A stretch of 64,000 nt of DNA from Symbiodinium natans (taxonomy: Eukaryota; Sar; Dinophyceae; Suessiales; Symbiodiniaceae). The notes beneath the pieces were generated by a model. It was given only the letters and a program-made list of their open reading frames with translations, made no database searches and was not told the origin of the DNA. The stretch's first letter is position 1. The number at the start of each line of letters is the position of its first letter. Both the position numbers and the translations under genes were made by a program. The stretch lies in the NCBI GenBank assembly GCA_905221605.1, contig CAJNDS010002535.1:1028001-1092000 (forward strand), in the 5' to 3' direction. Below, piece after piece: positions 1 to 64,000 of this stretch.

Positions 1-16
1 ATTTCCGACTTGCGAC

Positions 17-608
17 ATGATGGAGTCGAGAAGCGACGAGATGCCGCCGGAAAGATCTTCTAAGCGGACTGCGGTATCCTTTCCTCGTCACCCAATGGTT
101 GGTCCTCACATAGGTGTTCGGCTTCTGAACGAACTCGGTGAGGTAGCCGTACTCAAACGCCCTGAGTGTGAAAAGCCATGTCTTTTAGGTTGTCCTGCAG
201 TTGTATGCATGCTTTTGTTGACGCTCGCTTGGTAGGAGTTGTGTAGGATGGAGTAGAGTTTGTGTGAGAAGCTGTAGTTTTTCCTTGCTTTAATGGGAAG
301 CGAACCTGAGAAACTCCTTCGTCGTTTTGCCTTTGCTTTGAAGTGTTTGAAGAAGAGCTTTGGCGTTTTGACACTCCGTTTGAAGGGTTTGGAGAACCCT
401 GAGTTGGTAGGAGAACTTAGGAAGTGCACCGTTTGAGTTGTGTACTTTTTGCAGTTTCACAGCGAGTGTGTTTTGCTGTGCTTTGGAGACACAGAAGAAC
501 TGTGACTTTGAAGTCGTCCTCCGGCCGACCTGACTTTGGCTCAAGGCTGTGAGTAAAAAGAAGACCGCTGTGCGCTTTGCTGTGTTTTGACATGGTAGCG
601 GAGCGTAT
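17..608 (+). other. Probable 5' leader of a retroelement; no gene seen
   Basis: No convincing protein is encoded here. The stretch lies directly upstream of a gag-like frame and is probably the leader or terminal-repeat part of that element (inference). At 535-545 it contains TTTGGCTCAAG, which equals the last 11 bases of the dinoflagellate spliced leader, about 65 bases before the gag start. The window begins inside this region, so the true left end of the element is unknown. Confidence 0.3.
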
Positions 609-1272
609 GTGAGCTCCTCGTGTGCCATGGCCAGTGCAGAAGAAGTTCCGGTTCCCTTGGACCCGGAAGAAGAGAACTTGCTCTTTGGGCAAGGTGGCCA
701 GGCTCAACCGGGTGTTGAACCACAGCAAGCTCCGAACCCAGCTCAGGCTGGTGGAGCTGCCTCACAGCCCATGCAAGGCGGAACATATGCTCAGGCAACG
801 CCCGTTGCCCCCCCAGTAAGTGTAGGGTTGGACCCTACTTTGCAGCAGATGCTTGTGCAAATGTTGCAAACACAACAAGAAATGATGAGGGCGATGAATC
901 GCCGCATGGACGAAGAAGAAAGGAGAAGAAAGCAGTTGGAAGATGCTCATGCGTCTGTGGCGAACCCGTTTGGTGCCGCAACAGCGTCAGGAAGTCCAAC
1001 TGGAAGTCCACATGCTGGACCCCCGGCATCCCCCGGTCCATCCACTGCCCCTCCGCCGAGCGGCGGTGGTGGTGGAAACCGAGCAGAGAAGTACCTGCCT
1101 TCGCTTCCTTTGCTGGATGCCCCCAAGATGGGGAAAGGCCGGGTGCATGAGTGCGAGGTGCTCGCCAGTTGGTTGACGATGCGTATGTCACTGAGCTGAG
1201 GGAAGCTATCCTGTTGGACCGCGAGATCCGGCAAACAGCTTTGCCCGTGCAGGTAGCGGTTTGTGTTTTCTA
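609..1272 (+). pseudogene. Retroelement gag-like N-terminal fragment, frameshifted
   Basis: The open frame runs 609-1199, with an in-frame ATG at 627 preceding ASAEEVPVPLDPEEE. It shows an acidic start, a Gln-rich helical stretch (LQQMLVQMLQTQQEMM then a run of Glu/Arg), a Pro/Gly/Ser-rich linker, and the segment YLPSLPLLDAPKMGKG. That segment resembles the region before the gag core in dinoflagellate Ty1/copia-type elements. Near position 1165 the sense continues in another frame (RQLVDDAYVTELREAILLD) up to a stop at 1270-1272, so one indel has broken the frame. The remaining gag, protease and polymerase are absent. Structural capsid protein is the family role; function here is unlikely. Confidence 0.55.
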
Positions 1273-2213
1273 ACGCAGCTGTTTGGGGGCTACCGACCCG
1301 GAAGGCACGGGAGGTTTTCCCTTCCGTGTTTTTGCATATGCATGCATTTCTTTATTTCTGATTTGAACAAATTTTGACTTGCTGATTTTCTGACTTCATG
1401 CATTGCTATGTCAGAAGTCATCAGCTGGCTCGTGAGAGCTGTCAAATTTCTTTAGGCTCGAGGCGATTGAGGCGCGTTTGGTGCCATCAGGTTCTGCCCC
1501 TTCCACTGCTCATCAGACCAGCCCGTGGTGCAATCCGTGGAAGACCGTGTGCGTCAGCTGGAGATACATTGCTTCTGTCACGCTCAGCGCATCTGTGCAC
1601 TGGAGGCTCATGCTGCACAGGTTTCCCCGGAGCAGGCTGACGCACGTGTGGTGCATCCCTCTGGTTAATTCCTGGGGCGGTTCTAATGTTGGGGTGTTGG
1701 GTTGCCTTGTGCTGGTTTGCTACGGCCTGCACCCTTGTGTCCCTAGGGGGTAGTGGCTTGCCGGCCTGCGTGTTGCGAATCTTCTCAGCAAGGGCTGGCG
1801 CCTCTGCCGTCTTCTGCGCTGGGCACACAACACTCCTTGCGCAAGACCCAGTCTCCCTGTCTGGGTTCCGTCTTTTTTGATCAGAAGGCCCATTCCCTCA
1901 GGGCTTCGATTTTGTCACAACAGAGCTGCATTGTCATCTCTGAACTCGAACCGAATACTGCCAATCCTGTGCAACAAATTGGGGTTTGCGTTTGCTTGCT
2001 GCAGACAGGCAATTTTGTGAGTTGAGCGGGGATTTTTGCTCTGGGGAGTGTTTTCCCTTCCGTGTTCTGCATTTTGTTCACTTCCGCTTGATCTAGGATT
2101 GAGGTTGCTTGGGTGTCTGGTTTTCTTCGGTTCGGTTCTGGTTGGTTTGTCCTTCGGTCTCTGGTTTTCCTGGGATTTGGGTGCGGTTCCGGGATAACTT
2201 TGCACCCTTTGCC
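1273..2213 (+). other. Retroelement-derived spacer with small coding remnants
   Basis: No intact gene. About 1540-1665 reads as a short sensible stretch (VVQSVEDRVRQLEIHC) that looks like a coiled-coil gag remnant but is closed by stops. The 17-base string TTTTCCCTTCCGTGTTT occurs at about 1315-1331, and a near copy ending GTGTTCTGC lies at 2051-2072. This hints at a short direct repeat, perhaps a degraded terminal or untranslated segment. Nothing else could be supported. Confidence 0.3.
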
Positions 2214-3155
2214 ATGGCAGTTCCGAGACCGTCGCGTTGGAATGCTGGTTAAGTGAACCCTGCTTACCGGCCACTTCGGTCTTCCGAGCCAGTGGCAACA
2301 GCTGCAGGGAAGTCTGTGCCTCGACCTGCTCATCACCGACCTTGCTTCGATCCATTGGCTGCCATCTCTGAACTGTATGGGCGTGACGATGTGGCTGGCC
2401 CTCTTCAGGCACAGAAACAGATCATCAGCGCGGTCTTGGCAGGATTCAGGCCACTGAGGCCGATTTTTCGCGGCGCCCGTCCTTCTGTCCCCGATGTGGA
2501 AATTTCTCTGCTGCCTGCGCTGGATGATGAGGCAACTGAAATACCGGCAGTGGCTGTTAGGCCGGAGCCCTCTGTGGAGCCGGATTCATCTAGTGATTCT
2601 GAACCCGAGGCGGCCAAGGATGTTCCACCTCCGCTGCTGCCATCGACCAATACCGTGGGCGCTGCATGGGATGAGGTGGCGACGACGCAGAGTGGCGGCA
2701 ATTCTCCGACTCTCTGCCCGATCCCGTGCGACACGTTGCCGTTGCCGGACGAGGCGGGTTTCGAGCTAGGTGTTGGGTCTCCGCAAGGCTCTCTGGAGGC
2801 CTTGGATTTTCAGGAAGTGGCAGCCTCAGGCGTGCCTGAGACTGTTCCAGCTCAATCGGTGTTTGCCCCTGGCTGCATTGACTCCGATGTGGATGAGTTT
2901 GGGTTTCTTCTCAATCCGGTGACGAAGGTGGTTCATGTGGCAAAGACTTGCTCTGCCACTCATCCAGCTTGCCAGTACAAACCACTTCACGGCTCTGCAA
3001 CTGAGAAACCTTTGCGGGCAGGTTGTGGCGTACGTGGTTGCCTTCGTGAGGGCGTTTTGCTGCGAAGCCAAGAAATCCCGAAAGGATTCCGGATGTGCCT
3101 TAAACATGGCTGCGGCCAGGATCCCAGGTTCAGAGCAGTCACGCATGGCTTGTGA
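2214..3155 (+). pseudogene. DIRS-like retroelement first frame, Cys-rich C terminus, interrupted by a stop
   Basis: The frame starts at ATG 2214 (MAVPRPSRWNAG), meets an in-frame TAA at 2250-2252, and is then open for 300 codons to TGA at 3153. The body is Pro/Glu/Ser-rich and acidic. The last 90 residues hold Cys-rich spacing, for example KTC then CQYKPLH, CGVRGC and MCLKHGC, suggestive of metal binding. I do not recognise a named family. The position just upstream of a DIRS-like gag in the same frame register suggests it belongs to the same element. The single early stop makes it a probable pseudogene; stop readthrough or an intron junction is the alternative. Confidence 0.45.
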
Positions 3156-3578
3156 TGACATTTCGGGAGTGTTTTCTCATGTTGACGACATCACGTTGCT
3201 TAGTGCACAGTTTCTACGCTTTCCTTGACGCTGCCCGCACGCCTGTGGGTGGCTGTCAGGCTGGGGAAATCAGTTCTCGTCCATGCAGCCCGCCGGGATC
3301 CCGCGGACCCGTCTGAGGAGGTGTATCTCATTGCTTGCCTTGGTTTTCCACCGTCAGATGCACGCTTGCTCTGACAGAAGGCGTATGGGCTGCAAGACGG
3401 TTCGGCTTACCTGACTCTGGCCATGGGCCCGTCACATGGAGTCGGGATTCAGCCTTGAACTGTGTTTTTCATTCCCTGGCATGTATGTCCATATCCTGCC
3501 TTGCTTGGCACTGTCACTGTGCGCTGACAGCGGCTAGAGTTATAAAAGTTTTGCATCTTCGCTTGCGATGTCGAAGCC
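3156..3578 (+). other. Spacer between two retroelement frames
   Basis: Multiple stops occur in all three + frames. A short sensible stretch near 3250-3360 (AVRLGKSVLVHAARRD) is too short to define. No promoter, repeat or RNA gene was recognised. Confidence 0.3.
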
Positions 3579-4901
3579 ATGACTCCACGCTGCAGGTGTC
3601 GGAAAGGTGTGTCCGGCAGTTCTTTGCCTTCAGGTACTTTGCTAGTGAGGCCTAGCTGTCTTGCGACGGCAGTCCGTGTCGACGATGCGGCTTTCTTTGA
3701 GACGATGCTTACGCAGTGGGGTGTCGGTTCGACTGTGCAGGCCGCTCTGAAAGCCAAAGGGTTTGATACGTTGTCTTTGGTGGCTCATGCTTTGCCACAG
3801 CCGGACCAATTGGAGTCCTTTGTCGTTTCCATACTCGGCCGCCCGGCCGGCGCGGCTCCAGAGGATCCTGTCCTCACACCGGACGCTGCAGCCCTGAGAC
3901 GCGTTGTCAAAGAGTCTTGCAGGCTGGCTGCTGGGCCATCGGCGGGGCCGTCACCTCTTGTGCAGTTGCTTGGTTCAGCCAAGCCCAAGTTCACTTTGGC
4001 TGAAGTCACTAAGTTGATCGCAGATTTTTCTGCAAAGTATCCCTCGGAATTCCTTCGCCCAGATTCTACACCAAGTGTCTCCCTGCTGCTTCGAGTGAAG
4101 GAAGGCCTGGACAACAAGTGTCTTTCATGGACCCCTTGGCGACTCAGGACGTCCGAACAGGAAGTGTCTGTAGTCGAGCAGCGCAGGCCACGGACGGACA
4201 TGGCCATGCTAGCGTCCCTGCTAGCGGTTCAGGAGACTGGTTCTTGTGAAGCGCATGTTCCCACGAACGGCCCCGTTGAGCCTGCCCTTCGCAAGTTTGT
4301 GGGTATTTTGCGCACGGCTATTGCTCTCCTTGACGGCATGCATCTTCTGCCGCTGAAGAAGATGCTTGAGAAGTTTGTCATGTTGGCGACCCAGGTGCCT
4401 CAGGACAAATCCTTGCGTTGCCCTATGCTGCAAAAGGTGATTGAGGCGGATAAGGTTCTGTGGGCTGGGATTGCCGTGCTGCAGGCTGAACACTCTTGGT
4501 CTCTGGCGGACGCCGTTGCGGAGATGACGCAGATCCGACCTGACCTTCATGCTGCTCTGGCTCCACGTGTCAAGTCGCAAGCCTCAGAATCTCTGAAAAG
4601 GAAAAGCCCTCTTGGTGATCGGGATAACAAGCCTCGTGCAGCTGGCAAAGCTGCAGCTAAATCTGCGAAGAAAGGAGGCAACAATCGCGGCCCTACCAAT
4701 TCGGGCAAATCTGGTCCCAAGGTGTCCCTGTCCAATTGGGCTCGCCAAGTGGACGGGGCAGGCCCGTGTATCCGCTTTCACACCGCCAAATGCCGTAACT
4801 CCAAGTGCCGCTTCAGTCACAAGTGCCCTATTCTGATGGCGGATGGGACCCCGTGTGGCAAGGATCACTCTGCCGCTACACACTCCAAGACCCCCCATTG
4901 A
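3579..4901 (+). CDS. Gag-like CCCH zinc-finger protein of a DIRS-like (tyrosine-recombinase type) element
   Basis: A 440-codon open frame. The central part is helical (for example LRKFVGILRTAIALLDGMH). A basic Lys/Ala/Gly-rich linker of about 50 residues follows. The C terminus is Cys/His-rich: CIRFHTAKCRNSKCRFSH then C-P-I-L and C-G-K-D-H, a CCCH-like knuckle. In dinoflagellate genomes such proteins usually precede a reverse transcriptase and tyrosine recombinase (known family pattern, recalled not searched). The true start is uncertain: the first 30 residues look non-conserved and VDDAAFFETMLTQWGV may mark the real domain start. Likely role is RNA packaging. The next frame is truncated, so the element is defective. 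Confidence 0.5.
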   Translation: MTPRCRCRKGVSGSSLPSGTLLVRPSCLATAVRVDDAAFFETMLTQWGVGSTVQAALKAKGFDTLSLVAHALPQPDQLESFVVSILGRPAGAAPEDPVLTPDAAALRRVVKESCRLAAGPSAGPSPLVQLLGSAKPKFTLAEVTKLIADFSAKYPSEFLRPDSTPSVSLLLRVKEGLDNKCLSWTPWRLRTSEQEVSVVEQRRPRTDMAMLASLLAVQETGSCEAHVPTNGPVEPALRKFVGILRTAIALLDGMHLLPLKKMLEKFVMLATQVPQDKSLRCPMLQKVIEADKVLWAGIAVLQAEHSWSLADAVAEMTQIRPDLHAALAPRVKSQASESLKRKSPLGDRDNKPRAAGKAAAKSAKKGGNNRGPTNSGKSGPKVSLSNWARQVDGAGPCIRFHTAKCRNSKCRFSHKCPILMADGTPCGKDHSAATHSKTPH

Positions 4902-5240
4902 AGGTCACCGGGAGTCCGGGAGTTCCGGTTTTGGCTTCCCAGGCGCCGGAGGAGCTCCTCATGCTTCGGTTGTTTTCCAGGAGGAGGCACCTCCCGATTT
5001 TGGTCCTCAGTCCAGTGCTACTGGTGCAAAGCTTCTTGCGCAGGATTTGCTTGCTGCGGATGGCGTTCTGTCCTGTGGTTCCGCGCTGAAACTTTTTGAT
5101 TTGGTGGTCTCGGAAGCACCGGATGTTGACGGCCGCTTCTCTGGGAGTCGTTCACTGTCGGCCGGTCTCCGTTCCAGGGGCTCCACAGGCTTGTGCGCAT
5201 CTTGCTTTTCTCACCCATTCTCTGTACAGGTCTTCAACAG
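4902..5240 (+). pseudogene. Truncated start of DIRS-like pol frame
   Basis: Just after the gag-like stop, the +1 frame (open from 4843) reads GAGGAPHASVVFQEEAPPDF, then LLAQDLLAADGVLSCGSALK, then SLSAGLRSRGSTGLCASC and HPFSVQVFN. This resembles the lead-in segment of dinoflagellate DIRS-like polymerase proteins. Sense stops at about 5240 where telomere-like repeat begins. No reverse transcriptase, RNase H or recombinase follows, so the element is 3'-truncated. Confidence 0.4.
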
Positions 5241-5250
5241 GTTCATTGAT

Positions 5251-5839
5251 CCCAAAAGCCTTAAAAACAACCTAGCCCTGAAAATTCTAAACTCGAAACC
5301 CGAAACCCTAAACCCGAAAAAGCCCTAAGAAGCCTTGGTTGGCAAACTTTAGCCCCAACAGAAGTACTGGGAGTTGAAAACCCGAAAACCCCCCATGCCA
5401 GAGGGAGATGTCACAAGGGTTTAGGGTCTAGGGTTTAGGGCAAGTATTTCGAAGCATTTTCAACACCCTGACCACAGAGGCAGATATCACAAGTGATTTT
5501 AGGCACGGGCCTCGAGCGAAAATGCAATTTCGGAACAGCAGACGTCACAAGCGACAGGTTGCAGATTTTACAGGCAACGTGTCTCTTACAGATGTAGCAG
5601 TAGGCAACCCGTGTCTATGAAAGTCACAAGTGACACTTTGGAGATGTCACGAGTGACCCGCCGCTCCGGTGTGGATCACAGAAGCAATCCCAGCACAATT
5701 CCTTCCTTTACACCCCTGCTCCATCCACGTTCACACGCACGCACCCCTTATGCAGGAGTAGGTTTCACGTTGTCCGTGGACTTGAGACCCTAAACCTTTA
5801 AACCTCAGCTGTACATGGCAAGCACGCTGAGCAGGCGCC
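5251..5839 (+). repeat. Direct segmental repeat, copy A
   Basis: It begins CCCAAAAGCCTTAAAAACAA and ends CACGCTGAGCAGGCGCC. It matches copy B at 6554-7165 almost base for base, apart from small indels and a 20-odd-base stretch (about 7078-7100) missing here. Both copies contain several AGTGAC/GTCAC motifs around 5620-5660 (copy A numbering). No coding role is seen. Confidence 0.85.
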
Positions 5840-5856
5840 ATGCTGAGGAGGGGGGG

Positions 5857-5860
<4 letters not shown>

Positions 5861-5895
<35 letters not shown>
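5861..5895 (+). repeat. Homopolymer run of 35 G
   Basis: An uninterrupted run of 35 G residues inside a longer G-rich stretch (about 5848-5920). Such runs can fold into G-quadruplexes. Exact length is doubtful in any assembly. Confidence 0.9.
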
Positions 5896-5896
<1 letters not shown>

Positions 5897-6553
5897 GGGG
5901 GGGCAGGGGAGGGGGTCTAGGATTTTTTCTTCACCTTGTAAACCCTACACTCGGGATCCCCACACCCTAACCTTCTCGAGAAGCGGCGGGGAGGTACGGG
6001 GCGGGGGATGTAGGGAAGGGAGCGCTATGGGGGTGCGGGGGTTGGGCATGCACTGGAACGCTGTAGATGAAGCACTGAAAGCGGGGGGGGCGTGGGGGTT
6101 GGGCATGCACTGGAACGCAGTAGATGAAGCACTGAAGGCATGGGGTGCTAGAGGGTAAGGGAAGGGCTTGGGTGGGGGGGGGGGAGGGGCTGGGGGTGAG
6201 GGCGGTACTCGGAAGCAGTGGGTCTTCACTGACGCCGCCCCGGGCTGGGGTCGGCGGATAACTCTTATAACCCCCATAACTACTCAACCCCACAAACCCC
6301 AAAACCCAACTGGGGGGGCTTAGGGGGGATTGAAAGGGGTTTAAGGGGGTTTGAGGGGGTTTTAGGGGGTTTAGCGGGTTTAGGGTTCAAGGCCATCCGG
6401 GGTGTTTTCGTTAGGGCCCGAAGGCCTTTAACGCTAAACTTCAAGAAGCACGTGAGCCCTGACAAGCTTAGGCCCTACACTATCCTGAGCTCACGAAACC
6501 CCTAGCACCTAAATCCTAAGACCTCACCCCTAAAAGCTTTAAACCCTAAAGGC

Positions 6554-7165
6554 CCCAAAAGCCTTAAAAAACAACCTAGCCCTGAAAATTCTAAACTCGA
6601 AACCCGAAACCCTAAACCCTAAACCCGAAAAAGCCCTAAGAAGCCTTGGTTGGCAAACTTTAGCCCCAACAGAAGTACTGGGAGTTGAAAACCCGAAAAC
6701 CCCCGATGGCAGAGGGAGATGTCACAAGGGTTTAGGGTTTAGGGCAAGTATTTCGAAGCATTTTCAACACCCTGACCGCCGAGGCAGATATCACAAGTGA
6801 TTTTAGGCACGGGCCTCGAGCGAAAATGCAATTTCGGAACAGCAGACGTCACAATCGACAGGTTGCAGATTTTACAGGCAACGTGTCTCTTACAGATGTA
6901 GCAGTAGGCAACCCGTGTCTATGAAAGTCACAAGTGACACTTTGGAGATGTCACGAGTGACCCGCCGCTCCGGTGTGGATCACAAAAGCAATCCCAGCAC
7001 AATTCCTTCCTTTACACCCCTGCTCCATCCACGTTCACGCGCACGCACCCCTTATGCAGGAGTAGGTTTCATGTTGTGCGATCTCCAACACCTATAAACC
7101 GTGGACTTGAGACCCTAAACCCCTAAACCCTCAGCCCTACATGGCAAGCACGCTGAGCAGGCGCC
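6554..7165 (+). repeat. Direct segmental repeat, copy B
   Basis: Near-identical to copy A at 5251-5839, in the same orientation, 1.3 kb downstream. The high identity indicates a recent duplication. The intervening 0.7 kb contains the long G run, a likely site of polymerase slippage or rearrangement (inference). Confidence 0.85.
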
Positions 7166-8384
7166 GCCCCACGTGGCTGCAGGTGCTGTGGTTAAAACCC
7201 TAAACCCTGAACCCTAAACCCCTGTTAACTCTAACTTTGTTTTTTTTAGGGTTTAGGCTTTGTGGCTGTTCGGGGTTACGTTGTTACGGCAGTGTTTAGG
7301 GGTTTAGGCTTCGGCTCTAGAGCCAAACTTCAAAGATGGCAGTCTACACTGCCCGACATATGGGGGTTTACGATATTAAGGGGTGCCTTATCGGGGTCCT
7401 TATTCTAAAGGGGATGCTACTATTCTGGGGTGTATATTAGGGGTCCACTATTTTTCGTAAACCCACATATGACTCCACACCCCAGCCCAAGTTCTGGTCA
7501 AAAAATAAGGCCCCAAACTCCCTAAACCCCTGAACCCGTCGACCTAAACCTCGAAGCACCCTAAACCCGAAACCCTAAACTTCAAGCCCTGGGGAAGGTT
7601 TGTGAGTGCTGAGGGACTTGGGTTGCGAGCGATGAGGACTGAAGTTGGGGTTGGAGTCGTGTGGTTGCTGGGCTTTTGGAGCACGGACACCTCTCCAGAG
7701 CCTCGCGGACATGGGGATTTAGGGTTTAGGGTTTAAACTCCACCTGCCTTTTTATGCATGATTGTTTACATGTCTCTGTTGCGCCATTTTGGCGAAAGCT
7801 CCGGGAAAATTCTTTCTTTTGCGCATTCTTCGGCAGCACGGCGCGCGTTCGAGAGGGTTCCTGGTATGCCTTTGTGCGCGCAACCTTCCACCCCAGCCCA
7901 AATTACCTAACCCTAAACCCTAAACCCCAAAATTTAAGCCCTAAACCCTGAACCCCTGAAACACCCTCAGCTCCCCCTGAGCTCAACCCAAGGTTTGAAA
8001 CATCCTCGAACCAGCCACTCAAGCCGCGCCGTGAGGTGCCTGGAACTGGGCGCAGGGAATTTCAGCTTCGCGCTGGGCCTGGCTCGGGCCAGGGGCGCAG
8101 AAGGACCTGGAGGTTTAGGGTTTAGGGTCTGTGGGTACCTTGAAGATCTTCTCCGAACGGCAGATTTCGTGAGCTCCAACAGAATATCCAACAGAAATCC
8201 AAGAAATCTCGCTTCCGCAGCCGCGGAGGCTGGATTTCATTAGTGGAGGGCCACAGTCTTCACTCGCGTCACCGATCCAAAACAGGAATGCTCCATTTTG
8301 TTGTCGTGGTTGTTGTTGTTTCCGCAGCATGTCGGCCTTACAAACTTCCTGGTCCCCAGTCTCGTCTTAGCCTCTTTGTAGAAG

Positions 8385-8606
8385 ATGGGCAACTCGTGCT
8401 GTGCCGGTGAGGAGAAATCCGCCGGTGAGGAGATATCCGCTTTCCAGAAGAACGCAGTGAATCTTGCGGATCAGCTTGGCGCGAGCGATAAGACGAAGGA
8501 GACCGTGGGTAAGGGAGCGAAGTCGATGGTCGACGGAGTCAACACAGGGGTCGCCGCAGGAAAAGATGGGATGAACCAGCTCAAGAACATGTGGGGCAAG
8601 AAATAA
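8385..8606 (+). CDS. Small predicted N-myristoylated, palmitoylated protein, 73 residues
   Basis: The ATG at 8385 opens MGNSCCAGEE: Gly2 with Ser5, the N-myristoylation context, plus Cys5-Cys6 suited to palmitoylation, so plasma-membrane or cilium attachment is predicted (inference from motif). The rest is hydrophilic, rich in Lys, Ala, Gly and Asp, with helix-prone LEA-like repeats (NLADQLGASDKTKETVGKGA) and a basic end MWGKK. Upstream, TCTTTGTAG at about 8372-8381 is a possible splice or trans-splice acceptor just before the ATG. The frame is intact and flanked by non-coding DNA on both sides. No named family is recognised. It is the best candidate for a host gene in the window. Confidence 0.6.
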   Translation: MGNSCCAGEEKSAGEEISAFQKNAVNLADQLGASDKTKETVGKGAKSMVDGVNTGVAAGKDGMNQLKNMWGKK

Positions 8607-10525
8607 AGTGGCGCAAACGGTACAGTTCCTCGCTGCCATATGCAAGTTTTCAGTGCATGCAGCAGCTGTACTACCTCTAGGATGATTTCGGCGAGTGTTT
8701 TGATGTCAGAGGCTGGGACTTGCTGCGGGGATTTCAATATCGCGCAGCCTGGGCATTCAGACATTTTCCATTCAGACATTTTCCAGTCAGAGGGCACAAT
8801 ACCGCGAATGTGAAAAAAGGAGAGACCCTCTGGCTTCAAGGCATTGTGTCAGATCCCTTTCAAAATCCCCCGCAGCACCTTGCAACACCTTACTAATATC
8901 ATATTTGAAAGTTGCTCTCACCGCCTCCCATCCCCATGGATTTAGTGAAGTGAAGTGTAGTAAAGTGAAGTGCAGTGAAGTATAGTATGCTATACTCAAA
9001 TATAGTCTAGTAGAGTATAGTATAGAACAGCATAGTATCGTAAAGTCTACTCTAGTTTTCACGTGAAGGTGTAGGGTTGAGGGGAGAAGGGGAGAAGGTT
9101 TAGGGCGTGGGGATCCCGGGTGTAGGGTTTAGGGTTTAAGGTGAAGAAAAAACCCCTAGACCCTGAGTTAGCCCCTGAATTAAGCTTTAAGCTCTTCAAG
9201 GATACAATATAGTATACTAAAGTATACTATATATAATATACTATAGTATGCTATACTCGGGGCTTTGAAGGCTGATAGACCATTAAGGCCTCCGCAGGTG
9301 AGGGCCTGGGGTTTAAGGGTTGAGGGGTTTTGTCTGAGACGGTTTCATGTAGGCAGCTTCCTTTATAAGAGTCGTTTCAGAGGCACTGTTTCAACCTCTA
9401 ACGTTCATTAGAGGCATAATATTTAACCACCTTAGGTTTGGCGGCTTAGGGGTTTGGGGGCTGCGGAGCTTTTTTTTGGGGGGTGCTTCTGGTTAAGGGG
9501 GTTCAGTTGCGAGGTTACGCGCTTTGTTCGCAGATGATTGGGCTTTCGAAGTAAGGGCTTCCGTGTAAATTACGTGGGGCGTGGAAAAGAAGGCCACCAG
9601 TCCCTCCATCAACTTCCTCTTCAAGAAATCCAGGGCCTTTAGTTAGGGCCTCAAGCCGAAATCCTAGGCCACCTGAACTCTAAACCCCGAGACCCGCAAG
9701 CTTAAGCTCAAAACCTTAACTTCTAGCCCCGAACTGACCCAAGCTCTCCATGCGAAACTGCTTGGCTTCTTCGAGTGGGCCACACACCATGGACAAAAAC
9801 CACCACCCACCCAACCGCATAATTAGTTTCAATTTCAGTTCCAAACCCTCTACTCTCCCCCCCAAACAAAAAGAAGAGAGAGAACAAACGAAAGCTTAAG
9901 CTCCAGATTCCCAAACTCTCAACCCGACAACCTGAGCCCCTAAACTTTTGACCTTTGACCCAAAAGCCCCTAAACCCTATAAACCCTAAACCCTAAACCC
10001 TAAAAACCCTAAACCCTAAACCCTAAACCCTAAACCCTAAACCCTAAACCCAGGGCCAAGGCCGCCCTCCACGTTGGGGGGCGGCGCTTAAGCCCTTTGA
10101 CCTCGATGGCACAAGCCGACCCAGATCGCGAGCCCGCCTCCCACAGCATGGGGGTCGGTAGCACCCATGATGGGCCCGGTACCGGAACACGTTCTCCTCG
10201 GGACCAGTACTGGTCCCTTTTAATAAAGTAACCCTAAACCTGAGGGCCCCTGTCCTTTCCAGGGCCAGCCTAGGACCCCCCACCGCAGCGTGCCCAAGGA
10301 CCAGGGGGCCTCAGGCCAGGCAGGGTGGGTGCTCAAAAGTCAGTTTTACCCCCTTGGACCCCCTGACCCCCCTGGACCCCCTTGGCCCTCCTGGCCTTTG
10401 TGGCCTTCCTCTGGCCCACGTGACGCCCCCCTGACCCCTTTCACCCCCTTGACCCGCTGCCCTTTTGGCCCCCTCTGGCCCCCTCCTGACCACACACCGG
10501 CCCCGGGGACCTCTATATTACCTTT
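8607..10525. other. Non-coding, telomere-like and low-complexity sequence
   Basis: 8940-9060 is a degenerate AGTGA/AGTAT pentamer stretch, and 9205-9260 is a TA-rich near-palindrome built from TATAGTATACT. 9970-10052 holds a CCCTAAA array. 10290-10510 is Pro-codon-like C-rich repeat DNA with CCCCCTGACCCC units. No gene is supported. Confidence 0.6.
9970..10052 (-). repeat. Interstitial telomere-type array (CCCTAAA)n
   Basis: About ten CCCTAAA units with small interruptions. On the - strand this reads TTTAGGG, the Arabidopsis-type telomere repeat also used by dinoflagellates. It is internal and flanked by unrelated DNA, so it is not a chromosome end. Confidence 0.9.
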
Positions 10526-11090
10526 TTGTTGAGCGTACCACATGCAGTCTATCGGCTGTTGGATGCCCACCCAAATGAGACTATCCGGTGGTGGCCCAGT
10601 GCCAGGCGAGAAGTTCTGGCAATGAGCTACGCAGCACCGTGGTTGTTCTATGATGCCGGAGCGCCATTAGCTACCACAATTTTTGCTACCGATGCAATGG
10701 GACACAGCGAAGTTGATGCAGGCGGTTATGGGATCACAGTTCGTGATGTTTCAAGGGCGGCAATCGAACAAATTTTAGAATACGGGGAATCGCAGGGCCG
10801 TTCTGTGTCTCGACTTTCTGGAGATTTCACGGGTTTGAAATTCCCCGAGCGGCCGATTAAAGCTTCCGAGCCTTTTTCACTACTACCAAATGAGATATTC
10901 CAAGACGAGGAAAAGGCTAGGTGGCTTCCAATGGCTTGGGGACGCTGGAAAACAGTGGATCACATCACGCTTGGTGAAGCCAGAGCTGTCGTGAGATTAG
11001 CCCGACTGCTTAGTGTGAGACCGTCTGCGCGCAGGCACTTTGTCATCATTGACCACAGTGAGGTTCGCCCCAATCTCCAAAATCAACCAG
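10526..11090 (+). pseudogene. RNase H-like fragment of a retroelement polymerase
   Basis: The frame contains three spaced acidic residues expected of an RNase H fold: Asp in TIFATDAMGHSEVDAGGYGI, Glu in HITLGEARAVVRLARLL, and Asp in HFVIIDHSEV. The upstream part RREVLAMSYAAPWLFYD resembles the connection between reverse transcriptase and RNase H. The frame opens with TTG and no ATG is close, and neither reverse transcriptase nor recombinase flanks it, so this is a fragment. It could be a lost piece of the DIRS-like element at 2-5 kb. Similarity after about 11090 is lost although the frame stays open to 11224. Confidence 0.5.
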
Positions 11091-11519
11091 AGGGGAATAA
11101 TCAGGGGCCCATTGTCCTCCCTAATCAACGTCCCTTTCTCTGTAATCTTCATAGCCACACTACCAAGCGCGCTTTGCATCCGGCAGACATTCCCATGGAA
11201 AAGGCGTTCGCGCAAGATGCGTAGCAGCTGTATCCACCAAGGCCACCCTCTTCTTCTCCCACAGCCTGTGTTAGGGCTGTCGAGCAGAGCCGTGTTGGGC
11301 TCCGGCATGTGACTGTGCACACGCGATCTATGACCCTCAGTGCTCTCACTCGGCCCGAGGGCCCGGTTGCGAGAAACACAACCACTTCACTGTGCGGCAT
11401 ATGTGCCCAAGCCACAGTGCGGAAACTTGAATGCTGATCTGTGAGACATTGATTACAACCTACTCCTGATACAAGCTACGGATGGCTGTTTCGGGTGCGG
11501 TGACCGCTTACCCTGAAAT

Positions 11520-12345
11520 TCAGTGAACGGTCACAGCGCCTGCGCGTTGACACAGGACAAAGTAACAGCACGTCTGCATGATTTGAAGCTGCGCCTCTGT
11601 TGCCTGCTTAGGAAGTTGGTTGTCATCAGTCCATATCCATAGGTCGCCCACCCGAAGGATGGCCTGGTAGTGACCTGAGTTCAATGTGGGGGTGAATGAT
11701 GACTGAGATACGGAATCGTATCCGTCTGCATAAAGGATGCATCCCTCCCCAGAAAGTGGGGGACACGTACTTGGCCTTCAGCTAAGGAGATTGCACGCAC
11801 ATTTTTGCTTATCCCCTCCGGCGTCAGCACATATCTCCCCAATTGAAACCCTACTATGTCTGGCACTGTGGTTAGTGCCTGCAGTCCCCTCTCACCAAAA
11901 GCCCATTGCTCCACGCAGTCCTGCAAGCGCACTTCACCCCTTAGGTTTGGAATGCAGAGAGGTAGAGAGAAAGTGTTACAATTTGCTTCAAGGGTGACTT
12001 GACCAGCCTCCCCTTCCTCACGGGCTTCCCATTCCCCAAGGTACGCCTGTATCGAGTGCAGTCGAATGAGATGAGTGATGAGCTCAAGCGCATCATGCTG
12101 CTGATCGGGCTGCTTCCACTGCCTCATCAAGACTTGCCATGGCATGGTGGAGCGTAGCGCGACCTTCTTTGGTCGTCGGCCTAAGGGCCCTGGTCTCATC
12201 ACCTGCAGCGCAGTTAACCAGGCGTGTGGAAGATTAGTGAGAGGGAGGAATCTGTGCAGGTGCGTGAACGCTAAGGCAACGGAATTGATGTAACAGTGAT
12301 TGCTTGTGTTGGAGAGAACGAGGCGGGCCTCTTTCTCAGTCACCT
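11520..12345 (-). pseudogene. Ubiquitin-specific-protease (peptidase C19) domain of LINE element 1, one frameshift
   Basis: The Cys box reads LSNTSNHCYINSVALAF (nucleophile codon at 12293-12295). It is followed by QQHDALELITHLIRLH, the USP QQDAxEF motif. In the frame that ends at 11520 the His box reads LNSGHYQAILRV, then WIWTDDNQL with the third catalytic acid, then CCYFVLCQR, matching the usual USP closing strand. The first half (to 11760) and second half lie in different frames; a one- or two-base change near the G run at 11758-11762 would explain it. All three catalytic positions are kept. USPs cleave ubiquitin from proteins; a role in a retroelement is unknown. I am confident of the fold assignment from motif order and spacing. 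Confidence 0.7.
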
Positions 12346-13155
12346 GATGAACTTCTCGACTCGCTGCGCTGCTGGTTGCCTTTGTTGGCGTTCCTTTTTG
12401 ACTCGGATGCCCCCCACCATCATGGCCGCCAGACCGCACAGCTTCTCCATCTCCGTGTATATGCTGTCGCACGCCGCTCCTCTGTATCCCACGGTCAGCA
12501 TGAAGGTCACCACCTTTCGTTGCGGCGCCTTGTCGAACTTGCGGGTTGCGTGGAAGCGGAGTATGCATTCTGGTTGAGCCTGGATAAGCTGCACCAGTCC
12601 CGCCAGTGTCTGTAGAACTTGCTGTTGCGTCAGTCCTGGCTTGGCCAACGGCTTGAGACAGCTGGACTTCTCGTCCCACCACGTGTAGTTCCAAAGGAGG
12701 TTCTCGGGTTGCTCCTGACACCACTCGAGCTTCAGCGCCTTCTGCCTTGCTTCCTCTGTTTGCACTAGCTTGGTCAGACGATGCTGCATTTCGCCCAGCA
12801 TGCCAAGCACCAGGCTCGTCCGGAGAGGCATGGTCAGCTGATCCGGATTGTTGGACTTGGTGTCCTGCCACTTCTTGGAGGCTTCCAGGAGCTGTGGCAC
12901 CACTGTGCCCTGACTGGTTTGCGTGTGTAGGACAATCGCGCTTTCCGACCTCATTCTCGCCAGCTCGTCTTCCAGACGTAGGCTCAAATGGGCCAGCTGG
13001 AGGGTCAGCTGTTGCGTCTGCCCTGCTGTGAGAGTCAGTTCCTGCTCTCTTTCCCAGCCATTCCGACTGTGATAGCGCGGCGGACCTGTTGGACCCCTTC
13101 CATTCTGAGACTGGAAGTCGTGTCTGGGCCGCTTGCCTCTCATATCCGGCACCAT
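12340..13155 (-). pseudogene. Conserved helical region of LINE element 1
   Basis: A 271-codon frame containing NLLWNYTWWDEKSSCL, ILRFHATRKFDKAPQRKV and GLAAMMVGGIRVKKERQ. It aligns by eye to 28577-29596 (WHYMRWDSQ, LLHKFQATRRLTGEMQ, GLASLLIAGLQIKQAR), so it is a real coding segment despite lying in a different frame from the USP part. Predicted mostly alpha-helical with Gln/Leu-rich heptads (QQLTLQLAHLSLRLEDELA). No family is recognised. It stops 40-50 bases before the USP Cys box. Confidence 0.55.
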
Positions 13156-13880
13156 CTCCGGACTCCTCGGCCTCGAAGAACGCGGGCTGGCTTGCTGACC
13201 CCATTGCCCTCCATATTGCCGCCACCTCCGGATGCATGGCCATGTTCGGCTACGTTTGCCGAGTCAGTGACTAGGGGTGCGGTGTCCGCGTACCCTTCCA
13301 GGCGATGTGTCCTTGCTTGGGCCAGAAGCATCCACTGAAGGATCACGGGACAAGTGGTCGCGTGCGCACTCGCTTGGTATTTCTTTACATCGTGGTGGCA
13401 ATACGGACATTCCTCCTTTATCTTAGGCGCAAACCGCTTGGCTTGCTGCTTAGCCGCTTGGTTGTGAGCCCAGACCTGTCCATGCATTCGTGCATAGTGC
13501 TGAGTGAGAGATCTGCTAGAGGGCATGTGTCGGGAGCAAAGCGCACAGCGATCACTCAGGTGAGTGGACACCTGCTCAGGCGGGCTCTGCCCCGAATTGA
13601 GGGCCTCGCTCCAATCTGCATGATTGAAGGCACGCTCCTGCTTCGGCACATCGTAAGGAGGCATAGTGAGTTCATGCCCTTTGTGTTGCAACAGTTCGGC
13701 TCGAACACAAGCAAGTTGAGTAAGGACCGGACAGTGTCTCGCATGATGTTTTGCTCTGGTGCCATTGCAGAAGGCCTCTGCTCCACACATCCTGCAGCCT
13801 GACGTGGCAACATGTCCCGCATATTTGGTCTGCAGATGTCCAGGAGCATGGAAGCTGAGTCACCAAGCCTTTGCCAAGCA
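13140..13880 (-). pseudogene. Zinc-finger segment of LINE element 1
   Basis: Open from about 13880 to 13140 on the - strand. Three finger-like motifs appear in order: CRMCGAEAFC followed by HHARHC, CALCSRHMPS followed by HYARMH, and CPYCHHDVKK followed by HATTC. The spacing suggests nucleic-acid-binding fingers of the type found after reverse transcriptase in many LINE polyproteins. A Gly/Arg-rich linker follows (ASGGGGNMEGNGVSK) before the frame closes at 13140, overlapping the start of the helical region in another frame. Confidence 0.55.
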
Positions 13881-14115
13881 ACGGGTGGGATGCATGTTTT
13901 TGGGGCCCAAAGGGAAAGGCTACGAGTCACGAAATCATCCCTTGGCCAACATGTTGTCAATGTTTGAAAGCTTCAAGTCACACGAGATGACAAGAGCATA
14001 GCACAGCAGACACATGTTCTTTTGCTTGAGTTGGAAGAAAGGTCTGAGCCCGCCGTGCCCATGTACCCCGTGCGCTGATTGAGGTTTTCTCTTGAAGGCA
14101 TCAGGTGGACAGAGC

Positions 14116-15540
14116 ATGGCCCAGTCAGCAGCAAGTCCAGATGCAAGCCTGGAACAACAGGTTATGAGCATCCAAGGCTCAGCTGCGCAGGGCTCCGCTG
14201 TCATGAATGGCACCTCAAGTACCAATGGGTATGGTGCGACGAATTCGAGCCCGATCCCGCCGCCACCTCGTGAAGATGAACAACAAGTTGAAGCTTCGGG
14301 ATCGGGGAGGGCAAGTGGAAAAGGGCTAGAGGCACGGGATGGTGAAGTGGATGCTGGACGGAGCGCAGTGGTGAGTCCAGAAGTAGAAGCTTCGGGTGGA
14401 CAGACGGAGCCAATACGCCCCGTGGACTACGACGTCGCCTACGCGGAGACCGCTGTGTTTCAAGGAGCAGAATACTTCACGCCGAGATCGCGGACATCTA
14501 TGGCACCATGGGGACCAATCTCCCAGTTGGAAACGTTGCCATCAGGATGGTCGTGGATCTCAAGGGTGGGAGCACGGATTATGGGGGCAATTGGCTCCAA
14601 TGAGCTGGTGCCGAGTCCTTTGGCATCCCCACCTCGACAGGGAAGCGCGCCCTCTACAACAACGCCTCCGAGGCAGAGGACAAGGGGTCAAAACCCAACC
14701 CCGCCGTCGTCAAGTGGACTGTCAGTGGAGGCGGTGCAAGCTGAGGTGCAACGTCAGCTGGGTCCTTTGTAGGATCGACTGGAGATGGCTGAGCAACGAA
14801 ATAGCATGTTGGAGAACCAGCTGAGGCAGCAAAGGACGGCAGTTCAAGCACCCGCTAACGCCTCGAGAGCAAGCCTGGAGATACCACCCAAGGCAGATTC
14901 CTCTGCGTGGTCTTCGATGCTGGGTCTTCCTCGCCCCGACGCAGCCCTACCCCCAAGCCTGCCTCGCGGAACTTCAAAGTGCTCAAGGGTTAAGCGCCGG
15001 TCCTCCTGGAGAAGTTCAAGGCTTCAAGAATCACGAGGCGTTCACCAAAAAGAACCACATCATCCTGGAGGAATAGGAGGGAGTTTGGCTTCGGTTGCGG
15101 AAGAGACAGTCGGGGTCATTGGTCAGCCGTCTAAAGACCAGATGACCCGGGAGGCATTTCGACGTGACCCAGTTCTGGGAAGAGAAGGCTCGAGCGCTCA
15201 CCATGGCCATCACGGCGGAGGTACTGGGAGTTTCGAGGGTGTTTACGATGGCAACGCTAAGCATCAAGATGGTGGTCTCCCACGGCAGCAACAGCCGTAT
15301 GGGGACACCGAGGCTGAAACTGCAGGAGGGCGAGGTCTTTTGGGGTCTTTGTTCTCGAGGAGCAGGGGACGATCGCCATCACCGCCGCCCGACCATGGAA
15401 GTTTAACGTCTACGCCTGTGATCGAGGCCATAGCCCGGGGAGTCCGGCAACTACAGGAGCTCCAGCAGCGCAATCTTCAAGAAGCACGTGGAGCAGAATC
15501 TCCTGGAGGAACAGAGACGGTGAAAGCCCGGGCTGCAAGC
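14116..15540 (+). pseudogene. Copia gag N-terminal region with in-frame stop
   Basis: The frame from ATG 14116 (MAQSAASPDASLEQQ) reaches TAG at 14770-14772. The same frame then resumes DRLEMAEQRNSMLENQLRQQ, a coiled-coil segment, so the stop is a disabling point change within one protein. Further on a Ser/Arg-rich stretch (GSLFSRSRGRSPSPPPD) and EAIARGVRQLQELQQRNLQ are visible before sense moves to another frame near 15540. Some internal parts (about 14980-15290) read poorly and probably carry more indels. Confidence 0.5.
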
Positions 15541-15541
15541 T

Positions 15542-16360
15542 TTGCTGGGATTGGCGAGCCCTGGAACCAAGGACGCACCACTGGTCTTCCAAGACTGGAT
15601 CGAGGTGATCTCCACCGGGATGAAGGACTTGAGCGAAAACAGTGGGGCTTGGTGGGAGGCAGTTCTTCGCACGGTCGAAGAATCGTACGCCAAGTGGCTG
15701 GGAGCCACGCAGCTGGAGCGCCTGATGATCCAGCCGGAGAACGCGGACTATGCGGTGAAAGGAAGGTGGACAAGGGTCAATGCCAGGGCATGTCAGTTGC
15801 TTCTCAACGCGGTGCCGGAGGGTTCGCTGGGACCTAATCGCGAGGAGGGCAACGCAGGATGTCACTCAGCTGATGTTCCGGTTGTTCGTGCTGTATCAGC
15901 CGGGAGGATCATCGGAGCGTGGGCGCACCTTGGCACAGCTGCAAACGCCACCCCAGGGCACCACTGTCGTGGAGACGCTGGAAATCTTGCGTGGTTGGCC
16001 TCGACATCTACGCCGGTGCCAACAACTGGGGATGAGTGCCCCGGATCCAACGGTCCTGGCAAAGGGCGTGGACATGGCCACGTCGAAGGTCATATCAGGG
16101 AGCCCGGACGCCCACTTTCGGACGCAGCTCCTTCGAACCTCTTTGCGACTGGATGCAAAGCCTACACTTCGCAACGTGGAGGACTACCAGAGGCACCTGC
16201 AGGCGGAGGTAGAGCAGATGGCAGCTGCATATGGACGCCAATCCAAAGATCAGGGCAACCTCCACGTCGTCTGGTCCAGGCCAAACAACAACAGCGCCGC
16301 CTTCGTCACCTACGCCGTCATCTGGAAAAGACAACAATGAGACATCGTGTAGGTACTTTG
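15542..16360 (+). pseudogene. Copia gag core, frameshifted
   Basis: The first half reads LVFQDWIEVISTGMKDLSEN, then GAWWEAVLRTVEESYAKWL and ATQLERLMIQPE, the usual gag core of dinoflagellate Copia elements. Near 15815-15830 the sense passes to another frame: DVTQLMFRLFVLYQPGGSSE, then LRRCQQLGMSAPDPTVLAKG and KPTLRNVEDYQRHLQAEVEQ. The protein would form the capsid; this copy is dead. Confidence 0.6.
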
Positions 16361-17636
16361 TGAAGGCTTCGGGATGCAGAAGGAAAGCATGATTTGGCCA
16401 GTTTCTCCAAGGATCAACGCATGAAAAAGTGTCTGGCGTGTGGCGCTGAAGGTCACAGAGCACGAGAATGCCCAACGAAGGGAGGTGCAAAGCGACTGCC
16501 TGCCAAGCGAGAGGAAGGGCCAGAACGTTCTCCAGATCGTCCTCAACTACAACCTTCTAACCCGAAGATCGCTGAGATGCAGACTGCAGTCGCCGAGGGG
16601 ATCCCTTCGTCCTCATCCAGCACGATTACGTCATCAACTGGGTCGTCAATGCCATCCTCAGCAACGAATGCGGGTGGCACCGAAGGTGTACAAACCACAC
16701 CTGGAGAGCCTGTATGGACCTTGGGCAACTTGATGCAAGCGGCCCAGCAGGTGATGATGGCTAAGAGTGCCGGGGAAAGGGGCGACATGAAGCTCAAGGC
16801 GGTGAAGGTTGTCGAGCTGAACGCGACCAACATTCAAGGGAGCTCGGAACCAATGGCTCTTGCTGACACAGGAGCAACGCACCCCTTACGTCGTCCACAT
16901 TCAGAAGAGGAATGGGAACAAAGTGCGTGGGTTAATGTAATTCTGGCCGGCGGCGAGCAGGTGAAGATGAAGATGAATACCGCAGGCACACTGTTGTTGG
17001 GTGCTGAGGAGTTATCCGGGGACGCCGCTTCGAATGCCATCGTTCCGGTGGGTGAGCTGGTGAAGACCCTGGGGTATCGATTGGAGTGGGGGCCGTCGAG
17101 TTGCCACCTGGTGGGCCCAGATGGGACCATTGTGCGCTTGTCAACCAAGGAAGGTTGCCCTCATATCTCCGAGGCTCGGGCTTTGGAACTCATCTCGAAG
17201 ATCGAAAGGAAGAAGCTGGACCAGTTCACCACGGAGGCCAGGGTGCAGGCGATGGCAAGGACGTTGGACAAGTCATGGTTTGACTACTTGAGCGAGGCCT
17301 GCTATGGACATTCGGGCCAAGAGGACCGGGCGGTGAGTGCGGCCCCGTTCTTGAAGGGCATCCCGGAGGAGGCGTTGTATGGCTTGGCAGCGGATGTGGA
17401 GAATGAGGACGGATGGGAGATCTTGAAGAAGCTGACCTTCCTCAACCGCAGGCAACGCCGACGATTGTGGACCTCGAGGAGTTGGGTGGTCCACCTCTTC
17501 GCTGGGAAGAAGAAGAAGGACGTGTTCAGTTGGCTAAACGATGGAGACCGAGTCCTCTTGGAGCTGGACGCGAGGTCGCAAGCGCACAATTTGTTGGAGG
17601 ATAGTCTGTGGCGGGCACTGTCGTGGGCGGCATCGC
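16334..17636 (+). pseudogene. Copia zinc knuckle, aspartic protease and first half of a methyltransferase-like domain
   Basis: Open to 17893 in this frame. In order: a degenerate CCCH finger (CRYFVKASGCRRKH), a CCHC knuckle (CLACGAEGHRAREC), a retroviral-type aspartic protease with active-site triad in ALADTGATH (about 16857-16883), then SWVVHLFAG (about 17480-17506) and RVLLELDA. The last two resemble motifs I and II of C5-cytosine methyltransferases. Sense leaves this frame near 17636. Confidence 0.6.
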
Positions 17637-18170
17637 AAGATCGCGGCAATCATCGGGGGGCCACCTTGCAGGACCTTCAGCCGCCTTCGGTTCAGGGAGC
17701 CGGGGCCAACGCCAGTGCGATCTCGAGCAGAACCGTACGGCTGGCCGACGCAGTCGGCAGGGGAGAGAATGCAAGTGATACGGGACACCAAGCTGTTTGT
17801 GCGCATGCTCTGGCTTCATGCAAAATCGACAGCGGGAAGGCTGCAGAGCCTTGGTCGGAGGATGTCAATGTCGACGGTGGCGTTTGTCATTGAGCAGCCT
17901 CAAGATCCTCAGGAATACCTGCCCGCCACCGCTCCAAACTGGAGCGAGCTTCCGTCTTTCTGGGACACGGAGTTGTGGAAGGGATATTCAGCGGAGGCGG
18001 GGCTCACTGAAGTCAGCTTCGAGCAGGGCGCCTATGGACACAAAACCACCAAGCCGACGACATTGGGTACAAACTTGATGTCCCTGGCAGTACTCAGAGG
18101 GGGAAAGACGAACGGGGTCTTGGAGCCCTATGACCAGTCCTGTTTAGTACCCGCCAGCAATTCCAATGTG
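17625..18170 (+). pseudogene. Second half of a C5-methyltransferase-like domain in the Copia remnant
   Basis: In the frame at 17541-18272 the sequence reads KIAAIIGGPPCRTFSRLR, with the Pro-Pro-Cys of motif IV at 17661-17669, then RMQVIRDTKLFVRMLWLHA and AFVIEQPQDP, which occupies the place of motif VI. EVSFEQGAYGHKTTKPTTLG and NLMSLAVLRG follow. Together with VVHLFAG and LELD upstream this gives the first motifs of a C5-methyltransferase fold. Cytosine methyltransferases in dinoflagellate Copia elements have been reported (established). Activity is not implied; the target-recognition half is not visible. Confidence 0.5.
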
Positions 18171-18187
18171 AAGTTGAAAATGATGAG

Positions 18188-18188
<1 letters not shown>

Positions 18189-18220
<32 letters not shown>

Positions 18221-18240
18221 TATATGTATATATACACACA
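18189..18240 (+). repeat. TA microsatellite
   Basis: A perfect (TA)n run of about 14 units followed by AAGTATATGTATATATACAC. It lies immediately after the end of the Copia remnant. Confidence 0.9.
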
Positions 18241-21200
18241 TGTTGTGGATAAAACATCGTGTTGATTTATAGCCAATGTACTAACCTTCATACATTTTCA
18301 GCATTCAGTCAATATCTGAATGTTGATCATAACCAACTCCGTGAACCCAGAACACCAAGCTGTTGCAGTTATCAGCTCAGGAGCACCACACCTGGTTCGA
18401 CGTCGTGCGTGCTCTTCGGCCAAGCAAGGGCTAGGGTTTGGGGTTGCATGGGTTTCTTTGGCCTACAGCCGGCAGCGATAGCTGCGATGAATAGCCAAGG
18501 GCAGGGACGCAAGACTTGTGTGGCAGCTGGCGCAGGGTATTCAAGAAAACTCTTAAGGAGTCATGACTGGACCTCACAACATGCAGACCCAAAACGATTT
18601 CCTGGTATGCGCAGTTGCAACCTGCTCTTGACTTGAAGCCTTTTGCGCGCCCACGCCAAACCTCAACGTGCAACCTTTAAACCACGTAACCCTGAGCCTT
18701 GCTTGTGTGAGGATTTGGAGCAAGATGATGCTCCGACAGAGGAGGGTCAGAAGATGCTCGTCAGAATCAGGGCAGCTGAGGAAGGTTTTGCTCGGAATTT
18801 GGGGAAGGCCAGGGAGGGTGAGGGCAGGCCTTCGGTCTGGGTCAACATTCCGCTTCAAGCACTACGGCAAGTGTTACTCTGGCTGTGACATCACCATGTA
18901 GAGCTGTGTGCATTCAATTCTGCTGCCTTGGATCGACAGTCCACAATCACGCTTTTCTAGCTCTGCTAACGGCCTAAAGATTTGAGGCTTGTTCCTGTGA
19001 GCCTTCTGAAATTCATCCGCAGCAAGTGCGACTCGGATGCAGAAATGTGCAGAACGGTTTACCAGATCCATCTGTTTGAGGCTATGAGGTCGCGGCATGG
19101 TTGGGGTAGACGGGTTCAGGGCTTGGGCTCTAAATGCGTGTCAGCAGGAGCCATGATGAAACACATGAGCTCAAATCACGCGGCAGAGCCAAAGGCCTTA
19201 AAGTTAACACTAAATCCTGGACCCCGAACCCCTCGGTGACATTGCGAGGCGTCCACATCCACGATGTGAGAATGGACTTGCAGTTGCGGAGGACATGGAT
19301 TCAGCCGTCCGGGTGTCTGAGATCCTGGCCATTCCGGGCCCGCGGATACGAGTCGTAAGGTTTGGGGTTACCAGTTGGGCGTCATCACTGGCCGTGGATG
19401 GATGTGTGTATTGTCACGGTCAGCTGGCCCGATGGTAATCGTTCGAGGGTGAAGTTAATTTCAGCATCCTTGGCCTAGCAGGATTCGTTTGGCAGGGATG
19501 CCCAGGAGCTGCCTTAAGCAATGCCTCTATCGTGTGCCTTGATCCGAAATGAAAGCCAGGAGGCTGCTTAACGAGCCTGTCTTCCTTTTGCGGTTTCCGA
19601 CACTTGGAATGCCTAAGCTGGGTCAGGATTATAACCCTAAAGTCTAAAGACGGTTTAGGCTTCAGGTTTCGGGCTTAACCTGCTGTATCGAAGACGTACT
19701 CTGCACCAGGGCATAATCTGTAATGTAGAACATCTTTTATACCCCCAAACAAAACCCTAACCCTATGCCCAACCCTATACCCTAGGCCTTAGGGGTCTAG
19801 GGTTTACGGCTTAGGCTTTGAGGATTGTGGGTTTAGGGTTCGGGTTTTGGGATGAGGGTTTAGGGTGAGGCTGTGGGGTTTTGGGGTTTAGGGATTTTGG
19901 GGAAAACGGTTTTAGGGCTGAGGGTCCAGGTGAGGGTCTAGGCCCTAACCCTAAACACTATACCATGATGTCAAACATGCTTGAATGTCTATATGCTCTG
20001 GAATCTAAAATCGTAAACGCTTGCGTGCGGCGCCTCTCAGCCATGAGGCCCAAACCGAAATCCGAAGCCCAACACATGCGCAGCAGAGCCTTCAACATTC
20101 GACGTGGGCATGCGTGCTTCGAAATTCCAACGCTTGGAGGATCCCGATAAGCCCTAATCTAAGTCCTTAGCATCGTTGGAAGCAAAACCCTCGATGGCTC
20201 GACCCTGAACCGGAAAGCCTCGTTTAGAATAACAATTCTGTGTGTGATCCCAACTTTTCGTATTATCGTCATTGAACTTTGCCCGGCTTAGAGCCATGTC
20301 TAGCAGCTCCTCCTTCTTGGGGGCCCTTTGACCGTACTTGTACACTGGTCGAACATATGGACTTCTGCTTGCATCTTGCTAGGGGCTTTGCCGTACCGCC
20401 CTGCACCGTCGCAAGTGCACAAACCCAGGACACTTGCTCTTCGATGTTGGCTGGCGCTGCTGCAGGCCTTCGTGTACCCCTGCTCGGGGTCAGAAGCCAA
20501 ATTTGGGCGTAACCCTAGCGCACCCAAGACCTGGCTTCTGGGTCGTTAAGAAATTTGAGAACTTTGGGGCTTCAGTGAGTTTCAGGTCTTGAAGTTTGAG
20601 CTTCTCCACTGCCACGAAGTCCTAGATTTCGGACAGCTCCTTAGTAAAGCCCAAATCACCCTTAGCCCCAGCAAACTGGAACCCTCAACGCCCTGGCCCT
20701 AGGTCCTGGACGAGATACAGAAGAACGATCAGCACGTGCCCTTTCGGAGGGCAGAGCGGGGTTGGGAATTTACAGGCGCTCAAGTTTAGAACTTTCCGTT
20801 ACAGTTTCAAAGTTCAGAGGTCAATCGAAGCTTTGCATCACCCACCAACCCCAGAGTAAGAGGCCATGCTCCAGCACTTGCGTTAAGGGAAGCCTCATGC
20901 CGCAACCTCCGTGCCAAAAGGGGATGAACTCAGCCTGTCAGGAGCTGAAGGGCTGCGCCGGGTTGGAAACACACGTGTCCCCCCAACCGCACCTACAGCA
21001 TCTCGGCCAAGGCTCAAGTGCCCATGATGCGTTGACCGCCACCAACCCCCTGTGCTGCTGAAGCCCTCCAGAATGCGTTTGCATCTAACAGTAGATGATT
21101 AAACGACGTTAATTGCATTGTATAAGTCACTCCGGACGGCATTAAATCCGGATTCCAGACAAGGAATGGAACAAGGAAAGTCATCTAGGGTAGTTGCGTG

Positions 21201-24200
21201 CAGCTGACAAGTTATTGTCCAGCACGCCGAATTCTATTCTTGGGGTCGAATTATTCAGAAACAGTTCCAGGAGTTTCAGTATTCCAACTACTTCAATCAA
21301 TTCCTCGAACCATCGCTCTGTCGCGAGGCCTTCGCGAACAAATGAACATGATTGTAGAATGTTGACCTTCGAGTCATAGCCCTCTCCCAGCCCCGGTCCA
21401 TTGATTCAATCCCCCCTTCAGGCCCAGAGTCGGGCTCTCCTTTTTGTTTTAAATGGGACCCTGTATGCTATCTCAAGCCCTTCTGCAGTCTCTAGTTTCA
21501 AATAGGGCTCCATCTCCTGCAGTCTCCTCTTCAGTCCTCAAGAACCCGCAGTCTCCAGTTTGAGGTTCAGCCCCCGCAGCCTCTACGGTGAGTTAGGCCT
21601 CAAGGCCTTGCAGTCTCTTGTTAGGGCTCCAGCCCCTGCAGTCTCTCGTTTAGGCCTCAAAACCCTGCATTCAGCAAACGCTCAAAGCCTAAGCATTGAT
21701 CGGAAGGTGACCTCTGCAAACACCTCAAAAACGTTCTCGATTGAGGGTGGTATATGATTGAGTTCCGGGCCTGAGGGATCTTAATTAAGGGCTGGGTATA
21801 AGTCTAAAGTGGGCTGTAGTTGGTTCTGGAATACAGTTAGGACTCCAGAATAGGAGTTCAGTTAGAGTGTTCGATGGGGGGAACTGGGAGGGCTGAATAT
21901 TCTTTCAAGCTCGTTCATTGACTTCTGGATACAAACTTCTTCTCAGAAACACATCCCAGGAATGCAGTCAATCCATTTAAGTCTGTCAGCCAGGTTCTTC
22001 TTGTGAATCCTGCTTACTGTCTTGCGAAAGGAACTTAATCAATAGAATCAACTAATTCCCCAAGCAGTGTTAGCAATATGGGTTCCCCCGTTCAGGGTCA
22101 GGACTATTGAGTTGAGTTGTTGAAATCGCGCTCCCATCTCCTTTTTGGCCCCGAGGTGCATCCTGGACCCGAAACCCACCCCTAACCCGAACCAAGCTTC
22201 AAATCCTGAACTACTCAAGCTTGATCAAACTCCTCACACGAGAAACCTTGACCCCAAACCCAAGACCCCAAACCCCAATCAGTCCAAAACCCAAAACTCT
22301 ACCCCAAGCCCCTTGAACCTCCAAGCAGGTACAACTGCGGGAGTTCTTCGACCGTCCTGTTGAGGCCGATGTGTTCCGCAGCGAGGGGCTCAGCAAAGGA
22401 TCCCAAAATGAACGATTTAGCGTTGAGGCGTGTGTTGAATCTTATTTTCTTGGAAGCGGCCCCTCAGGGGTTTGGGCAGCGTAGCTAGCCCTGAGCCTGG
22501 AAGCCGATCCCTAGAACGCTAAACCTCCCATCCCCTTCACAAGCTCCCCACTTAGTAACCCTAAGCATCCCCAAGCCATAAACTTGCATAATCACTGCAT
22601 TGTTTTAAGCCTGTCGGAAAGAGGGCTCTTTGGTGGCTTTGGCTCCGGTTTTACGGGTTTTTTCTCCTGCCGATGGATATTTCTCTGAACTGCAATAGGG
22701 CTTAGGGAGGGTCACAGCGACTCCTTGCAAAGCTCGCGATCTTTTTTCTCAGCTTGAAATGAATAGCTTGACAATGAATTTATTCCACTCCAAAGCTCTC
22801 TCGTCTTATGAGGAATTTCTGAAACATGAAGCCCTTTGTCGATTCGCTTGTTGTGGCTTTCGGGCCCTAGAAGCCAGTCGGAACGTTGACCAGGGGCTTG
22901 ACCTGGTTCCGGAGCTAACGTCGGAGTTTGAAGCTTAGGGTGTTTGCTTCACAGGCTTGGGACATAGAAGGGGTCTGACTCTAAAGTTGAAAGTACAGTC
23001 TGAGAAGGTCAATCACACCTCCAATGTCAACCGTTGCCGGCATTCAAATATGAGTTCCTTGTAGTTGAAAGCCTTCAGGTGTATAGGTAGGCCGTGGACG
23101 CAGTTGCGCTGTAAAAGGTGGCCTCTGTTCAAAAGAAGTACTTAGCAGACAAACGCAGTGACTCTAATCTGGGCTTTCTCCGAAAGCCGTGTATGTGTGT
23201 TGCGGTGTCTCCTCGTGATATGGCTGTTGAGTGCATGGACCCTTAAATCCCTTAGCTCCCATTGATTTCACGGGCCAGGTTTGGACAAGAGGCAGCATGA
23301 GTGGCTGTGAGTCTTTGGTGCTCCCGTCAGCAGCCGTGAGCGTCCTGATCACTAATCCCCTCAATCATCCTCAGCCCCCGAGACAAAAGCTCTGAAAGCC
23401 GAACTCTACAGGGGAAGTCAAGCCCTAAACCTCATGCCTATGTTGAAAGCTAGACGACTAAATTTTAGCCTCGTTCCTGAACCCTGTAAAAGCCCTATTA
23501 CAACCTTCCAGTCGTCACACGTTCCAGTCCATGTGCCATTGCGGGGGTGTTGTTTTTGGCTTACGTCATCGACTTTGAGGAAGCCTTTGGGTCCTGGAAT
23601 TCACACCCGGTCTGGACTGCAGCCTAAGCTCGGCTTTCGAAGCACATATGCCCGGAGCATTCGGCAGCTGTTGAGGGCACTGCGTAGCTTCATGAATCAG
23701 TGGGGATTTTGAGCTGCCTTACAGCAGCCAGACCTGCTCTTTCAAATGGGTTGAGGGCTTCACCGTACAGATCCTCTACACCTGAGGGTGGCTATAACCA
23801 GGAAAGAGCCCTGAACCCCGCCCGTCTTTGGCGCGTTAATTGAAAAAGCTTTGAGCTTCAGAGTGTTTTCCCATTTGGAGTTGTTTTCAGGTGTTGAGGG
23901 GGTAGTGCGGGATTCAGAGCTTGTTCGGCAAAACCCTTCTTGTAGCCTCTTATAATGCCGCAGATCTCAGCAGCTTCATGTCTATGATGGTCCTGATTGT
24001 CGTGGTACTCGCAAAATCCATCACTTGAGCGGTCGTAAGTGGTCGTACAGCAAGATCCAGGACAAAGGCCCTAAACTGGCCCTAAACTTTTCGAAGCCCT
24101 GAACGTCCCTGAACCCTTAGCTCAGCGTCCAGGGCTTCGGCTTCGGAACCACTCCACCATCGGAGTGCCCCAACCAACTGGCATTGAATCTACTGCCCCC

Positions 24201-24467
24201 CCGAGCATGTAATGCTCCATCCTGCTTCCCCAAACACACATTAAGTAATGCATCCCTGAGTATAGAAACACAAAAGTGCTCAGGCTTGTGTTAACTGTTC
24301 TTGTGCTTTAGCGAAATTTTCGGGTTCGGGAAGTTCAAGGGATGCAGTATGTTATGTTACTTTAAGCTGCAGTTGTGGTGTGCGAAAGCTTGCGGCGCGG
24401 CCAAATTAGGGAGCCTAGGCTTGGGCTGGAATGAGCTCAAAGGGTGTCATACTACTCCCTCTTGTGT
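18241..24467. other. Six kilobases without a supported gene
   Basis: Open stretches are all short and none shows motifs or coding periodicity I would trust. The stretch contains degenerate telomere-type motifs (19630-19960 with TTTAGGG and CCCTAA; 22150-22320 with CCCCAAACCC). At 21410-21670 a loosely repeated phrase CCTGCAGTCTC occurs about every 55-65 bases. No RNA gene, transposon or promoter was recognised. Confidence 0.5.
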
Positions 24468-25373
24468 TCAGCATCCTTGCTTCGCATTGCGTGTCAATGC
24501 GTGCCATAGATCAATTGATTTGTATGATGTCGATTGGTAGAAAGCTAGGCTTAGGCTACGCATTCTACGATTTGTAATATTGCTGGGTTGATCTCGGCAT
24601 TGAGAAAGGGAAGCTGGAATTGGGAATTGCCACAAAGTTAATCGGTCTTCTTGGTTTGGTTGTGCAGAGCGGTGACCACTCAAAGGTAAATTATCCATTA
24701 AATATGCGGCCCTTTGCAGCGTCCCGGATTCTGTCGTGTCTCTGTGACACTCATGTTGGCATGCGGGCTGCGGTGCGTGGTGCCTGTCAGATGTTGCGTT
24801 GGTTGTGTATTCAGTGGCTCTTTCAAACAGAGCATGGCAGCCAGCCATGCCCGCTGTAAACTCAAAAGCATCTGCGAGCTGGAGAGTTTCAGCAGTCTGC
24901 AAACAGTCCACACATGTCACACATGTCACCCCTTTCTGCAAAGCAGCAGCGATGAGTTGCTGCTCAAGCAGGAATCCTTCTAAGAATTTCTGTTGAATAG
25001 CATCCTGCAAGTCTACACTCCTGAATCACGGCTGCGCGGCCAATGTCCAGACCATGGCGCACTTGCCTTGCTGCAGAGGTTGCTTTGGCAGGTTCGGCTG
25101 CTCGGTTGCAACGGATGGAAGCATGGGGCCACAAAGCAAGTTCACGTCCCTATAGTCTGCACACTTTCCTTGGCACAAATTTTCGTCCACTTGCACCATG
25201 AAGAATTGCAGACTGATGTCGACGAATTGCCCACGGCGTTTCTTCCTCTGCGTTGGTTCAGAAGTGATAGACAAGCTCTTGGACAAGCCGCGCGTTCGGA
25301 GCACGAACCGTGCCGAGGTCATAAGCGACCGACCCCACAACATCGAGGAGTTTCCATTTCTTATCCTGTTCAT
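24468..25373 (-). pseudogene. Possible coding remnant, family not recognised
   Basis: Two open frames follow each other on the - strand: 25373-25026 (containing QFVDISLQFFMVQVDENLCQ and GPMLPSVATEQPNLPKQP) and 25010-24468 (containing QKFLEGFLLEQQLIAAALQK, TCVTCVDCLQTAETLQLADA and FTAGMAGCHALFERATE). The composition looks protein-like and a frame change near 25020 would join them. No motif identifies it. The opposite strand is also open at 24993-25586, so the strand call is only moderate. Confidence 0.25.
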
Positions 25374-25699
25374 GTAGTTTTTCGGCCATCCGCAGCGACA
25401 CAGTCACCATGCCGCTGTGAAATTAAGACTGCACAAAGCTCACGAACAGTCGATGTCCTGCGCTTTGTTGAATCCCACCTTCGTTCGCCAGCAAAGGATC
25501 TGGTCTCTGGCATGAGCATTCAGGCTCTCAGCTCCATAGCCCAGAGTTGTGGGATTTTGGGGAGTCTTTGGGTTGCTTGGAGCTGAAGTGGGTGCCATGA
25601 CCTGCAGCGGCTTAAGGTCTTGCAGTTGCATGGTCTTGTCTCGTGACTCGGAGGGGCCTTAAAAAGCCACTCAATCTCGAACCCTAAGCCACCCGGCTA

Positions 25700-26703
25700 A
25701 TGTTCAGATTGCTGGGCCAGCTAGGTTGGCCTGCCATGCAGGCAGTCAACCCTATGTTGTTTGCGCCTTTCCTGGTGCTCTGCGTGCCGCTTCTGCTGCT
25801 GGAGTGGAGGATATCTCCCCCGAGCGTACCGGCCTTCCATGTGCGCAACATGCAGGACGAGTCTTTGTCCAGCCTTGTGCACGAAAGGCAGGAAGCCAAC
25901 CAACTGAGTGCGCACATCCGGCATGGAGACAGGGTTTGGAATCTCGGCGTTGACATTGGCACTTCGTGCATCACCATCGCGAGGTTGTCTGGGAACTTGA
26001 ATGAAACAGTTTGTGTGGAGCCGAACACGGTCATTTTGCCAAAAACACGGGATGCTTGGCTCAAGAAATCAGCGACTTGTGGACAAAGCAGCCACGGAGC
26101 AGCGAGAATTGTCATGAAATGTTCCATTGCATTTCTAAGGAGAACATGGCCCGAAATGGCGTCGGAGATGCCCATCTGCTGAGCGGGATCGTCGCCGACG
26201 CAGCCCATTGCCCAGAGTCAGTGCCATTTCAGGGAGACGAAGAACTCCATCGTGCGGAAGATGCGCGGCTTCCCCGCGAAATGTCCTACCTTGGAATAAA
26301 GTACAGCGTTGAAAGCTGCTACAGCCTGCCGTATTTGGCATCCAGGTTTGGCATGCCCGATGTTCTTTTTGCTGATTGCGAGGGCTGCCTTCCAATCATC
26401 ATTCGACAGTTTCCATCTTTCTTCTCAAGACGGCAGCTCCGGTTGATCATCTACGAGATGGATGGAGACCACCAGACCTATGAGAATATGCATGAGTCCT
26501 TGGTTGTGGCTGGGTTCAAACTGTTGGAATTTGGCTTCGTGTGCGTCTGGACGCGAGAGCTGAACCCTGTCCTTAACTTGTGGCCGATCTATCACAAGCT
26601 CCTGGCACCAAGCATCCTCACTTTCGTGCTAGACATACTCATGGCCTACACTCTTCCAGCCCGGCTTGCCGCGGTGCCATTCTGGCGATGCTCGGCCCTT
26701 TGA
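25700..26703 (+). pseudogene. FkbM-type SAM-dependent methyltransferase with N-terminal membrane anchor, one frameshift
   Basis: ATG at 25700. Residues about 20-37 (MLFAPFLVLCVPLLLLEW) form one membrane helix. Near residue 83 NLGVDIGTSCITIARLSG matches the SAM-binding motif I of the FkbM family, followed by ETVCVEPNT. The sense then moves to the frame open from 26011: HFAKNTGCLAQEIS, MARNGV then HLLSGIVAD, VLFADCEGCLPIIIRQFP with the family's D-x-EG motif, and LRLIIYEMDGDH. The change lies within about 26020-26045, near an A run at 26040-26045. The C terminus is hydrophobic (SILTFVLDILMAYTLP). FkbM enzymes O-methylate small molecules or sugars. Without the frameshift this would be a full-length gene of about 335 codons; a sequencing error is possible. 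Confidence 0.6.
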
Positions 26704-26798
26704 GGAATTCGAAGTGTTTTTGCCATCTCGTGCCCATGCAAAGCTCCTTACAGCACCACCACCCTTCTAATTATCCTTCTACTATCTTCTACTCGTAG

Positions 26799-27149
26799 CT
26801 CCATGAAAAGCACTTATCAGGATTTCTTCCCATCACCCACTGTATCGATGGCACCTTCTGTGAGCCTTTCGGGATCTTGACCCAATGCGTCCTAGCGCCG
26901 CTATGTGCCGGTGAAGACATCCCCGACTGGCGCCTTTTTGGAGGCCTCGCCTATCCCGACGACTGGATGAAGCCGCGCCACAAGCTCTCGAAATGGTCAC
27001 GACAGGGCCTCTTGGTTCAGGGGGGTTGTTTTAAAGATGTTCCGAGGCTTTATGATATGGTAAGGTTTTCGAGAAGGGGCCCTTGTTTTGATGTTCCAGG
27101 CAGGTCCACACAAAGTGCGCTCGTTTCGGAGGCTTCTACACCCTGGTGA
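26799..27149 (+). other. Open segment, possible exon, unrecognised
   Basis: Open on the + strand from 26799 to 27149 without a convincing ATG start. It reads GFLPITHCIDGTFCEPFGIL, then PDWRLFGGLAYPDDWMKPRH and DVPRLYDMVRFSRRGPCFDV. Composition is protein-like, but no family is recognised. It lies 100 bases after the methyltransferase-like gene on the same strand, so it may be a neighbouring gene's remnant. C-rich low complexity (27290-27330) follows. Confidence 0.25.
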
Positions 27150-27706
27150 AGTGGTTCTTCCTCTGGGCCCTGGTCGCCTGGCCGGCGGCTCTACGAGTTT
27201 CCGGGTCCAAGATGGCAGCCTCGAGGCTCATGCACCGAAGCTCAACGAAGCTGAGAGGGGCTTTTTGCGGGCTCCGGCTCCAAGGTTTTGCACCCCCCCC
27301 CTCCCCCGCGCCCCCCCCGCCCCCCTCCAGGGTTTAGTTGGTGCTTTCTCAGGGCGCTCGGAGACGTTCCCATGTGCTCCATGTGCTCACCATCATGCAG
27401 CTCAAAGTGTCGTAGGTCTGTGGGGCATGGAACGGCCGATAAGCCGAGTCAACATGCCGCAGTATTTGCATTTGCATTTGCGATCGCAGCTCACGAGTAG
27501 GAGCCAAGCGCGGCGTGAAACACTACAAGCAACAAGTTGCCCGGCTGTTCAAGACAGCAACTCGCTCCGGCACGTATGCTACAGCGTGCGAGGAGTCAAA
27601 TCCCACCAAAAGCTAGAAGAATGTACAGAAGAATGTACAGAAGAGTACAAGCGCCACTCAGAAATGAAATGAAAGAAGTGCATGGAAAGACAATCGTACC
27701 TCTCAT

Positions 27707-28565
27707 TCAAGTCAAGGACAGGGTCTCATCGGGAATATCAGAGGCACGTTGCATCCATGCCAAGTAAGAATTGCACGTGGCAGTCTGCAGATCCTCTTTT
27801 GTCGCAACTGCGGTGGTGCGCCCGTCATCCGTAACCCAGCTCATCCATTTCCCTGCCACATAGCGATGCAGAATGCATTTATAGTGACCACTAGTGGTAG
27901 TCTCGCCCAGATGATATATCAGCGATCAGATAGTATGCACAGAGAGTCACGGTGGCAGCATTTGCACGAACAGGAATGAAATATGCACGACCAGCCTCGG
28001 AGCACACAGGATCGAACATCTTTTGCGTGCCTGCCATGGAATGGAGTTGCCAAAACGTTTGATCTGTATCAGCAAAAAGGGTGGTGATGGCGAGAAGGGC
28101 ATATACACAAGTGGTGTGTTGCGAAGGTGGAAATCCTCAAGTTCCATCGGAGCCGCCTGTGTTGCCCATGCCCCAGTGCAGTCAGCAAGAGACTGCTCAC
28201 CTGGTGATACGGTCACTTGTGTGTGTCTGTTTAAACCATGGTCAAATTTTCTCACCAACTTGCCCCCCTGCACAAGCCAAGCTTCCCACGTCCCAAAACA
28301 GAGGATTCGCTGCAGTCTGCCCAGGACAAAAATCTGCAAACTCGGCTGCATCGTGCTGACTGGTAATGTCTGACCAGCCTTGTAAAAGAATACGCCATGA
28401 TAAGAGACCTGTGAGCTGAAACGGTGTGATGGAACGTTGAAGCAGCACACGAAAAGCCTCCCAGGAGCGCCCCAGGAATGAGCACAGGTCACCTTCACAC
28501 GCTGCCAAGCACCAAGCATATGACAAAGCGAAGGAATTTTCATAGCAAAGATTGGATGGATTCAA
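27707..28565 (-). pseudogene. Ubiquitin-specific-protease (peptidase C19) domain of LINE element 2, broken
   Basis: The Cys box reads LLNPSNLCYENSFALSYAW (Cys codon 28545-28547), followed by TSQHDAAEFADF. Sense moves to a second frame near 28335: ADCTGAWATQ and PPFLLIQIKRFGN, the USP PxxLxxxxKRF motif. After two in-frame TGA codons (27947 and about 27926) it resumes YHLGETTTSGHYKCILHR with the catalytic His, KWMSWVTDDGR with the acid, and CNSYLAWMQR as the closing strand, ending at 27707. All catalytic positions persist, but the copy cannot make the protein as it stands. Confidence 0.7.
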
Positions 28566-28576
28566 AAGGGCAGAAG

Positions 28577-29596
28577 TCAAAGCAGCCTTGTAAGCTCCTG
28601 CTGTATCGCCGGTCGGGCTTGCTTGATCTGGAGGCCAGCGATCAGCAAAGACGCCAACCCGCGCCAGCGATTCAGGATGTGAAACAGGTCGTCGCCGGAT
28701 GCATGCCGCAGTGATATTTCTGAAAGAAAGGTGGCAACGGGCCCCTGCATCTCGCCCGTCAGGCGACGTGTCGCCTGGAACTTGTGAAGCAACCCCTCCG
28801 GGGATAGCTCCAGGAACGTGCGGATCTCTGTCAGGTCCTGAAGAAATGAGGCGGGACTCATCGTCGCAAGTTGGGTGTCCGGAACGAGCTCCTCCTTCTG
28901 ACTGTCCCACCTCATGTAGTGCCAATCCCCGCCTTGGGAAAGCCAGCCTTTGCGCTTCAGCGCAGCAACTTTGGTGGGATCCCCCAGAAGACCCTGGTGT
29001 CGCTCCTCTATCTGCTGCAGAAGGAAAAGCATCACTGCGCCCCGCAAGGTTTGGCGAAGTTGCGTCCTGTCGGCCTGGTGTTGTTGTCGCCGGCGAACCA
29101 TCTCCTGGTACATCTGCAATACCACCGAGTCGCTCGCCTGAGAGTTCTTCATCGTCCAGACATGTGTTGTGTCCTCGGCCATGCGCAGTAGCAGATCTTC
29201 TTGCCTCAAGGTCAGCTGGGTTACCATTGACAAGAGATCTCTCGCGAAGTGGTCGGGCCCCGCATTCGAAGGCCTTGAGTAGGAGCCCTCGGTTGTCCAG
29301 GGGCTCTCCCATGGGTCCAGCTCTGGATGGTCTGGGGGGAGAGGAGATCGTCGTGCCGGATCCGGTCGCCTCCTTTTTCCCAAGCCCTGAGGCATGCGCC
29401 CCGGGGTGCGCTGGTTCCTTTGTGGCGTGGCGATGGACCTGTGAACCGGTGTGCTCGGGGACGCCTGGACCTGCTGAAGTCCCAAGTTCCCTTGGGGCTG
29501 CGCCGGGGCTGCCACCATCATCTGGGCAGCTTGTTGCAGCTGTGGAAGATAACCATCGAATAACAGCTGATCGTCCTGCGCCATCCTGACAGCCAA
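28577..29596 (-). pseudogene. Conserved helical region of LINE element 2
   Basis: A 339-codon frame overlapping the 1059-codon frame out of register. The N-terminal third is Pro/Gln/Arg-rich (TPGRMPQGLGKRRRPDPARR). Then come helical heptads (LLSMVTQLTLRQEDLLLRMA) and the block shared with element 1: GGDWHYMRWDSQ, LLHKFQATRRLTGEMQGPVA and ASLLIAGLQIKQAR. The match to element 1 shows this frame, not the longer overlapping one, is the coding one here. No family is recognised. Confidence 0.55.
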
Positions 29597-29599
29597 GAA

Positions 29600-31421
29600 T
29601 TTCTGACAAGAGACACAATTGAAAGGCCACTGCGCATTTATTGGCGTGAGGAGCGGGCCTTTTCAAGAACGTACCACACCAGCGGCAGGGCGATATAATG
29701 CTGCGAGCCAGCAGCTTGCATTTGATGCTCACTTGTGAGGAGCATTTTTGCCATTCAAGCAAATGAATGCGTCGCAAATGCGTTTGCAAATGCTGAGAGT
29801 CAACAACCCATTGCCCGCGCAGACCACAGTGGTTCTTCAAGTGTGAGATTTCGGAAAAGTGGTCTAAGGCATGGTGCCAACCCTGCTTGCGCAACATTGC
29901 GCGTAAAGTTTCATTATATAGCATCGGGCGCGGTTGCTGAGATGTCGGAAGACAGAGGGCACTTGTCGTGGATGCAGAGGTCCGTCGTGTCTGCTGAGTA
30001 TGGACCTTCCACATCTGAGCACAGAGTCTGCCCTCAATGTGTCTCTGAAGATCACCCCATGAACCAAAAGCATGACCGCAGTGCGCACACGTGGGTAGAC
30101 CTTGTATAGAATGCCGCCATCTATTGAAATGACTGCCTGTCAATGGCAAGGATGCCTGATGTTGTTCATTGTAGTGATGCTTAAGAGCCTGAAGAGTCCC
30201 AAAAGAACTCCAGCCTTGGATCGCTATACGGGCTTTCCTGTGGTGCAGCCACATTTCTCTGATGGGTGCTTGCACTTCTCCACACTGCCAGGCCTTGGCA
30301 GGAGCGGGTCGAGGACCTGGCTTCTTTGGAAAGACATCTTCCATTGCCTGCGTAAGCAGATTGTTCAGCTCTTCAGGCGTGGCGGGGCAGTGAGTGTCGA
30401 GTAGGTGGTGGACTACATGTTGCAGCCTTTGGGCGTCCTCTGTGTGATGCTGTGTAGCGCAGCAGAGGGCTTCCTTGTCATATGAGATTGCTGTCGCGCT
30501 GTTGCTCTTTGCATCCACTCGGCGGCGGGACCCCTGATAAGTGCGCAGCGGGAGACTGCCAAAGACCGGAAAGTGACGCCCGCCCTGTTGCCATGCAAAG
30601 AGAGACATATTATGCTCGGGACATGCGTGTCTTGCTTGATGATCAACGCACGCACGTCTGCGCAGGATATAGTCAAGCTGAGTGCAGCCCTGATGGGGCG
30701 AGAAAGTGTGAGCTCCAGCAGCAGTGGTCCAGGTGTTGGTGGCAATGAGATCATGAGTTTCAACAAGCTGTTGAAAGCGGTCCTGATCCACTGGTCGAGT
30801 CTTTGGTGGTCTGACTGCAGGACCCACCCAGTTGGTAGAGGAGTGAAGCGTCGTGTTGAAGTCGCCTGCACAGATCAGGGTGTTACGTACAGGGGTCTGT
30901 GTGATAAGGAGGGAGAGGGCCTGCCATACAGAATCTCGCTTTTGTGTAAGCGACGTTGTTTGGCATTTTGGGCTCCAAACATATTGATACACACAGCACA
31001 CATCTATCGAGCATCCGGCTCGGGGTGGTGTGACACGAACATGCAGGAGGCGTCCCGGAATGACTGATCGCCGTCGAATCGCCTCGGCCATAGGGCACAG
31101 ACGACGGTTGACGCACACCATCACCCCTTGTCCTTTGTGCCCCGCTCCAGAGTACACGATGTGCCAGTCATCGGTGGAATATTCCACGTCAGATGGCCGC
31201 CCGCATTCCTGAATAAGTACAAGGTCAAGGGTGTGAACGAAATCTGACATCCACAGCATGAGCTCATCATATGATGCACTGGAGAGAGGCCCGGTGTTGA
31301 AGGAGACAATACGTAGTCGTTTATTGGTGACGCGAGGCGGTGCACGCTGCGGGGTGTTGATGATGGGTAGGTTGCGCTGAGCATTGAGCGTGTCAACAGT
31401 ACACCATTTTCCTTTGTACAT
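29600..31421 (-). CDS. AP-endonuclease and zinc-finger part of LINE element 2
   Basis: One frame is open from ATG 31421 to 28242 (1059 codons), but only about the first 600 codons look conserved. Endonuclease motifs in order: LRIVSFNTG, LVLIQECG, CCVYQYVW, LICAGDFNTTL, FSPHQGCTQLDYIL and GGRHFPVFGSL. These supply the Asn, Glu, Asp and His metal and catalytic residues of the exonuclease-endonuclease-phosphatase fold. The linker AKAWQCGEVQAPIREMW follows. Then come CAHCGHAFGSWGDLQRHIEG, CGLRGQWVVD with HLRRIH, and CRWCGTFLKR with HANKC. The family nicks target DNA to prime reverse transcription. Reverse transcriptase should sit between linker and fingers and is absent. Confidence 0.65.
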
Positions 31422-31517
31422 AGTACCGCCATGCAGGCTAGAGGCCGCGCGAGAGCACGCCCTGTGGTACGCGCGCTTTCTGGCAGGAGTATAGACTGGT
31501 AAACGCCATGCACTTTG

Positions 31518-32507
31518 CTACGCCGTCCTAGCAAAGCTGGAGTCTGGGTGAAAAGGACGACTCCCGCTGATCGTGTGAGGATCAGCAAACCTCGTGTTTG
31601 AGTCAGGAAAGGATGGCTGTATGCGCGCAGAAAGGAGTGGCTTAATCTGAGCAAGAAAAAGAAGTAGACATCTGACACCTCCGGATTTGGGACCGGAGCG
31701 GCTCGCAAGTGGTGAAATGTGAATGCGCGTGTCTGAGTCTGAGGTCCCTGCTGTCCTGGTAAGAGAAGGGGAGGTGGATTCAATGGAGGGCACATTCGGA
31801 ACAGCCTTCGGCCAGTCTTCAGTTCCATTGGCGAACGGAGTGCATGCAGGCTGCTTTCTGAGTGCGCCACCATCAGCGGACATTTTGCCCAGGAGGTATA
31901 TGAAGGGGTTCGGCAAGCCACCAGTAAGGCTGGTTTGAGACGAAGTGATACTGGCGCGACACAAACACAGACATGCAGCAAGCACATCCGAATCGGCATT
32001 GCTGGATCGATACCTATACCTGGCCATGTGAAGCACTCGAGACCAATTGCGCAAAAATGCACACCAGAGGCTCACATGATGGCGCCGCTTATTCTGATAT
32101 GCACGCAGTGACGCCTTGTCATATCTTGACTGCTTCCTGCGAGACAGGTGCCTCCATTTGAATCTGGCCCAGGGATGACTGCGAGTCATTTGCCCCAGGC
32201 ATCCAGGAGTGAATTGTGCAAGGTACCCCAACGCTGTGCAGCTTTCAGTAGAGCCACGCCGGGTGCTGGGCTCAGCCAATCTAATCCAGGGCATTGAGGT
32301 CACCTTTCCTGAGGACGGCGCAGAACCCCAAGGCATCCTAAACAACCGAAGCAACCTTATCCAAGGACTCCACCAGCCAGTTGTCAGTAGGCTGACATTC
32401 ATGGGTGTGGACTCGGACCTTCCATTCAAGCGAGTGCGCCCAATGATAACACACACACAGAGAGACTCAGTGACCATGCCTGAGGGTGCGCGCGAACAGA
32501 TTGGCAT
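31518..32507 (-). CDS. Possible ORF1 upstream of LINE element 2
   Basis: A 329-codon frame ending about 100 bases before the endonuclease frame, on the same strand. It contains a basic, aromatic helical stretch (RFKWRHLSRRKQSRYDKASL, then RHHVSLWCAFLRNWSRVLHM) that could bind RNA. Pro/Ser-rich sequence follows. No family is recognised. Position and basic character fit a LINE ORF1, but an overlapping - frame (32062-31121) is also open, so the call is tentative. Confidence 0.3.
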   Translation of the reverse strand: MPICSRAPSGMVTESLCVCVIIGRTRLNGRSESTPMNVSLLTTGWWSPWIRLLRLFRMPWGSAPSSGKVTSMPWIRLAEPSTRRGSTESCTALGYLAQFTPGCLGQMTRSHPWARFKWRHLSRRKQSRYDKASLRAYQNKRRHHVSLWCAFLRNWSRVLHMARYRYRSSNADSDVLAACLCLCRASITSSQTSLTGGLPNPFIYLLGKMSADGGALRKQPACTPFANGTEDWPKAVPNVPSIESTSPSLTRTAGTSDSDTRIHISPLASRSGPKSGGVRCLLLFLAQIKPLLSARIQPSFPDSNTRFADPHTISGSRPFHPDSSFARTA

Positions 32508-33223
32508 ATTGATTTTCCTGCAGGGATCTCAGGAAATCCAGCATTTGGCCCCCCTATACAAGGGCCGTAAATGATCTCTAGTAGAGATTGTGTAGGGGAC
32601 CTGTAAGGAAGGGCCAAATAGCCTCTGGGAGCCACATTTTGCCCTGAAAGCCTGAAAGGAAAGTTGCCAGATTGGCAAGTCGCTTGGATTCGCCCGAGAA
32701 ACAGGTCCAGGGCACTTAGGGGTGTGCGACACGCAGCGCTGTGACTCCAGAAGCTGAGACACTCGACAGAATGGGTGTGGCTGTTGCTCCGCTGTGACCG
32801 CAGGGGGAACAAGGTCCTGGCAGCCCAGGCTTGGCAGAAGGCTGATGCGGTTCCAAAGCGCATGGAAACACAGTCCTGAGGGTGACTCGGCCCTGCAGCC
32901 CCGAAAAACTGGGCTGAGACATCGGTCTCATTTTGTTCGTGCTGGATGAAGCAGCCTGACTAGGCAGTGAGCAGAATGCGAAGGGTCGGAAGCACGCTGC
33001 AGGCGTCACAGTTGAGCTGCTGAGAAGTTCGAAAGGTAAGCATGCACTTTTTAGCTGGCGCAGCGAGGCAAGGAAGAAGCCATGCAATTCATGCGTGGTG
33101 CACATAGACACAAACACCAAGACGACCAGTGAGTGTTAATTACTGGTGAAATCCTGCAGCCACGGCTAGTCACCCGTTCCCTTGGAGCTGTCATGCTGCT
33201 CATCTCTATCTGTCCTTTCCGGC
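32508..33223. other. No supported gene
   Basis: Short open stretches occur on both strands and none carries a motif. Perhaps an untranslated part of the element that spans 27.6-35.5 kb. Confidence 0.3.
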
Positions 33224-34880
33224 TCAGCAGGAGCAGCCTTGGGCATCGTTGATGAAGTGGGAGCCGACCGCAGAGGATGGAGGTGCTGACCATGGCGGCA
33301 CGGGAGGTAAGGAACGAGTTGGTTTGGGTACCACTGAACCCGTGCCCACCATAGGCTCGGGGGAACTCCCCTCTGCATGCTTCGGTGCACACTTCGGCTT
33401 TGGTTCCGGGGGTCCAAAGGGGCCTCCGTGGCTTGGCTTTGGATGCACAATCCAGCTCCCTGATGCAATGAGGTCCGAGACAGAGGGCGAGGTGTCCGGG
33501 ATCACTTTACCAAGTGCCCATGGGTTGGGCAACATCGCGCTGCCTGCTCCAGCCGTGGCATGCACGCCCGGAACTGTCGTGATTGGTGTTGGTGGAGGGG
33601 GGCCTCCGGGAGAATGAGCGAGATGTCCCATCGGCTTGGGCCATGCTGGCAGGGGTGGCAGTGGGCCAACCGGCGGTACACTTGGTGGTGCCAGCGCAGG
33701 ATGTGTCGGAGGTCCATTCCATTGTCCCCATCACTTCCTGAAGACGATGAGGTAGATATCGTGGGATTTGGCCCCGAGACCATGGTTGTGGTCGGACTCC
33801 ACGTCTGCGCGCCTCGGTGCTGACGCAGCCTTGCTGTGCGTGAGCGCGACGCACATCTTCTGCGTCGATCACAGCACCAAAACATGGTGGGCAAGCTAAT
33901 ACGCAGGGAATCCCTTCAACAACCCTCCAAAGCTTAGGGTGCAGAGTAATGATCCCAGTGCATGTGCTGCAGACTGTCAGAATGGAACGAACATGATCAG
34001 GACAGACCACTTGAGCCCACCTCTTTGAATGAAACAGAGCTTTCCGAGCTTGGTGCATTGCACTCTCATCCACATGACGGTACTTTTGATCAAATCCGCT
34101 GGAACGGAACATGAAGCCCATTCCCGCCTTGTATGTGCCCATCTCCGATGCTGGCCAACTATTTTGATCAATGCGCTTCAGTGACAAGGGGTATATGCTG
34201 AGCCAAGCTGCCACAGGTGTGACTGCTTGATGCGCATGCTGCAAGCGCCACGTGAGGGAGCTGAGCATCACACAATGTGTCACTGATCCACATGAGCAAG
34301 CCCCAGTCAAGTAGTGTGCACCTAGGGAACAACCCCCTATGTTGCAGTCATCAAGCGGCATTTTGCAATACGTCAGCGGACAGGTGTGACGCATATGGGC
34401 CTGAAAACGTAGCCTAAGGTGCTTATTTACAGCTTTACAGTGTGCCGGCATCATTCTGGATCCTGAAGTGCAAGCAATCTGTCTGGCGCAATGAACAGCA
34501 TAGCAGATGTTCGGATACTCCCATCTCTGGTACTCAGCGCAGCATGACCTGGGCGTGGCAAGAGCAGTATCTTGTTTGTTGGATTCCGTATAGGGAGGGA
34601 AAGCGAGGCCAAGGCCAACCCTCACGGACTGTTCCAGCAGCGCAGTGCCTGACACACATGCGTGAACGCACAAATGTCCCTCCAAGTCCCTGGAACGTGC
34701 CTTCTGCGTTCCCCAGTGGATAGGCCCGTCCACGGAGCTACGATGAGATGCGATCGTCTGTGAAGCATCGCCTGGGAACAAGTTTGACCAGCCAGTGCAG
34801 TTGTTTGCTTCTAGGGACTGGCGGATTAGGGTAACCAAAAAGGGGAAGGGAGGGGGAGGCAGGACAAAAGGGACTAGCAC
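33224..34880 (-). CDS. Cys/His-rich long open frame, unrecognised, followed by a Pro-rich frame
   Basis: A 457-codon frame (34880-33507) is rich in Cys and His: HTCPLTYCKMPLDDC, GGCSLGAHYLTGACSCGSVT, VCPDHVRSILTVCSTCTGII and CVLACPPCFGAVIDAEDVRR. These pairs could bind metal. An overlapping second frame (33631-33224) is strikingly Pro-rich (EPKPKCAPKHAEGSSPEPMV). No family is recognised. It lies upstream of, and on the same strand as, LINE element 2, and could be its 5' reading frame or an unrelated gene. Length alone makes chance unlikely but does not exclude it. Confidence 0.35.
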
Positions 34881-34927
34881 CAGTCCTCTTAAACCCGAGG
34901 CCAGAGCCTGCGTGCCAGCCAGTAGGT

Positions 34928-35405
34928 TCAGTTCTCCAGCTGTGCATGAAGTCTTCTCCTTCGCCTAGGAGGCTCATCTGGACTTGGTGTCTGCTCTTGA
35001 CATGGGTCAGAGTCATCCGTTGCTGAAGGGAAAAGCGGTGATTCAATTGCTCGGAGTCGTCTGGGCATGGAACGTCTGCAGGAAGTAAGTGGCACATTCT
35101 GACTCAGTAAAAGCCAACAGCCACCGAAGCCCCTGCCGTCCAGTATTTCCATATGTCGCCTCCAATGAGCCAACAACATGCCCTGCCAGTGTTGCTCCCA
35201 TATTCCAGTTGACCAGCAAGTGATGTCGCAGTGAGTCGCTGACCATGGCGCAATAACTCGTAGCGTCGCTGCCAGTCGCATACTGTTGCCACCAGTGCCG
35301 CATCGATGGTAACATCGGCTGCCTGTAGATGGCAAGGGCAACTCGGTATGCACGCTGTGTGGTCCTGCGCCAGTGAGTTTGCAGCCTCTCCAGAGTGTCG
35401 TCCAC
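34928..35405 (-). pseudogene. Small helical frame with basic tail, unrecognised
   Basis: The frame 35405-35043 reads LQTHWRRTTQRAYRVALAIY, MRHWWQQYATGSDATSYCAM and GLRWLLAFTESECATYFLQT. A frame change near 35050 would continue it into LRAIESPLFPSATDDSD and the basic end PPRRRRRLHAQLEN, which stops at 34928. It looks like a small nucleic-acid-binding protein remnant. Family unknown. Confidence 0.3.
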
Positions 35406-35595
35406 CTAGTCTCGATGTGACATGTAGTTGCAACGGACCTCACAGCCCCTGCGCCGTCCCGCAATGCTTCGTCTGTTGGGATGCTGATCAAAAAAAATTA
35501 TTTAGGATCAAGAAAAAATTTATTTAGGATCAAAAAATAATTTATTTAGGATCAAGAAATAATTTATTCTGTTCTTCCGACTGAGAGAGGATAGG

Positions 35596-35776
35596 GGAGG
35601 GACGGAGGGAGAAAAGGAGGGAGGGAGGGAGGGAAGGAAGGGCGGAAGGACGGAAGGAAGGAAGGCAGGAAGCAAGCAAGCAGGGAAGCAAGGAAGCAAA
35701 GGAAGGAAGGAAGGAAGGAAGGAAGGAAGGAAGGAAGGAAGGAAGGAAGGAAGGAAGGAAGGAAGGAAGGAAGGAA
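35596..35776 (+). repeat. (GGAA)n microsatellite
   Basis: Degenerate GGGA/GGAA units become a pure (GGAA)n tract of about 18 copies from 35701 to 35774. Confidence 0.95.
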
Positions 35777-36689
35777 TCAAGAAAGAAAAATAGCAAAAGA
35801 AAGAAAGCAAGGACGAAGTCGTGCCAGCTTGCTGCAAAGCATATGCATCCTTTTGAAACACCTTCTGCGAGCATTGTGTTTGCAAATGGGGGGCGGGGCC
35901 CTCCCCCAACAACGGGCCCGAGAATTTTTTGCCTAACGTTTGCCCTGCCTTGTTTTCCTTGGTAACGTTGGCCCAGGTCCGCTGGCCCTCTGGTCCCTTA
36001 ATCTTCTGGTCCTCTGGCCTTCTGGTTGCTTGGTGCTGTGGTCCTACGGTCCTCTGGTCACGTGGTCCTCTGGTCCTCCAGTCATTTGGTCCTGTGGTCC
36101 CGTGGTTTCCCGGTCCCGTGGTCAGATTTTGTTTTTCTTTATGTGTTTTTGGTCATAATGGTATATTTAGTTAAGTAGGAAAACATAACATAACATCATA
36201 TGTTATAATATGTATATATATATACACATATATATATATATAAGTATGTGTATATATTAACACAAAGAATAACAAAATAATGTCATGGAACAGAGTATCA
36301 TAGAACACAATATCGTATAGTATACCTTTGTATCACAACAATATAATAAAATCGCAATAACAAAGCATATATGTATATATTTATGCTATTTGCTATAAAA
36401 TTCATAATGCACAATACATATTTAATATTTATTGTTTGTCTGGCGCCGGGCAAGCTTCTTCAACGCGTATGAATACGTTCCAAACACATGATGCGAGCAT
36501 TGTGTTTGCAAATGGGGCGGGGTCCGCGTCCCCCCCCCCCTCCTCAAACCCCCGGCTGTTTGTTAAAGCCGGGCAAGCTTGCTTCAGCATGTGAATATCC
36601 TTTCCAAACCAATGATGCGAGCGTTGTGTTTGCAAACTTGCTTCAAAGCGCATGAATCCTTCCAATCCCAGGATGCGAGCACTTTTTTT

Positions 36690-37380
36690 GCAAAAAAAAC
36701 ATGAAGACACCATAAGATACAATAATATACAAGAATATATTACAAAAAGAGACAATAATATACAATAATACACAAAAATACAACAATATACAAGTATAGA
36801 CAAAGAATATGCAGCAACATACACGTAAAACAAGAATAACTTACGATAATTTTCAGTAATTGACAATCATGGACAACAATATACAATAATATACAAAAAA
36901 ATACAACAATATACAACAATATATACAATAGTTCTCAAAAATATGCAGAAAATATACAGCAATATAGAAAACACAAAAATACAGTGGCATACAATGACAT
37001 ACAATAATATAGAATAATATACAAAAATATACCATAAAATACAATAGTAGACAATAATATACAATAATATGCAAGAATGTACAATAATATACAAGAATAT
37101 AGAATAATCTGCAATACTATACAAAGAAAATTCAATAATATACAATCATATAACGTAATCTACAAAAATGAGAAGAATATACAAGAATTTTTAAAAATAT
37201 GCAATAACATTCAATAATATGCAACAATGTGCAATAGTATACAAAAAGTACAAGAAAATACAAGACAATACAATAATACTCAACGATATATACACCAATA
37301 TACAATAATATGCAAGAATATACAATGTCATATAATAGTATTATTATACAAGAATATACTATACTATGCCATAATATGCA
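36690..37380. repeat. AT-rich ACAATAATATAC repeat tract
   Basis: About 690 bases of diverged units built from ACAATAATATAC and ACAAGAATATAC. All long open frames here are by-products of the repeat (Tyr/Ile/Leu/Cys only) and are not genes. Confidence 0.85.
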
Positions 37381-37429
37381 TGCTTCAGAGTATACGCATT
37401 TTTTTGAAACTTCTAATGCCAAGATGCCA

Positions 37430-37700
37430 GCATTGATTTGCAGCCTCTGCAAACTCAGAAATGCTGCTACTTACAGTATTTCCAGACTTTGAAATCGCAG
37501 AAATGCTGCTGCTATTTTCAGTATTTGCAGCCTCTGGAAACTGAGAAATGCTGCAGTGTACAGTATTTCCAGCCTCTGAAAGCGCAGAACTGCTGTATAC
37601 AATATCTGCAGCCTCTCTGGAAACTCAGAAATGCTACTATTTTCAGTAGTTCCCGCATAAATGCTGTATTTTTCGGTATTTAAAGCTTGCGAACGGCCAG
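37430..37700 (+). repeat. Tandem repeat of about 55-60 bp
   Basis: Around five diverged units each contain CAGCCTCTG, then AGAAATGCTGC, then TTCAGTATTT. One + frame stays open through most of it (LQPLETEKCCSVQYFQPLKA). Similar phrases recur in dinoflagellate gene models (recalled, not searched), more likely as repeat DNA than as protein. Confidence 0.75.
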
Positions 37701-37855
37701 AACTGCTGCATTTCTGAGCGTTTACAGCCTCCGCTCCGCTTGCAAGAAGCCTTCGAAGCCTTCAGTAAATTTTTTTGATCCCAAATAATTTTTTTTGATC
37801 CGCCTAGAAGTAAATTATTTTTTGATCCCAAATAATTTTTTTTTTGATCCCCTAC

Positions 37856-38600
37856 CCCGTCTGTTGAGCTCCAATCCGTCCCACATTTCTCGCAAGCATG
37901 CGAATAGCAGACAGCGACTGAACTGAATCCACGCGGTAGAGACCACGAACAGATTGTCAACCATAGGCAGATCAGAGAGCTCATCGTGGTCCATGGATAC
38001 GCCAGCAGAATCAGTAGGCGGCAGCAATGGCAGAGACAGCTCTAAGTGGAAAGAGGGGCACCCCGAACGAACGAGCCCACACCAACCCCAAACCCCAACC
38101 AAACCCAGAACACACAACAAAACTCGAGCCGAAACACTTCATGAGGCAGTATTGAGACCTATGCCGCAATATTGAGACTCTAGGCGGCTGCACGTTGTTG
38201 GGCTCAGGCTTGTTGCGCAAGAACACGATGCAACACAGAATCATGTGAATGATATGCCACATGTAAGCATGTTGCCTGGTCCTGCTTCAGCCTTTGAGAA
38301 GCTACGGCGTGGCTTGTTTGTCACACTTGCCATTTCCATCTCTCGGCTGTCACGCTTTCCGTTTTCCTCAGCTGCTTTAGGTTGCTGGCAGCGACTGAGT
38401 ATGGTCGCCCAAACTTGGGAAATCAGACTCACACGCCACAGATTTGTTTTAATATTTTGGGGGCTTTAGGGGCATGAGGGCTTCATGGTGAAAGGGTTGC
38501 ATGAAGAGTTTGCCACACTAACAGCACGCGTCTGCTCCTTGCCTTCCCGGCTTCGCGTACTCAAAGTCCAGCATCCGGAAAGTACCGTTCTCCTCCAAAA
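37856..38600. other. Unique sequence without a supported gene
   Basis: Short open stretches occur on both strands only. No repeat or RNA gene was recognised. Confidence 0.3.
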
Positions 38601-38617
38601 ACTGGCCCAGGTACCTG

Positions 38618-38806
38618 ATGCTCACTTCCAGCCTTGCTGCTGGATATGTCCTGGCTGAAATCTCCGGCCAGTTCGGCTCACCAGATGACCCTGAGAGCTT
38701 CATGTGGGTTATGGCAGTATTGACAACGGTTGCCTTGGTCCTTTGGGCCATTTGGGCTGGTTCCTCGAGACACCAGGCCCTAACTGCCAAGGCTCCTGAT
38801 GTTTGA
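38618..38806 (+). CDS. Possible C-terminal exon of a membrane protein
   Basis: Sixty-two codons to TGA at 38804: SSLAAGYVLAEISGQFG, then a clear membrane helix WVMAVLTTVALVLWAIWAG and a polar tail. CAG at about 38609-38611 just upstream could be a splice acceptor. It resembles the last helix of a transporter, but this is only a composition argument. The opposite strand is also open (38970-38518, ending with LEENGTFRMLDFEYAKPG), so one of the two is a shadow. Confidence 0.3.
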   Translation: MLTSSLAAGYVLAEISGQFGSPDDPESFMWVMAVLTTVALVLWAIWAGSSRHQALTAKAPDV

Positions 38807-39104
38807 TTGCGCAAGAAAAAGGTTGCAAATGGGAGGGGGGCGGAGCCATGGGGAGCCCAGAGCAATCCTTCGGTTGGTGTGCTCCTCCGCAGGACCCTGG
38901 CTGATGATCTCCTCCTAGATGTTTCCAGGCAAAATGTGCACACTAGGATCGGCAGCACAGGGGCAGCCAAGAAGGAGAGAGATGAAGAGAGTTATTCCTT
39001 CGAACCGAGTTCTGGAGCTTTCAACTTACAACCGGGCATGCATATCTCATGCATGTGCATTTGTCGCGTGGGTCCTCATACCTACAGGTTGTGCGTGGGA
39101 CTGA

Positions 39105-41300
39105 GGGAAGACCTGAACCCTAAGCCCTAGACCGTAAGCCCTCTTATCCCTAGACCCTGAACCCCTAAGCCCTCAACTCTTCTAAGCCCTAAACCCTCAA
39201 CCGCAGCGCTTGTGCCATTTTTGCGCTTGGGCACACTGTTACTCAGCATGCGCCGGAAAAGAAAAGTTGTACGGCGCGTGAACTTTATATTGAGTTGTAG
39301 CTATCTTTTTGGCCTTTGGAGGGTTCCCTTCGTAGGCTTGTAGAGAAGGAACTTCACGCGCGTACTCACTCACACGAAACTAAGAATATGAGCACGTGAA
39401 GGGAGCAAAAGACATGAACATCACGAATCATGTGCCCAGAAAGCTGCTATTCATTGAGGGCAAGATGTCGAAGGTATGTTGCTAAATTGACTCGTATTGG
39501 GCTCCCCTGACAGTCACCAGCTTTCCGGCAGCGGCAGGCCACATTGAAGCGCCGGCGAACATCCGAAGCCGGTCGAAGACGGGAGCCTGAGTAGCTACCC
39601 AGATGGTCCCCACTTTATACCATGAGACTTTCCCAGCAAAATTATCCATTCAGATTAGTTATAGGGCTCCTGGTTTAGCGCAGTTCAGCCCGAAACTCTA
39701 TACCCTTCAGGACTTAGAACTGTCGGGGCGGGGCGTATTGCAAGCTCAGTTTCAGGCTGTCGGAGATGCGCTCAAAGCCTCATCTCATGCGCTGCACAAC
39801 GCAGATCCCCTCCTTGGTAGGCCAGTGGTATTAAACGCCACTTAAGTGGGGAATATACCTTAAACTGTATAAAAGGGATCCGTAGTATGATTTAAGGTAT
39901 ATTCCTTATTTGAGGGGTTTTAAGGGCTGTTTGGGACCATGAACGCCAGGCGCCGCTGCAGCGCGCTCGATCGGCCAAGGCCGAGAAAAGGGCCGCCAAG
40001 GACGTAGGGCACGGGGCCGAAAGAGCTGCTTTTCTACGGTTCCAGGTTTAAGGCTTAGGGTTTAGAGTTGCGTTTATACGGTTCAGGGTTGAAGGTTTAG
40101 GGTGGTTTTTCTATACGGTTCAAGGTTTGAGGTTTAGGGTTGAGGGTTGCTTTTCTACGGTTCAAGGTTTATAGGGTTTAGGGCATGTAGGGTTTAGGGG
40201 CGCACTCCACGACCGTTGCTCCAACGATGTCTGTTCCTGAGCAAAATAGTAGAACTTTATTCCTCCACCTTAAACCCTAAACCCTAAACCCTAAACCCGA
40301 AACCCTAAACCCTAAACCCATAACCCTGAACCCTAAACCCTAAGCTTTATTCCTCCATCGTGCAGGCGGCGCGGGCGAGCCACGCGAACGGCCTCTTCAT
40401 CGACACTCTGCCGCGCTGATCCCTTTGGGGCATCCTAAACCCTAAGCCCTAAATCCTAAGCCCTGGTATGAGGAACTTAACCGTTTCAAGCATGAGCACT
40501 GGTCTGGTGTAGAAAGGACTTTGCTTGAGGATAGGTGTCTCTGGAGGCAAACTCATGGCTTGTCTGTCTGCGACATTCTAGCTTCCCGCTTCTGAGGAAA
40601 GCCAAATCCGCCTCCGGTGAGTTTGCTGATGACGCTCTGGCACCCGGCTGAGTTGAACACCAGAGCGCCAGGAAGTTGCACCGCCATTTCAGGTTGGCCA
40701 CAGGCGATGAAGGCTCCGCAGGAGAGGCGAAAGCAACCTTCGAGTTCACAGATCCCTCTGGCAAGCCGAGCGCCCAGAGTCGCTGCCAAGGTGCTTGCCT
40801 ACTCTTTCGGCTGCCTTGTCTCCTTTCCGCCGAGAGAGAGGAGCGAGAGCGAGATCTCATTCCGACCCGTCAAACGGGCGTGCCTTTGGGGGGGGCAAGG
40901 GGGGGGGGGGAGACGGGGGAGGGAGGGAGGAGGGAAAGGGCGAATTACAGGTTGTCCACTTGCACAGCACAGCACATCTCCCCATAAAGACTGATTGAAA
41001 GAAAGAAGTAAAGTAAATAAAAAGGAAAGACCGAAACTAGTGCAGAAAGGGACGCCAAACAACAGGCCAGATACAGCAGTATACAACTGTATAGTTATAA
41101 GTGTAGCGATAAGCGTAAATGCAGTACATACACATAATATATCATATATATTTATATACACACACACACATTTACACATATTCATACATATGTGTATGTA
41201 TTATGATGAAGATGAGCAAAACGAGAGGGCTTTGATTACCCCAGTTTTCTGACAGGCATGTGCGGCAGTATTGTTTATCGCATGCATGATGGAATGCCCA
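39105..41300. other. Telomere-like remnants and low-complexity sequence
   Basis: 39110-39210 and 40020-40200 hold degenerate CCCTAA/TTTAGGG words. A CCCTAAA cluster lies at 40269-40345. G-rich DNA lies at 40888-40940. TATA/CACA-rich microsatellites are at 41125-41200. No gene is supported. Confidence 0.5.
40269..40345 (-). repeat. Interstitial telomere-type repeats (CCCTAAA)n
   Basis: About ten CCCTAAA-type units with several variants (CCCGAAA, CCCATAA, CCCTGAA). Confidence 0.85.
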
Positions 41301-41306
41301 AAGCTC

Positions 41307-43607
41307 TTAACAATCGAAGCTGAGCATTAAACTTGGGTCCTCTGATGCTGCACATGTGAAGGGTCTGGAGCCTCGGAAATGGAAGCCACGGACGGATTCC
41401 AGAAGAACTTGAGCTCTCCGGACCTGCGGAAGCAAACGATTTGCAGCGTGGTTGAATCCACGCCGGCGTGCTACTTCTTCAGAGCTGTGCCACAAGATCA
41501 CCCAATTCATACATTCTGGAATCCAGAGAGGAAATTGCACCTCAACCAAGGATTCGAAAGCCGCCAGCCCGAACTCTGAACAACACCGAGCCGAACCGTT
41601 ACAATTGAAATCCTCGCTAAACTCGTTGTCATCCCCGTACCTGCTCCGAGGCTCGCTTCCCCTCACGCCCCGCTGAATTCTTGGCTTTCGCTTAACGCAC
41701 CCCGGTCGTCTCTTGTCAGCAGATCCGGTTTTGGGTGGCTTCAAGGTTGCTCTCACAGGGTGCGCTGAGTGGAGGAGCTGTGTGCCTGATCGCTTGTAGT
41801 CGCCCTGCACGCCGTGCCATAAAACCCTGGGCACTGGCGGCGCTCAGTGTAGCAGATGTGTCAGGGGTTAAGCTTAACTTTAAGGCTTATTTGAAAGGCT
41901 AAGTTACTTGCTTGAATTGAACTAAGACATGTTTGGAAAGCCTTGCCCTTCTGTGTGCTGCCGCGTGAGGTCAGAACCGATATCTTGCCCCGAGCCACGG
42001 ATCAAGCTAGGCGTGGGCTATAGTGGGCTGTTAGTCTGTGGAAGGCTCAGCACTTTTTGCTTGTCGTGTTGCCTTGCCTGCATTGGATTGAGCCTTTCAT
42101 GATTTGCGAAGTTGGTTACGTTGCACCGGCTTCAAGAGCGTAGGTACAGAAGCTTCATATGGCACAGCTCAGAGCACATTTGCGACGTTTTGTAGAGTGC
42201 CAGTATGAATGACCCATGGGCATGGCTCGTGGTCGCAGGAAGCGTTGGATGTCTGTGCAAAAAATACTGGCGGCGCTGCTCAACTGCTTGTGCCAAGGAG
42301 AGCTTCAATGCTGTCTATGCGGACATGCACGATGGTGACAAAAAGGCAGCTCATGAGCGTGAACTGATTCTTACTAGGGAGTTAGGGACTTCTAGTGCCC
42401 TGTAGAATCAATTTCTTAGGGATTTCAAAGGTCCCTGATTCCAAGGTTGCAAGCAGAGCACTCAGCGACGCTCAAAGCATGCTAAGCTGGCACAGGCTGT
42501 GGACATCAATGCGGGCAAGATGACCATCAAACCCAGCGGCAACACTCAGACCTGGGTCCGGGACGTTAGCTTCGGAACCATCCAAGTATATATTGCTACT
42601 TCTGTCTAGTGCATGCCTGGTGCATGGAGCGGCCCTCTTGTCATCGGGGCCCTGGGTGTACATGCAAAAGTTGTGAAGCGAGTTCTGCAGCGGCTGGGTC
42701 ATGCACAATGAAGGTTGGTGTGGTTTTGTGTTTCCCGCAGTAGTAGTGAGTTCGAGGTGGTCCTTGAATTATTTTATTAGTATTATTACGTTCTTCATTC
42801 GTTAAAAATAATAAATCAAAAGAACGTAACATAATATAGTAAATGAAGTGGATAAAACATGCTAATGTTGGCCCGTAGATTTACTATTATTAAATAGCTA
42901 ATTTATGGGCCTTTCATGTGTTTGTCCAATCATTACAACATTTTAGGTGGCCATTGGATTCTCTTTTCTTGTGGGTTTCATTCATACCGAGCGGAAGTCC
43001 TGCCAGCGCATCACGCGTCGAGGCTGCAAGGCGGCACGCATCTCCGGCGTCAGGTCGGCCTGAATGGCAGCAGTCGAGCGTCAAAGACAAAGGCAAGAAA
43101 TACAGGCAGCACCGAAGCGAACGCAAGAGGTGAGCATCACGCAGGACTTGAAGAAATTCGGCTGAGGAAAAGGCACTTGGAACTGAAGAATTACTAACCG
43201 GCTTAGAGACCAGTCCAACCGCAACACCCATCACACCTTGAGACCCTATTAACGCCTGGTGAAGAAAACCACAATCTTAATATAGGATTCTCTGGGTATT
43301 ACGACCTTAGAAATTAGACCAGAAAGCTCACCCCTTTGGAACCAGGAAATAAGGCTAGGTTTTCTAGGGTGTGACAGATGACCCCGGGTGCTGACGAGGA
43401 TGTGAAGAGAACTAACTCATTATCAAAATTATAAGGAATGAAGCGACACATGAATACAGTAATAGTGTGTGAACGAAGTCCAGAAATGATTGGAGAACGA
43501 AATGAATCAATTGGCCCGTGTTTTTTTCTTAATTTACCCTACGGTAATCAGGAAAGAACGACGTGGGGACATAATATAATTAATTATCTTCACGAGTCTT
43601 ATTATAT
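41307..43607. other. Mostly unassigned sequence; two weak open frames
   Basis: A 175-codon frame on the - strand (41834-41307, with PQVRRAQVLLESVRGFHFRG) and a 66-codon + frame at 42205-42405 (MNDPWAWLVVAGSVGCLCKK, one hydrophobic stretch then a charged tail) are the only stretches worth naming. Neither has a recognised family. 42770-42900 and 43400-43640 are AT-rich, in sharp contrast to the GC-rich block that follows. Confidence 0.25.
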
Positions 43608-43642
43608 TCATTGGCCCATATCTACTCTATAAAACGCTACGG

Positions 43643-45019
43643 TCAAACAAGCCCTATGCGGTGCGTCACGCCTCGGAGCGCCCCAGCCCCAAAATTTTCT
43701 GGAAATTTCTGGACCCCGGCGAGCAAGCCGCTTTGGCCTACCCGGGTCTGGATCTCCTGCAGCCCTTCCATGATCTCCAGGTTCGACAGGCTGCGGTGCC
43801 CGCTGCCGTCCTCGTTGGGCACGGTGTACATGAAGCTGTTCTGCTGCAGGTTGACCATGGTCCGGAAGAGGTAGTTCCAGAGCGTGAAGCCGAAGGTCCA
43901 GTCCCGTCGGAACTGGGTCTCGGCGCGGCGCTGCATGGCGCTGGCCCACGCGTGCACCTCCACGGGGGGGGCCTTGGGGTTCCGGGCTCTCCGGTTCTTC
44001 TCGCGGTCTTGGCGCGCCGCCGCGCCGTTCCGCTCGTCGCTCCTCTTTTGCGCGTCGGGGCAGGCGGTGGCGTGCTTGAAGCAGAAGCAGAAGGCCGTGG
44101 CGAAGTAGAGGGGCCGGAACTGGTCGATGAGCTGGTTGCCCGTGCACACCTCCAGGGTTTCCATCTTCTTTTCGGCGCCTTGGGGGCGGAGCTGGGTTTC
44201 CAGGTCGTTCAGGGCCGCCACCGCCACCGCGTTCGGGTCCTCGTGGTCCTCGCTGCAGCCCTCCGCCGCGATGGCCCTGGGGCGCTGTTGGGCGAAGACC
44301 TCGCCCGCGTGCCCTGCGTCTTCGATTCGTCCGTCCGTGGGCGTGGCCGCCTTCTGCGGCTGGAGCTTGTCGTCGTCGTTCTCTCCCTCGACGCCCAGGG
44401 TGTGGATCACCTTCAGCACTTCCGTTGGCACGGCGTCTTCGGGAAGCTGGGCCGCCGTCGCTCGGACGGCGGCCTCCTCGATCTGCTGATAGGCCGGGTG
44501 GCCCAGCTTCTTCATGTCCAGGATGAGCTGCACGACCACTTCGCGCCGCACGTTGGCTTGGTGGATCAGGGTCTTGATTTCCGCGTCCGTGGTCTGCCCG
44601 GTCTTGTTGGTCTTCAGGAGCACGCGCACCACCTCGCCCAGGTGTTTGCCCGCGCGCGGCAGCGCGCTGGGCCGCTCCGCTTCCGCGGCGTCCGCGCGCT
44701 CTTCGTGTTCCTGCAGCGTCTTCAGCATGTCTTCCCAGGGCAGTGGGAAGCTCAGGGCGTTGCCCCTGGCGCCGAGGCGGTGCCGCGTCGCGTGTGCCTT
44801 GGCGTCCAGCGGCGCGGCTTCGCTGCGGTGCTTGGCCTCCATGGAGAAGCACAGGAGCGTGGTCACGCAGGGCGACGCGCAGATCATCTCCATGACGGTG
44901 ACCTTGTCTCGGTAGAGGCGCTCTGGTGCGTAGCCGGTCCACATGTCGTTGCAGAGGCTCAGGGGCGGGAGCTGGTTCTTCGCGAGGTGCTCGGCGCAGT
45001 CTCCTCGCAGTGCCGGCAC
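43643..45019 (-). pseudogene. Helitron-associated upstream domain (DUF6570-like), 458 codons
   Basis: Begins after a frame change near 45005 and reads LPPLSLCNDMWTGYAPERLY followed by VMEMICASPCVTTLLCF, closely resembling the conserved block (PxLSLxNxxWxG...P..L..LT..E) before Helitron Rep domains. The rest is helical (DAEIKTLIHQANVRREVVVQ, then RDWTFGFTLWNYLFRTMVNL). It stops at 43643 at the GC/AT border. Overlapping open frames on both strands (43661-45169 on + and 43608-44942 on -) are low-complexity Arg/Gly/Ala shadows caused by GC-rich codons. Confidence 0.5.
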
Positions 45020-45887
45020 AGCGTTCCCTCTTTCGGGTGTTCTGGGTCTGCGGGGCAGTGGTGGTCCTCCGGGCAGCAGAGCACGTCTCCCTCTCCTGGC
45101 ACGTGCACCTTCCAGTCGTCGAAGTTCGTGAAGTCGCTCAGCTTGATGTTGCCGGTCAGGTCATCGTAGAGGTTCAGGTATTTCCGGAGGCTCAGGAGCT
45201 CGTGCAGTCGTCGGCCTTCTTTCGGCCCTGTCCCTCTTTGCCTTCTTCGTGTTCCAGAGGTCGGTGCCAGCGGATGCTGTTGGCTTCTTCGGTTTCGGTC
45301 ACGCTGGGATGGATGCAGGCGCACGAGAAGCAGATCAGCGACTCCACTCCGCTGCCTGCTGTGGCTTTGCTCAGGCTTGCCAGGGCGGTTCGATCTCGGG
45401 AGCGTCCGGCGATCGGTGCTTGTGCGCGGCACTTGATGGCCACGGCCTCGTTGTAGATGCTGGGCAAGGCGTCTCGTGGCCGCGGCTGTGGCATGTGCTG
45501 CATGCAGGCTGTCAGGTGGCGTTTGTGGCTCTGCTCCACGTGTCGGTGCAGATCCTGCTCGGTTCCGTCTGCTCGCGCCCATGTGCAGCCGCGGAACGCG
45601 CAGAAGGCCCGCGGCCAGGCCTCGCCAGCGTCCACGTTGGCGGGGCGGCGCCAGCGGGTCCTCTCGCAGGTGCTCCTTTGCGAGGTGCGCGAGCGCTTCT
45701 TCCAGCGCGCGTCTCGGATGCGTGTTCTTGCCCTCCGGCGCGATTTCTCCTTTTGCCAATTCTTCCAGCAGGTCTGCTTGGGGCTTCTCTGCCGTCGTGT
45801 GGGGCTGTCTGTTGCCCAGTGCCTGGGCCAGTTGGGCCTTGCCTTTGGCCGCAGGCCCTGCGCTGCTGCCTGTGCTGTTTGAATCAT
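44985..45887 (-). pseudogene. Helitron-associated zinc-finger and Cys-rich N-terminal segment, frameshifted
   Basis: One frame (45887-45192) has CAFRGCTWARADGTEQDLHR with a following HVEQSH (a C2H2-type finger), then APIAGRSRDRTALASLSKA and ESLICFSCACIHP. After a frame change near 45200 the sense continues in the frame ending 44959: LSLRKYLNLYDDLTGN, then FDDWKVHVPGEGDVLCCPED and EGTLCRHCE. These blocks occur in this order before the Helitron-type domain in dinoflagellate proteins (recalled). Confidence 0.45.
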
Positions 45888-45966
45888 GCCCTACGCTTCG
45901 TGCCTTCGGCCATGGGCAGCGAAAGCTAACACCTGAAAAGAGATCCCTGAACGCATTCCGCTGCAA

Positions 45967-46494
45967 TAGCCCATGCCTCTAACGTCGACCTCACAAAGCT
46001 AATCGGAAGGGACCTGCTGGCACGCGCGAGGTGGGAAGTGTAAGTTCCGTACGCCTTCACGCGGATCCATTCGGCTCCATGCGGCTCCATGCGGCTCCAT
46101 GCGGCTTCAGTGGGTTTGGGGGTAAGATCAAAAGCCCGTCCTCAATGCATCCCCGAGTTGTGCTGCGTTTGTTCGTGACATGCGTTCTAATGCCCCGAGC
46201 TGTGCTCCGCTTAACCGCGACATACGTTCTAATTCACGCAGCAAGAATACGGGCATCCAAGATAAGAAGGCTGCGTCCGTTTCCTAAATTTCCTGAAAAT
46301 TTTGGGTGTGTAAATTGTCGGGAAATTTTGGAAAGCGATGAAGCAAATTTTCCGGAAATTTAGGGACCGAGGCTTCAGGCTACCCGGAACCAGAAATTTT
46401 CCAGAATTTAGGGGAACGAATCCGGCTTGCGGCCGTTGAAGAGGCCTAGCCTTTCAAAGGGCACAGCCCAGGCCCCAAAATTTCCCGGAAATTT
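45967..46494. other. Spacer with small tandem and dispersed repeats
   Basis: 46062-46108 has three to four copies of GCGGCTCCATGC-type 12-mers. 46270-46495 contains several AAATTTTCCGGAAATTT-like words, one of which also occurs at the Helitron fragment edge (43690-43715). No gene. Confidence 0.5.
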
Positions 46495-47372
46495 AGGGTT
46501 TCAAGGCTTCAGGGCCTGTGTTTAGGGTTTCAGGGCCTTAGGGCCTGTGTTTAGGGTTTCAGGGCCCGGCGTTTAGGGTTTCAAGGCCGCAAAGCCTGTG
46601 TTTAGGGTTTCAGGGCCTCAGGGCCTGTGTTTAGGGTTTCAGGGCCCAGCGTTTAGGGTTTCAAGGCCTTAGGGCCTGTGTTTAGGGTTTCAGGGCCTCA
46701 GGGCCTGTGTTTAGGGTTTCAGGGGTTTAGGGTTTCAGGGCCTCAGGGCCTGTGTTTAGGGTTTCAAGGCTTGTTTTGGGTTTCAGTGCCTCAGGGCCTG
46801 TGTTTAGGGTTTCAGGGCCCAGCGTTTAGGGTTTCAAGGTATCAGGGCCTGTGTTTAGGGTTTCAGGGCCTCAGGGCCTGTGTTTAGGGTTCCAGGGCCC
46901 AGCGTTTAGGGTTTCAAGGCCTCAAAGCCTGTGTTTAGGGTTTAAAGGCCTCAGGGCCTGTGTTTAGGGTTTCACGGCCCAGCGTTTAGGGTTTCAAGGC
47001 CTCAGGGCCTGTGTTTGGGGTTTCAGGGTCTCAGGGCCTGTGTTTAGGGTTTTTAGGGTTTCAAGGCCTCAGGGCCTGTGTTTAGGGTTTCAGGGCCTCA
47101 GGGCCTGTGTTGAGGGTTTCAAGGCCTCAGGGCCTGTGTTTAGGGTTTCAGGGCCTCAGGGCCTGTGTTTAGGGTTTCAGGGCTCAGCGTTTAGGGTTTC
47201 AAGGCCTCAGGGCCTGTGTTTAGGGTTTCAGGGCCCAGCGTTTAGGGTTGCAAGGCCTCAGGGCCTGTGTTTAGGGTTTCAGGGCCCAGCGTTTAGGGTT
47301 TCAAGGCCTTAGGGCCTGTGTTTAGGGTTTCAGGGCCTCAGGGCCTGTGTTTAGGGTTTCAGGGGTTTAGGG
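46495..47372 (+). repeat. GGGTTTCAGGGCC satellite, left part
   Basis: Tandem units of about 23-29 bases that alternate GGCCTCAGGGCCTGTGTTTA and GGGCCCAGCGTTTA, each followed by GGGTTTCA. The units contain TTTAGGG, suggesting origin from telomere-type repeat. The array is cut at 47372 by the LTR element and continues at 56238. Open frames here are repeat artefacts. Confidence 0.9.
47368..47372 (+). other. Target-site duplication, left copy (TAGGG)
   Basis: TAGGG directly precedes the left terminal repeat; the same five bases follow the right one at 56238-56242. Five bases is usual for LTR elements. Because the target is itself TTTAGGG-like, chance agreement is possible. Confidence 0.7.
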
Positions 47373-47678
47373 TACGGGGGGGGGCAACCAAAGGGGGAAA
47401 GGAATCAACCCCGAAGACCGCCCAGAACTTATATTCCCCAGATCGACCAGCACAACAAGCACAGAACACGGACCAGGAGAACCAGGGAAGGGAGTAAAGG
47501 GGGCCTATGCCTAAGCACCTAGGAACCAACCCCAACCCCAACCACGCGGGCTCTACCTTTTTTGAGCTTGTGGCCTTAGTACTTCTGGCCATCTTGAGCC
47601 AAACAAGGTTTCCGGGTACGTTGACCCTTTCAACTCCCAACACTAACTCCTTTCTACAATACCAGCTGCAGCTCCGCA
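47373..47678 (-). repeat. 3' LTR (306 bp)
   Basis: On + it runs from TACGG to CCGCA, so on the element strand it begins TGCGG and ends CCGTA, a near-perfect short inverted end. It differs from the other LTR by two extra G in the G run at 47376-47384 and by C versus T in GGCCATCTTGAGCC (about 47592). Confidence 0.9.
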
Positions 47679-47692
47679 CTCCCCCTGTCCTA
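47679..47692 (-). promoter_or_regulatory. Polypurine tract
   Basis: On the element strand the bases just before the 3' LTR read AGGACAGGGGGAG, then TGCGG. This is the expected position and composition for plus-strand priming. Confidence 0.75.
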
Positions 47693-48049
47693 GGATTTCC
47701 TAGGACACATTGGAGGTGCAGATCTTTGGCCAAAAACTGCCATTAGGGCAGCAGCCAGCTGCTTGAAATGCACAATATGGTTTTACGTCATCCAGGACGA
47801 AATTATAGCACATTGGCTAAACCCACTAACCACAGAGAATCTTTTTTCCACCATGATCCTCTTATCATTGAAGACTCTTCGGCCTTCTTCACCACAAACC
47901 GTGGTCTTCGCTACGCGAAAAACTACTGACTTCTACTATCAGGGATTTCCATACCCTTAATAGTAACCACCACATTTTCAGCGCATTGGCCGATCCAGCG
48001 CACCTGTCTCCAGAAAGAGAAAAACCATCCCTTCATCCATACCATCCAG
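47693..48049 (-). other. 3' untranslated part of the LTR element
   Basis: Lies between the stop of the second frame (48050) and the purine tract. No conserved protein is seen. Confidence 0.5.
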
Positions 48050-51000
48050 TCACTTCTTTTTCCGATGGTTTGCAATACTGAGGTGAAGTTGCAGCAGAAT
48101 ATACTCTAGGTCCGAAACTGTAAGAACAGGATCCTGCACGCACCTTTGAATTGAGGAGACCAATCCTTCTCTCTTTGCGTCCTCAATCGCTTGGCAAGAT
48201 TGACCCAGCTCTGCACTCACAGCGGTAGACGCTTGCGCATCCACATCAGAGGGACGATCCTTTTCCTCAGGACCTTTCACCACTACCACTTCTTCCTTTT
48301 TGGGGCTCTGACTTTTCTCCTTCTTCTTCGTCTTTCCACCGACGTTTGACTTTGTGCTCATTTTCGAGGCTTTTTCCCCTGCAGAAACCACCGCATTGGA
48401 TGATGATCCACCCTTCTCAACGTTCGCCGGCATCTTCTTCGGCTTTGGAACCAGGAGAGTGTAAGGATCTTCGATAGCTGCAGTTTTCCTCTTCTTTTTG
48501 ACCTTTTTTACCTCCTCCTCAACGGCAACCTCCGTCTCCGAAGTCTCAACCACCTCCTTTTCGGCAGGAATATCCTTGCTGGACTCCCTTTCTAGGGACC
48601 TCTTTTTGCCCCTTTTGGGATCTTTCTCTTCTCTCACGTTGGCTCGCTCGAACCATATCCTCAGGTCATTGACCCATTCTTCCACCTCCGCGAGCGAAAC
48701 CTCATACGACTTCACTACTTCGTGAAGTTCCAGCACGGACAGCATACCAGTAGTCCACGAAACCCATTCTCTATCCATCTGGTCAGTATCTCCATTGAAC
48801 TTCAGGAGTTTGAGCAGTGGGTCCGCCTCTGCTCGAGCCAAATCTGTCTTGCCATTGGGCAGAAATGAAATCGCCTCCATCAACAGTTCCGCCATTTTGG
48901 TATCATCGTCATAAGCCATGAAATCCTCCTCACCATCATCGAACTGTTCAGGAGAGATCTCCTTTTCCCCACCTTTTGCACCAGAACTTCTCCTTGGACC
49001 ATCCCTTGGGGGCGTCCTTGGAGACCTTGGCCTCTGTTCATCAAAGACACACCTGTCACCATAACGACACTTCCCAGACTGAGCAAACTGGATGCACCTC
49101 ACACCAGTTGCATCATGCGAGAACGCACACTTCTTTCCAGCGAAGCAGGGTCTCCCCGCCACATAGTATTTGCACCAATACGAATGCAGCACCACATCAT
49201 CTTCTGAATGGATGAATTTGCAGTCTTCACCAAATTTGCAGCGATCTTTTCCCTTACTGAACCAATAGCAGAAGCCTTTCTTCCTCTTCTCCAAGCGCTC
49301 CGCCTCGTACCGGTCCATAGGGCGATTCTGCTCTACATGAACATTGCCATGTGCCTGAGAACTGCTCCCTTCACCCAAGGTGCTATCAGTACTTGATGCT
49401 TGGAGTACAGCTGGAAAACCTGGCCTTGGTCCTACCACCTTCATGATTGGTTTTCCGCCAGCTCCTGAGCCACGCTGAGACGATCCAAAAACATTGAACA
49501 TCTTCATGGAGGCCTTTCTAGTGCCGATCTTCTGCACCCTTTTGATTGGATGTTTCATTGCTCCAACCTTGCATCCAGATACGTTCAAACGACACAACCT
49601 CCTATACCCAGCTCTATATCCCTTTTTCCAAAGAGCCATAAGAATTCTAGAGGCAGTAACATTCTCCACCTCTACCTTTTCCAACGGTCCCTCACTTCCC
49701 GGAACAAACCCATCCAACCCATCCATATCTGAAGACCTTTCCATCTTTTTTGACACCACTTCGTCGAGGTAGTCTTCAGAGATCCAGGGTAAGTTCCTCT
49801 TAGAGGAAGGATTGTCACCATTGTTTGGTCCTTCACCAGGATACCCCTTCGTGCTGTCAAAGATCTTACCAGTAATGCGGTCCTGCGTAGAGAAATTGGA
49901 AGCAACGCGAGAGTACACTGACCACAAGAAAATCCTTGTGCCAGCCAGTCTTGACGACCCACTGGATGTCTCCTCTTCCGGAGAAACTTCTGGCGCTTTG
50001 CCATCCCTTCCAGTGTCACCACTTGTCTCACCTCCAGCATCTTCAATGGGAATAAGGAATTCATTGCTCCCTTGATCAAGCACCGCATCTTGTTGTTCGG
50101 GGATCTCCAGCACCATCCCTGAAGGATCCACTTCCTCATCAGCATCGTCGTCCATCCTTCTCCAGAGAACCTCCAATTGATCAGCACACGTCGCCGCCTG
50201 AAGGAACTCCATCATTTGATCCCTCCCGTGCTGCCAGAGAAATTCGGAATTCACCACTATCCCTTGGCCTCCTAGTCTAAGGAATGGAGCAACCAGGTTG
50301 GCTACCCCTGCCATAAGTTCCACATGAACTTCCATGCCTGGACTGCGACTCCAATCGTAGGCTATTGCCTCCATAGCAGTTCCAAACTTTTCAGTATTTC
50401 TGAATTCCCTTTCCAGGCCAGGAGAAAGCAGTGCACCCATCACCGAAAGAGGATAATTTCCCACCGCCGGCAAGCACGGATCTTCATGGAACGAATGATG
50501 CAAATCTCCGTAATGTCCTTGATCTCTCCTTTCAAAAAGGAGTCTCCCAGTGTTTAACTGGGCATTCAGTTCATCCACTTGAACCATTTCAGCACATATT
50601 CTCTGCGCTGCAGTCGCTATGGCCGGCCAGATAGCACGATCAGCCAAACCACGACGCGTAACCCAAACAGTTGTTGCCGACTGAATCAGTGCACCAGGGT
50701 CATATGCCATGACCACCAATGTACCATCATCCATTCTCTGATCAGCCTCGTCTTCCAGTGCCAGGTTCCAATCCTGTTCGCTTGCACCTTCAGATGACAT
50801 GCTAATAACCAAATTTCGATCCATTTTATTGGACCCCTTCTGACAGTCCCTTTGCCCCACAGGCAACCTGCCAACAGCAACCTTCCAATAAATCCGAGTC
50901 AGAAGACCTTTAACCAGCAATTGCTCAGGATCCTTCTTCACCGGACGAACATCCAATGTCTTCGCACCATCACCGCGGAGTTCATTGCTCCCACCTTCTC

Positions 51001-53401
51001 CTTCGTTTTGGTCAGTCTCCTCGCCAGAAATTTGCACTGCTCCTTCCAGCGCCGTCTCCTGTCCAGCCACTTCTTGCCCAGGAAGAACTTGAGCGCGTTC
51101 AGATACATTCACCTGTCCAGCAACACCTTGCCCAGGTAAAACCTCATCCGTGGAGCCCACCGCCAGCGAACCAACTATAACTGAGCCATCCCTTGCTCTT
51201 TTTTGAGACTGTTCAGTTGGACGAGAAGGTTGTGGTAGCGAAAAAACTTGAGAAGTCACTTCTTGGCGGGTCTCCCCCCGCGACGCCTTGTCGCGCCCTT
51301 CGCCAAGGTGAACCGATTTTTTCTGCCCGTCATTGGGGCCTGAAGAACCACCCATCGGAACATTGCCACGAATCGCAGTTCTCTGTGAATCCCTTTCTTG
51401 CAAAAAGATTTCCCTCATACGTTGCGCGGCAGTGGTCTCCTCCTCGCTTGAATCGCTTGAGGAAGCGGCATAAGAGACCAAAGCCTCCGCCTGATCATCA
51501 TCATCCACCACATCTGCCCACGCTCTGCTGAACCGATACGACAACCCACCACGAGGCTTCAGTTCCAGTGGTTTTGGCTTTTCCACCACTTCCGCCGGTT
51601 GCACTCGTCGTTGTGAACGAGAGCGTGGTACCTGTCGCACCTGTTTTTTATCCAGCAAGGGCCTTCCCCTTTTTACAGGGTTTGATCTTGACCGATACTT
51701 TTTTGTTGGTGGGTTCACCGGCGGCATTCCAACTCCCACCAACTGCAGCTTCTGTACGCACAGCGGAGACCTCTGCGCAAGCGTCCAAGCATCACGGTAC
51801 CTGACCTTATCAAAAAGCTCTCGATAGGAGCCTCTCGGCATTGTTTTTGCACCGGAGCCTTCAGCTTCACGCACCTGAGTGAGGGTTCGCACCGCCTCTC
51901 TTCCAGCTTCCTTGCTCCCAGAAGATTGTTGTACCCGTACAGATGCGTCGGAAGGAACTGCTTTTTCCGGCCCCCCTGGACGATATCGGACACCACCCAC
52001 CAATTGCAAGATTTTACATGCTGTCACTTTGTTGATCCCTTTGTCAACCAAATCTTCCACAAAGATGAACTCTTGCAAGTCGGACACGTTGGTCACACCA
52101 AGTGTAATCATCACCTCACTTACATGAGGGGTATACACCCAGAGGTGTTCGTTGCGAGCCATCCAATTTTCAATTGGCTCCTCTGGATTTTGAAGCCGAG
52201 TACCAGTGGACTCAGCCACCGAATTCTTTTGTTCATCATCTTCTGCTTCATCCAGGATACCCTTTTCACCTTCTTTTTGTGACACATTGGTCATTTGCAA
52301 CGCTTTTGGTGCTGAGGATGATGAAGATTCAGCTCCCCCACTCGCAGGTGGCTGAAAAGTGCTCCTGTCCGAAATCTCCCATCCTCTCTCTTTTTCAAAC
52401 CGGACCTGATTGGCCACCTGTACCAAGTGTTTCAGGGGCGCCAGCCGCTCATCTGACATCTCGTCGTGGGAAAATCTGCAGGAATTTAACCCCTTCCGGC
52501 AATGCCCTTTGAGGTAATAATCGAAACAGCAATGGTGGAACCCCGCGTCCCTTAGTGCCTTCCTGGAAGCATTGTCCCAAGATTTGCCAGGCTCCCAAGT
52601 CCCTTCCAATGCCATGTCATCGTTGTGAAGATACCTGCATGTAGTCCCATATTTACAACCACCTTGATTGTAATACAGACACAGCCGACTTTTTGGCTCA
52701 CCCAACGTAGGTTCACCCTTTGATGCACCTTTACCAAAGTTGTACTTGGCCCGGAAGGCTAAATCCTCCCGCTCCTGCTGTGCCTCATCCACTGTGCCTT
52801 CCTCTGTAGGAGGGTCACCAATGTTCCCATCCTCATCTCCAGGTTTTTGGCTGCTCCTTGGCTCAGTTGGTCCACCCCCTGGCCAACCTTCACCATAACG
52901 ACGATGCTCATAGGAACACTCATCACCATTGCGACACCTCCCCTGATTGAAGAACCTGCATAGCTTGCTGTGTCCAGGTGACACAGTCTTTGGAGTCATG
53001 TGAGCCTTTTTGTACTGATCAGGATCCATATAGGCTTCCATTGGCCTGTTTTCCCTTTTACTCATCTCCTCGATTGCACCATCAAGCTCCTGCAGAAATC
53101 GCTTGGTATCCAACCACAGCTCGTTCCAAAGCTCATCTTTCCCTTGGCTCAGCAACATTGCCACCGTTTCACCCACGACTGGTCCACTAAATCTCCTTTT
53201 CTTGCGTGCCAGTTCGTAGAGCGCGTTGTGGTACTGCTTCCGGGAAAAGGTGATTGTTTTTTCCAAACCTGCACATTCTGTCCCATCGGGCTTCCAACCA
53301 TCACTTTGCAAGATGCTGTATGCACGCCGAGCCTCAACGTTCAGGAATGTATGATCTGCGACACACTCCGTAATCTCGTCCATTGGACGACTCAGCAACA
53401 T
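48050..53401 (-). CDS. ORF2 of the LTR element: 1783-codon six-CCCH zinc-finger protein
   Basis: ATG at 53401. An N-terminal CCCH trio lies at residues about 147 (CRFFNQGRCRNGDECSYEH), 238 (CLYYNQGGCKYGTTCRYLH) and 290 (CFDYYLKGHCRKGLNSCRFS). A SAM-like helical stretch near 430-490 contains VSEVMITLGVTNVSDL. The acidic, Ser-rich middle has no recognised domain. A second CCCH trio lies at about 1375-1440 (CYWFSKGKDRCKFGEDCKF, CKYYVAGRPCFAGKKCAFS, CIQFAQSGKCRYGDRCVF). The C terminus is Lys/Glu-rich with nuclear-signal-like KKVKKKRK. CCCH fingers usually bind RNA; a gag-like RNA-packaging or host-mRNA-binding role is inferred. I see no YxDD, DTG protease or integrase motif. It overlaps ORF1 by 10 bases. 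Confidence 0.8.
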   Translation of the reverse strand: MLLSRPMDEITECVADHTFLNVEARRAYSILQSDGWKPDGTECAGLEKTITFSRKQYHNALYELARKKRRFSGPVVGETVAMLLSQGKDELWNELWLDTKRFLQELDGAIEEMSKRENRPMEAYMDPDQYKKAHMTPKTVSPGHSKLCRFFNQGRCRNGDECSYEHRRYGEGWPGGGPTEPRSSQKPGDEDGNIGDPPTEEGTVDEAQQEREDLAFRAKYNFGKGASKGEPTLGEPKSRLCLYYNQGGCKYGTTCRYLHNDDMALEGTWEPGKSWDNASRKALRDAGFHHCCFDYYLKGHCRKGLNSCRFSHDEMSDERLAPLKHLVQVANQVRFEKERGWEISDRSTFQPPASGGAESSSSSAPKALQMTNVSQKEGEKGILDEAEDDEQKNSVAESTGTRLQNPEEPIENWMARNEHLWVYTPHVSEVMITLGVTNVSDLQEFIFVEDLVDKGINKVTACKILQLVGGVRYRPGGPEKAVPSDASVRVQQSSGSKEAGREAVRTLTQVREAEGSGAKTMPRGSYRELFDKVRYRDAWTLAQRSPLCVQKLQLVGVGMPPVNPPTKKYRSRSNPVKRGRPLLDKKQVRQVPRSRSQRRVQPAEVVEKPKPLELKPRGGLSYRFSRAWADVVDDDDQAEALVSYAASSSDSSEEETTAAQRMREIFLQERDSQRTAIRGNVPMGGSSGPNDGQKKSVHLGEGRDKASRGETRQEVTSQVFSLPQPSRPTEQSQKRARDGSVIVGSLAVGSTDEVLPGQGVAGQVNVSERAQVLPGQEVAGQETALEGAVQISGEETDQNEGEGGSNELRGDGAKTLDVRPVKKDPEQLLVKGLLTRIYWKVAVGRLPVGQRDCQKGSNKMDRNLVISMSSEGASEQDWNLALEDEADQRMDDGTLVVMAYDPGALIQSATTVWVTRRGLADRAIWPAIATAAQRICAEMVQVDELNAQLNTGRLLFERRDQGHYGDLHHSFHEDPCLPAVGNYPLSVMGALLSPGLEREFRNTEKFGTAMEAIAYDWSRSPGMEVHVELMAGVANLVAPFLRLGGQGIVVNSEFLWQHGRDQMMEFLQAATCADQLEVLWRRMDDDADEEVDPSGMVLEIPEQQDAVLDQGSNEFLIPIEDAGGETSGDTGRDGKAPEVSPEEETSSGSSRLAGTRIFLWSVYSRVASNFSTQDRITGKIFDSTKGYPGEGPNNGDNPSSKRNLPWISEDYLDEVVSKKMERSSDMDGLDGFVPGSEGPLEKVEVENVTASRILMALWKKGYRAGYRRLCRLNVSGCKVGAMKHPIKRVQKIGTRKASMKMFNVFGSSQRGSGAGGKPIMKVVGPRPGFPAVLQASSTDSTLGEGSSSQAHGNVHVEQNRPMDRYEAERLEKRKKGFCYWFSKGKDRCKFGEDCKFIHSEDDVVLHSYWCKYYVAGRPCFAGKKCAFSHDATGVRCIQFAQSGKCRYGDRCVFDEQRPRSPRTPPRDGPRRSSGAKGGEKEISPEQFDDGEEDFMAYDDDTKMAELLMEAISFLPNGKTDLARAEADPLLKLLKFNGDTDQMDREWVSWTTGMLSVLELHEVVKSYEVSLAEVEEWVNDLRIWFERANVREEKDPKRGKKRSLERESSKDIPAEKEVVETSETEVAVEEEVKKVKKKRKTAAIEDPYTLLVPKPKKMPANVEKGGSSSNAVVSAGEKASKMSTKSNVGGKTKKKEKSQSPKKEEVVVVKGPEEKDRPSDVDAQASTAVSAELGQSCQAIEDAKREGLVSSIQRCVQDPVLTVSDLEYILLQLHLSIANHRKKK
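53392..53401 (-). promoter_or_regulatory. ORF1 stop / ORF2 start overlap (ATGTTGCTGA)
   Basis: The ten bases contain the ORF2 ATG and the ORF1 TGA. ORF2 is in the -1 frame relative to ORF1. No clear slippery heptamer is seen just upstream, so stop-and-restart translation fits better than ribosomal frameshifting (inference). Confidence 0.5.
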
Positions 53402-55866
53402 CCGTCCTTATCTATTGTTTCATCTTCCAGGAGATTTCGATAAATCTTTTCTCCATAGAGCTGCTTCTGCTCAGCTTCCTCTTGTTCCTTAGAGGATGTT
53501 TTTGAATCGGCAAACCACTCGCGAGACTGCCGTTCTTCCGATTTCCAGTCCCATTGACCGTCGGAACCTTGGTACCATTGACCAGTCTGCCATGAGCCTG
53601 TCCACCATGTACCCCAGCCGCTGTCTTTCCATTTGCGCAGCGTCGAAGAGGAGTCCTCCTCGTCCTCTTCCAAAGCCAGAAAGGTGTCCAAGATTATGGT
53701 ACTATCATCTTCCACTCGTTTCACTGTTCCATTGACAGTATCACCAAATTTGAACTGATGTGCGTTGTTCCCTTCTGCAGGAATCAATACATTCACATCA
53801 CCATGGTCCAAAAAGGCTCCATACCCATTGACGCAGCGCACTAGACCACTGATCTCATCTCCCTCTTGATAGCAATGTTCCCCAGGTGATTCCAAGGCTC
53901 CCGCACGGGGCACTTTCTTTGCATGCTCTTCAGAAACCATCTCTGTATCATCGGCTCCTGGCACATCCTTTGTTTCCACCTTTGGGTCACACTGCTCGTC
54001 CTGCTCCGGCACGAGTCCCACAAGATCATCCATCTTGTGCTCCAGGGGCTCAGGACCTTCCTTTTTTCCAGCCAATGGCCTTGCCTCATCTGCTGCAGTT
54101 CGCTCGGTGTCGACCTCCGGCGAGCTTTCAGATGGCAACACTTCTCCCTTCCTGGGAGTGGACCCACCATTGGAGTCCTTTTTCAAACCTTCTGCAGCAG
54201 GCAAATTTTCTTCCACTGCAGGGCTATTGGATTGGTCATCCGCGGTAGGCGCATTTTCTTCCACCGCAGGCTCCTTTGGCTCCATGGTTTCCAAAAGAGA
54301 ATCACCACTGTCGTTGACCACAGCTGCCGCATTGGCTCCGGTGTAGCCTTCGCCATTTCGTTCCTCGCTGCTAACTTCAGGCTGCACCAGTGCGTCCACC
54401 TGTGAACCTCCATCGTGAGCTGCTACGGAGACCTGCGCCCCATTGTTGCAGTCATCCGCGGAACGTGACACCATATGCGCCTCAACCCGTGCTTTTTCTG
54501 CACTCCAGGTACTATCTGGCACGTTGACCCGCGCTTCATTGGCGCTCCAGGCCTCATCTTCCCGATCAACCGTGTCTCCAGCAGTTTCAGAAGTTTCCTT
54601 TTTCCCTTGAATGGCAGAATCATTGGCACCAAACGAAGAGACCTCCTCAGGCGTAACGCACGATTTTTTCCCTCCGTCATCCAAATCTCCAGGACCATCT
54701 TCCTGAACGACAGGTACCACATCCACCACTCGCTCTTCTGCAGCCGACACAGTTCCGATCTCCACATTGGGCATTTTTTCTTCTGGACCCACCGATTCCA
54801 CCGCTGCCACACCCTCAGAAAGCGCCTCCATCTCTTCCCGATCCAGATGTTGAGCTTCAGCGATGTCTGCTCGATTTCCAGAAACCCCCTCCTCATCAGG
54901 AGAACCCGAGGTCGGGGCGTCACCACCAGCCCTAGGACCGCTATCCCTGATAGTAGAGGAAAAAACTTTTTCACCTACACTATTTACACTACCCTGGAAT
55001 GCCCTCGTAGACTCAGGTGTCGGTGTAGTCGATGAAGGACCCAGTTCAGTCTCCACTTCCAGCCCATTGCCCGAAGGAGACCCAACCACGTTATCACTTT
55101 TCACCTTTTCACCTACATCCGGCAGCGTCCACTTGCTTTCCTGCGTATCCAGGCAGTAGTAATATTGTCTCCCATCTTCGTGGAAGTGCCATTCCCACGT
55201 TGTCCCATCGCACGCTTTGATCAGATGCTCATCTTTCCGAAAACCATCCCTTTCAGAGACTTGATGCATCTCATCCTCTTCTTCTGACAACTGGCGCAAC
55301 CTTTCAGCCTCCATCTGTAAGATCTCCTCCTCCCCCATGGCGTATTCAGCAGTTGGTGCAGCTTCAAAGCCGTCCGCACCCTTCTGTTCGTAACCGCTTC
55401 CACCACCCAGGGAACTCGCCGAGGGATCCCCTTTAATCTTGTTCAGAGGCCTCCTGGCAGCTTGCAGCACCTCTCCACTCAGATTGGTCTGAGACCCTTG
55501 GTCTACCATTCGGCCCGAAGTCGAAGTAGACGGCTGATACCCATGTTTTTGCAACACGCGTAAAACAGTCACCTCCATTTCACGGTCTATACCACCAGTC
55601 GCGTCCCAGTTCCTTTTTTCACCAGGCTTTGGCGATACAGAAACAGCACGTCCTTCAGCTTCAGCATTGCTAACCATATCCACATTGGGATTCATACCCA
55701 CATTGGAGTCTTCTGCAACCAAGGCTTCTTCCAGATGTTCTTCAGCGCCAGGCATCACCTCTTCCAGCACCGCCCTTTCACCCAGAGACTCAGCTGCACC
55801 ATTTCCAGCTCCACCATTCTGTCCACCATCCGAGGAAGGCTGGAGCCATCGCTTGGGAGAAGGCAT
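53392..55866 (-). CDS. ORF1 of the LTR element: about 824 codons with WW and S1-like domains
   Basis: The open frame extends to a GTG at 55899, but the first ATG is 55866 (MPSPKRWLQPSSDGG), chosen here. It lies about 60 bases after the 5' LTR. A WW domain occurs at codons about 220-250: TTWEWHFHEDGRQYYYCL then SKWTLPD. The long acidic Ser/Glu middle is disordered. An S1-like RNA-binding fold lies near codons 665-725: ISGLVRCVNGYGAFLDHGDV, then FGDTVNGTVKRVEDDSTIIL. A Trp/Gly segment (WGTWWTGSWQTGQWYQGSDG) follows. Stop TGA at 53392-53394 overlaps the ORF2 start. By position it takes the place of gag. Its similarity to host RNA-processing proteins suggests captured host domains (inference). 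Confidence 0.8.
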   Translation of the reverse strand: MPSPKRWLQPSSDGGQNGGAGNGAAESLGERAVLEEVMPGAEEHLEEALVAEDSNVGMNPNVDMVSNAEAEGRAVSVSPKPGEKRNWDATGGIDREMEVTVLRVLQKHGYQPSTSTSGRMVDQGSQTNLSGEVLQAARRPLNKIKGDPSASSLGGGSGYEQKGADGFEAAPTAEYAMGEEEILQMEAERLRQLSEEEDEMHQVSERDGFRKDEHLIKACDGTTWEWHFHEDGRQYYYCLDTQESKWTLPDVGEKVKSDNVVGSPSGNGLEVETELGPSSTTPTPESTRAFQGSVNSVGEKVFSSTIRDSGPRAGGDAPTSGSPDEEGVSGNRADIAEAQHLDREEMEALSEGVAAVESVGPEEKMPNVEIGTVSAAEERVVDVVPVVQEDGPGDLDDGGKKSCVTPEEVSSFGANDSAIQGKKETSETAGDTVDREDEAWSANEARVNVPDSTWSAEKARVEAHMVSRSADDCNNGAQVSVAAHDGGSQVDALVQPEVSSEERNGEGYTGANAAAVVNDSGDSLLETMEPKEPAVEENAPTADDQSNSPAVEENLPAAEGLKKDSNGGSTPRKGEVLPSESSPEVDTERTAADEARPLAGKKEGPEPLEHKMDDLVGLVPEQDEQCDPKVETKDVPGADDTEMVSEEHAKKVPRAGALESPGEHCYQEGDEISGLVRCVNGYGAFLDHGDVNVLIPAEGNNAHQFKFGDTVNGTVKRVEDDSTIILDTFLALEEDEEDSSSTLRKWKDSGWGTWWTGSWQTGQWYQGSDGQWDWKSEERQSREWFADSKTSSKEQEEAEQKQLYGEKIYRNLLEDETIDKDGCC

Positions 55867-55920
55867 TGCTTCTTGATCCCAAAAACCTTGAGAGAACACT
55901 TGACCGCAGGGAACCTAATT

Positions 55921-55933
55921 TGGGCTCATAACC
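55921..55933 (-). promoter_or_regulatory. Primer-binding site for initiator tRNA-Met (half-tRNA type)
   Basis: On the element strand, GGTTATGAGCCCA follows the 5' LTR directly. Its complement TGGGCTCATAACC carries a CAT anticodon in the loop context of initiator tRNA-Met (GGGCUCAUAACC). Copia and Ty5 are known to prime from this internal tRNA site rather than from the tRNA 3' end. Confidence 0.8.
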
Positions 55934-56237
55934 TACGGGGGGGCAACCAAAGGGGGAAAGGAATCAACCCCGAAGACCGCCCAGAACTTATATTCCCCAG
56001 ATCGACCAGCACAACAAGCACAGAACACGGACCAGGAGAACCAGGGAAGGGAGTAAAGGGGGCCTATGCCTAAGCACCTAGGAACCAACCCCAACCCCAA
56101 CCACGCGGGCTCTACCTTTTTTGAGCTTGTGGCCTTAGTACTTCTGGCCATTTTGAGCCAAACAAGGTTTCCGGGTACGTTGACCCTTTCAACTCCCAAC
56201 ACTAACTCCTTTCTACAATACCAGCTGCAGCTCCGCA
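55934..56237 (-). repeat. 5' LTR (304 bp)
   Basis: Runs TACGG to CCGCA on +, one substitution and two G residues different from the 3' LTR. On the element strand it contains TTTGGCTCAA, shared with the 3' end of the dinoflagellate spliced leader, about 70-80 bases from its start. It also contains AATATAAG near its end. Confidence 0.9.
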
Positions 56238-56960
56238 TAGGGTTTCAGGGCCTCAGGGCCTGTGTTTAGGGTTTCAAGGCCTCAGGGCCTGTGTTTAGGG
56301 TTTCAGTGCCTCAGGGCCTGTGTTTAGGGTTTCAGGGCCCAGCGTTTAGGGTTTCAAGGTATCAGGGCCTGTGTTTAGGGTTTCAGGGCCTCAGGGCCTG
56401 TGTTTAGGGTTTCAGGGCCAAGCGTTTAGGGTTTCAAGGCCTCAAAGCCTGTGTGTAGGGTTTCAAGGCCTCAGGGCCTGTGTTTAGGGTTTCACGGCCC
56501 AGCGTTTAGGGTTTCAAGGCCTCAGGGCCTGTGTTTGGGGTTTCAGGGTCTCAGGGCCTGTGTTTAGGGTTTCAGGGCCCAGTGTTTAGGGTTTCAAGGC
56601 CTCAGGGCCTGTGTTTAGGGTTTCAGGGCCTCAGGGCCTGTGTTTAGGGTTTCAAGGCCTCAGGGCCTGTGTTTAGGGTTTCAGGGCCTCAGGGCCTGTG
56701 TTTAGGGTTTAGGGCCCAGCGTTTAGGCCTCAGGGCCTGTGTTTAGGGTTTCAGGGCCTCAGGGCCTGTGTTTAGGGTTTCAGGGCCCAGGGGGGGGGTT
56801 CAAGGCCTCAAGTCCTGGCGTTTTGGGTTTCAGGGTTTCAGGCCCAGCGTTTAGGGTTTCAAGGCCTCAGGGCCCTCAGGGCTTGTGCTTACATTTCAGG
56901 GCCCAGCGTTTAGGGTTTCAAGGCCTCAAGGCCTGTGTTTAGGGTTTCAAGGCCTCAACG
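56238..56960 (+). repeat. GGGTTTCAGGGCC satellite, right part
   Basis: Same unit family as 46495-47372, resuming with TAGGGTTTCAGGGCC immediately after the LTR. The two parts were one array before insertion. Degenerates after about 56780 into TTTTTCAAGG-rich sequence. Confidence 0.9.
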
Positions 56961-57700
56961 CCGTGTTTTTCAAGTTTTTCAGGGTTTTTCAAGGTTTTTC
57001 AAAGTTTTTTAAGGTTTTTCCATGTTTCTTCGGGTTTTTTCAGGGTTTTTCTGAGGAAGGGCTGCCCCCGCGACCTTTTCACAGCCTAATTTCGGTCAAG
57101 GGGGGGTCGTATTTTTGGATTTTAAAGGCAAAATAGTCTTTGGAGACCCTCCTTGCCTCAAACTCCGACCCCCCCTTGAGAGGGAAAGTTTACCTCAAAA
57201 AACACCCCAAAACGGGGACCTCAGGCTTGGCCTAGACCCGCAATGAAAATGCGAATTTTTAGTACTGAAATCGAGGGTTCTGGGTGGCCTCTCGTTTTCT
57301 GGGTTTTTGTGTTTTTCAAGTTTATCAAGACTTTTCCGCGACCTTTTTCACAATGATTTTGGTCGGGGGGGGGGGGGGATCATTTTTCGATTTTAAAGGC
57401 AAAATAATCTTCGGAGACCCCTCCTTGCATGAGGGAAAATTTGCTTCCAAAAACACCCCAAATGGGGGGGACCCCAGGCTTTTTTTCCCTTCTTTTTTCA
57501 GGGTTTTTTTTATTTTTTAAAATTTTTCAAGATTTGAGCCTCAGTTTAGGATTTCAAGACCTCAAAGCCTCGCGTGGTTTAGTATCTCCACCTCCTCGTT
57601 TGTTAAGTGGAAGTCATTCATTTTGTTATTGAACCATCCTAATAAAAAGAAGAAACTTTTTATTTCTAATGTTATGGGAACTTCGGGTGGGTGGGTGGGT
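56961..57700 (+). repeat. Dispersed repeat family R1 (first copies) and T-rich sequence
   Basis: 57062-57303 and a diverged partial copy at 57335-57480 share CCGCGACCTTTT, GGATTTTAAAGGCAAAATA, GGAGACC and GAGGGAAA phrases with 62500-62990. The flanks are tracts of TTTTTCAAGG. No gene. Confidence 0.7.
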
Positions 57701-57760
57701 ATTTTTCGATGTTCTAAACACAGAGCCTAAACGAGAAACTGCTCGACCAGGAGCTCTTGA

Positions 57761-57935
57761 ACCCTAAACCCTAAACCCTAAACCCTAAACCCTAAACCCT
57801 AAACCTTAAACCCTAGACCCTAAGGCCAAGACAAAAACCTTGCAGCAAGCACCTGTCCTTAACCCTATACCCTATACCATAAAAAAAATCCTAAAACCTA
57901 AAACCTAAACCCTAAACCCTAAACCCGAAACTGGG
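57761..57935 (-). repeat. Interstitial CCCTAAA arrays
   Basis: A clean (CCCTAAA)n run at 57761-57815, then degenerate units to about 57935. Confidence 0.85.
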
Positions 57936-57981
57936 CACCAGGCTCTCCATCGTGTTGATGTTGTCATCTTCCTCGGCTGCA

Positions 57982-58008
57982 CCCCCCCCCCCCCCCCCCC
58001 CCCCCCCC
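57982..58008 (+). repeat. Homopolymer run of 27 C
   Basis: An uninterrupted C run between CGGCTGCA and GTCAAACC. Length is uncertain in any assembly. Confidence 0.9.
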
Positions 58009-59030
58009 GTCAAACCCCAAAGCCCTAAACCCTACACTTTCTCCGGAAAAAGTACATCTTTTATTGGGATACAAGCATGATTACAGGCATTTACAGTTTT
58101 TTATGCTTGTAAACCACCTAAAAATGTACTTTTTTCGAGGAAAACTGTGTGTTCCAATGACCCCAAACCCTATTCCTGAACTCTAACTCTAAACCTTCCA
58201 TGGGATCCTCAAAAGTGTACTTTTTCCGAGGGGAATAGTATTTGGGAACCACCTAATAAACCCTAAACCCTAAACCCTAAACCGAAACCCTAAATTTTAG
58301 AGGCTTCGCCCTGATGTGCCAGCGCAGAATATTGGTTAAACGGAAAATTTCACGGTTGCCTCGTTGAAGACATGAAGACAAGAGCATGTTGAAACAACTA
58401 AAGACATGGCGAGTAAAGAAGTTCAAGGCCTGGCAATTTTGATCACAAAGCACCGAGACTAGCTCCAAAGGCTTGGCAAGACTTTTGGTCACAAAGCTTC
58501 GAAACTAGCTCCATGGCCTGGCAAGGGAGTTTTGGTCACGAGGCTTCGAAACTAAGTAGATTGTGCCCTCTATTTTTGCGAAAAGACCGTATCAAAAAAA
58601 ATGACTAGTCCCACGAAGGAATAAACATCTCAATTTACTTAAACCACCCTCTTTTGTGTGAGAAGACCGCGTCGCAGTTACATTTCGCAAGAAGTCTTCG
58701 GTTTACTCGAATCTCTTTGGTCCCTATCTTCAATTTACTTCAACCTCCTTGCCGAAAATCCCTATGTTTACGGTTTAGAAGTAAATTGATGGCAATACTC
58801 CAATTGCCAATTTTTTTGTGACTTTTGACCCGTCTGGACCTTTACAAACCCTCAACCTAGTGCTAAAGCACAAGTGTATTTGCTAGTGGTTGTTGAAGTT
58901 TTTCGGCCAGGAGGTTTAAGTAAATTGAAAATATGGACCAACCAGTTTGAGTAAATCGGAGACTTCTTACGAAATTGTTGTAACATAGGAATTTTGGCTA
59001 GTGCCTTTTGATGCTTTTCGGCACAGAGCT
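58009..59030. other. Unique AT-richer sequence, no gene
   Basis: Contains a loosely repeated phrase GTACTTTTT(C)CGAGG (58125-58235, one copy inverted near 58045) and repeated GAAACTAGCTCCA/GGCCTGGCAA phrases (58430-58525). No protein or RNA gene was recognised. Confidence 0.45.
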
Positions 59031-59372
59031 TTTAGGGTTTAGGGTTTAGGGTTTAGGGTTTAGGGTTTAGGGTTTAGGGTTTAGGGTTTAGGGTTTAGGG
59101 TTTAGGGTTTAGGGTTTAGGGTTTAGGTTTTTAGGGTTTAGGGTTTAGGGTTTAGGCTAAGGGTTTTTAGGGTTTAGGTTTACGGGTTTTAAGGGTTAGG
59201 GTTTAGGGTTTGGGTTTAGGGTTTAGGGTGTTTAGGGTTTAGGGTTTAGGTTTAGGGTTTAGGGTTTAGGGTTTATGGCTTTTAGGGTTTAGGGTTTAGG
59301 GTTTAGGGTTTAGGGTTTAGGGTTTAGGGTTTAGGGTTTAGGGTTTAGGGTTTAGGGTTTAGGGTTTAGGGT
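59031..59372 (+). repeat. Long interstitial (TTTAGGG)n array
   Basis: About 48 units of TTTAGGG with a central degenerate stretch (59125-59285). Internal, so not a present chromosome end. Confidence 0.95.
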
Positions 59373-59476
59373 TCAGCATCTCAGGTCCAAGCATTCACTT
59401 GTCAAGAAATTACTCCAGGAAAATACCCACCCGCCCGAAGAATCCCACAACATTAAGAAAATATTTCACTTATGGA

Positions 59477-60318
59477 ACGACCTTGCCCAATAAAAAAATG
59501 ACCTTGCCCAATACAAAAATGACCTTGCCCAGTAAAAAAATGACCTTGCCCAGTAAAAAAATGACCTTGCCCAGTAAAAAAATGACCTTGCCCAGTAAAA
59601 AAATGACCTTGCCCAGTAAAAAAATGACCTTGCCCAGTAATGACCTTGCCCAGTAAAAAAATGGCCTTGCCCAGTAAAAAAATGACCTTGCCCAGTAAAA
59701 AAATGACCTTGCCAGTAAAAAAATGACCTTGCCCAGTAAAAAAATGACCTTGCCCAGTAAAAAAAATTGGGGATTGCCCATAAACACATGAACTTGCCCC
59801 AGTAAACAAATGCCCTGGGCCCAGTAAAAAAATGAACCTTTCCGCAGTAAAAAAATGACCTTGGCCCAGGGTAAAAAAAGGTGACCTTGCCCGTAAAAAA
59901 AGGACCTTGCCCCTAAAAAAAACTTCCTTGCCCATAAAGAAAATGACCTTGCACAGTAAAAAAATGAAACCTTGCACAGTACAACATGACCTGCCAGTTA
60001 ATGACCTTGCCCCAGTAAAAAATACCTTGCCCAGTACAAAAATGAACCTTGCCCGTAAAAAATGACCTTGCCCAGTAAAAAATGACCTTTCCCAGAAAAA
60101 GATGAACCTTCGCCCGTAAACAGAGACCTTGCCCGTAACCTTTTTTCTTGGGTCAAGGTCATCTGTTTACTGGGCAAGGTCATTTTTGTACTGGGCAAGT
60201 CGTTTTTTTGGACGAAACGACCTTGCCCAGTAAAAAAATGACCTTGCCCAGTAAAAAGATGACCTTGCCCAGTAAAAAAATGACCTTGCCCAGTAAAAAA
60301 ATGACCTTGCCCAGTAAC
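59477..60318. repeat. 21-bp satellite TGACCTTGCCCAGTAAAAAA with an inverted part
   Basis: Regular 21-base units at 59477-59770, diverged units to 60140, two to three units in reverse orientation at 60150-60201, then direct units again at 60216-60318. Because 21 is divisible by 3, frames stay open (GQGHFFT and similar); these are not genes. Confidence 0.9.
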
Positions 60319-60350
60319 TCCTTAACATTTAAATTATATATGAAAGAGAG

Positions 60351-60431
60351 GTTTAGGGTTTAGGGTTTAGGGTTTAAGGTTTAGGGTTTAGGGTTTAGGG
60401 TTTAGGGTTTAGGGTTTAGGGTTTAGGGTTT
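60351..60431 (+). repeat. Interstitial (TTTAGGG)n array
   Basis: Eleven or so units, one of them TTTAAGG. Confidence 0.9.
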
Positions 60432-60619
60432 GCCCACTGAAGCGACGCGCCTCGACCCAAGGGGTCGTGGGCGGCGCGTCGCGCGAAAGCTAAAACCCCA
60501 CCCCAAGACCACCCAAACCTTACTCTATTAGGGTTAGGGTTTTTTTGTGGGATAGTTCTCTCGTTGCTTTGTATTTTCTGCTGTAGTTGTGGATTGTGAC
60601 AAAATAAATCAAAACGAAA

Positions 60620-61140
60620 AGCAAAGCAGAGGGCAACAGTCTCCTTATACGTTGTGTTTTTACGCGCGAGTAGGCCCGGCAGGGGCAACCGATTCTGCGC
60701 TCGGGGCCGCGGCGCCATCGCTCGTTGTCACTGCGCTCCGTGGCGCCGCTGTGTACAAGAACGCTCCTTGTTCTCTCGTTGCTTTTGTATTCTCTGCTGT
60801 AGTGGATATCTTAATAAAAATCATAAACGTTTTACCCCAAAAGGGCCACAAGAGTACTAGAAGGCACCCACGAGGCCCCAAGAGCCACCAAAAGGCTTCA
60901 AAAGGCCCCCTAGAAGAAGGTGACCTCCAGGATTTGCTCGGGCCCGCAATGAAAAATGCTATTTTTAATACAGAAATCGATGGTGTTGGGCACAACGAAA
61001 AGTAAAGCAGGGGGCAACAGTCTGCTTATACGTTGTGTTTTTACGCGCGAGTAGGCCCGGCAGGGAGCACCGATTCCGCGCTCGGGGCCGCGGCGCCATC
61101 GCTCGTTGACACTGCGCTCCGCAGCGCCGCTGTGTACAAA
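60620..61140 (+). repeat. Direct duplication of a 140-bp GC-rich unit
   Basis: 60620-60760 and 60995-61140 share TATACGTTGTGTTTTTACGC, GCGAGTAGGCCCGGCAGG and CGCGGCGCCATCGCTCGTTG with few differences. Each is followed by TGTACAA and unrelated DNA. Open frames through them are short and on both strands. Function unknown. Confidence 0.75.
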
Positions 61141-61251
61141 GGCCTCTGGGAGGCCCCTGGAGGGCCTGGGAAGATCACCCTGGAAAGCCACTGCGCCCCT
61201 GGCCAGCTTGGGAGCCCCTGGAAGCCCTTTGAGATCCCTAGAAGGCCCCTA

Positions 61252-61490
61252 CGAGGCCCCTGGCAAGGCCCCTGGCAAGGCCCCTGGCAAGGCCCCTGGC
61301 AAGGCCCCTGGCAAGGCCCCTGGCAAGGCCCCTGGCAAGGCCCCTGGCAAGGCCCCTGGCAAGGCCCCTGGCAAGCCCCATGGAAGCCCCAGCGCGCGTG
61401 ACGCCCGTGACGTGCGTGACGCCCGTGACGCGCGTGACGCCCGTGACGCGCGTGACGCCCGTGACGCGCGTGACGCGCGTGACGGCGCAA
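61252..61490 (+). repeat. Two short-period tandem arrays (12 bp and 9 bp)
   Basis: 61252-61375 repeats GGCCCCTGGCAA about ten times. 61393-61488 repeats CGTGACGCC/CGTGACGCG. Frames remain open across both on both strands (GKAPGKAP, GPWQGPWQ), which is a by-product of period 12 and 9. Confidence 0.9.
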
Positions 61491-61949
61491 GGCCCTGAAT
61501 CCGAAACCCTAAAGGCCCTGAATCCTAAATCCTAACTGAAAAGGCCTCCCCTAAATCTAAAGCCTCCCAAAGAGCAATCCTGAATCCTAAACCCTAAAAG
61601 CGGAATCTAAAAACCCCCCGGCCTCCCCGGAAACCCCCCCTTGAGAGCCCTAAACCCCGGAAACTAAACCTGAAGCCGGGCCTCCCCGGAACCTAATTAC
61701 GCCTAGGGCCTCCCGGAATACTAAATTGAAATCCGGCCTCCCCAAATACTCGTTACGACCCGTGCCCCCAAAAGCTAAACCGGAAGCAGGGCCTCCCCGC
61801 CTCCTACCGGGCCTCCCCGAATACGTTTTACGAAGCCGGGTGGTCAATTCCGACCCGATTTGAGAGGGAGTTTTGACCCTCAATTATGGCTCTCGTTTTC
61901 TGGATTTTGACCAAAACGGCCCCTCCCAGCCAAGAGGAAGCAAGTCCCC

Positions 61950-62490
61950 GGGCCTCCCCGGAATACTAAATTACGAAGCCGGGCCTCCCCGGAATACTAA
62001 ATTACGAAGCCGGGCCTTCCCGGAATAGTAAATTACGAAGCCGGGCCTCCCCGGAATACTAAATTACGAAGCCGGGCCTCCCCGGAATACTAAATTACGA
62101 AGCCGGGCCTCCCCGGAATACTAAATGACGAAGCCGGGCCTCCCCGGAATACTAAATTACGAAGCCGGGCCTCCCCGGAATACTAAATTACGAAGCCGGG
62201 CCTCCCCGGAATACTAAATTACGAAGCCGGGCCTCCCCGGAATACTAAATTACGAAGCCGGGCCTCCCCGGAATACTAAATTACGAAGCCGGGCCTCCCC
62301 GGAATACTAAATTACGAAGCCGGGCCTCCCGGAATACTAAATTACGAAGCCGGGCCTCCCGCGATACTAGGTTCTACCAAATCACGAAGCCGGGCCTCCC
62401 CGGAATACTAAATTACGAAGCCGGGCCTGCCCGAATACTAAATTACGAAGCCGGGCCTCCCCGGAATACTAAATTACGAAGCCGGCCTCG
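61950..62490 (+). repeat. 31-bp satellite, array 1
   Basis: About 17 units, each with a GC half built around CCGGGCCTCCCCGG and an AT half AATACTAAATTACG. Most units are identical. Tandem without spacers, so not CRISPR. Confidence 0.95.
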
Positions 62491-62496
62491 CCAAAT

Positions 62497-63007
62497 GAGG
62501 GGGACCCCAGGATCGGCCCGGGTCCCTATTAAAAGTGCGATTTTTTAGTACTGAAATCGACGGTTCTGGGTGGGCTCTCGTTTTCTGGGTTTTTTGACCA
62601 AAACGGAGCTTTCACCTCAGGATTGCAAGTTTTTCAAGGTTTTTCAAGGTTTTTCAGCGTTTTTCAATGTTTTTTAAGGTTTTTCAATGTTTTTCAGTGT
62701 TTTTAAGCCTCAGAAGGGCCGCCCCCGCGACCTTTTCACAGCCTAGTTTTGGTCAAGGGGGGGTGGTATTTTTCAATTTTAAAGGCAAAATAGTCTTCGG
62801 AGACCCCCCCTTGCCTCAAACTCCGACCCCCCCTTGAGAGGGAAAGTTTGCCTCCAAAAACACCCCAAATGAGGGGGTACCCCAGGATCGGCCCGGGTCC
62901 CTATTTAAAATGTGATTTTTTAGTACTGAAATCGACGGTCCCGGGTGGGCTCTCGTTTTCTGGATTTTTGACCAAAACGGCCCCTCCCAGCCAAGAGGAA
63001 GCAAGTC
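62497..63007 (+). repeat. Dispersed repeat family R1, second cluster
   Basis: Two related copies (62497-62600 partial; 62721-62990) of the element seen at 57062-57303, with TTTTTCAAGG tracts between. Phrases GATCGGCCCGGGTCCCTATT and TACTGAAATCGACGGT occur in both. No gene. Confidence 0.75.
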
Positions 63008-63630
63008 CCCGGGCCTCCCCGGAATACTAAATTACGAAGCCGGGCCTCCCCGGAATACTAAATAAATTACGAAGCCGGGCCTTCCCGGAATACGAAAAAA
63101 CGAAGCCGGGCCTCCCCGGAATACTAAATTACGAAGCCGGGCCTCCCCGGAATACTAAATTACGAAGCCGGGCCTCCCCGGAATACTAAATTACGAAGCC
63201 GGGCCTCCCCGGAATACTAAATTACGAAGCCGGGCCTCCCCGGAATACTAAATTACGAAGCCGGGCCTCCCCGGAATACTAAATTACGAAGCCGGGCCTC
63301 CCCGGAATACTAAATTACGAAGCCGGGCCTCCCCGGAATACTAAATTACGAAGCCGGCCTCCCCGGAATACCCGGGCTCCCCGGAATACTAAATTACGAA
63401 GCCGGGCCTCCCCGGAATACTAAATTACGAAGCCGGGCCTCCCCGGAATATAAATTACGAAGCCGGGCCTCCCCGGAATACTAAATTGCGAAGCCGGGCC
63501 TCCCCGGAATACTAAATTACGAAGCCGGGCTTCCCCGGAATACTAAATTACGAAGCCGGGCCTCCCCGGAATACTAAATTACGAAGCCGGGCCTCGCCCG
63601 AATACTAAATTACGAAGCCGGGCCTCCCCA
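63008..63630 (+). repeat. 31-bp satellite, array 2
   Basis: About 20 units of the same 31-bp satellite as 61950-62490, separated from it by an R1 cluster. Both arrays start with the same lead-in (AGCCAAGAGGAAGCAAGTCC), so the block R1 plus satellite has itself been duplicated. Confidence 0.95.
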
Positions 63631-63640
63631 GAGAGGCCCC

Positions 63641-63902
63641 TGAATCCTAAATCCTAAATCCTAAATCCTAAATCCTAAATCCTAAATCCTAAATCCTAAA
63701 TCCTAAATCCTAAATCCTAAATCCTAAATCCTAAATCCTAAATCCTAAATCCTAAATCCTAAATCCTAAATCCTAAATCCTAAATCCTAAATCCTAAATC
63801 CTAAATCCTAAATCCTAAATCCTAAATCCTAAATCCTAAATCCTAAATCCTAAATCCTAAATCCTAAATCCTAAATCCTAAATCCTAAATCCTAAATCCT
63901 AA
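63641..63902 (-). repeat. Telomere-variant array (CCTAAAT)n
   Basis: About 37 nearly perfect copies of CCTAAAT, that is ATTTAGG on the other strand, one base different from TTTAGGG. Unlike the TTTAGGG arrays it is homogeneous. Confidence 0.95.
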
Positions 63903-64000
63903 TTTTTAAAGGGGAAGGATGGGGGTCTAGGCTTTAGGGTAATAAAATATGCTTTAGGGCTGTACGCCCTGTTCCCTCTTTCAAAGCTGTGAGGAGTGCG
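63903..64000. other. Unique sequence at right edge
   Basis: No feature recognised in the last 98 bases. Confidence 0.4.

Follow-up and report, generated by a model that had tools for sequence, protein, structure and literature searches.

The window analyzed here, a stretch of 64,000 nucleotides of Symbiodinium natans DNA, contains on its minus strand an LTR element that we interpret, with a probability of roughly 0.8, as a recent, broken copy of a non-autonomous element that is satellite to a copia element targeting telomere repeats and has its own conserved RNA-binding protein. The features of the element are collected in Table 1 and comprise paired LTRs, a target-site duplication (TSD), a primer-binding site (PBS) and a polypurine tract (PPT), as befits an LTR retrotransposon. 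The two LTRs differ by one mismatch over 301 aligned columns and by two G in a homopolymer run. An earlier reading made from the letters alone (the first-pass annotation) had reported the same LTR lengths, single substitution, two-G difference and TAGGG on both sides, which coordinates and alignment bear out, and the purine tract and tRNA primer site that it had noticed do adjoin the LTRs. The PBS GGTTATGAGCCCAAATTAGG resembles what we take to be the half-tRNA-iMet site of copia elements; Rfam and tRNA scans of the window yielded no match. The two long frames noted at the time, of 824 and 1783 codons, are present in the interior without pol. The description of the element as structurally complete holds for the LTRs, TSD, PBS and PPT and fails for the interior, which reads as a single gene broken in this copy.

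Table 1. Features of the LTR element and its flanks, in positions of the window.
Feature	Position	Strand
Telomere-like tandem array, left flank, insertion target (TTTAGGG within 22/29-bp units)	46492..47364	.
TSD, left copy, TAGGG	47368..47372	.
3' LTR, 306 bp, TG...TA ends	47373..47678	-
PPT GGACAGGGGGAG, adjoins 3' LTR	47679..47690	-
C-terminal part of giant gene, 1783-aa frame: end of MLLE, CCCH 1-3, SAM-like, central conserved region, CCCH 4-5, damaged finger 6, basic tail	48050..53401	-
CCCH fingers 4-5 plus the damaged finger 6, which lacks its last His	49034..49270	-
CCCH fingers 1-3	52466..52960	-
Remains of MLLE (PABP C-terminal-like), limits approximate, interrupted near 53392-53407	53297..53493	-
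N-terminal part of giant gene, 824-aa frame from ATG: WW motif, acidic linker, S1-like, start of MLLE	53392..55866	-
S1-like RNA-binding domain, below Pfam cut-off in window copy	53689..53868	-
WW-like domain, limits approximate	55117..55212	-
PBS GGTTATGAGCCCAAATTAGG, adjoins 5' LTR	55914..55933	-
5' LTR, 304 bp	55934..56237	-
TSD, right copy, TAGGG	56238..56242	-
Telomere-like tandem array, right flank, same array as left	56238..56968	.

In protein searches the long frame yielded 31 relatives and the short frame (835 aa from a GTG, 824 aa from the first ATG) 43, a total of 61 distinct proteins, and both frames are matched by many shorter relatives too. In P0001 (2606 aa), P0002 (2609 aa) and P0003 (2435 aa) both parts lie in a single frame. 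A short stretch at the frame junction is present in relatives and absent from the window copy, where the frame shifts inside MLLE. The junction motif GKITGM, which forms the MLLE core, is kept in 26 of the 28 relatives that span the junction, the exceptions being P0023 and P0036 (28 of the 61 show both sides, as judged by motif). Because relatives carry both parts in one frame, we read the two window frames as one gene, ~2,600 aa long in relatives and broken here by a frame-breaking deletion, in place of the "two novel giant frames" of the first-pass annotation. A programmed frameshift between the frames was considered and rejected, since the junction-crossing relatives read through in one frame and the window copy is without the stretch at that point.

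The CCCH, S1 and MLLE modules make RNA binding the likely theme of the giant protein, in line with the RNA-related roles that the first-pass annotation had in mind. In the three full-length relatives the CCCH fingers and MLLE score above the Pfam cut-off and S1 below it; among 35 aligned members, CCCH is matched in 30, MLLE in 29, S1 in 18 and WW in 3 (with E up to 1). The family profile compared with PDB sequences matches PRP40-type WW chains (E = 4e-6) and a PABP MLLE chain (E = 2.4e-4). A SAM-like segment (about 1230–1310 in P0001) is labelled by eye only, and a central region (about 1690–1960 in P0001) is conserved and has no family match. The structure model of the C-terminal part had a pLDDT of 30 and was unusable for fold comparison. 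An IMG/VR scan for relatives of ORF2 returned none.

The assembly searched for further copies comprises 759,417,921 bases in 2543 contigs, and all genome-search counts cover scored candidates only. The window LTR has 40 scored matches among 1383 candidates, and in eight contigs, that of the window included, two matches lie 8.55–8.6 kb apart. Because of these 40 matches and the eight contigs with paired ones, the LTR pair of the window is neither a chance resemblance nor a local assembly duplication, the latter being a case that the first-pass annotation had raised against itself for a single-copy locus. Paired LTRs together with the giant gene were found at 14 of the loci fetched, the window included, and L027 and L028 have one LTR match each. 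L020 was rejected as an LTR pair, the same sequence on either side of both of its LTR matches marking it as a tandem duplication. The giant protein has 26 scored matches among 2411 candidates, again counting the window; 25 of them cover residues 1–1783, 24 are without a stop, and 11 of the 26 copies have stop-free frames of 2,596–2,627 aa. The ends of five long-frame copies all display ~287-bp LTRs, the PBS (one base different in C2411), the PPT block and identical TAGGG/CCCTA duplications, with a weaker match to the window LTR (229–238 identities in 320–328 columns). The leader junction of the giant type occurs 453 times exactly in the genome, compared with 0 for the control. Other copies, which the first-pass annotation had proposed to look for, are thus plentiful.

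An autonomous partner had likewise been suggested as something to seek, and two elements, C1113 and C155, answer to it: they have paired LTRs and no match to the giant protein. Their LTRs are 83–84% identical to the window LTR and match it along the whole length, which holds for none of the other pol elements checked at their ends. All three elements also have in common a stretch of about 31 bp downstream of the 5' LTR and one of about 140 bp upstream of the 3' LTR. The PBS and PPT block of C1113 are the same as those of the window, while each differs at one base in C155; the longer PPT block GTGTCCTAGGAAATCCTAGGACAGGGGGAG is identical in 13 of 15 loci (all except L019 and L020), in C1113 and in six further pol copies, with one mismatch in C155. 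The LTR pair of C1113 is identical except for one C in a homopolymer run. RVT_2 is matched at E = 9.3e-11 in C1113 and at 2.6e-5, below the cut-off, in C155. The evidence for an integrase is weak: an rve fragment, also below the cut-off (E = 2.1e-4), lies in C155 upstream of the RVT_2 frame, and the best integrase match to PDB sequence chains has E = 0.016. The gag-pol of both elements is split over several frames. A search with the pol frame of C1113, which counts among its own hits, gave 44 scored matches among 3471 candidates; none of the 44 is interrupted by a stop within the match, and 14 lie in open frames of at least 3,000 aa. The six further copies with both ends checked all have the same LTR start, TGCGGAGCTGCA, and LTR end, CCCCCCGTA, and in all of them the PBS GGTTATGAGCCCA follows the LTR and the same PPT block is present; their 5' LTRs are 218–229 bp long, and a good match to the window LTR is confined to part of their length. 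Copia polymerases are abundant overall, with 150 scored matches among 2237 candidates. The window element therefore has termini in common with an RVT_2 element of the same genome, as a Ty1/copia derivative should. The first-pass annotation had named an intact pol between the same LTRs as the finding that would speak against it; pol does occur, between LTRs that are related and with a different interior.

With such a partner at hand, the giant protein could be a divergent gag that forms or joins the particle and borrows only the partner's enzymes. It is the sole protein of its element, is selected (see below) and has zinc fingers, and CCCH and CCHC fingers are also seen in the partner's gag region, where most models score below the cut-off (CCCH and CCHC matches in C155 range from 5e-4 to 0.06, all below it, and zf-CCHC family matches in the partner gag have E = 0.001–0.01). 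However, a profile comparison of the giant protein with the partner gag aligned the CCCH finger only (probability 54% and 43%), the Pfam matches of the giant protein include neither a capsid-like family nor a CCHC knuckle, and the protein is very large. We therefore consider this explanation unlikely relative to that of a satellite with an RNA-binding protein of its own.

Giant-gene and pol elements alike insert in TTTAGGG-type arrays, mostly in one register. Identical 5-bp duplications flank 23 of 27 elements (14 with the giant gene, C1113, C155, the six further pol copies and the five long-frame copies). These duplications are TAGGG/CCCTA in 19 of the 23 cases, as expected of telomere-repeat-specific insertion, and AGGGG, TGGGG, CCCGA or CAGGG in the others. 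The four elements without an identical duplication are L015, which has a small extra repeat at its end, L026, where one base differs, the pol copy at C868, and L019, whose 5' boundary lies outside the stretch fetched. This comparison of insertion sites, also proposed in the first-pass annotation, was extended to the joint flanks, which are telomere-like at 14 of 17 loci (L020 counted as not), compared with 6.0% of 2753 window segments and 16.6% of 940 segments from 20 arbitrary 1-kb stretches. The binomial probability of 14 of 17 at the 16.6% baseline is 5e-9 with segments treated as independent; the segments overlap and are not independent, and telomere-likeness was scored by exact 7-mers only. 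The argument from the target is weakened because telomere-like repeats are common in the genome.

The copies with paired LTRs combine young ends with a damaged interior. Over all 14, the LTRs have 6 mismatches in 4112 aligned columns, with 0–2 differing sites per copy, yet the giant gene is damaged in every one: 43 frame switches and 18 stops were counted, at least one lesion in each copy. The count leaves out L020, matches shorter than 30 residues or with at most 40% identity, and LTR gap columns, and the frame-switch tally includes inverted pieces in L017 and L019. At the observed LTR divergence each copy of the giant gene should, by rough inference, carry five or six substitutions. Much of the damage is therefore probably older than the insertions, and assembly indel errors could add to it. 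Damage of such an age argues for mobilisation of damaged copies, by way of a protein or a partner that acts in trans. Either individual copies do not strictly require a giant protein of their own in cis, or the damage is later than insertion.

The frequency of damaged copies with near-identical LTRs, which suggests that broken copies may be mobilised, and the host type of the RNA modules would also fit a giant protein that serves the copia family as a whole, or the host, in trans, for instance at RNA or DNA of the telomere type or in the control of mRNA, with the copies spreading as passengers. Selection on so large a protein would be hard to keep if its benefits were fully shared, no host copy outside an LTR came to light incidentally, and we give this possibility as little weight as that of a divergent gag.

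The giant protein is under purifying selection, since omega between subfamilies is 0.27–0.35 at dS of 0.67–0.93 (pairwise NG86, at least ~1,750 codons, better-covered copies), compared with 0.66–0.89 in a neutral simulation of one pair with one transition share. The subfamilies compared were the window group, the group of L018, L019 and L021, and L026, and the sample consisted of 17 loci chosen by similarity to the window LTR; tblastn matches below 40% identity, gapped codons and stop codons were excluded. Among members of the window group, omega ranges from 0.24 to 1.11. The short or partial copies L017, L020, L027 and L028 gave values from 0.20 to 0.55, or no value where dS was saturated. 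Across subfamilies, omega is 0.11–0.22 in the CCCH clusters, 0.07–0.18 in the SAM-like segment, 0.17–0.30 in the central region, 0.19–0.41 in MLLE, 0.20–0.67 in S1 and 0.57–0.64 in the acidic linker, while several comparisons of WW, the N-terminus and the tail, and pairs of L020 with the window group, have saturated dS and hence no omega. Along the gene, synonymous divergence is strongly uneven, a sign that copies may be mosaics. The dN/dS check between copies thus supports the earlier surmise that the proteins are selected, and the characterization of the element as non-autonomous but protein-coding stands as well, with a protein that is selected and lacks a pol match.

A captured host gene that was recently duplicated within an LTR element and has since been decaying with no function would account for the host-type domains and for the damage in the window and the 13 other LTR-paired copies. 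It is nevertheless very improbable in view of the between-subfamily omega, lowest in the CCCH and SAM-like segments, and of the long stop-free frames in 11 of the 26 scored copies.

With Pfam, neither window frame gave a pol domain, none of the three full-length relatives a reverse transcriptase, integrase or protease, and none of the 35 aligned members a pol match; the 13 relatives obtained in a search admitting proteins up to about 4,560 aa were likewise without one. Neither the window frames nor the relatives scanned thus show a match to the protease, integrase, reverse transcriptase and RNase H of an autonomous element. The profile check for a hidden polymerase or integrase, recommended in the first-pass annotation, was negative by Pfam, NCBIfam and PDB sequence profiles. 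That the element is autonomous, with polymerase and integrase folds lying unrecognised in its giant protein, is scarcely credible given these results and the existence of a pol-bearing copia with related LTRs, PBS, PPT block and target, although the low omega of the central region without a family match might be invoked in its favor; the earlier notion of an autonomous type using unrecognised enzymes is likewise not supported.

We return to the satellite of a copia element. The common ends and the common target suggest that the giant-gene RNA is very probably mobilised in trans by the copia partner. The window element would have kept the cis parts of copia (LTR ends, PBS, 3' terminal region and PPT) and replaced gag-pol by one gene for a giant RNA-binding protein (about 2,600 aa, with WW, S1-like, MLLE and six CCCH modules). 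For packaging, reverse transcription and integration its RNA would depend in trans on the very abundant copia with related termini, whose machinery would insert it into TTTAGGG-type repeats, usually with TAGGG duplications. We tentatively assign the giant protein a role in the RNP or in packaging, in which it would coat and stabilise its own element RNA and steer it to translation or to the partner's particles; MLLE perhaps recruits proteins with PAM2 motifs, as poly(A)-binding protein does. More speculatively, a satellite with a giant RNA-control protein may compete for the copia machinery or tame it, in a two-part system whose pol-less partner is kept by selection and is not debris.

To our knowledge, LTR elements without pol are usually non-coding or carry gag only. 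The plant elements BARE-2, TR-GAG and LARD have intact cis parts and presumably obtain their enzymes in trans, with gag kept or with a non-coding interior. In contrast, the window element has one giant RNA-binding protein, which is selected, and no gag-like part was detected in it beyond the CCCH finger. It is thus unlike TR-GAG, which has gag only, its similarity to the partner gag in profile comparison being confined to that finger, and unlike LARD, whose long interior is non-coding, in having a long coding gene under selection. The pol-bearing copia elements that share its genome (C1113, C155 and relatives) have LTR termini, PBS, PPT block, 5-bp TSD and TTTAGGG-type target in common with it and differ in carrying gag-pol with RVT_2 where the window element has the giant gene.

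Among LTR elements of the copia group, Ty5 of yeast has a comparable aim. PMC4700185 describes Ty5 as targeting telomeric silent chromatin, with its integrase drawn to Sir4; the telomeric aim is alike, whereas the window family inserts inside the repeat units, usually in one register. SART1, as described in PMC7265360, also inserts in telomeric repeats, but it is a non-LTR element, whereas the window family has LTRs, PBS, PPT and a 5-bp TSD. PMC11453091 gives TTTAGGG as the dinoflagellate telomere repeat and mentions heat-activated copia elements in S. microadriaticum. Titles and abstract openings in the open-access literature contained no account of the window element or of LTR elements in dinoflagellate TTTAGGG repeats.

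The insertion into TTTAGGG-type repeats, mostly register-specific and shared by both element types, is a naturally occurring example of an LTR element aimed at telomere repeats. A family without pol, with hundreds of leader junctions and one giant protein under purifying selection, coexists with a polymerase-bearing partner with matching ends that can be named in the same genome, which raises the testable question of why an element that borrows its enzymes should keep a protein of its own.

As a separate observation, the host is marked as a dinoflagellate by the 21-nt sequence that we take to be the dinoflagellate spliced leader, which has 205 exact matches in the genome assembly, compared with 0 for the control.

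The LTRs of the giant-gene copies outside the window group (L018 and L021 from one subfamily, L026 from another) share 81–90% identity with the LTR of the window element, while synonymous sites of the giant gene have diverged between subfamilies far beyond the LTRs, with dS of 0.67–0.93. Such conserved LTRs beside diverged synonymous sites could reflect either constraint on the LTR or exchange between elements.

The minus strand of the left-hand (3') LTR of the window element (47373–47678) contains TTTGGCTCAAG, which matches the dinoflagellate spliced leader over its 3' half. TTGGCTCAAG was found in all six LTRs compared from the pol-bearing copia copies in the same genome. The spliced-leader-like stretch may be a chance resemblance or a relict. 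One of these pol-bearing copies, on contig C868 (loci L049 and L050), has LTRs of unequal length (218 vs 211 bp) and is flanked by the 5-mers TAGGG and CCCTA, an arrangement suggestive of recombination between two elements or two arrays. Exact TTTAGGG-type 7-mers cover approximately 10% of the sequence in 20 arbitrary 1-kb stretches of the assembly, and telomere-like repeats are therefore very common in this genome.

In the pol of the partner elements, a stretch with an HxD...H...RxS pattern (see table) sits between the putative integrase and the reverse transcriptase. By eye this stretch looks like a 2-oxoglutarate/Fe(II) dioxygenase; family searches gave no hit for it in L022 or L024. The pol of the C155 element is also split by an extra stretch of nearly 3 kb (L024, about 2800–5700).

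Locus L020 (C2507:10300-14700) was rejected as an LTR pair because identical sequence flanks both LTR matches on either side; it is a tandem duplication of a 3' end plus part of a decayed giant gene.

Two other window frames carry recognizable domains. The Exo_endo_phos domain of one is also found in LINE-type elements, and the zinc-knuckle frame is possibly a gag from a different retroelement.

Additional frames in the window and the patterned stretch of the partner pol
Feature	Location	Strand	Basis
1059-aa frame with Exo_endo_phos domain	window 28242-31421	-	E 7.5e-8
499-aa frame with CCHC zinc knuckle	window 16394-17893	+	E 1.9e-4
HxD...H...RxS stretch of partner pol	L022:6266-9409	+	by eye
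HxD...H...RxS stretch of partner pol	L024:5580-7988	-	by eye
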